Below are positions 1 through 64,000 of a DNA stretch of 64,000 bases, one piece after another. The position numbers were made by a program, and so were the translations under genes. Source of the DNA: Nautilus pompilius (taxonomy: Eukaryota; Mollusca; Cephalopoda; Nautilida; Nautilidae); assembly GCA_018389105.1 (NCBI GenBank), contig JACATO010000604.1:372001-436000 (forward strand). Direction: 5' to 3'. Under the pieces are notes generated by a model that saw only the letters and a program-made list of their open reading frames with translations, was not told the DNA's origin and did not search any database. Numbering within the stretch: position 1 is the first letter of the stretch; every line of letters begins with the position of its first letter.

Positions 1-644
1 CATGCTCGCTTATCCAGAGTGGAAATCCATAACAAATCACAACATCAAAGGATTCCACAGAAAATCGAGAGCAGAAATGACACAGCAAGATTTCACTTGA
101 GGTGGTGAACAATGTTTGCCTCCAACACAGGAAACCAAAAATGTATCTGAAGATAACTCAGAATATTTACACATGCAGTAGTTGCAAATGGAATTTCCCA
201 AAGGCTATATATTCTTCTTAATTATCTTTTTTTCAATACTAAGTAGCATACATAAAACTAAAGAACAGTTCCACTTCATTTGCAATGTTTTTTTTTTGTT
301 TTTTTTTTGAGAAATCTGTTTGTCAACCTCAGCAGCCCCTTAAAGATAATGATTACCACAATATTCAAGATAATCAAATTTTAACTATAGTAATATTTTA
401 GTATTTGATGCATGTCATTTAGTTTCAGTAATTCATAATAATTGACAAAGTCACAATTTTAGTACTGTTATTATTACCCAATTTTATATTACCAGTACCT
501 ATTCCTTACTTTTCTCCTATACTCTGGCTACTATAACAGTCCTTAAAAGAAAAAAATAATGGGGGAGGGGGTATAAAACTATCTGCATGCGTCAATTTTA
601 GCTTTGTTTGTTGTCTTTTTAAAATTTTCAAATATTTTGTCAAG
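1..644. other. Non-coding AT-rich DNA
   Basis: No coding signal or recognisable repeat is seen. The stretch is AT-rich, with T-tracts near 289-309. It ends at the TA dinucleotide that flanks the Tigger-like transposon. Confidence 0.6.
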
Positions 645-646
645 TA

Positions 647-1954
647 CAGGTGACACTCAATATAGGGTTGTGTTCCTGAATACCTCACATAAATGAAATT
701 TTCATATCTGGAATACTTAATGAAATACAAAAAGTAGAGTTGCATTTCTCAATTCTAATAAAACTATTCTATCCCATAAATGACTGTAAAGATGTATTAC
801 AGATATCAGTATAAAATACTGTAATAATAAACACATAACATAGTTAATATGAAAGAAGCAAATTTATTGATGAACCAGTCTTCTTCAGAAACTTGTCTGG
901 TTACCTAACCCCTTTTTATTAGCGGACAGGTAACATTTTCTTATTGAGTCCTTTCAAAGCAAGTGGGTTGTGTGAGCAGTACACCAGGAAGGGTTTCATC
1001 TTATAGTCTCTCCTGGGTTGTCAAATGGCAGCAGCAGCATGAGCCTCTCCTTTGATGCTTTGAAACCTGGGGGCGAAGTTTTCTTCTTTACTGATGTGGG
1101 TTTGTTTTTGGCATTTTTCTTCCAATGTAATCCGGTTTCATCTGCGTTGAAAACCCCGCTTAGGGGATATATCCCACCTCCACAATGATGGCTTTCAGCT
1201 CCTCTGAGAACAACTTGGCAGCGGCAACGTGGTCAGCACTCGCAGACTCCCCGGTCACTCGAGGGTCAGGCAGATTCTGTCTGCAAATAAACTTGGCAAA
1301 CCAACCTTTGCTAGCAAGGAGAGGCTCTGAGTCGACGATACTTCCCTCACTTACCACACTGTCGTAGAATTTGAGCGCTTTCATATGCAACACAGTGTTA
1401 CTAAGCTTCAGTTTCTTCTTGGGTTCTTGTGCTCTGTGTACAGAGATATAGCATCTTACTTTCCTCAGCATGTGGTTCCAGATCTTCGTGGTAATCTTGG
1501 CTGACGGAGAGGTAGCGAGAATCGCTGCAGAACGAATCTTTGCCAGCACCCTCCTTGATGTTTCTGGCGGTCGACTCACCAGGGTTGAACGCAATGCCCA
1601 ATGCAGAGTTCACTTCACCAGCAATCCGCTTTGCATAAGATCCCTTTCGGGGTGTGAGCAACTGCCTTTTGCATTCATCTGTTGGGTATGAGATGATGAA
1701 GCAGGTCTTTTAGATACCATAATCCACACAATAATATGGTAGTAATGGTCAGATAACACAAAACAGGGGCTGGGGTAATGGCTCAATGAGCCACAGGACT
1801 GCACTGCACAACGTTTACTGCGAGACTGAGGTTTTGACAGATGGTTGCTGTTTGGCACACTTTGCCACAACTTGCATCCACTCACATAAATGCGAATTTT
1901 TCTCGCAGAACTTCAAATTCGCATATGCGAAACTCATATATCAAGGGTCACCTG
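647..1954 (-). mobile_element. Pogo/Tigger-like DNA transposon, degenerate, 1308 bp
   Basis: The ends are inverted repeats. The left end starts CAGGTGACACTCAATATAG and the right end, read on the minus strand, starts CAGGTGACCCTTGATATAT. Both ends abut a TA dinucleotide (645-646 and 1955-1956), the target duplication expected of the Tc1/mariner/pogo superfamily. The end sequence resembles the CAGTTGACCCTTGA type known from Tigger elements. The interior carries a broken transposase on the minus strand. At about 1.3 kb it is shorter than an intact Tigger (about 2.4 kb or more), so the 3' part of the transposase has been lost. The copy is inactive. Confidence 0.85.
940..1720 (-). pseudogene. Tigger/pogo transposase remnant (CENP-B-like N terminus, part of DDE domain)
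   Basis: Read on the minus strand from an ATG at 1720, the start MVSKRPASSS is the typical Tigger N terminus. Next comes the end of the helix-turn-helix region (ESTARNIKEGAGK), in another frame and continuing as IRSAAILATSPSAKIT. The CENP-B-type DNA-binding region follows, with LKLSNTVLHMKALKFYDSV and KGWFAKFICR in the 1160-1594 frame. After a stop and a frameshift, the first catalytic aspartate appears in VFNADETGLHWKK, then PGFKASKERLMLLL, both family hallmarks. At least three frames are needed and several stops interrupt it. The second and third catalytic acidic regions are absent. Family identity is clear; the protein is dead. Confidence 0.85.
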
Positions 1955-1956
1955 TA

Positions 1957-2559
1957 CTATGATTATGCACATAATATATTTACATGATTACTTCCCGTGC
2001 TAAAAATTTGTGATTATGGGGAGGAAAATATAATATAAAAGTTAAATTGGATAGTTGGATATTATTATTAGTAGTAGTAGTAGTAGTATTAGTAGTAGTT
2101 TTATTTTATTTTGACAGGACCAATAATCTTGATTACTTACTTTCAATGCTAAAAATTTCTGTCATCACAGGGTTGAAAATATTGAAGTAAAATTGAGTCA
2201 TGTGACATTATTATTTGTTTTTGTTTTGCAATTATCATCTCAAAACAGAAAAGATTTTTTTAAAAATGTTATTTATGCAGATCCTTTACATATGACTTTA
2301 ATATCATCAAACCTCTCAGTTGTAATAGTATAACAGGTCTAGGGAAGAGCCAAGTCCCAACTGTAGAGTCAAAAGATTTCTCAAGGCAGTAAGCTGGGGT
2401 TTGCCGCTAGCTTTGGTAACCAGAATAGTTACCTAGGTGCTGTTCGAGGCTCTTGAGCCATGGCTGCGTCCGTCAAGACTTACCTGCAGAACCTCCACAA
2501 AAACCCTGCTGGAACTTTTCCATTTTTAGATTTTGGGAGAAACGCACATAGCCACCTGG
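1957..2559. other. Non-coding, with short (AGT)n tract
   Basis: A (TAG)n-type tract lies at about 2068-2098. No coding signal is seen elsewhere. The first-half sequence of an 80-codon plus-strand ORF starts at 2460 but runs into a SINE, so it is not taken as a gene. Confidence 0.5.
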
Positions 2560-2599
2560 TGAAGGAGAACAAAAAAGAACACCACCAACCAGGGAAGTA

Positions 2600-2692
2600 T
2601 GCCAGACCGAACTGGTCCCAACTGGGATTTAACCTTTGGCTCTCAGCTATGGCAGTCCAGCAGTTTACCACCAGACCTCTGGCTGCCCAGTT
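2600..2692 (-). mobile_element. tRNA-derived SINE fragment (head)
   Basis: On the minus strand this reads as a tRNA-like head. An A-box-like segment TGGTGGTAAACTG (2661-2673) is followed by CTGCTGGACTGCC and a B-box-like GGTTAAATCCC (2624-2634). The same layout recurs at 5.5, 28.2, 33.1, 42.8, 45.9 and 57.1 kb, which defines a local SINE family. The 80-codon ORF across it is a by-product. Confidence 0.6.
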
Positions 2693-2699
2693 CAGGGAA

Positions 2700-5379
2700 T
2701 GAACAATACTTTTACATGGCACCAATGGAGAAAACACAGAACTTTTTTTAAAAAAAATTTAAGCTAATGTGCAAATTGTTTTGATTCGTCAGGGTTATAC
2801 CCTCTTCAAGTAACAAACATCTTTTGCTTTGTTGTTTTTTTTCTACTCTTCCCCCTACACTCATTTACTCTTAGCAGACCACAGAATATAGGACCATAGG
2901 GGTGTATCTTTTCCATTGTAAAGTTATCATATAAATATACTACTAAAAATAAGAACGGTTTTTTATTTGCCTAGAAAAATAGCTTTAAGTTTTAAGCTGG
3001 ATTGTTTTGGTTTGTCTATTTTGTGCCAATGATATATTGGTTTGTGGGTAACAATATTAGTTCTGGAATTTCTATGGCTGGAGATTCCTGAAAAATTACT
3101 TCTGTCAGTAGTGGAAGTTTTTTCTATCATTGTTTTATTTGTAGTTGGTTTCAACTAAGGGATCTGTATGCAACTAATTGAAAAGATAGATAGCTTCTAA
3201 ATTAGACAGAGAAAATGTTAAATTACAAAGTTTGAGTATTCCACTGTAGTACAACTCTGTTTAACAGATTAAAACATGCTGTCAGTTAGAGAATAAAAAT
3301 CCATCATTAGCCTAGTGTTTTCAATGACTTCTCATTGTACTTTTGTGAAAAATCTGCTTGCACCAACCACTGAGGTCAATTCCAACCAACCAACCTCTTT
3401 CTGCTGGTCAAGAACAATGCAGACAATGGGTCCCCCCTTCTTTTTTCTGTTTCTTTTATACAAACTGCCAGCACATGCCATTGCTGAGGTTTCCATGGAT
3501 TCTGTTTATCATAATCTTTCCATCTGCTCTTTCATGTGGAGTTAATTGTACTCTGGGTTTTGATGGCACTAAGGGGCCTAGGGGACTGGGGAATTGATTG
3601 GTAAACAGTTGGGAAATCTGTAATTCTAGTATTTATTCCTCTATTATTACACGATCTTTGGAGATGCTCCTCCTAATGAATTGGCCATGAATATTATGGA
3701 AGTTTTATCAAAATTCCTGGTGAAATAATCTAGATTTTCTCCCCCCCCCCATGTTAATTTATGAACAATTTTAGAATTGGGTAGCTGAACCCTTCCCCCT
3801 ATCTCCATCAAAAAAAAAAAGGTAGTAGAGATAAATCTCATATGGTCCTAAATGTTGTCTTTCTTCCTTCCGTACCCAGGGGCAGTGGGAAGGATTCAAA
3901 AAGCCCAAAGAGCTATCAGGAAACTCTTGGAGCAGAGTACAAGGTAATGATCTATCTCCTGCCCAGACACAACAATCATAGCAGCCAGCTAAGTAGGCAC
4001 AGACTGGTTTAATGATGATGCAACCAGTCCAGATGTTGAAATTTTAAACTCTGGTCTGACTCAGATAAGATGGTGGTGTTGTTTTTACTTTGGCACCTTT
4101 GATATAAAATTTCTCCTTTAATGGTTTGTTGGAGAATCAATTGATAGGGATGAACTTTCTGTCTAAATGAAGAGGCTGGTGTCTGTTAGATGAAATCTCC
4201 ATGGGAGATAGAAAAGGGGGAGGGGGGAGTTATAAAGCTCAGGCTCTCTGCCTTGTCTTTGTCATTTTTTCTCATTTCATTATCTTCAGCCAGCACACGC
4301 ACGCACACACGCGCACGCGCACACACACAAGCTATTTTGTCCATTGACTCATTGATTGCTATTATTCAAGCTGTATAGGACTGCTTCTAATAAAAAGATG
4401 CTGAAGCAAGAAATGCAGTCAGGTGTCTTATATTAGATCAGCAGATGGTGGTCAAAACTTTTATTCTGTATCAAAAAGAAGCCTTTACTAAAAAAAATTA
4501 AACTCTGTAAGGACAGCGTATCATAGCAGATCTAAGATAAAACTGAACAACCAACCACTTAATTTTAGCTTTTCTTTGAAATATTTTGTTGACAATATAT
4601 ACCAGTATTCGAATAAAAGGCCTATTAGTGCAAACTATATTACTGTAACTGCTGCATTTTTAAATAATATATTTAGATGATAACATTATGATAAGAGGGA
4701 AGCAACTCTGAGTGTCTTATTTATCAGCTCACCATATATTTTTATGGAATTTTTAATTTTGTCCATAGCATTTTGGATAGTTTTCATATATTCTTAAAGA
4801 TGACTAACTAATCTGAAAAAAAAAACAATATTTATCATAGGTTTTTTTTTTTCCATTAATGGCTGATTATCAAGAAATTGTTTCTTTGATCTTGCCTGTA
4901 ATTGGAATTTTACTTTTAAAAAAAGAAAAAATGCTTAGTCTGTTAAAAGATAGATAAAGAATTTTTCAACTTTTGCACGGGTAAATCTGCAATGCTTTAG
5001 CCTTTGACTCTAGCATTCATTAAGCCATCAGTGGACTGAGAGCAGCTTTTGTGGCAGTTGGATTACTTTCAGTTTTGCTTTGTATATGGTGGGCCACATA
5101 ACAAATCAAGATAATGTATTGCATTATTTAATTCATCTAAAAACATCAAATACTGAAAATGATTGTTTGAGTCTGGCACCCCCGCAAAAGCCACTTCAGC
5201 ATGAGTGCAGTGCACATTTCTATAGCTTTCTATGGTAAGGAGATCAGAAAAAATGTATGTAGGACTGAACTAACTTCCCATACTCACATAAGCCATTTTT
5301 TTTACTGTACTTGGTGTTGTTGCTATTGCATCATACACCAGTACAATTGAGCTAATCCTTCTTCATAGAAGACATTGTT
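2700..5379. other. Non-coding, AT-rich, with CA/CG dinucleotide tract
   Basis: No gene-like signal is seen. An alternating purine-pyrimidine tract of CA and CG repeats lies at about 4293-4329 and could adopt Z-DNA. Homopolymer C and A runs occur near 3741 and 3811. Confidence 0.5.
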
Positions 5380-5572
5380 GGTGAGGGAGTATAGTGCTGC
5401 AGTTATACTATAAAAGAGCACTGTCCTGTCAGTCACCACAAAGGGCCCAACACTTCCAACTTTAGCCCAGCTAAAACTCTTCATTTTTACATGTGGGAGG
5501 AAATCAAACTCAGGCTCTCAGTCTTGGCAGCCCAGTAGTCCAACTACTAGGCTGTCATGCTGCACTGTTACT
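5380..5572 (-). mobile_element. tRNA-derived SINE copy
   Basis: On the minus strand the head reads CAGCCTAGTAGTTGGACTA, then CTGGGCTGCCAAGACTGAG, then a B-box-like GAGTTTGATTTCC (about 5500-5512). The body extends to about 5380 and contains a TTTTACATGTGGGAGGAAA segment (plus-strand sense). It is diverged, with no convincing target duplication. Confidence 0.6.
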
Positions 5573-5984
5573 CTTTAAGATTCTGTAATTGTACTTCGAA
5601 TTGTAACTTCAGCACATAACTCAGAGATTGCATTTTATGTTCATTTTAAACTAAAGAACTTTAACAGATTTTGACACCTTTTCCTTAAAAAAAAAAAAAT
5701 AGTATCTGTGTCAAAGGCCAAATCTGAAAGATTTTCTTTACGCAACGTGCAAGAGTAGGGTAGATATAATCTGTCTCACACACAGATTACCAACAGAGTT
5801 TGTTGATGAAGAAGTTTTAATCCATTTCTAAACCATGTACCAACTTTTCTATAGCCTTTAATGCCGTGTCTTGCCGCCACGTCTATTTATTATATGAGAA
5901 TTGTAATCTGCTCATGAAACTGAAATCCACCTGAGATATTAGCTACTCTTATTTTTTTTTACACACAACTTATGACACTGAACA

Positions 5985-6049
5985 TGCACACACACACCAT
6001 TCACACACACTCACACTCACACACACACACACACACACACAACACACAA
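5985..6049. repeat. (CA)n microsatellite
   Basis: Interrupted CA repeat of about 65 bp. Confidence 0.9.
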
Positions 6050-6539
6050 CACCCTCCTCTCCAAATCGAACTTAGATCTTAATGACCTTTCAGTGTTCAG
6101 TCTCCAAACCCAGTCTCATTACACTTATCTTTTTGGCAGACTGCAAAACTCTCTGGATGCTGAAGCTGGGTAATTGTCCTCTATATCAAATCAAAAAAAA
6201 AAAAAAAATAATATATATTACCGAATATTAGATTACACTTATAAAGCCCAGACTGGGTGATTAATATCAAGTTACTGATGATAATCTAACAGAGATAAGA
6301 CCCTTACTGGGCAACTTGTTAAAAGCTAAGGAGTTGCTCTCCTCCATCATCACAAACAGCACTACTTATAGAAAGAAGGCTTGTGTTTAAATAGTTTTCT
6401 GGATCTATGCATGCATCCTAATGAACTCCTATTTATTAACTATACATAAATGGCTTCTGCCGGATTTTATATCGGAAGTTACTTGTACACTATTTACCTG
6501 TTTGTTCAAGTTGAGGGTAGGCATCCCAAATCAGAAATA

Positions 6540-6723
6540 CAATAAAACCCCAATTTAATGGACTAATAAGGGGGAGGGGTGTTCGTTGATGCCGGGAGTC
6601 CATTAATTCTGGATGTTTACATATGGATGCGCAACTCAGTGCAGACTTTTGTCAGGAGACCAGACAGCGTCCGTTGCTTCCAAAGTTCATTGAATGGAGA
6701 GTTCATTAAATCGAGGTTTTACT
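6540..6723. mobile_element. Pogo-type MITE, 184 bp
   Basis: Terminal inverted repeats: the left end reads CAATAAAACCCCAATTTAAT and the right end on the minus strand reads AGTAAAACCTCGATTTAAT. Both ends are flanked by TA (6538-6539 and 6724-6725). A second degenerate copy of the end motif (GTTCATTGAATGGAG) lies just inside the right end. Size, TA flanks and end sequence fit a non-autonomous pogo/Tigger-like MITE. It has no coding capacity. Confidence 0.75.
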
Positions 6724-7019
6724 TACTTTGAAATTAACGAAACGCGCGCTGCACTGTACTTTGCTGCTGTCTTTGTTAACAAGAATGTTGACTTCCAGCA
6801 GATATCTATTTTCTGAAAAGGATTTCATTGTTTATGTAGAATGTGTAGAAGTTGTCAGTTTCTATATATTTCACATGCTTATTTACATTACATCAGTAAA
6901 CAGACTTAAAGAAGATAATTCTCTAGACATTGTAATCCATGGCAGTATTCTAAGTTAGTTTAATACAAATTCTTTTGTATTGTCATTGTCAACCATTTTA
7001 ACTTTTTGAATGGTGCAAA

Positions 7020-7112
7020 GGATAGGTACACTCATAGGGTGGGCAAGGCTCCCTACCAGATAAACCACAGTGCAACAGTCCCTCACCAGGGTCACCTCTA
7101 GTGTATTACTTC
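7020..7112 (+). mobile_element. SINE body fragment
   Basis: The segment with CCCTCACCAGGGTCACCTCT resembles the 3' body of the SINE copy near 43.1 kb (CCCTTCACCAGGGTTAATCC). No tRNA head is recognisable, so it is probably a 5'-truncated or decayed copy. Confidence 0.35.
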
Positions 7113-8680
7113 ATTGAAACTGATATATGATGCAACAAAAACTGATCAGAATAGTATCTGTGAGTGAAATCCTTATGCTCATCCTCCATTTCATTATGTG
7201 CATGCTGTCTGTATTTAAAACCATGAACACATCCAAAATGAAGGCCAGAGTGGTCATCTATCACATGGCTTTGGGGCCTGCAACACCTTTATAAATTAGA
7301 TTTTGCTACTCATAAACTACTGAGCAAGCCATTGCTTATTGTACACAAACTGGTTATGAACAAGTAAGGAACATTATTGGGCTGGCCAATAATTAAATAA
7401 GCTGGCAATGAAAAGTTGGAGAATATTTTAATGACCAGTGCTTATTTACCATTTTTTATAGCTTAAGTTCACATGCTTTCTGATAAAAGAATGAAATACT
7501 GTTGTTTAAATGGTAAATGCTGGAATTGGGAATTACTGAAAATGATGAATGTTCTTGGAGTGAAAAATGATGTTTTACTGAGACTCAGTCAGAGTCAGGT
7601 ACAAGGCAAACATAAGAGTTTAGGTTAAAATTGCCAAAAATTGGGATTTTGTTTTTTTTTTTCTTTTCATAAATAGCCCACATGATTAACTTTCCTTCGT
7701 CTTTAGTGTTTTGAATGAGTGACATTTTAATAATGATTTCCTTCCTACTTTTTTTTAAAAGCTGCCTTCTGTGTTTGATTTGCTGCTATTGCTATGGCAA
7801 TGGTCTGATATCAGTTACTGCCAGCCAACCATCCATGGGGCTCTGGACCTGGAGAGTTAGTTGACCATGTGCTATTAGTGATTGGCCTGAACTAGAGTAG
7901 AGAGGGCTACAGATGGCCATTATTTTATCTTGATGTGTCTTCACTTCATCTCCCCCATCTTTCAGAAGTCCAGATCAGGAGATGTTAAGATGAAGAGCTG
8001 TGCTAAGCAGCATCTTTGCATCCAGTTCTTTAGGTTCTTAAATGATGAAGTTAGACATCTACAAATCTGATTATATAAAGTGTTATTAACTTCTTTTGCC
8101 ACATATTTTTTTACTTTTATCCCACTTTTCTCATTACTTTTATTAATTTCCTCTATTTTTTTTTCACCGTCTCATTAATTTGTCCCAGTGTTGCATTGCT
8201 TTTGTTGCACTTCATCATTGCTTCCTTTGGACGTTTACATTTCCCTTTTTATTTTAACTTTTTTTCATTAGTTCTGTTATACTGCACTTGATACTTTCAC
8301 TATTTAATTATCTTTTACTTCCATTGCTGCCTTTGTTTTATTTTTTTTCTGATCATTTTTATATTTGCATTTTAAAACTTTTGTGTCACTTTCTGACTAC
8401 TCATGCTCTCCACTACTGATGCTACTTTTGTTAGTATCGTAGTGTTTATGATAACACAGGTAACAGTATTTTACTGTCTGGATCATTGAAGGTCGCTGAC
8501 AAAAGGGCATTTACTATTTGCTTAACAAAAGCTGCCACAATGGGTCACCACACTTCACACACTTGTGTGATGCCAGTTTTAGTGGCACGTTATGCAACAT
8601 ATTTAATCTCTTACACAGGAAGGAAATCTCGACTAGCAGTAACCATGTCACTTATGATTTTTTACTGTAGGAACCTTCAG
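7113..8680. other. Non-coding
   Basis: AT-rich with T-tracts at about 7650, 7750 and 8160. No coding or repeat assignment can be supported. Confidence 0.45.
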
Positions 8681-8689
8681 TGAAGAGCC

Positions 8690-9360
8690 AATAATGATTG
8701 CTTGCTTAGTGGTCCCCTGACATTTCAGAGTATTACTCTCATGGTTCTCCCAAGAGATGGCGGATTCAGCCTTAGAAACTGCGTTGTTGGTTTAATGTTT
8801 TTGAAAAGCATCTCGGCACTGATGTTTCAGAGTATTTCTCTCATGGTTCTCCCAAGAGATGGTGGATTCAGCCTTAGAAACTGCATTGTTGGTTTAATGT
8901 TTTCGAAAAGCTCATCAGCGGTGCCAACCCATCAGATTTAGCTGTCTTTGGAGTATTTTGGACATTCTTTGAGGTAGCATTCAATATTTTCAGCCAAGTT
9001 GACAATTGTCATTGAAGTGGTCACTCCTGTCCTTGGAGCATGGGCATTAAGGTGGGAACAAATGACCTATAGGTAGTCTGCTAATCTGTACCTGTAGACC
9101 TACAGGTAACTTATGAAAATCTCTTCATACATTTGTTGATTCTAATTTCTTCAAATCATGGTATGTGTTGTTTTCACAGATGCTTTCACACTCAAGAAGT
9201 CAACACCAGGTATACTCAGAGGTAACTTAGTGGCAGCTTTGGCAATTATCGTGTCAACTTTTTCATTACTTAGCAAGCAGCCATTGTGCCCGGGTACCAA
9301 CTGCTATATAAGTGTGAAACTCTGTTCAAAATTTCATGATTTTGTATCATTTACCTAAAT
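8690..9360 (-). mobile_element. Degenerate non-LTR retrotransposon 3' end (RNase H and C-terminal region)
   Basis: On the minus strand WYPGT is followed, one frame over, by GLLSNEKVDTIIAKAATKL and then PLSIPGVDF. This corresponds to the W-x-P-G-H-x-G-x-x-G-N-E-x-A-D segment of RNase H domains in Jockey/I-type LINEs. The histidine is lost and a frameshift separates the halves. Downstream, ENIECYLKECPKYS resembles the VEHILIECPxY segment that follows RNase H in these elements. Several stops are present. The exact LINE clade cannot be set. Confidence 0.6.
8723..8926. repeat. Tandem duplication, 102-bp unit, two copies
   Basis: Copy one starts at 8723 and copy two at 8825. They share CAGAGTATT, CTCATGGTTCTCCCAAGAGA and GATTCAGCCTTAGAAACTGC with few differences. 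The unit is a multiple of three and lies in the C-terminal part of the LINE relic, so the duplicated minus-strand peptide (NIKPTxQFLRLNPPSLGRTM) appears twice. Confidence 0.9.
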
Positions 9361-10434
9361 CTAAAATACAAACCAGATGGGCCTGACATTTCTAATTAAT
9401 AATGATGATGATGACAAAAACTACAAAGCTATTTAGAATTCAGGGAGGGAGTATTTTTGTCTGTTCATGCCAGAAGACTTTTAATTTTAATAGACCACAG
9501 AAATCTGATTTTAAAAAAAATCTAAGATTTTAAACACATCTGTAAAATATAAGCCCCATTTTTTTTGTTGTTGATGATTTCTGGAAGATCTTCACTCGTT
9601 AAATCGGTCTGTTTTGAATCAAACTATTTAACATGTGCTTCAAATGAATACTCAACAACTACCAGAGGGTGGGGGGGGGGGGGGGAGAAATTTTGGATAG
9701 GATTTCTGTTTATGGATATTTACTGTGTCCTCTTACAATGGATGAATAAAGTTAGTTGTTTTGTTTTTTTTCATTATTGAGAAATAGGGAGGTGAGGAAA
9801 GGGATGAGACAACAAGCAGGGAAGAAGGCGTTAAGGGGGGGGTATAGGTAGGAATGTTCAGGGAGAATGAGAGAAAAGAAAAATAGGTCAACAAGAAAAG
9901 ACCTCCTCCAGAAAAGATGTCCATGGATGACCCAAACATTGGCATGCACTATTTGGCCATAGGTTCTAGAATTTTAAGAGGAATGGAGTTGTATATTTAA
10001 TGATATATAGTTTATTGTTTCTTGAAAGAGCCTGGCCACCCACTAAGTACTGTTCTTGGATCAACACACAACACAGAACATTTATGTCTCATAGCCATTT
10101 GCTGCAGTGCATGGCAAGCTCTGCAATTTATGGAAGACCAGTTGATTGTTATTCTTCATTTAGCTTTTTTTTTAATAAAATATAGTTTATAGTAATTAAA
10201 TAATTACCCTGAGTATATAATGCCCTTTACGATAACAATGATACTTTCATCTAGCTATATTAAGTCATAAATTATTACTATTTAGTCCGAATCTAAATAT
10301 GTCACTACTTGATCTCAGCTCTAGAGGCCCGTATACTACTCTCTAATAGCTTTCCTTTTTACTATTGTACTATAATGGTCCATTATTCCAGAACAAAATT
10401 ATTCTAGTTCCAAAAACTCTATTAAGAGTCAATA
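9361..10434. other. Non-coding, with G homopolymer
   Basis: A G-run of about 16 lies near 9669-9684 and a shorter one near 9835. No gene is seen; the T-rich plus-strand ORFs look random. Confidence 0.45.
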
Positions 10435-10830
10435 ATGATGTCCTGTCTTCCTGTAAAAACTATAATGGGAATTTGTCTTTTTGCAATAGCTGTAATGGCT
10501 TTCTTTCTATTTATATGCCATGTTTACTTACATGAGTGTTAATTGCTTCTTATCTTTTTGTATAATTTGCAATGGCTTTCTGTCTTTTTCTGTATAATCT
10601 GTACTTTTTTTTCTCTCTGTATAACTTGCAATGGCTTCCTGACTCTTTGCTTAATTCACATTGCTTTTTTTTTTTCTCTCTGCATAACACAACAGCTTCC
10701 TCTTTGTATTTTTGTATAATTCGCAATGACTTCCTGTATTTGTGTATAATTTACAATGGCTTCCTGTCTTTCTGTATAACCTGCAGTAGCTTCACATCTC
10801 TTTGCTTAATTATGCAGGTTCTTTAGTCAC
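10435..10830 (+). repeat. Degenerate minisatellite, unit about 30 bp
   Basis: Units follow the pattern GTATAATTTGCAATGGCTT then CCTGTCTTTTT. Clear copies start near 10560, 10618, 10710, 10744 and 10774. More diverged copies (GCTTAATTCACATTGCTTTT, GCATAACACAACAGCTTCC) sit between them and at the left edge. Spacing is about 30-33 bp. The overlapping 84-codon ORF is a by-product. Confidence 0.75.
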
Positions 10831-11117
10831 CTTGGTCTTCTCTCTCAATATCTGAAACTGCAGATAACTGAAAGAATCTGCTATTTTTTAAACTCTCACT
10901 TAAGAAGAGTTATTTTGAACTTTAGAAACCTCTGCCAGGTTATTTTATTGTTTGTTTGTTTTTTAAACAAACTAGGTAAATAAAAATACTTTTTAAAAAT
11001 ATTCATTGGCAAACCCCAAATGCTTAAAGCCTGTGATAAGATTTTTTCAAATCTCAGCTCTGACGTTTAAGATTTAAATGTCTTCGCTTCATTATGGACT
11101 CTGGATGTTTCTATAGG

Positions 11118-11141
11118 ATGTGGATGGATGGATGGATGGAT
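11118..11141. repeat. (GGAT)n microsatellite
   Basis: Short tetranucleotide run, about five units. Confidence 0.8.
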
Positions 11142-12012
11142 CATCTCATATAAAGGAAGCGAGACCTCTTCTTGTGTGTGCTGTGTTTAGCTGATCACTC
11201 CCCACATCTTACTGAACTTTGGTTAGCAGTTTAAATCATTCAAAATTATTGTTTTGGTTTAGCCAGACTGCTAAAGACTTTTTTGTTTTTGTTTGTTTTG
11301 TTTTTTTTTTTTTTAGCCGGGTTTGAATTCTAAAAGATGGTTATAAGTTCATCATTTGAGGCCTTTGTTGTACAGGTCTTTCTTGATAAGAACTTGTCAG
11401 ACCAAGAACACAATAAATGAGTGTTGACAGCTCCAGCTGCTGACTGATGGAGAAAATGGAAAGTATTTAAACAGAGGGTGGGGGGGGGGAGGAAATAGTG
11501 TAATATGAAAACTTAAGATAATGTGAAGATTTGATAAGTTGGTTGCTGAATTTCTGGCCAAGTTTCAAGTGGTGAAGTATGACCACCAAGTCAAACTTGC
11601 CAGCTCAAGTCTGTAACATGCAGAATATACAACCATCAATCAAGACACAAATAAACTCTTAGCATCACTCCTTAACAGAGCAATAATAAAAAACTATATC
11701 TAATCTATTCTGCAGTAAATCTGGTTGGAGTTACCTTTTCTTTTTTTTTTTTAAAGAAAAAAATCTCAAAGATATTATATCTAGTTTTCCAAAGAGAAAA
11801 TTCTAGAGAAATATACAATTGTCTATGTTAAATATTGTTTGATTTTTTTTTTTCATTTAAAAAAATATTATTATTATTTTTGGCATAAGCCAAAAAAATT
11901 ATTATTGTACTAATCAATGTTTTGCAATTTTGCCACATTGCTAATCTGTCTTTGCATGTAGATGTGGGTTATTTTTAATGCAGTAGCTGTGAGTTAATAG
12001 TACTGCTTTTTT
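11142..12012. other. Non-coding, with AT-rich hairpin
   Basis: Contains T-tracts at 11299-11315 and a perfect 8-bp-stem hairpin TTTTTGGC-ATAA-GCCAAAAA at 11877-11896. No coding signal. Confidence 0.45.
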
Positions 12013-12131
12013 CATGCACTAATAACTTATGTAAGAGCTACCTGACTGTAAAGGGCACTCTGATTAGACCTCTGTAGCCTTTATGCACTGATAACTTATG
12101 TTAAGGGCAACCTGACTATATAAAGGGTACT
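12013..12131. repeat. Tandem duplication, about 70-bp period
   Basis: CATGCACTAATAACTTATGT at 12013 recurs as TATGCACTGATAACTTATGT at 12082. Each is followed by AGxGCxACCTGACT and TAAAGGG(C/T)ACT. The copies have diverged at several positions. Confidence 0.75.
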
Positions 12132-13875
12132 TGTGTACATATTAGGGTGGGAGGTTTTGGATGTTTTTGTTTTGCATTATTGCGAATTAACTGCCTAGAT
12201 CCAAGAGTGGCCATGTGACTCAAGGTAAAGTACCAGGTGCTACTAGAAAAACCCGATCAGCTAACTATCATCACCAGATTCCAATACCAGTAATCCCCGC
12301 AGCAGTAGCATCATGGGTTTAGTTTTCTCTAGCAGAGTTTGGCACTGTCTACTCATATCTACAAATGCACTGATAGACATAAGAATGACAGAGATGCTTG
12401 CATGCACAAAGAAATTGATAATCTTCATATCTGCATGTAAATGAGCTGTGGATGTTTGACTGAAGAGATGAAGGGAACAGCTATTTAATGAACATTTAAT
12501 AGCTGCTTTCTTTCTCAGCACCCTGTGAAAGCTGTTCTCTGATGTAAAAGGGGAAGGGATGCCATCTGCCATGATTGGACACAGATATTTAGTAAGTAAC
12601 TATCTCGCAGTAAATTACTCAAGAGAGTTGCATTGGATTCTCAAATAACTTTTCCCCTAAATCACTGAAGACATCCAGTTTTATAATTTTTTTTAAAAAA
12701 CAAAAAACTGGGAATGTATCCTTTCGATTGATCCCTACCCACTAACAATTGAAAGGAACTCTTAGTCTTTTAGTACCTAACAAATGCAAAAAAAAAAAAT
12801 GTTGCATTGTTAAAGATATTCACACATTGAAGTTGTAAATATTACTTAATGCTCCTTTGTGAAGAGTTTAGCAAAGGTTATCTCTCATTGGTGGCTATTA
12901 ATCTTAAAAGAGTTAAACAGATGTTATAAATGTTAGTCTCTGACAATGTAAAGTTTGATCTACATTTTAAAAAAAAAACACTTGGTTTATATCAATATAT
13001 TCACTAAAATTTTCTCCAAAGTAAAATGCATTAGTAAACGATTATTACAATATGTCAGCAAGTAAAAGATAGCAAGCAAAAAAAAAAAAAATGTCAATAT
13101 TCTGATTAGCCACATGGGACTGGCTGCTCTCTTTTATTGCTTTATGTTATGTATGTAATTTTTTTTTATTTAATATACTGGATTATCTATTGCAGAAGTC
13201 TATATAAAATAAGCAAGCAGCTTTAAAGTTTTCAATGCAGTAAAATGTGTAATCTCTACAATAACTTAGTATTTATAAATTGAAGGAAATTATTCATTGG
13301 AAACCAATTAGTGAATACACCTAGTCAGATTTTACATATATTATGCTCATTTTTTTGTCATTTAAGAAATTGCTGTAAGCCCACTTGTCTCTTGGGAAAT
13401 TTAAAGCTGATAATAGAACCTGTTTATATATGTTATTAATTGGAAGCTTTTTAGCTAGAAACATTTGGTCTTTTTACTTACAAGTGTATAGTACAGAGCT
13501 GGAATGTGTTTTCATATGCGACTATAAGAAATATGTTGATTATAACGAAACAAAATTGAAAAACATTGTGGGAATTCAAGCAAGTGCTCACATACAATTG
13601 CTTCTGAGTTCAGAAGTTAACCTAATTAATGTTGAGGTGCGCACACACCCCTGTATGGCAATAGTTTATGCATTTTAGAAATTGACTAAAAGTAAGTATA
13701 TGAGAATAAACTGGTGTTTAGGTCAAGGGACCTTCAAATATTGTTAGCTGCGGTGGAAAAGGAACCTAGAATTCTACTAATAAGTAGTAGGGGAAAGCCT
13801 GAGACCTTCAGAGGACAGCCAATGGAAAAGGTTGGCACAGCTTAAGCTAAACTGCACAATTGGCCAAGTACAGCA
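12132..13875. other. Non-coding
   Basis: A 103-codon minus-strand ORF (12261-12572) and a 97-codon plus-strand ORF (13385-13678) are present. Neither shows a recognisable domain or splice context. A-tracts occur near 12787, 12968 and 13078. Confidence 0.4.
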
Positions 13876-13902
13876 ACACACACACACACACGCACACGCA
13901 CA
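13876..13902. repeat. (CA)n microsatellite
   Basis: CA repeat with two CG interruptions. Confidence 0.85.
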
Positions 13903-13914
13903 GGACTTAATAGA

Positions 13915-14000
13915 AACTGATCTGAGTTTTCTAGTTTCCTCCCACATCTAAAAAATAGAGTTCAAGTAGTAGGAACTTTCTGCAGTAGGCATGTCCACTT
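13915..14000 (+). mobile_element. Possible SINE body fragment
   Basis: TTTCCTCCCACATCTAAAAA resembles the body of the SINE near 33.26 kb (TTTCTCCCACATCCAAAAAT), and a GTTCAAGTAGTAGGAACTT stretch follows. There is no tRNA head. Weak call. Confidence 0.3.
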
Positions 14001-14154
14001 GGTTTAGAATAAAACAAACTGGTTTCTTCTGTGGATGTCTTATGTGGCACTTTGGCCCACAGGTTTAAAGAACAAGGGCTGAACTACAGCCATGATGGCA
14101 AGTGAGCATGCTGACCAATAGCCTAATATATATATTTTTTTTAAGTAATGGCCA

Positions 14155-14180
14155 TCTCTCTCTCTCTCTCTCTCTCTCTC

Positions 14181-14216
<36 letters not shown>

Positions 14217-14217
14217 T
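14155..14217. repeat. (CT)n microsatellite
   Basis: About 63 bp of CT with two interruptions. Confidence 0.9.
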
Positions 14218-16085
14218 TCATTGAATGAAATTTGAATAATATATAATGTTATGCAGAGCTGTTTTTTTTTTTTTTTAATTTTTTGGTTAGTCTAAATTGA
14301 TAACATGTCAGAAGCATTGAAGGCTTAAAGCACTGGTTTGCAGTAGACCTACAACAATTCACCCCTGCTCTGATGAATCATGATACACCTTGCTATGATA
14401 TGCTTATCGTATTGTGGGCAAGATATTGTGATACTGACAGTAGATCTTATTAGCCAAGCGTTAAATTCTATACAGGAGAAAAGTAATCTATACACGTGAA
14501 CTGAAAACTGACTGTTTAGAAAATATGGCCATCATGTACTTGGGCCAATAAACTAACCCAGCTATACAATCACCTGCAGGCACAAAATCATTTGCTTTTG
14601 ATTGGTGCTTGTTCTCTCAGCACTTTATGATACCTCATTTATTTCAGTTTAAAGCACAAACAGCAAGGTTGAGTAATCAGATGTCTGCTGTATAGGATCC
14701 TGAGTCATGATTTGAGATTTATGTAGTGGAATGTAATTTTTCATCTTTATGCCTACTACACCTTATATTTTTTTGTTCATGTCGCAACATGCGGTGCTAT
14801 GTTCCATTGATGATATCATGTTCCACTATACTGATGGGGAACTGACCCGTTGATTTCATGTCAGTGGCTTCCATACTAGGACTTGGACCATATAAGTGTC
14901 CCTGCATCTGCCAGGCATGGAGCATGGCAAGAGAAGATGAATGTGCTTCATGGGACATTCTGCTGAGAACACCACTAGATCAAGAGTGGATTTTCTCTGA
15001 AAATCCTACAGAAATGGAAATCTGACCAGTGTCCTACAGGTCCACAGTTTGGAAATACTTTTCTGATTTAAAGAAATCTAACCCTAACCCTAATCACTCA
15101 GCTTATTTGATTTATGCTCATTTGTGGGGGGGGGGGGAATAAGAGTTAATTGAAAAAGTAAAATTAAAAAATTTGTTTTCAGCTTCACGGACTCGTCAGT
15201 AACACAGCTGAGCTGGCTAAGTATTGTGCTGCATTTTCAATCTTTATTTTCTCGTCAAATTTCTAAGACTGATTAAGATTGATCACAATCTCAAAGATGA
15301 TAGAAACTACATTTAGGAACTCCCATTTTTTCTTTCTTTCAAACTTGGTGGGCAGATGGGAAATCAGGAGATAAATTTTTATAATTTTTTTTTTTTTCTT
15401 CCCCTTAACTCAACAAATGTCAGTAGATGGTAGCACTGTGTGGACATATGTGTTCTGGTAGTTTCCATCGTGGTTCGCTGTTAGCAGGCTCTGCGTCCAA
15501 AAGCGTCCAGCACGAAATAAGATGCTGTCAGGGAAAAGAAGAAACTAGGGATTTAAACAGGGAGCCATTTCGTCATGGTTTGCTTCGAAAGCATTATCCA
15601 CACTGATGGGCGTTCTTGTGATATTCCCTGTAGTGTGAGTCAATTGCTAATGTCTGTCAGAGCAAATTTGATGAGACTGTCAGGAAATATCACCTAGCTG
15701 CTTGAACTCCAACTACAACAAAGAACTCTCAAATGTTACTACTATACATACATATATATATTTAGCACTGGTTTGTTAAAATGTTGCTCAAAACATTTTT
15801 CATGCAATAAGATTCCACTGATGGCCAGCCACAAAATGGAACAGGAGAAATACATTGTTTGGATGATGATGATGATGATCACAAAGTTATTTCTATTGGG
15901 TTCAGCTTTGGCTGGTATCTGTTTTCACACATTGTGTTGTCGGGGAGAGAGCATGGCACATTTTTCTCTCTCGCTTGCTACCTCGATGGCAAGGAATGGC
16001 CAGAGAACAGTGGCAGGTATCTTCATGCATTAGCACCGAATGCACTGGAATGGAAAGCTGCTGATGTAAACAGCCTTGCCCCCCC
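14218..16085. other. Non-coding; short telomere-like run
   Basis: 15078-15093 holds two and a half (CCCTAA) units, too short to be a telomeric array. A GAT trinucleotide run lies at 15861-15879. No gene is supported. Confidence 0.45.
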
Positions 16086-16138
16086 TCACACACACACACA
16101 CACACACACGTGCATGCACACGCATGCACGCAGCATGC
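16086..16138. repeat. (CA)n microsatellite with CATG/CACG extension
   Basis: Pure CA to about 16109, then a degenerate TGCATGCACACGCATGCACG purine-pyrimidine tract. Confidence 0.85.
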
Positions 16139-16279
16139 ACATTGTATTTTTATCTGCTTGCACTGGCTGCCCTTTGTCAGTTCACATGGCGAGCTTCCAC
16201 ACCTTTGTGGAAAAAAAACAGAAAGGATGTTGGACAGCTAAGTCAAATTCCTGTAGTAGTTAAACTGGGCCAAGTGTAA

Positions 16280-19200
16280 TGGCCTCATCAGATGGATTTC
16301 CCACAGCCACACAATGAAGCCAGCAGTTCTTATGACTGATACCGAATCTTTACCTTTTTTAGAAAAGGGGGGGTTATATTAAATATTACTGATAAAAGTT
16401 AATCACATCAAAATTAATCTGAACTTTTTTCTTTTCTTTTTTTTCATTTTCAGCCAGTAACATTTCAGTCCTAGATTCCCAACTTGGAAATTTTAACTCC
16501 ATGGTGGAAAATAGGGGAGGGGGTGACCTGAAACTAGATCTGTAAGGCAGCAGGAAAGTTATCAGACTATGAGAGAGGTTTGTCCAAGCATAAGACCATC
16601 CTGTTATCAGTGCTCATTTGGTTAATAAACCTGGCTGTTAGCTTTCTTTAAAAAAAAAAAAAAAATTAACAGTAGCGTTCTTACATATGCTTACACTATT
16701 TGCCAAAAGCAGTTGTACACCAAAGTTTACACTGTTTAAATGTGTATCGCTACTATGTACAATTTGATTCCAATGCTAAGTATTTTTTTAGCTCTCCAAG
16801 TGAAAGTAGAAATTGTAACATCGGAGCTTCTTGATAGCCTGGCTACCGTCAGGTTAGGTGTTTGAAAAGTATGTGAAGTTTCAGTTTTCCTAAAATTCCC
16901 TTAAAGTTAGCAAGAGGTGGATAAGTTTGGGCAAAAGTTGATTTTTATTTATGGAACAATTTTTTTTTTTAACAGATTAAACTTTCTAATCACTAAGATT
17001 CTTAAAAAAACAAACAAAAAAAAAACATGCATTTCACGCACTTGTTAAACCCGCAGCTTGGTCAGGAGTCTTCATATATTTGGTCTTTTCCGACAGCTGT
17101 GTCAGATTTCAAACAATTATATATTAAATTATTTTTTTGGTTTTATAAGTTATCTAGATGTGTTGCAAAATTTACTGTCTAAAGGAGAATTCCCTCTCGG
17201 GTCCCAGAAGGCTACACACTTTATCCTTATCCCGTCTTTCCTCAGACTTCAGTATCCATTGTAACTCTCCAGATTGATAGTCTAAAACACTGCTGAAATA
17301 TTAAAGTAGACTGACTGCCTTCTATGAAGATGATGCATTGAACTACTGGTCAATGCTTGTTTATTAGTTACTATTGACTCATCTGTGTCCTAGGTTTTGA
17401 TATAATGTCACCTGACTGTTCAGATTCCTTGGCTAATTAGCTGTTTTCTTTTTTTTTAATTCTTCCTTTTTTTTGCCCTATTGTACCCCTTTATATGACA
17501 AGCTAAGACTTGAATTACTTAGCCACACAACTTGGACCCTGATTTCTCCAGTTTTATTGTGGGGGAGGGAGCTTGCTCTGTTGGCCTCATAAACATTACT
17601 ACTTACATCTGGTCTTACTTTACCATTCTTACTATCCATTACAAACTGTTACTCTATTGCGGCCTAGTTACTAGGGTGTTGTGTTTCGGTTTATTGTAGG
17701 CTACAAGAAGGAAGGGGCAGGTTTTTACCAGGTGTTTAAGTTGCACTGGACACATTCTCTTCTCAGGTAATAAATTAACCCTATTTGAACAGATTCCACT
17801 ATTGAAAGACTTTGCATTTCTTTCCCCCCATGCCAAATAATAGTTGGTGTTTTTCATTTGGAATTCAACAATTTCTTACCTTGCCAGCTAGCCTAGCTTC
17901 ATCTCTGTCTGTGGTGGCAGCCTCCTACCCTTCTTCTCAAAGAAGCTCATGTAGCCCTAAATTATGACCTGCTCACCCGAAGATTTTGGTTACAAGATAG
18001 CTAGTTATCACCAGGAATAGTTATGATGTTATTTAAAAAATTATCTTTGAATCATTGTCCAACATACACATGCAAACAAAAAAAAAAAAAAACAATGCTA
18101 GTTTCTTCATTTTTTCACCTTGCACCTACAGTTTCCATGATCTGTCTATGATTTATTAAATGACAAATTGTGTTTTAACACAGCTGAATTTGGCTGCATT
18201 TTTTAAAACCCAAACAAATGGCATTTATAAAGTTTTTTTTTTTTTTGATAAATTTAAATATTGTAACCTAAAAATTCCAGCTGGACAGGCTAAAAGGAAT
18301 CAGTTACACAGTCATGTGTCTCGGAGTCAAGAATGAAGTTCCATGTGTCTGATGAACATTGAGTTGATGCACTTTGGGAAACTGGCTTTTCTGCCCACAA
18401 ATCTAGAAAGCAATGCTTTAATAAGCAGTGTGCATGTAAAAACTTTTTTTCTATTAATACTATTTTGCATTTTAGTTCACAATAAAATTTTGAAAGACTA
18501 GTATTACTATTTATTTGCCTCTGTGATATAGTAGGGAAATATGAATTTATACTGCGCTCAGTGACCTCCAAAGTCATAAAGATGCAAAGATGCCACTGCC
18601 CTTGAGCATAAGATTCTTGGTGTTGTATTTGTAAGCAGTCCATACTGGTCTGCACAGCACTGAACAGCGAGTCAAAACACTTAACAGGGAAACTGTTACT
18701 TTGCTCCTGTCTCCAGTTAGTGCTTTGTATATGTGTAATATTAACAATTATTTATTTTTTTATGATGGTAGCTTTCTTGATTCACAAACTGCGCTTTCCT
18801 GCGTAAGCTGGTGCAGCTAATTTTTTTGTGTGCATACTTCAAAGGGAAATCAAGTCCTTTGAGCTAGGATGAAGGGGTACAGTGTTTGTTGCCAGATAAT
18901 ATCTGAAATGAAATACGCAGATGATTATATGTTTGTTTACTAGAGTGGAAAAATAACAACATGGCATTCATCCCGGGGATTAATGATTAGCTGCTGATGC
19001 AGCAAACTGCATTACAGTTTATGGCAAGAAAGGGCACAGTGGGTTGCCATCACTTTCTGTGTCAGAAGGCCCTACTAGAACTTCATTTTTAGAAGTGAAA
19101 GGAATCTTACATGGCTGGGTAGTGAAGAAGAGTAAGAAGGAAGCACACTGGGAAGGTAGACCAAACTGAGTCAGTCCCCAAAGAAGAATCAAAAGAGGGG

Positions 19201-20282
19201 CACCAAAGTTCACAAAGGCTCTCAGATTAGAGAAATTATAAAAGTATTATAAATCTTAACCCTTTGAAAGTGTGAGGATAGGGGGAGGGTAAATAAAAAT
19301 TATATAGCTAATTCTTTTGCCTGCATGTATTCCATTTCCTATCTTTTTGTCTCATCATTAAAATGGACTTAAGGGAACTGAAATAAGCTTCTGTTTTCTG
19401 ATAAATTAAGGAATTGAGAGTGGGGCACAAAGATGAGAAGGTTTTTCATCTGGTTCACTCAGTGTTCATACTCAACAAGGGCCAATTTTGCATAAGGAGG
19501 GGTGGCTGATAATAAGCTGTGGTGGTAGTCATTTACACTTGTAGAGCTCAACATAAATACAAAATAACAACTGTTTATCAGCCATAATACACACACGCAC
19601 ATGCGCACACGTGCGCACAGCATGCCAAACACATCTACTGTTACATAGCAACTTATTTATTAGTTCAGATTCATGGGGCTGTATTAGACTGAAGCGGATG
19701 TTCTTGAAGCTGGGTGATATGATAGCTTTGTTGAGGTGGCATAAAACATCTGGCTGAAAACCTAAGATGGAAAGAAAGACCCCTTATGGTCCAGTTTACA
19801 CTAACTGCTATCCTTTCTTGTATGATACACCTTTCATTATACCTAATTATTCTCATAGTTTTCAGGACAGCAGTAGTTTTTTTTTTTTTTTTCAGATGTC
19901 AGTATCTTCCTTAACTCTCAAGCAGTTCCCACTATTATTTAGATTCATTTTCCTTTTTAGAAAAATTTATTTTGGCTTTGAACTCAAAGGCGGTATAGCA
20001 GCAAAAACATTCTGTATTTTCATTAAAATCATTTAAGATGAGAAGATTCTTGAAACTTTCTGTTGTTACAGTACTGCCTTACTACAAATGCCACTTTGAT
20101 TTAGCAAACTTGGATGCATTGAGCTTTATTATTTATCTATCTTTTTTTTCTTTTCAAAACACAATTAGTTCATTAAACTGCCTGAAAGTAAGGGATATAC
20201 CAAGGCAACGGCTGATTTGCTTATGAACAATGCCTTTTATTACTTTCTGACCTTTTTTTTTTTAAAATTATTATTCTCATTG
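16280..20282. other. Non-coding
   Basis: AT-rich with A- and T-tracts. ORFs here, including a 121-codon minus ORF at 18290-18655, show no domain. Nothing else is recognised except a mixed CA/CG tract near 19590-19618. Confidence 0.45.
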
Positions 20283-20293
20283 TACATCCTGCC

Positions 20294-20390
20294 TGTGAGT
20301 CATGTGGCTTGCTATGAGCCATCACTGACAATGAATATGTGCAACTACATCCTCATTGCTGTGTCCCAGGGCCCCCAAAAAACAGTTGAT
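20294..20390 (+). mobile_element. Possible SINE relic
   Basis: GCTTGCTATGAGCCATCAC matches GCTCGCTATGAACCATCAC at about 34686, with mostly transition differences in the flanks. TGTGTCCCAGGGCCCCCAAA further on may be the decayed counterpart of TGTATCCTTGGCCAAGAGTA at 34.74 kb, a segment common in tRNA-type SINE bodies. Confidence 0.35.
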
Positions 20391-21661
20391 ATGTGGTAGA
20401 GGTGGTCAGGTCCCTCCCTCCATGATGACAAGTGTAACCAGCATTTCTTCTTTTCTTTTTTCTTTCTTTCAAGTAAACCCCTGCATCTTCCATTTTTTTG
20501 ATTCAGCTGGGTGCTTATAGAGATTCTCAGCCTTCTGGTGAAGAAGAGTAGGTATAAACCATGCCAAGGAGAGGGGAGGGGAGGGAGATATTGTTATCTA
20601 TTGTTATCTAGCGCCGCACAAAGGTTTTGTTATCAAATGTGAGATTATATCATTGTTTACTTTTTCATGTAGCAGGTTAAGTTTAATTTACTTTCACTTT
20701 GTCCTCTCCCCCCCCCCTTTTTTTTTTCATATTTCTTAATCATTTTAGAATTTTTACAAACTGTTGAAATGCAAAAGATTTGGATATTCTCCCATTTTTC
20801 ATGTCTGTAAACTGACATGCAAGAATTAGTATATTTTTATAGTATTATTTAGACCATATAAAAAATCTAAGAGAGATTTTGAAAGTATCAGGTTTTGGGT
20901 CCTCTTCAAATGCTTGGCTGGTGGGGGGAGGGCTTGACAGTTAGCTACTTTTCAACTAACTCTGTCCCTGCCTTGTGGCTTTTCCTCTCTTATCTAAGCA
21001 GCATGTGCCTGTCACACTTCTATCTGTTGTCACCAGGAAATAGATTTTCTCCCATTCCTGGCAGCTCAGGATGCCCACAGTCAGCTGAGGGCTTTTGTGT
21101 CTGCATACATACACAGGTGCTTTCAATTACCCTTCTTCCTAACCAGACTCCAGGTCTCTTGGAATTAATGATCATCAAGATAACCTGTCACAACCAGCAG
21201 TTAATTCCACTCCCCCCCCCTACCTAACAGCTGTTTGGCTTTTCTTTCCTTCAAGTTAATAAACCTCTTCAATAAACAGATAAAGCTAGCAGGCCAAGGA
21301 GCATGACTTATGCCAGGGGGAGACAATCTAGTAAAATTTCTTCTTTTTTTTTTTTTTTGTAGCTTGGCACATGTGGGAAGAGAGGGGGGGAAAGCAAACC
21401 TCTCTTGTTATGTTTGTCTTTTTTAGGCTCTTTTCTCCATTTTCTCTCTTGTCATATTATATCACTGGGCATCATCCTCTCTGAAACCACCTCAGACCAT
21501 GATCCACTGTTAGCCCTTTTTCAGTAACATCTTCTCTACAGGTTTAGGTTTCTTCATGATGTCCACACAAGTGCAGTTTTTGACAATAAATGTAGATAAA
21601 TGTAAAGCTGAAACTCTGATGCTACTGTTGCCATTCTGTGAGGGCTCACCTTTTAAAATCC

Positions 21662-21686
21662 ATGATGATGATGATGATGATGATGA
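21662..21686. repeat. (ATG)n microsatellite
   Basis: About eight uninterrupted units. Confidence 0.9.
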
Positions 21687-22358
21687 GCCAGTTAGCCATT
21701 TAGTTTTAGTAAATTCCTATTCAACCCACCTGGAAGTTTTCCGTAGTTCTGCCAATTTTTTTCTCTATAATCCTTCTAGACAAAAGTGCCCACAGATACT
21801 TAGCTTTTTTAATTAATAGTTTGAAGTAAAAAAAAACAAAAACAAAAAAAGAAGATTACTTTCTGACATAAGATTTCCTGCTTGTATCCAGAATGTTTTT
21901 GCATGTGGAGAAAGAGAGCAGCTGAATGTTTGAAGATGAGATTGGCAGAGCATAAAGAAGGTTTTAATACTGTGAATGTTAATCTAGTTGTCCAGTGAAC
22001 AGGAAGTCTCTCAAATTAGGTAAAGCCCCTCCTTCTGGTCTTCTGTGAGAACCTAATTGCCTTTTAAAGGATGCCAGGCTCTGGAACTATATTGGGCTTT
22101 TCTACCTAGTCATTACTCTATTACTACAAAAACTAAGAAAATAAAGGACGTCTTAGCCTACTGCTGCTCAGGTTGAGCGAGATCCCGGAGATGATCTCCC
22201 TGTTAGTAAGTTTCTTTTAGATGTTTTTTTTTTTTAAAGGTAAAATAAATAGTTTGAAGTGAAAGGTGCCCCCCTATGTAGCTATTGAACTTGCTATTTA
22301 TTTATTTTTTTAATTAAACTTAGATTCGTAGATGGCAACAGAGGAATGTTCATAGCTT

Positions 22359-22380
22359 TGTGTGTGTGTGTGTGTGTGTG
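22359..22380. repeat. (GT)n microsatellite
   Basis: Eleven TG units followed by a T-tract. Confidence 0.9.
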
Positions 22381-23605
22381 TTTTTTTTCTTACATTTTTA
22401 AACAACAAAGGGCCTCTTTAAAATAAAAGTTTTGACAGCATTGTAATATCCCAGATGGTTGGCTTCCATGAATGAACCAGATGAACTTATAGTGGCATCC
22501 AGGAGAAAAAAAGGAGAACAGTGTTGTGGCAGGCAGGCAAGGACAAGGGGGGAGGCAAATGGGGCTGTTTTGTTGAAATAAATGTAAAGTTCTTCCTTGG
22601 AGTTATGGAATGTCAGTGAAGAGTTGTGGAGTTGGCACAGTGGTAACTTCTTGAACAACAGGTCCTGTTTGCTGTTCTCATTAACCACTTGGGCTAGATT
22701 GCCCACACACACAGACTCTCTAAACATCCAGGGTTCACACTGGAAACTGTGGCCCTTTTGTTCTCAAAGAAACTACCCCCACCTTTTCCTGGAAGCCTGA
22801 CTACCACTGTTGACTTGGTCATGAAAACATGCACCAGGGGAGTTTTTCATTTACTTTTTTAAAAATTTTTGTCCCTTTGTCATGTTCTTTGCTGTTTTAA
22901 GTTCCTTGGTGTTATTTGTCCAATGATAAATATGCTCACAAATCCATTCCCTTATTTTTCAATCCCTTAAAGATCAATATGCAGATAGTTCAGCAAACCC
23001 TTTAAGACCCAAGTTCTAATTTTAAAGCACCATTGCATGAAATCTAAACTGAAATGCTATCTCTCAGCAACGGAGAAAATGTTCCCACAATGCAAAACTC
23101 TGTAAGTAGATATACTACTAACAGCAAGGCTGGCTGAAACAGAACGATCACAAGTTCTAGTCTAAATTAAAAGCTGATGGTACAAATGCTGAATTCCAAA
23201 CTGCAGTAACAACTAGTAGTCAGAAGGCAAACAGAGAGTATTGTCTAATGTTTAGTGTAGTATGGTGGCAACTTTTGTAGCATTGTATTATGGGAATGGT
23301 TTCGTAACCACCACCAGGAGATGAAATCCATACATTCCAACTTTAAATGAATAAGAAAAACAATAATCAAAGTGGGTGTGTTAGTATTTTCTGGTAATAA
23401 TAATGACAATAATACTTCCTCAGTAAACTAGCATGAGGTATGTTGTATCTATTTATATTATATATTTAAGTGAATCCTTAATTAGGTTTTTGACATGTTG
23501 ACGAGATAAATATTGGATGTATTATTTAGGTCACTTTGACTGAAAAGCATTTTTAATCAACTGCTATTATGGTTTTTTTGGGGGGTGGACATTTCTTTCC
23601 TTTTT

Positions 23606-23628
23606 CACACACACACACACACACACAG
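23606..23628. repeat. (CA)n microsatellite
   Basis: Uninterrupted CA repeat. Confidence 0.9.
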
Positions 23629-24179
23629 CTTAATTTTTGCCATCTTTTTAGCGCTGATGCTAAATGTTAAACGTACCATTGTGAGATAGACTGGGGATTG
23701 ATTCTCTTTAAGAAGCATCAAAAATGATTTACACTTCTCACATCTTCCTCAGTTATGCAGAACCTTTAAGTGCAACAAGCGGAAGCAGCAGTAGCTTATA
23801 TTTACATAACCACTTGTAGTAGCTCAGGGTCTATCAAAGAGCTCCCATAGAGGAGTCAGTCTCCGAGAAGTACATTGGTCTAAGCAGGAAAGTTAGCCCT
23901 CATATTGTTTTTTTTTTTAACCATCATCCTCTCAATAAAATTCTTTTTTCTTGCAATATCTGCATTCTATCTCTAACCCTTCTTTTATTCTTAGAGAGAA
24001 GGGGGGAAAAAAGCAACTTCCCCGTAAATCGAGGATGCAAACAGTTTTAGCCGGCTCAACAGAATAAGTGTTAAATTTGTGTCCAGTCAGTTTCTTCTTA
24101 AAAAAAAGTCAACACTACTGTTTAGATGTGAGTAGAGTTTCAAGCCCTTTTTGAATGCGCATTTTACTAGAGGGTGTTA

Positions 24180-24720
24180 ACGTGAAATTTGGCTGAAATA
24201 GCACCTCATAATGGTATCTAGACAGGTTTTATTTAAACATTCCCTACGGCATAACACATAACACACTGAGATTTTGTGACTACGTTAATGACACTTTATG
24301 CGACATGAGATATCAGCACACAACAACCAACACTTGAGATATTGTAACTAGAGCATATTTGACTACCTCGACGAACACTACAAAATGTGAGGTATTGGAC
24401 TGCCATATACGGCACTGTAAAACCTGATATTTTTATTATCACATGATATACTAGTAGGAGATATGATAATGCACATTACACTATACAGTATTGAATCATA
24501 ATTATAAACAATCATTGCACGAGTTTTGCAATCTAGGGAACAATGTCAGCAGTGTTACCTTTGGTCACAAAGGTAAATGACAACAACTACAGTATGAAAT
24601 AGTCTATGGCATGGAACATAAGATACCAGCACCACATACGCTACATAATGAGATACCATGTGCACAGCTTGACGTGTACAATGCCATGGTTGATGTTTTG
24701 ATGCAGTAAAAGAGGAAAAG
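24180..24720. repeat. Degenerate interspersed motif block (GAGATAT-like)
   Basis: Composition changes here: few homopolymers and many ACA, TAC and CG steps. Variants of one motif recur irregularly: CACTGAGATTTTGTGAC, CATGAGATATCAGCACA, CTTGAGATATTGTAAC, GTGAGGTATTGGAC, GGAGATATGATAATGCAC, TAAGATACCAGCACCACA and TGAGATACCATGTGCACA. A related motif (GCAAGATATTGTGATAC) lies near 14420. It may be an old satellite or minisatellite decayed beyond easy unit definition. Confidence 0.45.
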
Positions 24721-26400
24721 GTTTTTGGTATCTGATACAGTGTTGTGCTACAGAAAAAAATACTGGTGAAATTCTAGAAAGCAGCAGAATCCATGATCAT
24801 GGATCCACTGTTACTAAATATACTGCTCTACATTATATTTTTTTTTTTTTAAATACCCAGCTCTTTCCCTTGGAAACTTTTTTTTTCTTTCTCTCTCTCT
24901 TTGCCAAATGCTGCATTGCAAAGAAATTCTTTGAAAAAGACGAAACAATTCCTAAACTGAAGAATGAAAGCGATTGTTAAGTTTTTTGAAAATCTAACAG
25001 CGCTTAATGAATAGCATTCTCCTCGTCATCCTTTCTCCAGAGCCCAACTTCCTTGTCTCTCTTTCTTTCTTTCTTTCCCTTTTTTTTTCCAGTCACAATG
25101 CAAATTTTCAGTTTTTTTTTTTTTTTTATAGCTCTAATGTATGATTATTAGTTTGAGGGATTTAAAAAAATTCTTTTCTTCCTCATTAAAAAATTAAAAT
25201 AAAAATAAGTCCCACATAATCGCGATTCCCCGCTGTTGCCATTCTTCCATCACTATTTAGCAGATCGTCACTGTAGAGTAATACGAAGTTTTCACTGCAG
25301 CATTGCATTAGAAAATATACCCGTCTAAATGCCAAGATGTTTTCAGGCTGCTGATCTCCTTGGTCGCACTCCTGGAGATAAAACTCTGGGTGATTCTCCC
25401 AAAACTTCCAGTTAACGGAAACAGCTTTATCGCGCTTTCTCTGGCCTCCCATGGCACCCCCTGTAATGAGGAGTTTGCACCACTGCCTGTTCCAACATTC
25501 TTCTTGGAGTTTTTGAAAGTAATGCCATGTGCATTTACCTGTTTCAGGTGGAATCTCTAAGAAAACAAAGATCCGTGGTCAACAATCACAAATTTAGCTT
25601 TACCTGAAGACTGGAATATAAGAGAACTGTTTTAATCACTGTCCGTGGATTGCACTTTGCAGTTTCCTCCTGTTTTCTCACCCCCCCCCAATAATCTCAT
25701 TAAAAAATGAATGTTGGTTGCTGATGCATGGTATTGTGATGTTGCTGAATTGGAACAGTACCCACAGAAAGATAAAACAATTACCCACCCCTGCACAGAC
25801 TATCAGAAAATGTGCAAACACTGAGACACTTTTTTGTAAACTTTATGAAGTTACTTAACTTACTGAAAGTTTTAGGTTTAAAACCATTTCAGAAGCTGCT
25901 TGCTTTGAAGAACTTCCTTTGTCCTTTTTTCCTTTCTTGCTATCTCAGAGGTCACCAAAAAAAAAAGAGAGTGAGAAAGACTATCTAGGTAAAGGGTTAA
26001 TGCGGGTAGGTGAGTCCTAAAGATTGCAACATCCTCTCTCTCTCTCTCTCTCTGCCTGGTTTGAGATTTTGTTAGAAAAAGTTTGTTTTGTTTTGTTGTT
26101 GTTGCATGGGAGGGTATCTACCACTTCTATGCAACACTGCTGCTGTATAGTTAGTTTATTTAAAAGAATTGATTTCATCTTGCTTAATCATTCTTCCTGC
26201 TACGATTCAAGCCTGTCGGAGGTTTACTTGTTCATCTTTCAAGTAATATACATTTTCTTTTTTCCGTGTATCGTATATTTTCATAAATATTTAGGTAATT
26301 CCACACCCACGTGCGTGCGTGCATGTCTGTCTGTGTGTGTGTATGTGTAAAATGACGTGCTTTACATTTTTATCTTTGTTCTAAAAGTTAACTTTAAATT
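24721..26400. other. Non-coding, with CpG-richer block near 25.2-25.46 kb
   Basis: Mostly AT-rich. A T-tract lies at 25112-25128, (CTTT)n near 25059-25078 and (CT)n at 26035-26052. Confidence 0.4.
25186..25452 (-). other. Unassigned 88-codon ORF with good start context
   Basis: The ORF begins MGGQRKRDKAVSVNWKFW, with the ATG in a GCCATGGGA context. An acceptor-like CCTCATTACAG lies just upstream on the minus strand. The block holds more CpG dinucleotides than its surroundings. No family is recognised. The C-terminal end (GLIFILIF) reads into an AT-rich stretch, which argues against a real protein end. It could be a conserved non-coding element or a decayed exon. Confidence 0.15.
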
Positions 26401-26407
26401 AATAATA

Positions 26408-26447
<40 letters not shown>
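26401..26447. repeat. (AAT)n microsatellite
   Basis: About 15 units. Confidence 0.95.
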
Positions 26448-26448
<1 letters not shown>

Positions 26449-26571
26449 AATAGTCTTAAAGAAACACTAATTCATTTTGTTGCATTAGAACAATTTTAAA
26501 TCTAATAATTTACATATAACTGTGAGTAAACTTAGAACGTTATAGTGTAGTGTTGTGAGAGGGCCAGAGAT

Positions 26572-26735
26572 TATGGCTCACCTCTGTTTTCCTCTATCTC
26601 ATGTAAACTTCACCCTGATTAGCTGTCATCCTTTTACCTTAGAGGATTAATATGCTAATGGCCTCACTGGGTAATCAAATCAAGAAAGTGGATGTCGATC
26701 ACAGATAAACAGCCGTAAGGAAAAAAGTTTGAGGT
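26572..26735. promoter_or_regulatory. Candidate conserved non-coding / enhancer-like block
   Basis: Balanced-complexity DNA between two simple repeats, rich in homeodomain and POU-like cores: GATTAGCTGTCATCC, GGATTAATATGCTAATGG and GGGTAATCAAATCAAG. No ORF. The call rests on motif density only. Confidence 0.25.
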
Positions 26736-26773
26736 ATGCCAGACCAGCAACATAAATTTTGGCAAATTTTGCA

Positions 26774-26775
<2 letters not shown>

Positions 26776-26805
<30 letters not shown>
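26776..26805. repeat. Poly(T) tract, 30 nt
   Basis: Uninterrupted run of T. It could be the poly(A) tail of a minus-strand retrocopy, but no retrocopy is recognised beside it. Confidence 0.9.
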
Positions 26806-26807
<2 letters not shown>

Positions 26808-27861
26808 ATAATGTTGATCGTCTATGGCAGGTTTATCGGTGCTTGTGGAAGACGTATCATGGTGGCCTGCTGCATAGTATGTTATGTGTAATTATTTGTT
26901 TATTTTATTTTTATTTATATTTTTCTTCTTCTTCGTCATCCTCTGTACACAACTGTGACCAAGTTGTTCAGAAAAATCTTTGATAGCATTTAAACAAAGT
27001 GTGGAATGACATCCTTGATATCACACAAGCCCCATCATCTATGAAACATCAATCACTGATAGAGGGGATTTTGATGTAATGCAGATTAACAGCAGTACAG
27101 GATGAGCGAATTTCACTACCAGATAAATATATAGTTTCATCAATAACAAACATGAAAATCAACAGATTTCATTATTTAACCCCCCCCCCTCCAACTTTCC
27201 TTTATAATACATTTTAAGGCATTTTTGCTAGATTTTAAACCCTTGGTACTTTTCGTGGTTGATATCAGAGGCCATAGACAACACATGTGTCATGGTTGTG
27301 CATGATGCTGTGATTTTGTGTATCATATTTTATCATTATACAAGCTTCGCCTAATTGAGGTTGCATTAGTCAAGAGTTATTTGAGTGGCAATTGAGATTC
27401 TATGTAAGTATAGTATTTTGTACTATTTAGATTTCTCTAACTACAAGTTCTTTGGCCTTGTAGCTTTAATTAAATTTTATTTTCTGCAAGCATTGTGTTT
27501 ACCAACATTGAAAACTTCAGACTTGGCAATGATGATAATTGATTATTTATTAATTTGTGTTTCTGCTACCCATCATTAGTTTAAATTAGTTCATTTCAGT
27601 TGCTGCAAGGAGGTAGGAAGTTGTCATAGCTTATAAGGCCACCCAAGGAAAAGAAATTATCAGTAGGATTTTTAAGCTGCTTTGCACTAGTGTTACCAAC
27701 AATGGCTAACCATTGGTAATGTCTGTCCTTTATTTACAATTCTGTTGAAAAACTCTGCTGGTGCAGAACTTTAGCCAGTCGCTGATTTCTTCACAGGAAA
27801 CAACCCAGGTGAGAGATCATAGTGCTGTGGTTGTCCACTGGGAAGCATTGCCATCTGTTTC

Positions 27862-27935
27862 CTGCAGAATTTGAACTCAGGCACTTTGGATTTAGGGGTC
27901 TAATAGCCTAACCCCTGGACTCCTGCTGGATAGCC
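27862..27935 (-). mobile_element. tRNA-derived SINE head
   Basis: The minus strand reads GAGTCCAGGGGTTAGGCTAT with CCCTAAATCC and B-box-like TGAGTTCAAATTC. The body may continue to about 27760. It lies about 280 bp from another head in the same orientation. Confidence 0.5.
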
Positions 27936-28129
27936 AAAATAATCTGTGGCTGTTCCTATCCTTGTTCAAATACCATGTCCAAGTCAGAAGTTGACAATCC
28001 AGGATCATCATCCATGATGGATTAGGGAGAAAGGGTGGTGGGAGTGGTCTTTACATAATCCTTTTGTGCTAGGTGTAAATCCAGGAATAAATCTACCAAA
28101 AGTCTTGCTAGAACGTTCTATTTTTAGAT

Positions 28130-28305
28130 ATGGATGGAAACTCACAGAACTGGCCGGTTAAGAAAAGCAAGAAGAAGCCATTTTAGACAGGTATCCTTAA
28201 AAAAAACAAAAACAAGCCAGCCCCTTGCAGGAATTAAACTCGGGGCCTTAACCTTGGCAGTACAGCAGTTTAACTACCAGACAGACCACTGCACTGCCAG
28301 TTTAC
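28130..28305 (-). mobile_element. tRNA-derived SINE copy
   Basis: Minus-strand head: GTGGTCTGTCTGGTAGTTAA, then ACTGCTGTACTGCCAAGG, then a B-box-like CGAGTTTAATTCC (about 28229-28241). The A-rich run at 28199-28212 reads as a T-run on the element strand and separates the head from the body. This is one of the clearest copies of the local family. Confidence 0.65.
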
Positions 28306-28312
28306 ATGATAA

Positions 28313-31220
28313 AATATAATTATATTAGAAAGCTCTCTGACACCATAACCCCCAAACATCGTTGCAACAAAATTCTTATAACCTACAAAAGGTTATGGCA
28401 AATCTTTGCTAAAAACTCATATATTTTCTCTGTTGTTATTTGTTGTTACTAATATTGTGTAATGTATAAATACAAAGTCCTCTGTGAATAAACATGCAAT
28501 GATCATACTGAAACTTATGAGCCCTGATGAAGTACAGGAACTACACACATGCACTAGGTGCTCCTCCAGAGCAGCAGAGAAATGTATGCTGTGCACGTGT
28601 GTGTGTGTGTGTGTGTGTGCAGGTGGATAAATCAACAGTTAAGAAATATGCTGTTTGGAGATTCAGGATCGGGGTTTGGTTATGCTACCAGACCAGTGTG
28701 TATAGATATAAAAAGAAAAAATCAGAGAATCAGGCTTTCACCATAAAAGTCCATGTTTTGAGTTCTATTTTTGTTTTTTTTGTTTTTCTTTTTAAATTTT
28801 AGCTTTCTGCTTCTGCTCCCCTGGTCGGCAGATATTTACTACACGATAACTAAAAGATAAATAGGGGGGGGATGTTTTCTAATATCCAGTCAAGGTTGTT
28901 TATTATGTATCCTATATCCTCGTGATGATATAGGATGTGCTTCTAGCAGAGAATCTATCTTTCTCCACACATTCCTTAAAAGAAAAGATTTTTAAAACTT
29001 CAACCGCGTTACCGCATCAGGACCCGCTGTAGCCTCTGTCACTAGTCAGCCCATAGGAATAGTGTGTATTAAAAGTGCACAGGGCTTTCAGTGCTGTGCA
29101 TATTGTGTTGCTAGCATTGACAGCAGTTGATATTGTAGAAATACACATGTTTTGCATAAATGTCTTTCTCAAATGATTCCTGCTTTCAGTTGCTAATGCT
29201 TCCCCTGCCAAGGTTTTCAGACATCATTTCCATTAACGAATTCGCTCCTCCATTGACAGATGATTCTGAATTCCACCCCAGAGGGCATTTGCCAAAGCTT
29301 AAACTAACGATGATGTCTGGTGCTACTGACCAGCCATCTATCAACTGTCACAAAAACTATGTTATATGGATGATCTCCAACTTTGGAAATCAGTGGGATG
29401 TGATCATTGATCGGAGATCTCCAACCTTGGCAGGGAAAGAGTTCAGAGGCAAACTCTATTAAAAACAACATAAATCAAAATATTTGATTATTATTATACC
29501 AGTGCTGAGCAGCAACATTTGTGAAAATCCGGGATCGGCAGGAATTTTTTCTTTTTCTTTTTAAATTGTTAAATAGTGAGATAAATCTTTCTATAAAAGA
29601 AACATTTGTATAAAATGTGTGCTATGTTAAGAGTTACATATAATTAATAGTTAAACCCAAAAGATTTACCTGTGAAGGTTACAACCTACTTATCAACTCA
29701 CTGAAGGAAAAAGAAAGAAAGAAGAAAGGTCAAATGTAAAAACTTTGGTCCAAGCAAAATGTCTTTGTATCTAGGGAGCTGCAACCTTCTGTGGCAGGCT
29801 GGGATTTCACGTGAATCTTGTCAAAATAGTTTTACATCTCTATGCCCAATAAGCAACTTAAAGCATTGTTCACATAAGAAAAGATCTATAGCAACACATT
29901 TTTTTAATGCATTACAGGCAATAATTTTACTCCATGACTTCATATTCTGTATTATTTTGACATTTCATGACTATAGAATGGTAGGTACTACTGTGTTAAA
30001 CATCTGTGCATAGAGATCAAATTAACTCCCTTGATTTGGCCTTTCCCTTTGCCTTTTTAGGATATGCTATGGTTTCTGCTCCTTTGTATTCTACAAACTA
30101 AAACTTGTGTAATCATTGATGCACAATACAGATCGTTAAACCAGGATAAACTGAAAGGTTGTGATGACCTTCATTGGTCTATTTCTTTTCAAAAGAAAAA
30201 GTGTATGTATTTTGTTCTACTACAGATATGACCATGATTTTGGTTAGAATTTGTCTTTGAGAAAAAACATGGTGGTTTAGTATTTATAAGGAGACAGGAA
30301 CACATTATGGCCCTTGATTGTTTCCTTTATTCCAAATATTAGCAATTCTAATTCCAAAAAAAAAAATTGCTTTTGACACTTAACCATGCTGAAATCTTAG
30401 CTAATTTATAATTACGATCCCTAGTATTATAACTGTAGAAAATCCCTCCCTGTCCCTTAATTGTTTTTAACTTATATTATATCACTTCTTAATCATCCAA
30501 AAACTTAAAAATTTTTTGTACAGGTGATCAGTCATCAGCTAAAGCAATACTAGCAACAGAGGTGTCTAAATATTAGGAGGTGGTGGTTTTTCATAGAATA
30601 CATAACCTAGGAGAATTATCGTGAATATCTCCTCTGACTTACCTTGTAAGCCTGATTGATAACCCTGAAATCTCAGACATTGCTTTAAAATTTGTTTATA
30701 TGCATCAAATAATTTGTTTTCCTTTTACTTGATAATACATCTTCTTTACTCAGTGAGCAAAATTGCAAAATAATACAAATATAAACGGATAGAATTTCTT
30801 ACCTGTATTGGAAATGAAATAAATCCTAAGCTGCTTTTTTTTTTAAAGTTATTGGATAAACATTAAAGAACATTTATTATTATTATTATTATTTATTTTT
30901 TGCATTTGTAATTTCCTACAAAATCTCACTTAATCCCCTAACCCTAACATCCCCTTATCTTCTCCGTTTTCAAAGTTCATACTGACGATAAGTGACTTGA
31001 ATTAGAATTACTCCTGTGATACTTGGTGCGGCAGTTTTCCAAAGGATGCTTCTTATGCCACCCAGACAAAAAAAGGGGACAAAAAGCAAAAACAGAAATT
31101 AAGTGAATCTCCTCTTTATCTGCTGCCATGTGATGCTGGAGAAGAGAACCCCCAGAAATGAAGCTTTGTTAAAGGGGAAGTTGGTTTAGCTTCTTGTTCT
31201 CAGTTAGTTTGTGTGACAGC
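28313..31220. other. Non-coding, with (GT)n at 28597-28619
   Basis: A GT microsatellite lies at 28597-28619. A 100-codon plus ORF at 29160-29462 has no recognisable domain. The remainder is AT-rich with (ATT)n near 30876-30895. Confidence 0.45.
28597..28619. repeat. (GT)n microsatellite
   Basis: Twelve GT units. Confidence 0.9.
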
Positions 31221-31263
<43 letters not shown>

Positions 31264-31297
31264 TCTTCCCTCCCTCCTCTCTCTCTCTCTCTCTCTG
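31221..31297. repeat. (CT)n polypyrimidine tract
   Basis: Interrupted CT repeat. The minus-strand ORF rich in RERERE across it is an artefact of this repeat. Confidence 0.9.
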
Positions 31298-31599
31298 GAT
31301 TGTAAATGAAATAGCGTAAATCAGAGGGAGGAAAAAAAGCTGTTTTCTTACCTTTGCCTTGTATTACATAGTGTCTGGGCCCCCTTTTGTTACATGTTTG
31401 TTTATTCCATCCTGGGCTGGGCTGTAGTTGTTGTGTTTTTTTTTTTTTTTCAAGGTTGAGTGATTCTTCTCCTATGTCTCCCCTAAAACTGAGATGAGAC
31501 AGTTGTGTCAGTATATAAGGTCTGTCACAAATGCCAATTAACTGTGCATAAATAATGAAGCTAAACAACATCAGGAACAATAGAAGGAACCCCCCCCCA

Positions 31600-31625
31600 T
31601 GTGTGTGTGTGTGTGTGTGTGTGTG
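31600..31625. repeat. (GT)n microsatellite
   Basis: Preceded by a C9 run. Confidence 0.9.
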
Positions 31626-31701
31626 ATGAGGAAGGGGTAGGCTTGATGTTAGGCCCATGAATCCATTAACACAATCTGAATGGGAATTCCCCTACCCCTC
31701 T

Positions 31702-31704
<3 letters not shown>

Positions 31705-31739
<35 letters not shown>

Positions 31740-31752
31740 CCTCCCCCCCCCC
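31705..31752. repeat. (CT)n and C-tract
   Basis: CT repeat to about 31735, then a CCCTCCCTCCCCC run. Confidence 0.9.
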
Positions 31753-31861
31753 AGGGGAGGACAAAAGAAAAATCCTGCAGTCAGGATTGATTTTACTTAC
31801 TTGCTGTTGTGTGTGGCGAGAGAATGAATTCTGGAGTAGAGCCGTAGTAAGCTGAAGTAAC

Positions 31862-31894
<33 letters not shown>
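31862..31894. repeat. (GTA)n microsatellite
   Basis: Eleven TAG/GTA units. It produces the poly-threonine or poly-leucine runs of the overlapping minus-strand ORFs. Confidence 0.9.
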
Positions 31895-32993
31895 AATCTC
31901 CAAGCTGGAGCTGCCAAGCTGGACCTCTTTGAGTCAGAGCCAAATTGGTTGACAGTTTACCTCTCTCTTTCTCTTCCCTCTTCTCTTCTCTCTTTCTCTT
32001 TACACACAGCTGGGCTCTGCTAAGAGTGGGGAGAATCTGGCAGGCTGCCAGCCAGCTAGCTCCCTGGATCATTAACAGTCTGGTCATGTGACAGGGAGCC
32101 AACAAGGGGGCAGGCCTAGCAGGGTGCAGATCCATTAAAGACAACATTAACTCCAGGTGTGTTAATGCTGCTTTTTTAGTAAAAAAGAAAAAAAGAAAAA
32201 TTACATTTTATATATATTTTTTTAGATAAAAATTACACGAGTTCATGCATATTTAGGACTGGGAAAAACTGCTGAAGTTTTGATAAATGTTTTTTATTTT
32301 GTACATGGTCTACATGAGAGAGAGAGTGTGTATGTGTGTGTGTTTTGATCTTTCTGAGCCTTTATAAAGAAGATTCTTGTCAAAACATAAGTTTTACCAA
32401 ATTTATTTTTATTTCTTTGACTGCTGGTCATCTTACAGGAATCAGTTAATCTAATGCCGCAGTGGGTTGGCCCTGCCACAAAAGTTTGGGAAAATTAGGA
32501 AAACCTATAATCGCGTTCAAATTATCTGTAGTATTCAGATACATTGAATTCCTGGTCAGTATTTCAGTCTGTGCGTTGCAAGTGCACATTTTTTGTTTTT
32601 TTTGTGTGTGTAATACATCACAAGAGAAAATGAACATCATTTGCCTATTAATACTTTTAAAATAGGTAAGTAAGTAAGTAAATCCAGTTTCAAATTTGTC
32701 TTCAGCTGTGAATAGTCATCATTTTTTTTTTTTTGTTAAAAATATGTTGTTTTTTTAAAGAAAACCAAGTAAATTTAAAATTTAAATGCTTGTTTAGATA
32801 AAAGAAATTGTGTATATGATTTGCAAATATGTATCCATCCATTGTTTGTTAGCTAATTATGCATTAGCTTATTAGACTTCATTGCTTAGAGAAACTAACT
32901 TGTTAAATCTTTGTTTTTTTAAATGATGTAGCTATCTACGATTTTATAAAGCTGCAAGTACAGAATTCAAAGTCATTTCCTTTTGCTTATGCA

Positions 32994-32994
<1 letters not shown>
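31895..32994. other. Non-coding
   Basis: A GC-richer patch at about 32030-32120 contains an E-box-like GGTCATGTGAC and CAGCCAGCTAGCTCC. The rest is AT-rich, with (GTAA)n near 32672-32690. Confidence 0.4.

Positions 32995-33035
<41 letters not shown>
32995..33035. repeat. (ATT)n microsatellite
   Basis: About 13 units. Confidence 0.95.
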
Positions 33036-33037
<2 letters not shown>

Positions 33038-33097
33038 TGGCTACTAGTGGGATTACAATTTTTCTACATAATTCTATAGGGTATTAAAAGAGAATTA

Positions 33098-33415
33098 GGG
33101 TGGCCCAGTAGTTGATCTATTGGACTGCAAATGCTGAGGGCCCCCAAGTTCAGTTTCTGGTCAGCTTATTTTAAAGTATGAACCTCCCTGGTCCTGTTTC
33201 TTCTCACTCTCCTTCATCAGCCAATAGTGTGGGGTTTTCCTCTGGGCAATCAAGTTTTCTCCCACATCCAAAAATGAAGGATTTCAGTGCCAAGCTCCTT
33301 GTAGAGCAGGGCAGGCAATGTTCTCTAGTAGATAACCATGGGCACTGTGCCCCCTGTCGTCAAAGTTTCCTTCATTGTAGAGTGGTTATTGTCGTCGTCG
33401 TCGTTGCCATTGAGA
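33098..33415 (+). mobile_element. tRNA-derived SINE, near full length
   Basis: Head: GGTGGCCCAGTAGTTGATCT, ATTGGACTGC and B-box-like AAGTTCAGTTTCTGG. The body (CTGTTTCTTCTCACTCTCCT, then TTCATCAGCCAATAG) is shared with the copy at 42.8-43.1 kb (GGTTTCTTCTCACTTTTCTT, CATCAGCCAGT). The 3' end is a (GTC)n-like run at 33391-33404. This copy and the 42.8-kb copy together define the body. Confidence 0.7.
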
Positions 33416-34670
33416 CTGGTGCATGACATAAACAATTGAAACTTTTTTATAATTTCAGCTATCAAATTTTTTTTATTTTGAAGAACAGTGAAAAGATTAC
33501 TTGTTATGGATAAAGGGGAAGAAATTGGATAAATGGGGAGCAGAATTTTATCAATGGATGAATAATCATAAGTGGGAAGTTTGACAGGATGGTGTCTGGA
33601 TGTAGCAGTGGGCAGCTAAAAGGATGTTGGTAGGGATGGGATAACAAGCCAGGTGTGAAGATGTGGGTTGGAGATGAAGAGGAAGAAAGGTGTATAGGTT
33701 TCAAAGCAAAGGAAATGGATGATTATAACAGTGGCAGGGTTATGCTCAAAGGCAGTTTTGATGTATTCAGCAAAGTATATTAACTCTTCCAGTTAACTAA
33801 GATGTGCAAAATGGAGTATAATTCATTGGCGCTAAAGATTTAAAAAATAAATGAAATAGAAGTCAAATTTGTAAGACATCCCAGCTTCCAAGTAATCATT
33901 AGATAGGCCTTGAATTGAAAGCTGGCAGATGGGCAGAAGTATTTTAATAGAAGCAGTGCAGATTTTTGTTGTTTTTTTTTTTTTTTTAAATTACTGGGGT
34001 TGTTTAAATGAAATCCAACTGAAATTGCTATAATGGTATCCAGCTGGTTTCATCTGAATATCTCTGGTATTAATGAGAACTGGAATGGAAGCTAAAAGTG
34101 AAACACTTTCTTCATAAAGAAATAGAAAATGGATATTCCTAAATATGAGTTGCACGTGCAAACAACATGCTTGCACACACACTCTTAGAATCCGCGTTTT
34201 GCCAAGTCTGCTTTGTACAAAATTTTTATCAAGTGCCTAGGATTTTTATCATCTGTATCACGAGTATTACATTGATGTCAAGAGACTGCTAAAGCTGTAA
34301 AAAATAGACAAACACATAAAACAATATTGAAAGTGGTGTTCCCTTTCAGTAATTCCATGATTACCCGCACAAATCACCACATAACAGACAGGATAATGAT
34401 CAAGTGACAGTTTGAGACAGACGACTATAATGCCAAAAGAGGCTATAAAAGGCTCAAGAGGTAGAACTGTTGATGTTCCAGATTTATTTCAGTAAATCCA
34501 TGGAGATTTCAAAATTGAAAGGAAACTACAGTGACACCTCCATGTCAGAGTTAAATAACTCAACAGGTTGGCTGCTTGTTGTAGCATATAGATCACTCTT
34601 TGGTGATGGTGTTGATGTCAGCCATTATTTGCAGTACTGTTAAACTTGTTGCATGTGTAGTAATATCCAT
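33416..34670. other. Non-coding
   Basis: AT-rich with a T-tract at 33970-33987. No assignment. Confidence 0.45.
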
Positions 34671-34679
34671 CTGTAAGTC

Positions 34680-34830
34680 TCGTAGCTCGCTATGAACCAT
34701 CACAGCCAGCAAAGAAGCATGAATGGCTTCAGCGTTGTATCCTTGGCCAAGAGTACAACATGGTGGATGCTTGTTTGTGCTGTTCCAAGCCCCAAATCAG
34801 ACTGTCACATTAGGTGGTATGTCAACCAAC
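34680..34830 (+). mobile_element. Possible SINE relic
   Basis: Pairs with the segment near 20.3 kb (GCTCGCTATGAACCATCAC) and carries TGTATCCTTGGCCAAGAGTA. The latter is like the CCTTGAGCAAGGTAC segment of the SINE at 62.8 kb read on the minus strand. Confidence 0.4.
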
Positions 34831-36302
34831 CAAAAATGACCTTACACATAACATTTCTTTGTTGTTTATTTAAGAAAAGAAAGAAACAAAGCAACATCTT
34901 TGAATCAAGAGTCAATTTTTTAAGGTTCTAAAAGCTATTGAAAGGAAATCCCAAATTTTAATTATCTTTCTTTGGCATATTTAAGAATTACCTGCTAATT
35001 AGATCTTGTTGCTGGTTCCTGTTTCTGATGGATGTAACACTACACCTACATCAATTTTCCCTCTGTCATCATTTTGTTTACATGTTTTTTTTTTCTTATC
35101 TCCCTTATCTCCACCATTTTGTAGTCATATCACTTTACATCTTCACAAAAAGATGGCTGCTTGTAAACTACTTGCACCGTGCAAATTCCAGTTAATTGAA
35201 AACAACATAGAGTTATCAAAGAGTGTTTATCCAGTGTCAGCATCGCTGCATGACCATAGCCTCCAGCTGATTGGAGAGATGGTGTAGCCATTTCTGGAGG
35301 TAATGACTCAGACATGCACGTATTTTTCTCAACTTGTTTGTTTGTTTACACGGGGTGGAAAGAAAATATTGCCAGGATACTTGTAATGGATGAGGGGTAG
35401 ATCTTCCAGTCTCAAATAAATGAAAAGTCACTGGCTTCTAATCTGAAAACCATTTGTAACCAAGTGCTATAGTATTAACTGCAGTTTACTTTTTTATTCT
35501 CTCCTGCAAAAGAATTATTAGGCATGTTTTTTGTTGTTGCCAATTTTGTGTAAATTATGCAGATGTTTCCATAGAAAAATGATTGAAGTTTTTTTCCAAT
35601 TTGTTCTGGTAAAGAATGCATCAGATTTAGATTTTAAAATGTGATACTAGGTTACACGAAATGTAGCCTAACTTTAAGATTTCAAAGCAGTGTTAAAAAT
35701 TAGGCATTATACATTATTTAGCATGCTTCACCAAAACCAGAGAGCAAGCAGACAGCATCACCATTTTCAAGGACAGCTTAGGTGTTCTTTTATTCAAAAA
35801 GGGGATTCCATGTAAGTTTGGAAACTCCCTGCCTTTTGACTTTCTATACCTATGTCTGTCCTGATTTATTCTCATAACCAAAGAGAGTAAGTGGAACCTT
35901 TCCACAGATTAGCTCTTACCAAAGTCAGAAATGATTTGGATATTAAAAGACTCAATCCTCTCCCAGCACTTAAGTCTTGTAGCCCTTCTGTCAGTGTTGA
36001 GGAAGGGAAGTCTTAGATAAAAATTATTTTCTTATGTTTTACTTTCATCCTCAAATTATCCTTCAGCCACTATTTTTAGAGCCATTTATGCCCAAATTTT
36101 AAATGGCACTTTGCACATAAATTTGAAATAAAACATATTTCTTCAACTAAAAGGATAATTGAACCCAATCATACACCATTCGATCTGTTTTGCTTTTAGC
36201 ATCACTTATGAAAGAAACATCATTTAACACTGTCTAGAGATTATATCATATAAAGGGATCGAGACATTTTTGACAAATAGATGTGCTGCAGCAAAATTGA
36301 GG
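34831..36302. other. Non-coding
   Basis: No domain is recognised in any ORF. Sequence complexity is ordinary. Confidence 0.4.
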
Positions 36303-36310
36303 ACCATCGA

Positions 36311-36598
36311 CAATGCTGGATTTACCATTGTGCTTAGATGCGCTTAAGCACAGGGCCCCGTTGGCCAGGGGGCCCATCTTCCTGCCAAGAAAATTTTTTA
36401 TGATGAATTTTTCAAATGTTTTTCAAATGTCAAATGTTCAAATGTTTTTCCTAAAAGTTATAAAAGTGAAATTGGTCTGTAAAAATTGTCAAAAGCAGTT
36501 GAAGCATTACTTTGTAGTTTGTACCTCCTTCAGGGCCCAAATAAGGGGCCTCATAACTTAACTAGCACAGGGACTCATTTGTCCTAAATCTGGCACTG
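36311..36598. mobile_element. hAT-type MITE, 288 bp
   Basis: Left end CAATGCTGGATTTA. The right end, read on the minus strand, is CAGTGCCAGATTTA, an inverted repeat of about 14 bp matching 11. The flanks ACCATCGA (36303-36310) and ACCATCTG (36599-36606) agree at 6 of 8 positions, as expected for an 8-bp hAT target duplication that has aged. Inside are GGGGCCC-rich segments near both ends and a short direct repeat of TTTTTCAAATG at about 36407-36450. It is non-coding. Confidence 0.7.
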
Positions 36599-37184
36599 AC
36601 CATCTGCACATACCATATACTGAAAGGACTAGTGCGAGAAACAGATCGCAGTCCACTTTTGTTTAGTCTTTGCCACAATGAGCAGAATCTTGGCTAAATC
36701 TGAGCAGAGAGTGAAGATCAGCTGAGAGAAGAAAGTCACAAAGTTCTCTGTAAGCAACCCAAAGCACAAAGGTGGCATATCAACCAAAAGTCCTTACTTG
36801 GTAATGAAGTGACTTGAACTCTTCGCTCACGGTGGATCTGGTCTTCCCCCAACAAAGAACCTGCACAAGTAGGATCACCTTTATATAAATGTGAGCAAGG
36901 CATAGACTGATGAACAGAGCATTAATAAATCGCTTTGCTTCAGGTTAGAAATGCATGTGAATGGTCCATCTCTTGAACAGACTCTATGCTCTTTACCAAG
37001 ACATGTGCCTATAAGGATCAGCAGATTAAGACCTGTAGCACATTTCCCTAAACAGTATACAAAGAAAGGCACCATCAGGTTCCTTTTTGTCCACAGCCAA
37101 TGAAACATCAAACTCTTTTCACTTGGGTATACCTGGCACTGCGACATTTTCATTTATCTTCAGTTGGAGATGAAACCAGCAGAT

Positions 37185-37312
37185 AGAATTATAGTAAAGC
37201 ACCATGTACTTGCACAAATTTTCTGGCAAAAAATACATGGTCCTTTAGAAACAGTTTCTTTAGCATGGAGAAACTCTGCCCTACTGATGTGGTGGTTGGC
37301 TACCATTATTGT
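37185..37312 (-). pseudogene. hAT transposase C-terminal dimerisation-domain relic
   Basis: A minus-strand frame reads TSVGQSFSMLKKLFLKDH, then FFARKFVQVHGALL, a stop, and FY. This resembles the hAT dimerisation segment (S-V-E-R-S-F-S-x-L-K, then about 20 residues later a Y-Y-N end). Stops occur on both sides. Further decayed coding may extend to 37700 on the same strand but was not matched. It lies 0.6 kb from the hAT MITE. Confidence 0.4.
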
Positions 37313-37377
37313 AATAAACCATATACTGATGATGTGATTTCTGGCCAACTTATGTTTATAATTTCTTTAATTTCACA

Positions 37378-39040
37378 TTGCTGCAAGCATCATTTTTCAC
37401 ATGTGCTCAAATTTCAAGCTTATTAGAACCCAAATGCAGTGACTCAAGGCCTTGTGCACTTTTTTTACCATATAACTCCTCCTTTCCACAAGATTCTGAT
37501 AATCAAGTTTTAAAGCCAGCAAGTCGCCAGCCAGTTCTGGATTTGAAATACTTTCTTTTGCCTTCATTACCAGGATCCAATTGCCTCAGAATCTGTTCAC
37601 AATTTCTGAAAACTTCCCCATCTCATAATGCCAGTTGTTGGTGGCATCTTGAATGCCTGGAACTTAGCCTGTCAACATCTTTGTACTGCATCTTTATGCG
37701 TAGTACAGCAAAATTTTCCAAAGTACACTTCCAGTGGGTACCATGTATTGTTCTGCTGCATTCATTATGAATAGGCAGATCCCTAACCACCCTTTCTCCT
37801 TTTTTTTTCCTGGTTCAGTCACCTTTGCTCTGCAGTTTGTTTTTGATGGCAAGGTTCAGGCCCATCTCATGAAATGGTTTCTTGATTTCGGAATTATGTA
37901 GCTTCTTTAATGGTACTACCCACCAACAGAAAAGCTGCTATGGGATCTTTTGCAAAATCAGAAGTCGACAGATTCGTTGGAGCCCTGCTAATTCCCCCAA
38001 TCGTCTTTGATGCTTGGCCGCCTTTCAATGGCTGTTCACATCAGGTTACTACCTCCGTTATGCAGTGCCGAAACTGCATGGTTTACAGTACAGGAGGTCA
38101 CCGTCTCACATAGATGTAAACCCTACCAGATATTCGGCGATCATACCCTGACAGACAAAATGAGTCACCTTTAAACCAAGCCAACCAGAAAGCAGCTCAC
38201 AAACTGAAGACTGAGCTATGGCCCAAACCTGCACCATTTTACCATTCATCTGGCATCTGCAAACTAACCAGTCAGGAGTTTAGATCTTTGTGAGAGCAGA
38301 CAACTTTCGTTAAACAGTGAAAAAAATGCTGTTTCATAAGATTTTTATTGTGGTCCAATGTTAACCCTAACCACACTTTGGCATAATCCAGCAGGTTCTT
38401 ATTTAGCATTGATACTGACCTAAAGATAAAATTTTAAACTTTTTTTTATACATTATAGATTTTACCAGAAGCCTTGAAACATACTTCTGACTTCATTTTT
38501 CTAAGTTTGTAAGGCTTCACCACAGGAAGAAAATTTGATTTTACTGACCTTTAAATTCTCCCCTTTCTCCCTGGAGATATTCCAAAATGGCTAATTTTTT
38601 TTTCGGTCTCTAGTGGAAAGACATCCATAAATCAGCTGGTGTCATTAAAGGAAGAAAGAAAGGACAACAAAAAAAAAATTTTCTTTAATTACCACACTTG
38701 GAAGTTTAATTTTTATTTGAATTCTGATTTCATGCATTTTTTTTTCTTTTTATTTTCTTTTATGAGTGCAATCTGTATTTGGGTCTGTATTTCTAATTGC
38801 AGCTGGTCGCATTACGCGAGAACAAGATGCAGTTGCCATTCGTTGCTGCTCACAAGCAAGCATCGATTTCTAATAGCACTGAGGCTTTAAACAAGAGAAT
38901 CAACTGTGTGCAAGACTTCCAGTTGTTTACATTATACAGAACCCCCCCCCTCCACAATGGCTTGAACATCTCTACGCTACGAGCACAATTCTTGTCGCTC
39001 GTTACACTTCATTTATCTTCTTTTCTTCCTTTCTGGCTAA
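37378..39040. other. Non-coding or decayed sequence
   Basis: A 130-codon plus ORF (37378-37770) lies opposite the possible hAT relic and is not supported as a gene. The 38797-39054 ORF follows an acceptor-like TTTCTAATTGCAG but runs through a C9 tract. No domain is seen. Confidence 0.35.
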
Positions 39041-39078
39041 TTAGATTTTGTTGAATAAGAGAAACCCCCCGAAATGCT

Positions 39079-39218
39079 GCCGCCATCTTTTAGAACTCTA
39101 GGAGTTTTTTTGTTTTTTTTTTTTTTTTGATTTTGGTTATTTTACACAAAATGAGTGAGTCTGTCTATTTTCTAGTGCATTTTCCAAAATATGGTATTTT
39201 AAGGTTACCATGGCAACC
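39079..39218. promoter_or_regulatory. YY1-type site plus palindromic RFX X-box
   Basis: 39079-39089 is GCCGCCATCTT, the minus-strand form of the YY1 core AAGATGGCGGC. 39203-39218 is GGTTACCATGGCAACC, nearly a perfect palindrome with one mismatched pair. It fits the RFX X-box consensus GTNRCC-N2-RGYAAC exactly at 39204-39217. The two sites are about 115 bp apart. YY1-type sites often sit near animal transcription starts and X-boxes drive ciliary genes, so a promoter is possible. No adjacent gene was recognised. Confidence 0.45.
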
Positions 39219-40420
39219 AGGCAGATAAAAGGCTAAACCTTGACTTCTTGGGTCTGACTGTCAAGTACATTGTCTAACTTTTCTTCTGAGTTGGTTTAAA
39301 ATGGAAGTGATGGTGCTTGTTTATATTTCAGTTCTGATAATATTTATAATTATAAAAGAAAAACAAACAATCACCACCTCCCAAAACAAGGAACAGGGGT
39401 ATGTACGATCAGTTTTTGAAGCATTGCATTATCTGAGCATCTCATCAATGGATGGCATGCCCACCTGCTTATAATGAAATTAATTCTGACTCAGGATGTT
39501 ATTTTATTTACCAGGTGTTAAGGGTTTGATTGAGCTTAAACCCTGAAAGGGTGCCTTCGAAAATAACTAATCTGCAGGCAGGTACAGTGTTACTTCTCTC
39601 CCCCCCCCAAACAACCATCTTAAAAAATATTATTATAATAGTTTTTTTTTTTATAATTTAAAAATTAATAAGCAGCTGTGATCTATTACAGGATAAGTTT
39701 CATTAAATGGGCACTTTTTTTGCACTACTGTTTTGACTAACTACAGTATATTGTTGTATTGACTGTGGTGTAAAATCAAAATAAGCTCAGGGGAATCCAA
39801 TAATTTTGGCAACCAATCTTTGTTTTAGTAAGAAAAGACGTGTGTGGTGTTATTATCCTACACTGGATTTAATCCTTACTACCATGAAGATCTTTGGATT
39901 AGATGGAGTAATCTGCATTATTAAATAGCTTGAATTGTTTTTTTTTTAATAGTCAGTTACTATGATTGACCTTGAGATGGTTAATACTATTGATACCTGA
40001 CAAAGGTGTATTCTTGTTGCTAGGAAAGAGATGGGGGTAATGTGAGAAAACTGCATTTTTGTTGTTCTTGTCAAACCTTCCTAATTTGGCAAAGAGCATG
40101 CAGATGTTTTCTGGATGCACGATGACACGTGTTTACTGTTTATCCTTGTGTATTTAATCCATCATCTATCAGGTAAGTATTTGGCTTGGACCTGCATAGC
40201 TGCTGTCAGCTGGCTTTTCTCCTCCTTCCACAGATCTTGAAAGATTAGCTGATGGGGGGGTTCACTATTCCTGCTGCTGCTTGCTCCCATCTGGCCCAGG
40301 CACCCAGCAGAGCTAGAGCCCAGGAACCCCCTGCTGGTTGGCCACACCTTCAGGCTGATAGTGCAGAATTCTCTGAGGTCAAATTTCAGGGGGGGGTCTT
40401 TTGTAATTAAACTAGGGAAT

Positions 40421-40496
40421 CTCTCTCTCTCTCTCCCCTCTCCTCCCCCCTCCCCCTCCCTCCCTCTCCCCCCCCCCCTCTCTCTCTCTCTCTCTG
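40421..40496. repeat. (CT)n / C-rich polypyrimidine tract
   Basis: About 76 bp of pure pyrimidine on the plus strand. Confidence 0.9.
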
Positions 40497-40589
40497 CCTG
40501 GAGGTCTTGATGGTTTTAACAGAAGGAAACATCTGGTCTCTTGAACCTGATTGCATTAGAAAAGGCTGTGACCTATACATTGGCTCTTT

Positions 40590-40760
40590 GATTGGTAATT
40601 ACCTTCTCTTTTTTATTTTACTTTTTTTTACTACTAAGCATGCACTAGTGAATCAAAATCAGAAGGACAGGTAATGACCTTGTAATGAGATCTCTAATTG
40701 GGTGGAGTTTAAAGATACAACAGCAGTTAGTAATTACTCATGATTCAATAATGATGGATA
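40590..40760. promoter_or_regulatory. Homeodomain-site cluster, candidate enhancer
   Basis: Cores present: TAATTA at 40596 and 40731, TAATGA at 40672 and 40683, TAATTG at 40695. TGATTCAATAATGATGG follows. Complexity is higher than the flanking pyrimidine tracts. The call rests on motif density alone, and AT-rich DNA makes such cores common. Confidence 0.25.
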
Positions 40761-42797
40761 CTGCTGCTACTGTCAAGGTTACCTACTACCTGTCTGTGAC
40801 ATCCTCATAGCTTCTGCCTCACCTGCCATATTTTTGTGAGTAACAAAGTTTCTTTACACACAAATAAAAATTTTAAATAAAACTGCACAGAAATAGAAAG
40901 GGGGGGCATGCTGTAAATTTAACCCTTTACCAACTTTGAATTGTTTTATTATCACATGTTGTATAGTGTTTTTTTTTTTTTTAAACCGAAGTTGATTGTT
41001 ATTAATAAAATCAAAATTTTGTACTGATTGGTGTCTTAGTTCCTTCACCTAGCAGATAATCATTGTTGTTAATGCCAGTTTGTTTGTTTTTTCCACAACG
41101 ATGGCAACGACATGTTTCTTTACTATACTGTGTTTGTGCCAATAATTTTAAAAATCCCTCACTTCTTTTTTATACCTTTAAAATATTGTATTTATCTAAA
41201 TAACAGCTTTTCTTTCTATATCCTCTCAGTACACACAGGACTACATATTATTTTTTTCATTTAAAGTAATGAAGGAGTTATTTCCCTTGCCAAAAAATTT
41301 GAAATAAAAGATGAAGTATGTATGTAATTGGTCACTACTATTCATGTTATTTTCTTGTGCTCCTCTACTACTGTAGTTAGTAAATTAGAAGGTATGCCAC
41401 CATTTTATTTATTTTCTCAGGTAAATAGAATGCATACGCATGTAGGGTTGTTGAAATCTGAGACTAACGTGTAAACCTTTTGAGAACATTATACGTTTTT
41501 ATTTACTTAACTCTGTTTATCTAAGTTTAATTAAGAAGGAAGCGCAGACAAATTTTATGGAATTGTGGGGAAAATACATGGATCTCTGCCACATCTTCGG
41601 TGTCCCCAGGCACAGGAAATGTGGTTTGGGTGACTATACTACGTAAATGCTATCCAAGTAGAGGGGACTGGTATGCAGTTGGCTGGTCCCCTGTATGTAT
41701 TTCTTGTCCTGTTATAGCCCACACTTTCACATTCATCAATAAACCCTGGCTGCTTGTCAGGAAACTTACAAAAAAAACTGGCACAACATGGTTCGTTATT
41801 TGGAAATAGATTTTTCCTTTTTTTTGTTAGTATTGTCGCTGCATAATGTTTTAACCTAAAGTTTGATTTCTGTTTCATCCCGCCTAATTTTCAAAGTTTA
41901 AGCGGAAAAGTGCTCACCTTAAGCTGGCTGCCCTCCCCTACCTGTTGACCTTCAACAGTCCTCTGTCATGTCCAGATAACTCTGCTGATGAATTCATTAA
42001 TGGGTGAGAGTCAAATAGATAAGCTAATGTGAAATGGAATATCACAGGTTTTTTTCTCTAATCTTGTTAACATTAATATTATTAGTTTAAAATTTGTATT
42101 ACCTCTGTAAAGCACATTTTAAAAATTTAACAATATTTTTGTTATGCAGTTGCTCTCCTCTCCTCTTCTACCTACCTACCATTTTTCTTCACTCCTGGGT
42201 ACAATTCAGAGATGGTTTCTTTTTGCTATGCAACATGTTATTGATCAAAACCCTTGACTATCCCTTCTACCTCCCTTCATTGCAGAAGACCAGGTGTGAT
42301 CACTAAACATTTTAATCAAGGTGAGATCTCTCCCCACCCCAATAATTCCCATACAAACCATTGATGTGGTAAGGGATGGCTTTGTATTGATAACTAAAAT
42401 CTAGTCTATCGTCTGACTATTAAGCTGTACTGATACAGCATAGAGTAGCCTACACAGCAGCTGTTACCAATGGACCCCTAATACTCCCTCTCCTTGTCAG
42501 AATCTACTAGAGATAAGAGCTAATTCTGTACTGTCCAGATTAATTTTAGCTACACAAAGAGAGGTCTGACTAATGCATGCAAATAACTTTTCTACTGCTA
42601 TACTTTCTGGAAAGAATGGGCCACAGCTGTATTCAGGAGGAAATCTGACAGAGAATTTTGGGAACAATTAAAGGCTTCAGCTATTTGAAGGAGATTTTAA
42701 GAAGTAAGTGTGTTGACCATGGAGATACCATTACAACACCATCAGTTTGGTAATGCAAAATAAAATAAATGTTTAAATCAATCAAAACTGACTATTC
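40761..42797. other. Non-coding
   Basis: AT-rich. A slightly more complex stretch at 41590-41780 has no recognised identity. Confidence 0.4.
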
Positions 42798-43165
42798 ACA
42801 GTGGTTCATTGGTAGACTGCTCTGGTCAGAGCCTGAGTTTGATTCCGGGGGGGGGGGGACTAAGTGGGAAGTAAGGGGGAATCAGAGTACCCCCCCACCC
42901 CGTAGTGTGGTTTCTTCTCACTTTTCTTCATCAGCCAGTTACCTGGACTCTCCAGTTTCTCCCATCCCCCACCCTATCTCTAAACAATGAAGAAGAGTTC
43001 CAATAAGACTTTCCTTGTCGGAGTTGCAAATGGTTGGTCCCTTGTTGCACAGGATTGGCAACACTCTCCAGCAGACAACTACAACACTCCACCCTTCACC
43101 AGGGTTAATCCTCTTGTAAGCACCAATGTGTGGTGCAACACCATCTCTGGAGATGTCTTTCAAGA
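42798..43165 (+). mobile_element. tRNA-derived SINE, near full length
   Basis: Head: GTGGTTCATTGGTAGACTGC and B-box-like TGAGTTTGATTCCGG (about 42834-42848). It is followed by a G12 run and the body shared with the 33.1-kb copy (TTTCTTCTCAC, then TTCATCAGCCAG). The 3' half contains ACCCTTCACCAGGGTTAATC. Confidence 0.7.
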
Positions 43166-44828
43166 TGTTTAACATTAAGTAATAGGCTTTTCGTTAAAAC
43201 ATTGAGATTTTGAACTGTCAGTAGTCAGTTTTGTTTAGGGTAACAATTTTGCAGCCCTCGGTGAATCGTCAATATTTTGTTTTTTTTGACAAATTTTGAA
43301 AAGCTGAATGTTTGCAAGATGATAGATGGAAGAAAACACTTGGGTTTCATGTAATGGTGAACACATCTAGTACTCAGATATTCTACAGGAGTGAGAACGG
43401 AACAATTTTTGACATTGCTGAAAAATAATTCAAAATTAGAGAAAAACTGTCCAAATTTTATTTCTTTGGTGGTGAGGAAAGCATTAAACCACAGAAGAGT
43501 GTGCTAGCAATAGTGTTTTTTTATATACTTTGATGATGTTAATCTTAATCCTGCCTGTTCCAAATAGACATACCACAATGCAGCAAGCACCAGCCTTTTA
43601 CATATGGTGACATTAACTCACAATACTTCAAAATGTGTCTAGCTAAACCTGACAAGACTTCGACTGTGGAAAGAGCAGCATGGTAGGCTCAGTTTGGCAT
43701 ACCTTTCTAGCATGGCTTCTTGCTCTAGTGGATTTCCTTTCACATTTAGAAAAAAATGAAGAGTTCTGGTAGGGATTTTCCAATTTATTGTATATAAGTT
43801 GTGAGTAGGGAGTTGTTTGGCCATCTTAAATATTCCTTGATACCAGGCAAAAGTTCCTACATTATAAACAAACTCTTGCACTCAGGTTTCCGTGTGTATT
43901 TTGTGAACCGCTGTCTCTGGTAACAAGAGCCAGCCATTATCATTATTATTATATTATACATTGTATGTACTTTTCAGTACTTACCTTAACCAAGAGCAGA
44001 AGTGTTACATTTTTAGACTTTCTCCATGCTGCATAATGCTGGCTTGATCTTTTGCATGTAAATAAAACTATATTCTGGAAAAAAAACTAAGCAAAAAGTT
44101 ATATTTCTGACAAAAAGTTATCTGTATGGCCTTATCAAGACATTTTAAATTTTCTATAATTCCAAAGCTTATAACAATTGTAAGTATTGTTTCTATTATT
44201 GATACTGGTTGGTTAGACTGTGGGGATTCTTCCAAGACAACTAATATTTTCTCCATATTAAAATTATCTTCCTTTTATTTATCCAAAGATGATCATGTAT
44301 CCATTAAATAAATGAAGTCTGGATCTTGGCACTGTGATAATTCCTTTTGGTAAAGGAAATTCTTCTATTGTTCTAAACAAAACAAATTACAATACCAAAA
44401 TCAGTACTTTACCAGACTTTTGCATTTATAAACAAGTAAACCAAGATCTGATGCCTGCTTTTGAGAGGCTAGTGTGAGAAATCACTGGTTAATTCACACC
44501 ATTCTGCAGCACCAGGCTACTTGGTTTATGTACAAGTTCTTAAAGCTGATGTACCACAAATACCTATTGCCATTAGGACTGACTCACCTATATATATCAA
44601 CTTGCAAAATATTTGGTCTCTGTTATTTCTTCTCTTGCTGATCACACCAAGTCCTCTATAAAAGATTTCTGCTTCCTTCTAATGAAAAATTATAAAAATA
44701 CAGTTAGCAGTTAGATTCCTCTGAAAGCTTTGTGGGTTTAAACTTTGTCTTTGTTCACAGATATTCCCATCAATGGAGTTTCTCAGGAGATCCTTTACAT
44801 TCTCGTAATGCTCCATCCCTACGAATAG
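43166..44828. other. Non-coding or decayed LINE
   Basis: No clear feature. At about 44640 a plus-strand frame reads LADHTK, reminiscent of the FADDTK reverse-transcriptase box, but no supporting motif follows at the expected distance. Confidence 0.3.
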
Positions 44829-44834
44829 TCTCTC

Positions 44835-44882
<48 letters not shown>
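44829..44882. repeat. (CT)n microsatellite
   Basis: 54 bp, one interruption. Confidence 0.95.
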
Positions 44883-44885
<3 letters not shown>

Positions 44886-45193
44886 GACTGCACATTTGGT
44901 ACTGTTCATCTTTCACATTCATACTTCATTTGCAACAGTAATTTTTACTTACAAAAAATGAGCAGCAGCCCCAGCTTCATCCCTTTTCACCAGTTTTAGC
45001 CAACTCAAAAATTTTCAAAACTGTCAGGACATAGGAAAGATAGACTCATGTTACCAAACAAACCTTCTTGCCCTCATTTTTTTAAACAAACTTTGCAAAT
45101 TCATTGTTCTAAAAGCGTTAATGAGAAATCTCTATCCTGGTGAAACTATTAACAAATCTTCCAAATAGTAAAATGTCAGTAGTTTTGGTTTCT

Positions 45194-45285
45194 CTCTATA
45201 AATCATTAGTTAGACCTACAATTTGGGCATAGAGCCTACATCGTGTAAAGAATATTAATATCTTGGAAGTTGTGTTGCATATGTT
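45194..45285 (+). mobile_element. LINE reverse-transcriptase fragment
   Basis: The plus frame reads LYKSLVRPTIWA, a stop, then SLHRVKNINILEVV. This parallels the CR1/RTE-like segment LYKALVRPxLEYAxxVWxPxxxKDIxxLEKVQ, with two residues lost and a stop. It resembles a second fragment 1.1 kb downstream. Confidence 0.5.
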
Positions 45286-45639
45286 TTTATCTTGATGTTT
45301 TAGCATTTTTTTCTCAAAAAGTAATAGATTTTGATACTAATTACACACCATGTACTATTGTGGTATGTTAAGTATGAGATAAATAAGGAACACTCATGAA
45401 CAAACATTAGGAAGTTGTTTTTTTTTTTTCAGTTATCATATAACAGCTTCCCAGAATACTTTACTAAATCAGGTAGTGGAACAGGAGTACATAAATACCT
45501 TTAAAAATTGTATGGGGTTCTATAGAAGTTTTAAAAACTTGCTTTGTCCTGTATAAAGTAGAGTTAAAGTGGATTAATTAGTATAGTATAAAAGCTAATT
45601 TATCAATATTCACTTTGTAGAGAGACAAAAGTCATTGGA

Positions 45640-45925
45640 GCGGAGCATTTTGGTTGTTGTTGTACCCCTATCCATCAGTGGAGGCTGTAGCCAGCCATGA
45701 GTGGGGAAGCAGAAGTGTGTCACATTGGGAACTGCGGCAGCAACCAACTTCAGATGACCCAACAAACCTTCCAAAAGTCCCTACTGGTTAGATGAGGGAG
45801 GAAACTCACATGACCAACTTGGTTGTGTGTGGGGTTGGTAGAAGAAGATATATTATGCTGGAGGGGTTACACTCAGGCTCCTTACCTTAGCAATCTGCTG
45901 ATTACCAGACAACCACGTCGACCTT
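45640..45925 (-). mobile_element. tRNA-derived SINE copy
   Basis: Minus-strand head: GGTCGACGTGGTTGTCTGGT, AATCAGCAGATTGCTAAGG and B-box-like TGAGTGTAACCCC (about 45866-45878). The body has a GTGAGTTTCCTCC segment in minus sense, as in other copies. Confidence 0.55.
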
Positions 45926-46152
45926 TGAAACATCTAAAAGTATTAACTGAAAGCTTTATCGATATTTTTCTTTTTCTTTTTCCCGAACCCCCTCTTTTTT
46001 TTTTTTTTAACTAATATTCAATATGGACTACTAATAGGATAACCATATTGGAACTCTAGAGCGATGTTATAGATTTCACGTATGAAACTGAAGTACAACA
46101 ATAGTGATAGTGTTGGAGATGTGCGTAGTTTGATTCAAGTCATTTGGTAGAC

Positions 46153-46453
46153 TTTGAATTTAGTGTTTCAAAAACATATGTGTCTGCCTTGGACAGATGG
46201 AAGAAAAGCCATTCACATACTACGTCAACATTAGTAAGGGGGGACTAGGATTTAAGGGTTATAGCAGGAAAACATCGGAGAAAGTCAAACATGTCTTAAA
46301 ACCATCAGGGTCTTAGCCATGTAAAATTATGGTAAACCCCTTTTTACAGTTCTTAAAGCTCTCCCTTTGGAGTATGCAGTTCTGACATGGATTCCACATT
46401 GCGTTAAGGATATTGATAACTTGGAAAACGTTCAAGGGGTTCGTGATGTACAT
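46153..46453 (+). mobile_element. LINE reverse-transcriptase C-terminal relic
   Basis: FEFSVSKTYV at 46153 corresponds to the W-x-x-x-F-N-x-x-K-C-x-V region of LINE reverse transcriptases. About 65 codons later, in another frame, LPLEYAVLTWIPHCVKDID then NLENVQ at 46361-46435 matches the LEYAxxVWxPxxxKDIxxLEKVQ region. Order and spacing agree with the family. A frameshift and stops make it non-functional. Confidence 0.65.
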
Positions 46454-49308
46454 GATGTCAGTATTATGAAGAAAAGCTGCGGAGACACCGGCTGTCTGGT
46501 GGGGGTGGAGGGTTTCATGGCATAATTGAAGTTCTGAAAATGTTTTCAGGAAGAAATACTTAAAGATAGAATCTTTGACACTAGGACTTGTAAGTAGAAG
46601 ATGATGAGAAACGTTCCCAGTCAAATCTTTGGTAGATATTATTTTCATATAAATGAAGCATCTCTTTGCCGAGAAGCTTTGCTAGATCAGGTCATGGAAG
46701 CTGAGTGCGTCAATATATATATATATATTTTAAAGAAAATAAATGGGGCCCAATATAAAGTTTTAAAAACTCTGTCCTTTTGACTTTCTTTTCCCCATAT
46801 CATCTTTTAAGGATAAATAACAGAATTTGAATATCCTTAGTATATTGCTTTGTGATGGCTATGCTCAAAGGAACTACGTAACAATTATTGTAAATTATCA
46901 TAGTGGCTCCCTCCAAAAATCAAAAGAGAACTAAATAAAGTGATTTTCTCGTCAGATGTTTAACTAGACTCTTGGTAAAAAAAGACAGACAAACTCCATG
47001 AACACCCCCCACCCCCCACCCCTCCTCCCCCCCCTCCTCCCTTTTTTTTTTTTTTTTAAATTCATAAAAATGAATATTTGTTAAGGAGAAATTAGTTAAG
47101 CAGTTATCTAGAATATAGCTTGCTAAACTTGGACTGACTGCCACCACTAGTCAGGTAAACGAAAGCAAAATATTTTTTGTTCGTGGAAAGGAAGCTGACA
47201 AATCCTTCGCTGCTGCAGATAGGAAAGAACTATTTGTGTCATGCGTTGCAACTTTGCGGACACTTGTTTTCTTTTTTCCTCTTGTGGTGGAAAGGAGGGT
47301 TGGCTTAGTGTGTGCCGCCTTATCATGATTGCAGCCTTGGTTTTGGTCCTGAGGGGGGTCTGAACTCATTTTACAGAGGGTCCATGGCTATGTTTGATGT
47401 CTACCGAGCAGCGTTTCTCTTCTATGGCAGTTTGGTTGTCTTCCTGGTTTAAATCAGATGAGCCTCATTGAGTTCTTTCTATATAGAGGCCGAAGTTGCT
47501 GTACATCAGAGTCTTTTGAGCCAGATTTATTTGTCTTTAGTACTGCACAAACCCCTTTCCTTTACATAGCTTTGGCGTGTCAGATTCTGCCTCGTATCGT
47601 CAAGGTAACACGAGAAAGGAGAGAACAACAACTATCTAAAAAGCGCCTTAATTTATTGTTTTCCTCCTCTATTACCAAGAAATTTTTTTTTTTATTCTTG
47701 GCACTAAGAGACTGCCTCAATTTTTTTTTCACTCTCACACTTGACCTGCCCTGGTCCTTTCCACTCATCCTTTTCTTTGGCAATTACTTCTTCACCATCA
47801 CAAATCTGTTTATTCACATTTTCTGCCTGATTTTCCTATCAAAGCATAAGTTCACTTCCCCATCTGGTTTTGATTTCATCCACACACACACACACATCCT
47901 CAGAAGTCACCATGTTTTGTGTCTTTTCTTCTAGTTTCCTAGCTTTAGGGGTTGCGATCAGGCCTGATGGATGCCTACCTACATATTGGGACCTTTGTTG
48001 GGTTTATCCAGTGGATAATCACAGAGACCGTAAATTAGAAAAAAATAAGAATGCGACCTGCATGTTTTTTTTTAATGCTCTATATTCTTTATGAAACCAT
48101 AGCTGATATATAAAATTAGTTACAAAAGCAAAAACTTTTTTTTTGCGATAGCTCTCCCATTATAAGGGAATTCATTGAGTTTAAGTTCTTTTGATATAGT
48201 TCAATAGGTGATACCATAGCTCTTTTGTCAAGAAGACCAGAAGAAGCATTGTATGAGTCATAGTTGTGCATAGTACTGTGAAGTGTTGTTACATTTTTTT
48301 CTGCTCTTGTTTCAAGAGAGCTCAGTACAAGGCAGTGGTCTTCAAATGTTGATAAAAAAATTATTATTTTTATATGAATCTGATAGATTTTGATCATTTA
48401 TGTTGAATGAAACAGAATGGTGGATAGTAATAGCATCTGTTAAGGCGATGTGAACTTCAGTAAGCTATCAATGTGCATTGTTTGGTTTATATAGGACTTT
48501 CAGAAAATCTCAAAATAAGTCAGTCTCGTTTATACCAGTAGCTTTAATTATTGAAAATATTGTTTGATTTATTGTTCCTAATTTACTTTTATAAACAAAA
48601 TACAGTGATGGCTGCTCTCAAAAACTGCTTTTTAAAGATGAATGTATCTTTTTAGGTTTTTGAGGTAGAGGGTGGCATTGCATGCTGAAAGCAAAATAAG
48701 TGATTGGAGGTTTAGTGTATCCACTTATGACAGGGATTGTCAACCTTTCGTTTACTAAGTAAATGATTCTTCATTGTTGAAAAGACTAGTTTTTATTTGT
48801 CTCATCATTTTTACAAGATAAATTAAGGTACAGGGGTATAGCTTGCTAGTCTAATTTCTCAATGTAACAAGCTGTGCTCAGCATTAGAATGAAATCCATA
48901 TACAGCTTAATTTTTTGAGATTTTCTTCATCTTCTTTCCCTTTTTTTTTTTTAACCTGACATAATCAGAGGGGTTGGCCTAGGAGATGTCTGCTATAGTC
49001 ATCTTCAGTTGAGAGAATATAAAGTGCATGCAGCACCATTCTAACTTGTTCTTTACTCCTGCATAACCTGCTAATGTAACCATTTGCCCCATCACTGAAT
49101 CCAAGATAAATTAACTCTTTATTGTTCCATAATAGCCATTAACTTATTTTAAAGAAGAAAAAAGTATTATTTTTTTTAATTGCTAATGTTAAAAGCTGCA
49201 ACATTAATTCTGATGAAACAGTGTCAGTTATTCTTTCTTGATGATTTTAGTTGGTGAAGGGTTTAAGAGATTTTCTAAGGATGTGCCAACAAAATCTGCT
49301 TGCCTCAG
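46454..49308. other. Non-coding, simple repeats
   Basis: (AT)n at 46713-46728, a C-rich/T-rich tract at 47005-47057 and (CA)n at 47880-47896. The 158-codon plus ORF (47458-47934) is T-rich, with poly-phenylalanine, and not credible. Confidence 0.45.
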
Positions 49309-49324
49309 CAGCAGCAGCACCCAG
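49309..49324. repeat. Target-site duplication, left copy
   Basis: CAGCAGCAGCACCCAG, 16 bp, identical to 49664-49679 on the other side of the SINE. Confidence 0.9.
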
Positions 49325-49663
49325 CCGGCCCGGTGGGGCAGGTGGTAGCGGGTTAGCTCCGTAAGGGGACCGTTGCTCCTGTACCGGGTTCGATCCCAGG
49401 CTGGGGTCGGAGGAGAGTTGTCGCTGATGATCGCCATAGCGTGAAACAGCTGTACGACATCTCCTTGGTGTCCGACGTGAGAGAGACCTCCCGGGTCCTT
49501 GGGGCCCACGGTGTCGGGGGAGCGGGCCGTTTGTCGGCTCAACGAACATCTCTCAGTATCGAGGAGGACTCGTCAGAGAACAGGCCACTTGTCTTTACGG
49601 GATGCGATGCCATTGCAAGAACCTCGTTCGGAAGTCCAACTCGCTCAACAACAACAACAACAA
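49325..49663 (+). mobile_element. GC-rich tRNA-derived SINE, well preserved, (CAA)n tail
   Basis: This 339-bp insertion is far more GC-rich than its surroundings and is flanked by a perfect 16-bp duplication. The head contains GGTGGGGCAGGTGGTAGCGG and a canonical B box GGTTCGATCCC (49387-49397). The body (49400-49640) is CpG-rich. The 3' end is a (CAA)n run at 49646-49663, the tail used for LINE-assisted priming. Intact CpGs and duplication suggest a young insertion. It differs from the AT-richer SINE family seen elsewhere in the window. The overlapping ORFs are not genes. Confidence 0.9.
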
Positions 49664-49679
49664 CAGCAGCAGCACCCAG
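49664..49679. repeat. Target-site duplication, right copy
   Basis: Identical 16 bp to 49309-49324. Confidence 0.9.
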
Positions 49680-49722
49680 TTAACACAAAGACAATGAGGT
49701 AATTTTAGTTCACTATCATCAT

Positions 49723-50012
49723 TTAGTTATACCAAGCAGCACCACGTTTGAGATGGCTACCTATGGTATTATCTATTTTGTGTCTCCCGATAAGAAGACA
49801 TGGAATAAGCTGGGATGTCACCTCCATGGGCAAAGACGTGGTGTTGACGATATCAGCAAGGGCTTTCTCATCAACCATATCGTTTTTTTCTTCAAGGGCA
49901 CTCAAAATGATGCAACTGTCAGAAAATAGAAATAGTCTTGCTGCATCAGAATATTCTGCAAACATCTTGGTGGTTATTAGAAGGGAGATTGGCTTTCTTT
50001 TCCTGAACAGAA
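49723..50012 (-). pseudogene. Unidentified coding-like segment
   Basis: A minus-strand frame is open from about 50012 to 49723. It includes LVLFRKRKPISLLITTK, FAEYSDAARLFLFSD and EEKNDMVDEKALADIV, and ends GAAWYN. Composition is protein-like with mixed charge, unlike the random ORFs nearby. An acceptor-like TGGTTCTGTTCAG precedes it on the minus strand. No family is recognised. It could be an exon, a retrocopy fragment or part of a transposon. Confidence 0.25.
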
Positions 50013-50029
50013 CCAGTTCAGTCTAATTT

Positions 50030-52520
50030 AAATATAGGTGCTAATGAACAGGAACCATACTCTTGTCATGAGGAAATAACTGTGATGGTTTTTGTCGTCT
50101 CTTTTTTCTTTCTTTTAATGAAAAATGCCAAACTTAAAAATTTTGTTGTTGTTGTCATTGTCGTTCTGATCTTCTCCCAATTTTTTTTTCTGCTCTGTTT
50201 ATTTTTCATTACATTCTCCCAAACTTGCCTTTATCAGGTTTTCACTTTCCAACAGGATGCCAGTCAGATGTAGGATATCTTTTTGTTTTCTTTCTTTCAA
50301 CCTAAACATCTTTAAGCCAAATAGTTAGTTCTTCATTTCTTTCCTTACTTCAAAAGAAAATGAAAACCTTTACTTCTCACAAAGTCCAGAGTAAGAATAT
50401 TTTCTGAACCATTCAACAGTAGATGGAATGAATACTGAATTTTCTTTTCACTGAATTTCAAAGACCAATAGCACCTTTTAATTCTGACCCTGACAACTAA
50501 TCTATTCTATCACAGACTTTTAAAAAAAAAAAATAAATAAATAACTTGACTGTATTTTAATTTTTAAGAGAAGCTCAGTAAATTCAAAAGTTTTAAAATA
50601 TGTATTGACTCTTCTGTCAAAAAGAACACAAATAACTTTGTGTCTCTTAGTTGTACATAGTGTTCAATGACATTGGCATGGATTCTGCCCTTATTACTAC
50701 TAGTAAAGGAAACTGGCACTAGTTTTAACAGGGGTAAAATGTTATAACACCAGCAATTATAGATGAACTGTAATCTATGCTTCTTTTTTTTTTACATTGA
50801 TTATAGCTTCATCTATATGCTTAATTAGAAATTACTGGTATTATAACACTTTGCTCCTGTAACAACTGGCCCCAATGGCTCCTCCTCACTTTAGAGAAGC
50901 ATAGAAATATGTAATAATGTTTTCTGAAGTACCGATGTCAGAATATTTAGCTACTTATTTCTGATTCATTTGTACACAGTATTTAAAATAAATAATAAAT
51001 AGTAGAGATACATGTTAAAAATGAATGTAGTTTGGAGTTCTTTTTTGTGGTATAACCTGGTTCAGTTCTAAACCAGTCTGATCGGGAGGCCTGACATTAT
51101 AGAATGCCTAGAAACTGTATAAATTATCATAAATTATTTGTTCTCTAAGCCATGATCAGCATAGCTTTGTGTTAACTATTGCTGAATATTATTACTCTCA
51201 TGTTTAGTGAAGGAATCTGATATTAGTAATGCATGCTTTCCTCCATTCTCATACTTTTAAAATCTACTTATCCATTAAGGGAATTTTTTTATTTTCGTTT
51301 AAAATTTTTGGATTAAACAGAGAATCAATACAATTACCTGGATTTTTAAAATAATCGCAGGTCTGCGAAGACATATTTTAATTTACTCCATGAATAAAGA
51401 TATCTTTTGCTTTAATGTATCTGTCTCTAAAATTAACTTTCAACAGTTTCAGTAAATTTAAACTTTTATTATCTTATAAGAATGAACCGGGATATATATG
51501 GTACTTTCTCCTGTAAAGGAGATCACAAACAACCCCATCTGTATAAAAGCTGTGCATGCTGGTTAAACAGCAAAATGCATGACAAAAGTGTATAATTTCA
51601 ACATAATTGACTCTCTTTTTTTAAATAGGGTTTTTACTATAGCACTGGACTGTATGTGGTTATTAGTAATTCTTTCTGGATCTAGATAAAAAATAAACAA
51701 AATTTCAGGGAGGGACTGAATGGAGAAGTATTGTTGTTGTGTGTTTGTTTTTTACAGTAGAATGGGATCGAAAGGAAATAGAGCAGTACCCGCCATGTGA
51801 ACTATGAACATGGTGCTATTCCTGCATTTAGGTAAATTTATGGCTTGTTTTGTAGCACACTACTTGCATTGTCTAAATGGCATTTGGTTGGGAAAAGGAG
51901 AAAAATAAGCCTACACTGTCCCCAGGAGGTAGCTTGTTAGGAATACAGGAAGATAATCAGGGTAATATATGTTGAAATATATAGGTATCTTTAGCCTAGA
52001 TTCTATTTATAAATTTGACCGACTTATTCCTGCTTCACCTAGATTATTGATATCTGTGTCAGGTTTGCATGTGTGTAATGGCTGCAGAGGTAAAATGAGT
52101 TATAATGGCAGGAGAGTGGAGGAGAGAGGCAGTTAGCTTCAGCAAACAGGAATGAAGACAACCGGAGGTTTTGTTTCTTTTGTTTGTTTTTTTTTTCCAG
52201 CCATTTAACTAAAAAAATTTTTTTTTAATTTTTAAGGGGTTGGAAGAAGGGGAGTAAAAAGCATTACTATTTCTGATAAAGTGTCGACTTTAGCATAAAA
52301 GTACCATCAAACAAACCTTGTGGGGAAGGGGGGTCCTTCACAAGGCACATGCCAGGTCTCGACCAATCAATCGATTTCATGCATCATAAACAAAACCCAT
52401 CTATTTCTCTTTAGACTCCTTACTTTGTAGGGTCCCAACCAACACAACTGCTTCGGTTTGCTGTGGAGAGGGGCCCCACTTGGGCAACAAGCACCAAGTT
52501 TGGACTTGTGCAAGTCTAGA
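50030..52520. other. Non-coding
   Basis: AT-rich, with A- and T-tracts. Nothing assigned. Confidence 0.5.
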
Positions 52521-52530
52521 GGTTAGTTCC

Positions 52531-52600
52531 CTACTATTGGCTAAGATGGCGACGCTGGTGTCAGCGCGTGCGGAACCTCAAGCTGTGATTGGTAAACATG
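52531..52600 (+). promoter_or_regulatory. Promoter-like YY1/CCAAT cluster
   Basis: CTATTGGCT (reverse CCAAT) at 52534 lies directly upstream of AAGATGGCGAC at 52543, a strong YY1-type site. CpG-containing TCAGCGCGTGCGG and a second ATTGG at 52588 follow. The ATG inside the YY1 site opens a frame (MATLVSARAEPQAVIG) that runs about 70 codons, with a donor-like TGTGGTAACC at about 52640. This could be a start-site region of a gene, but no product is recognised. Confidence 0.3.
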
Positions 52601-53249
52601 CGAAAACAGTGCCATGTGTCCAAGCTTCAAGAAGTCTCAACTGTGGTAACCTTGTTATTGGCAATCCCTGCTTACAGTTGCGGGTGCCAAACAAACTTTT
52701 TCAAAGTGTCAAGTTGGTTTTAAAAAGATTATTTGAGAAGCAAAATGGTACAAGAACGATTTAAGTGGACTTTCAGTAATTTCTGTTTAGAGTAGAACTG
52801 CAAGAAATATAGAGAAAATAATAAAAGCTTTCACTGAAATGAGAGAAAGAAATGTTGATTTCTAATAAATGGTAATTACTAAAGTATATATTTTTCCTAA
52901 AATTTTTTTAAAAAATTATTAACACTGTTGGTATGTAATGTCATGGTAATTATTTTTGTACTAATGATATGGTGGAGGCCCTCCTGAGTGTTGCACATCA
53001 TGGCCCACACAATGACCTAGTTTCGTCAGTGTTTCCTGTTTCTATGGTGGCCATGTTGTTACAAGCAAGGAAAAGTACCGTTTGTTTTCTTCATCTCCTG
53101 AGTTCGTTTACAGAAGCAAAGAGCACTTCTTTTCACTTTTTGAGTAGCATCTTTGGATACCATTACTCTTCTTTACAAGCTTCTGCATTTGTGTATTTAA
53201 TGCTGCTCGTGGATATTTGTTAGAATGCAACCTATAATCCGGTCTTTTC

Positions 53250-53263
53250 GTTGCCATGGCAAT
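53250..53263 (+). promoter_or_regulatory. RFX X-box-like palindrome
   Basis: GTTGCCATGGCAAT matches GTNRCC-N2-RGYAAC at all but the last position. It is the second X-box-like site in the window. Confidence 0.35.
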
Positions 53264-53369
53264 GCAGCCAGCCAGCTAGACAGACATTGCTGCTGCGAGG
53301 CTTCATCATGATGAGAGAACTGCATTGCTGAAAATCAATATCCATGCATTCTCCAAAGATTGCTCAGTT

Positions 53370-53400
<31 letters not shown>

Positions 53401-56139
53401 GAACTGGAGAAAAGCTGACATTGAGACATCATGTTATTTGTGAAGCATCAGAAATTGTTTTTGTTTTTTAATTAATATTCTGTGCTCAAGTGTTACTAAA
53501 CCACATAAACCGAATCAGTATCAAGGGGAGGGGAAAAAACACCTCTGAAACATTCTGCTCTGTGATCATCAAGTGCAATTTTATAGGGAAAAAAAAAAAA
53601 AATTTTACTGAATTCTGTTTCATAGCTGAGATAGTTCCTGATTATTCACCAGGAAATTCTGCACAAACGTATCTGTTCATGAATATTCTTGAAATGTTCA
53701 CGGCAAGTTTATGAATATGTAACACAGGGGGATGCAAAGAATATGAAATGGGGCCTTTTCTCTGCTAACAATTAAAGAACGGCTCTGTGAAAGCTGACAG
53801 CAAACTATTCTTGCAACCACCCCGTTCTTGTTTGTTTTGTTTTTTTTTTTAAATTCTTTCTTCCCTGACCATCATCTGCAACCCTTGTTGTGGGAAGGAA
53901 AAAAAAAAAAAGTGCACTTATTGCCGTTGAATGTGGCCGAGGCACTGCCCTCGTGTCGTTTGTTAATGTTCCCAAAAATCATTCTAAAAGCGCAGGCACG
54001 TTTCAGATCAGCGAGAACAAAGGTTGAGGATTTTTAGAAAAAGTGCCGTGCAGAAATGGAAAGTTATTGTTTGTCTCTCTGATTTCTGCCAAGTGTTTAG
54101 GACAAAGCACTGGAAAGAACATTGCTTTTGCTTTCTTGGGTCAGATTTTAGGCTTGTTTCTTCAAGAAACCCAACAGTGTTATTAGCCGTGCCGCGCCCC
54201 ACCCCTCCAGTCAGTTGACTGCAGCTGCAGTGAACTACTTGAATAGTTTTATTTTCAATGAAATGTGTTTCCTTCCTTCCCTTTAATTGTTCTGTTCTGG
54301 AAATTAAAAGTGGTTGTTTTGATAGACATACAGCCCAACATGGAATTCCCGTCACCTAACTATTGGATCATGTTATTGGGTGTGGAAAATGATAGATTAT
54401 GTATTTGACAACAGTCATATTTGTGGATGCACATAATGGATCATTGTGTAGGACCTTTTGATGGTGGAAAAAAAGTCTTGTATGACAAAGATTTTGAAAA
54501 TAAACTTTCCTCATTACACATATGCACTTTCTAACACTCATGTGCTTACATACGCGTAACTGTGAGCCCTGATAAATTGATTTATGTGCAAACAGTGGAT
54601 ATATTTCATTGGTGAGTTCACACTATGACCACAAAAGTATAAATGTAATATGGGATCAGCTTAGTTTGTTTTTTTGCTCTCCTTGGTTTGGCGCTGAGAA
54701 GATATCTCCTTAGTTCCACTGGAGGAGCAGGAGGGATGGGGTGGGAGTTTGCTGAACAGCCAACCGACAGATTTACACTTTATTAGGAAGTACTAGTCAC
54801 TGACCAGAACAGCCTACTTCCTGTTCTTCCACTATAGGGGGTTCTTGATTTTGAATTCTCTCTCCTCTTTCCCATTCCCTCCATGCTCTCAATCTTTTGT
54901 GTCGCAGTTGGTTCTATGCTGTCAGAAAAGAGACATGCATTCTTATGACCCCCTCCCTTCCCCCAGCAGAAACGCCACTCACACACCCTGCCGTGGGTGC
55001 TTTCCAGGGTGGAGGGGACCTTACGCCGACCAGACGTGTTTTTGCAACTCCTGCATGCAGCCCGCAGAGGGAGCTCTCCCACCCAACCCACCCCTTCGGT
55101 GTTTTAAAGTTTCTGTTATTCTTTCATGAAAGAAATCTGTTCTCAGTCACAGACTAAATTCTAAACCGTTTTCTTTCTTTTTTTTTTTTTGTTTACATTT
55201 CTCTTCGCATTAAAAATAACCTTTAATTGGTCCCATGTGTGTGTTTCACTCCAAATAAACTTAAAAGGGTTTTGATTGATGGAGTGAAGTATCTAAAGAT
55301 GTGACATGCAGTTTGTTTTTTTTTTTTTTGTAATCGGTAATGAATTCTCCTAATATTTTTAAAGCTGCATGTGCATTGTACTGATGGCTATCTTCATCCT
55401 GCTGCGTGGATTAAGGTCCTACCACAAAACTTTAATCCCAAAAAGAACTGTTCAGCACTGAATACGATGTCGACATTTTGTTGGCTGAAGATGAGGCTAC
55501 AAAAAAAAAAAAAACTAGAAATTTGGAAAAGCACCTCCCCCACAAGAACTCTTCAAGATCAGCAGGATTGCTGCCATTTATTGAGCTCTCAATTTATTAT
55601 CAAACCAACAGGGAAAGAGTTTTAAAAATCCCATGTAAGTGTTATTATACATGTGCTCAGAAGTCATAGGGTACTGCTATTGCGCACTAGGGTTCTGAGG
55701 AAAGATGCAAATAGAATCTGTGTACTCTTCCAAGTAAAACTTGTAATAAGATTTTAAAAAAAAAACATTTTGCATTTGAATTATTAACTTATTTGTATAT
55801 ATGTATGTGGGTGTGTGCTGCTTGTAAATTACCTGAAAAATAATTATCAAGAGAGACTGGATACATTGTTAGCACAGTCATATCTAAAGAAACTAGTTTT
55901 ATTCTTGTGAGTAAATGCACGTAAGTTGGTTTTTCTCAAGAGGAATTTGCAGAGAATCTGTGGGATTTGTTATAAATTATAAACATGAAAAATTAAAACT
56001 CATAAATTGCATTTGTTGGATTTTCGTGCCCAATTATCTTGAACCAATTGGTGAACCGTTTTCAAATGTAAAACGGTTTGTTCCATATATTAGTTTGGGA
56101 GCTCCTGTCTCTCCCCTAATGTTATTTAGGGAACCATCA
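53264..56139. other. Non-coding; GC-richer patch 54.7-55.1 kb
   Basis: T-tract followed by A-tract at 53369-53400. The 54680-55110 patch is GC-richer with overlapping ORFs in several frames but no recognised domain. The rest is AT-rich. Confidence 0.4.
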
Positions 56140-56335
56140 TAACATCAAAGCCATTCTCTCTCTCTTCATCTTGTTATTGATAGACTGGCCCAGTTTTAGG
56201 TAGTTTGGCTGCATTGGCCTCAAATTCTCTAATGACTCGATATTTGGGTGACTTGCTCTTGGTGATATTTCAGCGATATTATCCTATCGAAATTAGATTC
56301 TGCTTCTGGACGCCTTGTTACTACCTCTTTGATCT

Positions 56336-56560
56336 CTAACTCATGTCATCAGGGCATCCTTTATCCACATCAGCAGTTTCTCCCTGCAATTTGAGCATCC
56401 TAATTGACAGATCAGACAGCACCTCAGCTTTCCAAACATCAAAAGGGTTTTTACAACTATAATTGCTGCTTTGGTACACTGGTCTTGTAGCTCTAACAAG
56501 GTCTTTGTTCACTTTTAACAAAGAAGATGATGCCTCTGGTGACAGAAAACAACCAGTGAT
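56336..56560 (-). pseudogene. Unidentified coding-like segment
   Basis: A minus-strand frame after an acceptor-like TTGTTTTCTGTCACCAG reads LKVNKDLVRATRPVYQSS and NPFDVWKAEVLSDLSIRML, ending DDMS at a stop. A similar protein-like frame resumes beyond the stop (EIKEVVTRRPEAESNFDRI). Family unknown; possibly a decayed transposon or gene copy. Confidence 0.2.
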
Positions 56561-57114
56561 GATGATGATACCCTCTGCAGCTGGAAATTGACATCAGCAA
56601 TGTGTTGTGAAAGTTTTTCAACTCATTACTGTAATTTGCCTTTCAAAATGACTTTAATAATAATAATAATTGAAAATTATTTTAAATTCTCAATAATTTG
56701 GATTTTTGTTTTATACTACAGGTAAATTAATTGGAAAACTTTCACGGATTTTAGGTGTAAATTAGAATAAAAATTACATTCACTCTAGACATTTACCTTT
56801 TGAAATTAGTTCTGTCACTACTACTTAGGGATGAGAAAAGTCTTGAGTAATCATCTACTTCTTTGAAAATTACCCCATCACCAACAAACTCCTGCATCAC
56901 CTCTGACTACAATGTAAGTTCATTAGCGAGTTCAATTATTACTACTCAGGTGATCTCTTTCTATAAATACCAACCATCACTGATAACACACACACACCCC
57001 ACCCATTTTTTTTCTATTTCTTTTGTTTATAGCAATTGCTTACAAGAGAGACAACCCTAGTGATGCATATTTCCACATGTGGCTGGACACCTCCAGCTAA
57101 GACTGAATCTGAGG

Positions 57115-57187
57115 GTTGAGAATCAAAACCAGGCCCCAACCTTACCAGCCCCAGTAGTTTACCAATGGATCTAGCTAGCAGCACAGA
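57115..57187 (-). mobile_element. tRNA-derived SINE head
   Basis: Minus strand: GATCCATTGGTAAACTACTG, GGGCTGGTAAGGTTGGGG and B-box-like TGGTTTTGATTCTC. Body sequence may continue to about 57070. Confidence 0.55.
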
Positions 57188-57189
57188 GC

Positions 57190-58430
57190 CCCCTAATAAT
57201 TGTTTATTCTTCTATAACACGACTATCAACACCCAACAAGAACCATTTAAACTAATTTCACGCTTCATTACCAGGGAGGGAGGGTTACAGTCAATACATG
57301 AAGGGGCTGCTTACAGATTGGTAAAAGCTACTCAGTTAAAATGAAAGTTTAAGAGAGAGAAGAAAAAAGGAAACTACACAGTGAACCTGGAAATGGATAT
57401 TGTGTAGGTTGCAACTTCTTGCAGCGCCCACCTCCTCTTCCTTGTAATTGCTCTCCTGCTAGTCTATACCAATAGAGAAAAGGAACCGACTGGTGCCTTT
57501 GATGTAGGTAGGGTTGGAACAGAATCCAGCCAGGTTCCATCTACTCGGTGAGTGCTGTCTGTACCTGTCATTCTTGGCAGAGGCTCAGCAATTTTATCGA
57601 TTAAATTAGTTAATTATTTTGTTATTACTACTGCTGCTGAACATAAGTGGCCTTTCTGGTAATGGCCCCCAGGAGAGGATACTGAACCATAATATAGTTA
57701 ATTTTAAAATCATTCCAGGCGCTAGTGTATCGCAGAGCTTTCAGCATCCCCTTTTGAGACGCAGACTCTAAAGTGATCAGATAACATGAAACCAGGTTTG
57801 AGCAGGTAGGCAGGACCCCCCCTTTTTTTCTTTCTTTCATTTTTCTTTGTTTCTTATCTTTTGCACTGTTTGTTGTTACGTGCAACATTTGCTTGGTGGT
57901 TATTCACAGAAATAAGCAATTTAACCCCTAAAAGATAGCTAGTTATAAGGCGAGTTTAAGTGGCAGGGAGTTTACAACTTGCTTGGAGACACTTTTTTTG
58001 CCCCACCCCCACCCCTCTAAGAAATGGATATTTAGCATGTTTTAAAACCATTTTAAGGCTCACCTTTAGCAGCTCCACTGGGAAAAGCAATCTATGAATG
58101 TATAACACTTTGGCTTTAAAAGAAAAAAAAACCCTTACTATTTAATGGAGTAGGGCTTGAGGGTGTTAGCCAACTCCCTGTGAAACAAGAAAGCTATTAA
58201 CTAAAACAAAATATTTGGTGAGAAGCACCTGTTCTTTCTCAGATTGTGAACTTTTAAAACAGTGATCCATCAAACTATATAGTTTAAATTATCCAAGGTA
58301 ATCTAATAACTGTATCTAATTATTCAAATAGAAAAGTCTTTTGACCTCTTTCTGACTGTTTATATCCTTAATAAAGTAGGGTTTCCATGACTTTACATTG
58401 TACTCCAAAATTAGTTGGACCATCTGGAGT
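57190..58430. other. Non-coding
   Basis: No assignment. Short C- and A-tracts only. Confidence 0.45.
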
Positions 58431-58511
58431 TCTCATGGGTCACCTATCTGAGTACCAACCAGTCTTTGCACTGGTAATTGGGTGTGAATTGGTATGGTAT
58501 GTTCCTGTAGG
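58431..58511 (-). pseudogene. 5S rRNA-derived pseudogene (or 5S-headed SINE)
   Basis: The plus-strand segment 58438-58462, GGTCACCTATCTGAGTACC followed by AACCAG, aligns to the complement of animal 5S rRNA (GGTCTCCCATCCAAGTACT then AACCAG) with about 20 of 25 positions identical. After a gap of about 20 nt, GGGTGTG, GGTATGG and GTAGG follow in the order expected for the complement of the 5S 5' end. The promoter region is incomplete, so it is not a functional 5S gene. Confidence 0.5.
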
Positions 58512-60064
58512 TTAACACTTTCTTCTACACTTCTTAGCTAAAGATCAGAACCCCACACATACTGACTGTCATAACTGTGGACTCTTCAGTGAAACAGCCT
58601 GCCCTATACTTTATACACAAATCAATTAGTAATTATAATTTCATGTGCATCAGCAGATGACTTTTTAAAAAATCCGTTTGTGTAAAAGAAAATTTATTTT
58701 CAAGCTTTTGTCACATAAGACGTTCATCAAAATGTCTTTTACTCTTGATGACTTTTTAACAAATCTACAATTATGACTCTGTGTGTAAAGGAAATTTTAT
58801 TTAATATAGTTGCAAAAGAATTATGAGTAAGTGTAATAAGTCAGGAAACTTATAACAAGCAAAATTCTCTGGTTGCACACACACACACACACACTGCTAT
58901 AAATGAAAATGCTTTTATTCATTTAGTCCATCTATATTAAAAGAACCATGTGTAAAATAATGGGTGATAAGTGTAAATAATATTTCTTTAAAGTAGGAAT
59001 TTAAGAGAAAGAAGTTTTGAGGGTATGATTATATTCACTCGCATCCACACAAACAAACAAACAGCTGCTATTGAACATCCAGGGAGAAATCTTAAATCTT
59101 GTATCTGTAATACTGAGTTAAACTGAACTGTTATTATAAAGAAGTTTCATATTAATTTTTTTTTTTTCCTTGCTGTCTCAAGGGCTTTTTTTTGTGCATA
59201 ATTTATAATCAGCTATATTATGGAAACTGAATGAATCCAATTGATTATCTCCCTTGCAGCATTTGTTTAAGTTATACGAATATAATTGTGTTACAGTTCA
59301 AGTTAAAGTTATAATACAATTTTTATGTTTATTCAGTCAAAAAAATCAAAGCAATGCACAAGTTCATTAGATATTTCATATGGCTGTAAGTTTCCATTAA
59401 CTGGAATGGATCATATAAGCTAAGCCATTATGATACTTTCCTTAAAAACCTCTCTCTCTCTCTCTCTCCCTCTCTCTCTCCATCACCTGCATAGAACACC
59501 ATCTGTTTGTGAGCAGACATGGTTTACTCTGTAACTAGAAGCATTTTTTGGATAATTTAACCCGCATGATTAACTTTTATTACTCTTCTTCAGTTAATTT
59601 AAACTGCTAATGCTTTCCAAACAAGTGGAGATGAAACAATAACTCTTCTGTTAAGAATAACCACAAAAACTGCTTTGTGCACATCATGGTTTGTGTGGGT
59701 CAGCGCAATTCGCAGTGTTATCCACCATCAGCAATTTGTATGAACTTTTGTTTTTTTGTTGTTTCTTTTTATCTCCAGTGAGAGAGAGAGAGAGACTGAG
59801 GTGGTTAAATAGTGGCTGGATCATGACAAAGACAACTGTGTCTAGACTTCTGAGTGTACCCCACCCTCCTCCCATTATTCAGTTAAATGCCTGCATTTTT
59901 TTCATCAGCTCAAGGCGCAGAACCATCCCTGACCGTCTTATGAAAAGGAAATAATTAATTGTTGATTGCCCATTCTTGAAATGTTCATAGCCAGTCATTA
60001 CTGTCAATATTTTTCTCGTGCGTATTTATAGCAAATGTTCGGAGTTAATGACAAGATATTTGTT
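58512..60064. other. Non-coding, simple repeats
   Basis: (CA)n at 58876-58894 and (CT)n at 59451-59480. No coding signal. This lies downstream of the receptor gene on the minus strand. Confidence 0.5.
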
Positions 60065-60070
60065 TTTATT
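60065..60070 (-). terminator. Candidate poly(A) signal AATAAA
   Basis: First canonical AATAAA on the minus strand after the stop codon at 60603, implying a 3' UTR of roughly 0.55 kb. AATAAA is common by chance in AT-rich DNA. Confidence 0.35.
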
Positions 60071-60602
60071 TTGTTTTTAATATTAAAGCAATCTTTTGGA
60101 AATGTACACACACACACATATATATAAAGGAATAATTTAATGGTCACACTGAAAGCACCCTACCCTAATGAATTGCAGGGAATACACTTTTAAGACAAGT
60201 TAGTGAAGTTGTTCACTCAGGCCCTTGACCCATTGACGTTAGTAGCATCATTGTTGCTCCACATGTGGCAGCACTATGGTTACGCGAGAGAACTGTCTGC
60301 CGCAAATACCGTGGCATGTTTCTGACATGGTACTGTAAGTGTAGCATCAGTTTTATGAATATGAAACAGTAGAGATAGTAAAGTACACCTGATGATAAAA
60401 CGCATGTGGATGAACTGATTCGAATACTTGTGTTTGAGTTTATAGCCATGATGTATTATATTTTGCCTGAATAGAACTACAGGTTTGACTGATTTAGTGG
60501 TTTTCTTGCAATTGACCCTACAAAATTTTTGGAGCATTCATTAGGAAAAATGAATGTGCAAATTGCTTTTGCTAGAATTAAGCATGCAATCTTGTTCAGT
60601 GC

Positions 60603-62040
60603 TTATGAAAGGAAAAGGTTTTCATAAATACAAATATCTTTCATTTGAATTTCATCACTGTCACTAGGTTCACCATCAGAGTCATAACTGGTGTTGGTGC
60701 TGGAAATGTCTGTGACAACAGTCAGGTCATCGTCAAATTCTTTGTCATCCTTGAATTTGTTTGGATATTGTGTTTGTAGAGCAGTCTTGGTCAGAGAAGC
60801 TGATATTTTAGGTTTGCTTGGCAGAAAGTTGTCATTGCAAGACTTGTTGCTACATTTATCTTTGGAGTCCCCATCATGACTTGTGACAGATGTGTCACTG
60901 TGATGGTCTGAAACATTGTCATACATGTCACAACTTTGCTTCTGAGGTTCAACACTGTAACTTAAAGGCTTGGCAACTGACTTACTGTCGTGGAGATGAG
61001 AAATCTTATCGTGCATGTTGCTCCAGGAGCTATATCTTTGTCCAGTATTAGTTACGGGCTGGTCACAGTATTTAACAGAACCTGTAGCTATAATGTTACC
61101 AGTATTGTCATAAGTATCGATGCAGTGTTTACAGCCGACTTTACAATTGGTTGAACATTTGTGTTTGTATACTTCTTGTAGATCCAAAACCTTTCTATAT
61201 TCACCATCGCTGTAACTGCATTTATGTTTTGCCATATTTGTTGGAATTTCTTCAGTATATTCTTTAGTTACAGGAGATGCATTGTTTTCATGGTGAGAAG
61301 TATTGCTATAGACACAGATATTGGAGTAATCTATGCCCTCAGGCTTGATGCAAGACTGAAATTCTTGTTCCCTCAAGCATGTCTCACCAGAACAGCAGTT
61401 CTTTTCCTGATTATCCATTCTGCTCAGTTCTGCATTTTGTATTGGCTCACTTTCTGAACCATTGACAACCAGATCATCATCTTTACTATCCTTCATTTCA
61501 TCCTCCTTAATATTTATCTGGTTATAATTATTCAGTTTGGTAGAAAAGTTTTTTCTGTTTAGATCCAAGTGGTCATATTTGGAAGCACCAGAAAAATGAT
61601 TATAAACATTTAGTCTTTTTGGAGAACTTTTGCCACCCTGTTGATTTTTGTTGCAATAAAGATCATCTTCTTCATTTCTTTCTGACAGATTTAGTCTGTT
61701 GTAATTACTAGAAGGACCCTGACTTTGAAATTGACCAGAAGGAATCAAAACCAACTCACTATTTTCCTCTCTAACATCATTGCACACCTCTTCCTCAGCT
61801 CTGATTATCAAATCTACTTCATGTATTGCAGTAGATCTTGGTCTACTATTCAGGTCACACTTATTGTGAACATCCACTAGTATATTTCTTGTTCCATACA
61901 CAGGATTTATATACATTTCTATAGCTTCATCTGCCAGATCATTTTGAGTAGGGTGTTTCTGTTCTGGTAGGTTGAGTTCAATGTCAATGTAATCATGTTG
62001 GACTTGCTTTTTATTCTTTCTTTTGTTCCTCTTATTCTTT
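60603..62040 (-). CDS. Terminal exon of a tyrosine-rich single-pass receptor (cytoplasmic tail)
   Basis: The minus-strand frame is open from a splice acceptor to a TAA at 60603-60605. The first exon base (62040) is the third base of a split codon, so the preceding intron is phase 2. The 478-residue product starts with basic KNKRNKRKNKK, typical of the region just inside a membrane span, and has no membrane segment or enzyme domain. It holds 22 tyrosines: an NPVY motif (residues 45-48), eight YxN motifs (Y43, Y128, Y238, Y244, Y310, Y373, Y425, Y472) and three Y[ND]x[LI][ND][LI] motifs (Y113, Y155, Y172). NPxY binds PTB-domain adaptors and pYxN binds Grb2-type SH2 domains. A CxxxCxxxCxxC cluster lies at 295-306 and an acidic SDSDE near 459-463. 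An NPxY/YxxL-bearing tail suggests Draper/CED-1/MEGF or other invertebrate immune receptors, but the class is inferred; ectodomain exons lie outside. The internal ATG at 61916 is not the true start. Confidence 0.75.
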
Positions 62041-62067
62041 CTGAAATTAGAAGAGCAAAAAAAGAAA
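62041..62067 (-). promoter_or_regulatory. Splice acceptor with polypyrimidine tract
   Basis: The minus strand reads TTTCTTTTTTTGCTCTTC then TAATTTCAG directly before the open frame. The AG is at 62042-62041. Reading back from the receptor frame, the coding sequence stays open exactly to this point. Confidence 0.8.
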
Positions 62068-62689
62068 CTGATGTAGTATCATCCATAGTGGTAATGTTGC
62101 ATGCCATAGTAACTGATTTCTGCACAAAAAAAAAAACAATTCAAGACGACCATTAGTAATATTCTGCTAAACAAATTTTAGGTCTGTTCTGTTAGGGATG
62201 GAATTGAGACAGATGTCTAAGACAAATCAATCAAAAACAGATTCATTAGAATCAGTTTAATTTCCTTAGAGAGACATCAAAAATGCTTGAAATATTCAAA
62301 TTTTTACAATAATTAATTGACAAATTCTCCCCAGCCAGCCAACAAATAAAACTACCAGAGTTGTGTCCCTTTGATCATAAAATTATTATTACATTAATAA
62401 TTTGTTTCTTCTTAGTGAATCCTATTGTGATGGTATTCGTCATCTTTTAGCTACTGAACTACACTAACTATAAGTTTTGTGTATTTTTTAAATTTCTTCA
62501 AAATGAGTTTTTCTACCATTGGTAAGGTCTGAAATCAGTCACCCATCTACGCATGAAGCCAGAGCAGAATAGATGGCAAAACCACTGGAAGTAAACATTA
62601 ACTGTGAAATGTGAAAATGTACAATGGATGTTGAAACAAAATCTGTTTCATATAGCATTGATATCTTTCTTTCTTTTCTTCGATCACTC
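62068..62689 (-). other. Probable intron of the receptor gene
   Basis: AT-rich, no coding signal. No transmembrane exon with a phase-2 donor was found here. Confidence 0.5.
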
Positions 62690-62975
62690 ATTTCATAAGA
62701 GTGGAATGCATTGCACCGTCGTTATGCGTACTCTGGCCCAATGCATCCATCTTCAGCAGTAGTTTGTTCTTCTGACTTTTCCTTGTCATAGGAGACTTTC
62801 CTCTGTCTGAGTGCCTACACAGGCCACTCCACGGCAGCAACTTTAGCAGTGCCAGTAAAGTACCTTGCTCAAGGGTCACAACAATGCACCAGCAGCGGGA
62901 ACTGAACCCAGGACCCTTAGGTCCTGAAGCCAATGCACTCACCACTGAGCCACATTGCCTGGCAATGGAAGATAC
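62690..62975 (-). mobile_element. tRNA-derived SINE copy
   Basis: Minus-strand head: AATGTGGCTCAGTGGTGAGT (A box), GCATTGGCTTCAGGACC and GGGTTCAGTTCCCGC (B box). The body contains ACCCTTGAGCAAGGTACTTT. The head is closer to a true tRNA than other copies. The 119-codon minus ORF through it is a repeat artefact. It sits in the intron side of the receptor gene. Confidence 0.7.
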
Positions 62976-63378
62976 TAAATGCACGGCTGTTACCTGTCGG
63001 CATTGGCTGGCTAGTGTTGATGTAAATGGCATCTGGTTGAGTTTCATTGGAACATCTCTAGAACATTTTCCACAAGTTTACTTTCAATAGACCATGATGA
63101 AAAGATTCTTTTTTCTTTTTTAAAATTCAAGCAGGAACAGCTGCTGTTCTTTGCTAAATGAGCTAAGTAGCAGTAGTTTCATTAACATGAGGATTTGGTT
63201 AGCAATGTTCACCTCTAACTACCTGTCCCCCACATTCCACTTCTTGCTGCTATATAGGCAGGTTCATAAAAGTTCCTCCTTTCAAAACCTATTTGACGAT
63301 AAACTTCAGTGGGTCCATCTGAGATCAAAAACCAAGCCACGTAGCAATGAGACACGACAATGCATCAAATTTCTTATA
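62976..63378. other. Non-coding
   Basis: No assignment. Lies between a SINE and the mariner element. Confidence 0.5.
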
Positions 63379-64000
63379 TGAGATTTGTCAAAAAAGTATC
63401 CAATCTTAGGCTGAGGAAAAAAAATTACGTACTTGGTGGGGTTCACTTGCTAATCCCCTTCAAAGTAGGCTCCTTGTGCCTCCACACACTTAGCCCAGTG
63501 ATCCTTCCACTATTCGAAGCACATCTGGAATGCTTCTTCCAGAATGGCTGTCAGCTCCACCATCGCATTCCGCATGATGTGCTCTTGGCTCTCAAAGTGG
63601 GAGCCTTTCAGTGGCATCTTCATTTCTGTGAACAACCAGAAGTCAGAAGGAGCCGTGTCTGGAGAGTAGGGAGCCTGGTGAATGAGCAAAATGCCTTTCT
63701 TTGCCAAGAAACCTTGGATCAGCTGCAACGAATGAGCCAGGGCATTGTCATGATACAGCTGCCAGTTTTGTGAGGCCCACAGATCGAGTCTCTTGCACCG
63801 AACTGCATCACAAAGACATCGGAGGACTTCCTGTTAGTACTCCTTTGTAACTGTTTGTCCTTATGGTATGTATTCATGATGCACAATGCCTAGGTAGTCA
63901 AAGAAAACAGTCAGCATCACCTTGATTTTGCTCTGGACCTGACGTGTTTTTTTGGGCCTTGCCAACGTTGGATACTTCCACTGTGATGACAGCTTTGGTT
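63379..64000 (-). mobile_element. Mariner transposon, 3' part, truncated by window edge
   Basis: The minus-strand 3' end reads TTGGATACTTTTTTGAC then AAATCTCA and abuts a TA (63377-63378), as expected for a mariner terminal repeat and TA target. Transposase is encoded on the minus strand just inside. The 5' part lies past 64000. Confidence 0.85.
63447..64000 (-). pseudogene. Mariner transposase, C-terminal part, disrupted
   Basis: Minus-strand frames give KIKVMLTVFFDYLGIVHHEY, then LYHDNALAHS (second catalytic aspartate; HDNAPAH in the family), then YSPDTAPSDFWLF (third aspartate). The end is WKDHWAKCVEAQGAYFEGD and a stop. A TAG at 63510-63512 replaces the residue between CFE and WKDHW. A frameshift or stop occurs near 63860 (after HHEYIP). 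It resembles the common animal mariner group with LWASQNWQ before the HDN box. Not functional as it stands. Confidence 0.85.

Follow-up and report, generated by a model that had tools for sequence, protein, structure and literature searches.

A phosphorylated tyrosine in a YxN context is the motif bound by the SH2 domain of Grb2. Among transmembrane adaptors, LAT is described as carrying three Grb2 sites, LAB three main ones and LAX five among its ten tyrosines, and an earlier model by the authors of that description predicted a gel-like phase for trivalent LAT (PMC3291652). Other tails combine motifs of different kinds. Draper and MEGF10 have NPxY together with an ITAM, and CED-1 has NPxY together with one YxxL (PMC8092387). 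The LDL receptor carries FDNPVY, and the PTB domains of Dab proteins bind FxNPxY and serve endocytosis (PMC4584282). CD3 zeta contains YNELNL, and the ITAM consensus spacing is given in the same source as x6-9 (PMC5585231). In shrimp Dscam, predicted SH2-binding motifs and ITAM-type motifs are distributed over several separate tail exons (PMC6851185).

Here we describe an exon of Nautilus pompilius that probably encodes the cytoplasmic tail of a membrane receptor. In a literature search on YxN/Grb2 tails of invertebrate receptors, the matches listed included only a general review of endocytosis. Searches on mollusc tails with ITAM or NPxY, and on oyster hemocyte ITIMs, gave no paper recognisable, by its title or the start of its abstract, as describing such a tail among the matches listed.

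A long terminal exon most likely begins in phase 2

The exon lies on the minus strand of the window, by which we mean the whole 64,000-nt stretch of DNA that was analysed (Table 1). Its stop-to-stop frame of 491 codons is the longest open reading frame of the window. In third-order Markov simulations (60 windows), the longest stop-free frame averaged 165 codons and never exceeded 254. The assignment as a real terminal coding exon is supported.

The reading frame opens inside the intron and runs through the pyrimidine tract ahead of the acceptor TTTCAG/A AAG AAT, from which phase 2 is read directly. Acceptors were scored with a simple consensus of our own making, and on this scale 15 of the 4340 minus-strand AGs, the tail acceptor included, reach at least 11.1. 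A stronger AG (12.4), whose first exon base would be 62119, is ruled out as the start of the tail exon by an in-frame TGA at 62081-62079. Because this rival runs into a stop and TTTCAG/A scores well, a phase-2 start at 62040 is most likely. Tail swapping by exon shuffling, which the original prediction saw as allowed by this boundary, finds no support in the window, where the exon occurs once; shuffled ectodomain modules are mostly of phase 1-1, not phase 2. On the 3' side of the exon, further A[AT]TAAA sequences occur at 60141, 60081, 59581 and 59333, identified by pattern only.

Table 1. Features of the tail exon and of the DNA upstream of it, in window coordinates
Feature	Position	Strand	Remarks
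Terminal coding exon, phase-2 start	60603..62040	-	1438 nt: 1 nt closing split codon, 478 codons, TAA
Splice acceptor, pyrimidine tract and CAG	62041..62060	-	score 11.1
Basic cluster, probable stop-transfer	62004..62039	-	KNKRNKRKNKKQ; 8 K/R in 12 residues
YINPVY, NPxY with aromatic at -5	61896..61913	-	motif scan; overlaps first YxN
YNRLNL, repeat 1 of Y[ND]x[LI][ND][LI]	61686..61703	-	motif scan
YDHLDL, repeat 2 of Y[ND]x[LI][ND][LI]	61560..61577	-	motif scan
YNQINI, repeat 3 of Y[ND]x[LI][ND][LI]	61509..61526	-	motif scan
Six more YxN	60759..61658	-	motif scan; Y128, Y238, Y244, Y310, Y373, Y425
YENL, C-terminal, eighth YxN	60615..60626	-	motif scan
AATAAA, possible polyadenylation signal	60065..60070	-	about 530 bases past stop; pattern only
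tRNA-derived SINE-like repeat	about 62690-62960	-	judged by eye
Candidate upstream exon	63318-63234	-	85 nt, phase 1 to 2, donor AAT/GTGGGG
Candidate upstream exon, longer version	63318-63223	-	96 nt, phase 1-1
Mariner-type transposase remnant	63777-63989	-	Pfam Transposase_1, E 2.2e-9; interrupted by stops

YxN sites are enriched in the encoded tail

YxN occurs at tail residues 43, 128, 238, 244, 310, 373, 425 and 472, and the sole NPxY, NPVY, occupies residues 45-48. The six-residue pattern Y[ND]x[LI][ND][LI] begins at residues 113, 155 and 172, and nine YxxPhi and three ITIM-like sites are also present. A motif scan of the 478 residues found YxxP and PxxP once each and YxxM not at all. The original prediction had described a 478-residue tail encoded by a single exon with a phase-2 boundary. 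It counted 22 tyrosines there and named eight YxN sites, a lone NPxY and three six-residue repeats. Each of these was recovered by counting in the exon (62040-60603), which stays open for 478 codons behind a phase-2 acceptor. The accompanying statement that most of the tyrosines stand in contexts that could dock adaptors also agrees with the count, as 15 of the 22 fall within YxN, NPxY or YxxPhi.

Motif counts were compared with 20,000 composition shuffles of the tail in 15 rows, one of which (the tyrosine count) is invariant. YxN is found eight times against 2.1 expected (P 0.00035), and this result is unchanged when shuffling is confined to 60-aa blocks. The pattern Y[ND]x[LI][ND][LI], which was written post hoc after viewing the sequence, is found three times against 0.008 expected, a count reached in 0 of 20,000 shuffles. 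These two rows survive correction for the number of rows. The rows that fail are YxxPhi (9 versus 4.2 expected, P 0.012 before correction), YDN (2 versus 0.19, P 0.014 before correction), Yxx[LI] (6 versus 2.4, P 0.026 before correction), ITIM-like sites (3 versus 0.95, P 0.066) and NPxY, which alone is not above chance (1 versus 0.08, P 0.078). The remaining motif rows reached no significance.

When all 20 residue types were compared for asparagine at +2, tyrosine had by far the largest excess (8 versus 2.1 expected). The corresponding values are 5 versus 2.3 for V, 5 versus 3.4 for E, 4 versus 1.4 for R and 4 versus 5.1 for S, and the one tryptophan of the tail also has asparagine at +2. Thus, the excess of asparagine at this position is mainly a property of tyrosine.

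The half-sites of an ITAM are spaced x6-12. The pattern Yxx[LI]-x(6-12)-Yxx[LI] has no match in the tail and one match at x13, where YDHL and YNQI form YxxL-x13-YxxI, one residue beyond this spacing. No internal duplication was detected by blastp of the tail against itself, which gave the full self-match alone.

The chain has a basic start and is probably disordered

The basic cluster is located exactly at the exon boundary. A 12-mer as basic as this one appeared anywhere in the chain in 0.08% of 5,000 shuffles, and at the chain start in 0 of 5,000. From its sequence we infer a stop-transfer signal following a membrane span; basic clusters can alternatively be nuclear or phosphoinositide-binding signals. 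The tail as a whole is net acidic.

AlphaFold2, run on the single sequence with no alignment and therefore weak as a guide, gave a mean pLDDT of 32, with 478 of 478 residues below 50. The mean hydropathy of 0.382 is lower than the charge-hydropathy boundary of 0.431, which places the chain on the disordered side. Based on this model and on composition, the tail is probably disordered.

There are 18 cysteines in the tail and none before residue 61. Four of them (C295, C299, C303 and C306; 61122-61157, minus strand) form a CxxxCxxxCxxC cluster, for which metal binding or palmitoylation is possible.

Pfam returned no match to the tail above cut-off; an FMN-domain match (E 0.2) was below cut-off and was rejected as chance. 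A sequence search of the PDB with the tail found no match. A peptide pattern matched two stretches in IMG/VR and 16 in GTDB contigs; no relative was confirmed among them, in keeping with a gene that is neither viral nor prokaryotic. No second copy of the tail is present within the window (best other match E 0.79).

Upstream DNA within the window

The 1,960 bases upstream of the exon yielded neither a membrane span nor a signal peptide nor an ectodomain. On the minus strand of 62041-64000, where the window ends, two candidates for an exon with a phase-2 end exceed the splice thresholds (4 for donors, 6 for acceptors), and neither of them is hydrophobic; the best 19-residue mean, 0.44, falls inside the SINE-like repeat. 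Rfam and ARAGORN report nothing in the window, this repeat included, and blastn of 60000-64000 found no second copy within the window.

One of the two candidate exons, at 63318-63234, encodes GPTEVYRQIGFERRNFYEPAYIAARSG, a stretch that includes YRQI and FYEPAYIAA. The 32-aa frame of its 96-nt version has no match in PDB or Pfam. As a control, we took the 381 minus-strand acceptors with a pyrimidine content at least that of the candidate, and 59 of these have an open frame of 80-200 nt leading to a G/GT[AG] donor, a rule that the 96-nt version fits and the 85-nt version, with its donor AAT/GTGGGG, does not. Comparable open stretches are therefore common, and the candidate is not above chance as an exon. 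If 63318-63234 were real, about 28 more residues would precede the basic cluster, making the tail longer and placing the cluster farther from the membrane.

The three minus-strand frames of 62041-64000 gave a single Pfam match, to the mariner-type transposase remnant, whose mariner-like reading continues by eye to about 63466 on the same strand. Pfam matches elsewhere were all below cut-offs. The search covered all three frames of 49002-64000 and 57000-60602 (minus) and of 54001-64000 (plus), single frames of 44002-49000 (minus) and 52000-58000 (plus), and 10 of the 13 other window ORFs of at least 120 aa. Far from the exon, a remnant of a Tc5/pogo-type transposase DNA-binding domain (1160-1609, minus strand) is indicated at E 0.0024, which is below the Pfam cut-off, and a 102-bp unit is repeated at 8723-8911 (1.9 copies, 95% match).

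A probable receptor tail and its alternatives

The gene probably encodes a single-pass membrane receptor, and its last coding exon, the one described here, would supply a tail for signalling through several adaptors. In favor of this reading are the open frame of a length far above chance, the good phase-2 acceptor, the basic cluster at the exon boundary, the tyrosine-specific asparagine at +2, the aromatic-x-NPVY sequence at residues 43-48, the signs of disorder, the lack of a PDB match and of a Pfam match above cut-off, and the scarcity of YxxM, YxxP and PxxP. We infer a receptor rather than read one directly, as the DNA up to the end of the window yielded neither a membrane span nor an ectodomain. 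The original prediction of a receptor tail is partly supported, by the terminal exon, the tyrosine-specific YxN excess, the basic start and the probable disorder, and the membranous and outer parts did not come to light in the window. The suggestion of an engulfment or immune receptor remains a guess that draws on NPxY together with YxxL-type sites; the tail has no ITAM of canonical spacing. Nutrient receptors also carry NPxY and YxxL-type sites.

If the receptor reading is correct, the exon would encode nearly the whole of a disordered cytoplasmic tail that opens with a basic stop-transfer cluster. Clustering by ligand would then lead Src- or Syk-family kinases to phosphorylate many of the tail tyrosines. 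Up to eight pYxN sites could give multivalent recruitment of Grb2/Drk-type SH2 adaptors, and the YxxL/I sites could recruit other SH2 proteins. YINPVY would engage a PTB adaptor of the Shc, Dab or GULP/CED-6 type, tying signalling to uptake or endocytosis. Y43 is common to a YxN site and YINPVY, so Grb2 and PTB binding might compete there. By analogy with described systems, a multivalent docking tail is the most likely function.

Long, disordered, tyrosine-rich tails that are often encoded by one last exon are also found in cytosolic docking proteins. The exon could represent such a tail in a protein of the FRS2, Dok, Gab or IRS type whose PH or PTB domain would be encoded by upstream exons, and that no membrane span is seen upstream in the window fits this proposal. 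However, a tail with no YxxM, a single YxxP and a single PxxP is unlike the docking proteins IRS, Dok/Cas and Gab. Moreover, the basic run falls on the exon boundary, and NPxY is usually a ligand of docking proteins rather than part of them. We consider a docking protein unlikely.

A transmembrane adaptor resembling LAT, LAB or LAX would span the membrane, expose hardly any ectodomain and use this tail as a multivalent Grb2 scaffold, phosphorylated by the kinase of another receptor. The many YxN sites and the net acidic, probably disordered tail with a basic start are compatible with this possibility, as is the Grb2 valence described for the LAT family (PMC3291652). However, the first 60 residues include no cysteine. 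The palmitoylation site of LAT is at the membrane, and the ectodomains of LAT, LAB and LAX are very short. A length of 478 residues is great for an adaptor of this type, and NPxY with YxxPhi is more typical of cargo receptors. An adaptor of this kind therefore seems distinctly improbable.

A mainly endocytic tail of a nutrient or scavenger receptor, in which YINPVY and YxxPhi are coated-pit signals and YxN is weak or regulatory, is very unlikely. YINPVY does resemble FDNPVY (PMC4584282) and nine YxxPhi are present (P 0.012 before correction), but the YxN excess, the strongest signal among the motifs named beforehand (P 0.00035), is unneeded for endocytosis.

Returning to the receptor reading, one further version is that an invertebrate receptor joins the roles of an antigen-type receptor and of LAT in one chain, which we regard as improbable. 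Vertebrate lymphocytes divide such roles between these two proteins. In the one-chain version, CD3-zeta-like YNxLNL half-sites would join a Grb2 scaffold of eight sites and an NPVY serving endocytosis, and together they could condense adaptors on the receptor itself.

If the tail does belong to a receptor, that receptor would be unusually rich in Grb2 sites, and it would offer a natural test of whether multivalent adaptor clusters of the LAT kind can form on receptors themselves, with no scaffold apart from them. The present evidence consists of one exon with motifs of familiar types, from a gene whose presumed outer part lies beyond the window.

Comparison with known systems

The tail of the LDL receptor is far shorter and less tyrosine-rich than that encoded here, and the ectodomains of its family contain LDLa, EGF and beta-propeller modules. 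The likeness to this family lies in the aromatic-x-NPVY sequence, with YINPVY fitting [FY]xNPxY (PMC4584282). With Draper, MEGF10 and CED-1 the tail shares an NPxY, here NPVY, accompanied by other tyrosine sites, although the ITAM described for Draper and MEGF10 (PMC8092387) does not occur in it at canonical spacing. An EMI/EGF ectodomain is a feature of those three proteins, and the present gene is known from its tail exon alone.

YNRLNL, YDHLDL and YNQINI follow the pattern of CD3 zeta YNELNL, the first half of an ITAM (PMC5585231), but here no second half-site follows at x6-9 and the nearest pair is at x13. Whereas the motifs predicted for shrimp Dscam are spread among several tail exons (PMC6851185), those of the present tail all reside in a single exon.

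The likeness to LAT, LAB (NTAL) and LAX is that several YxN sites occur in one tail, for which multivalent Grb2 binding is predicted. Taking at least three YxN as the mark of these adaptors, the tail has eight by motif count, with binding predicted. The view that eight is unusually many is consistent with the values of 3 for LAT, 3 (main sites) for LAB and 5 for LAX (PMC3291652), and NPxY and YxxL/I sites are extra here. We therefore suggest, by analogy and with no claim of membership, that the tail works like LAT-, Draper-, LDLR- and CD3-zeta-type systems. Judged by its sequence, it appears to be a rich example of familiar kinds of motif, with a number of predicted Grb2 sites above those of LAT and LAX.
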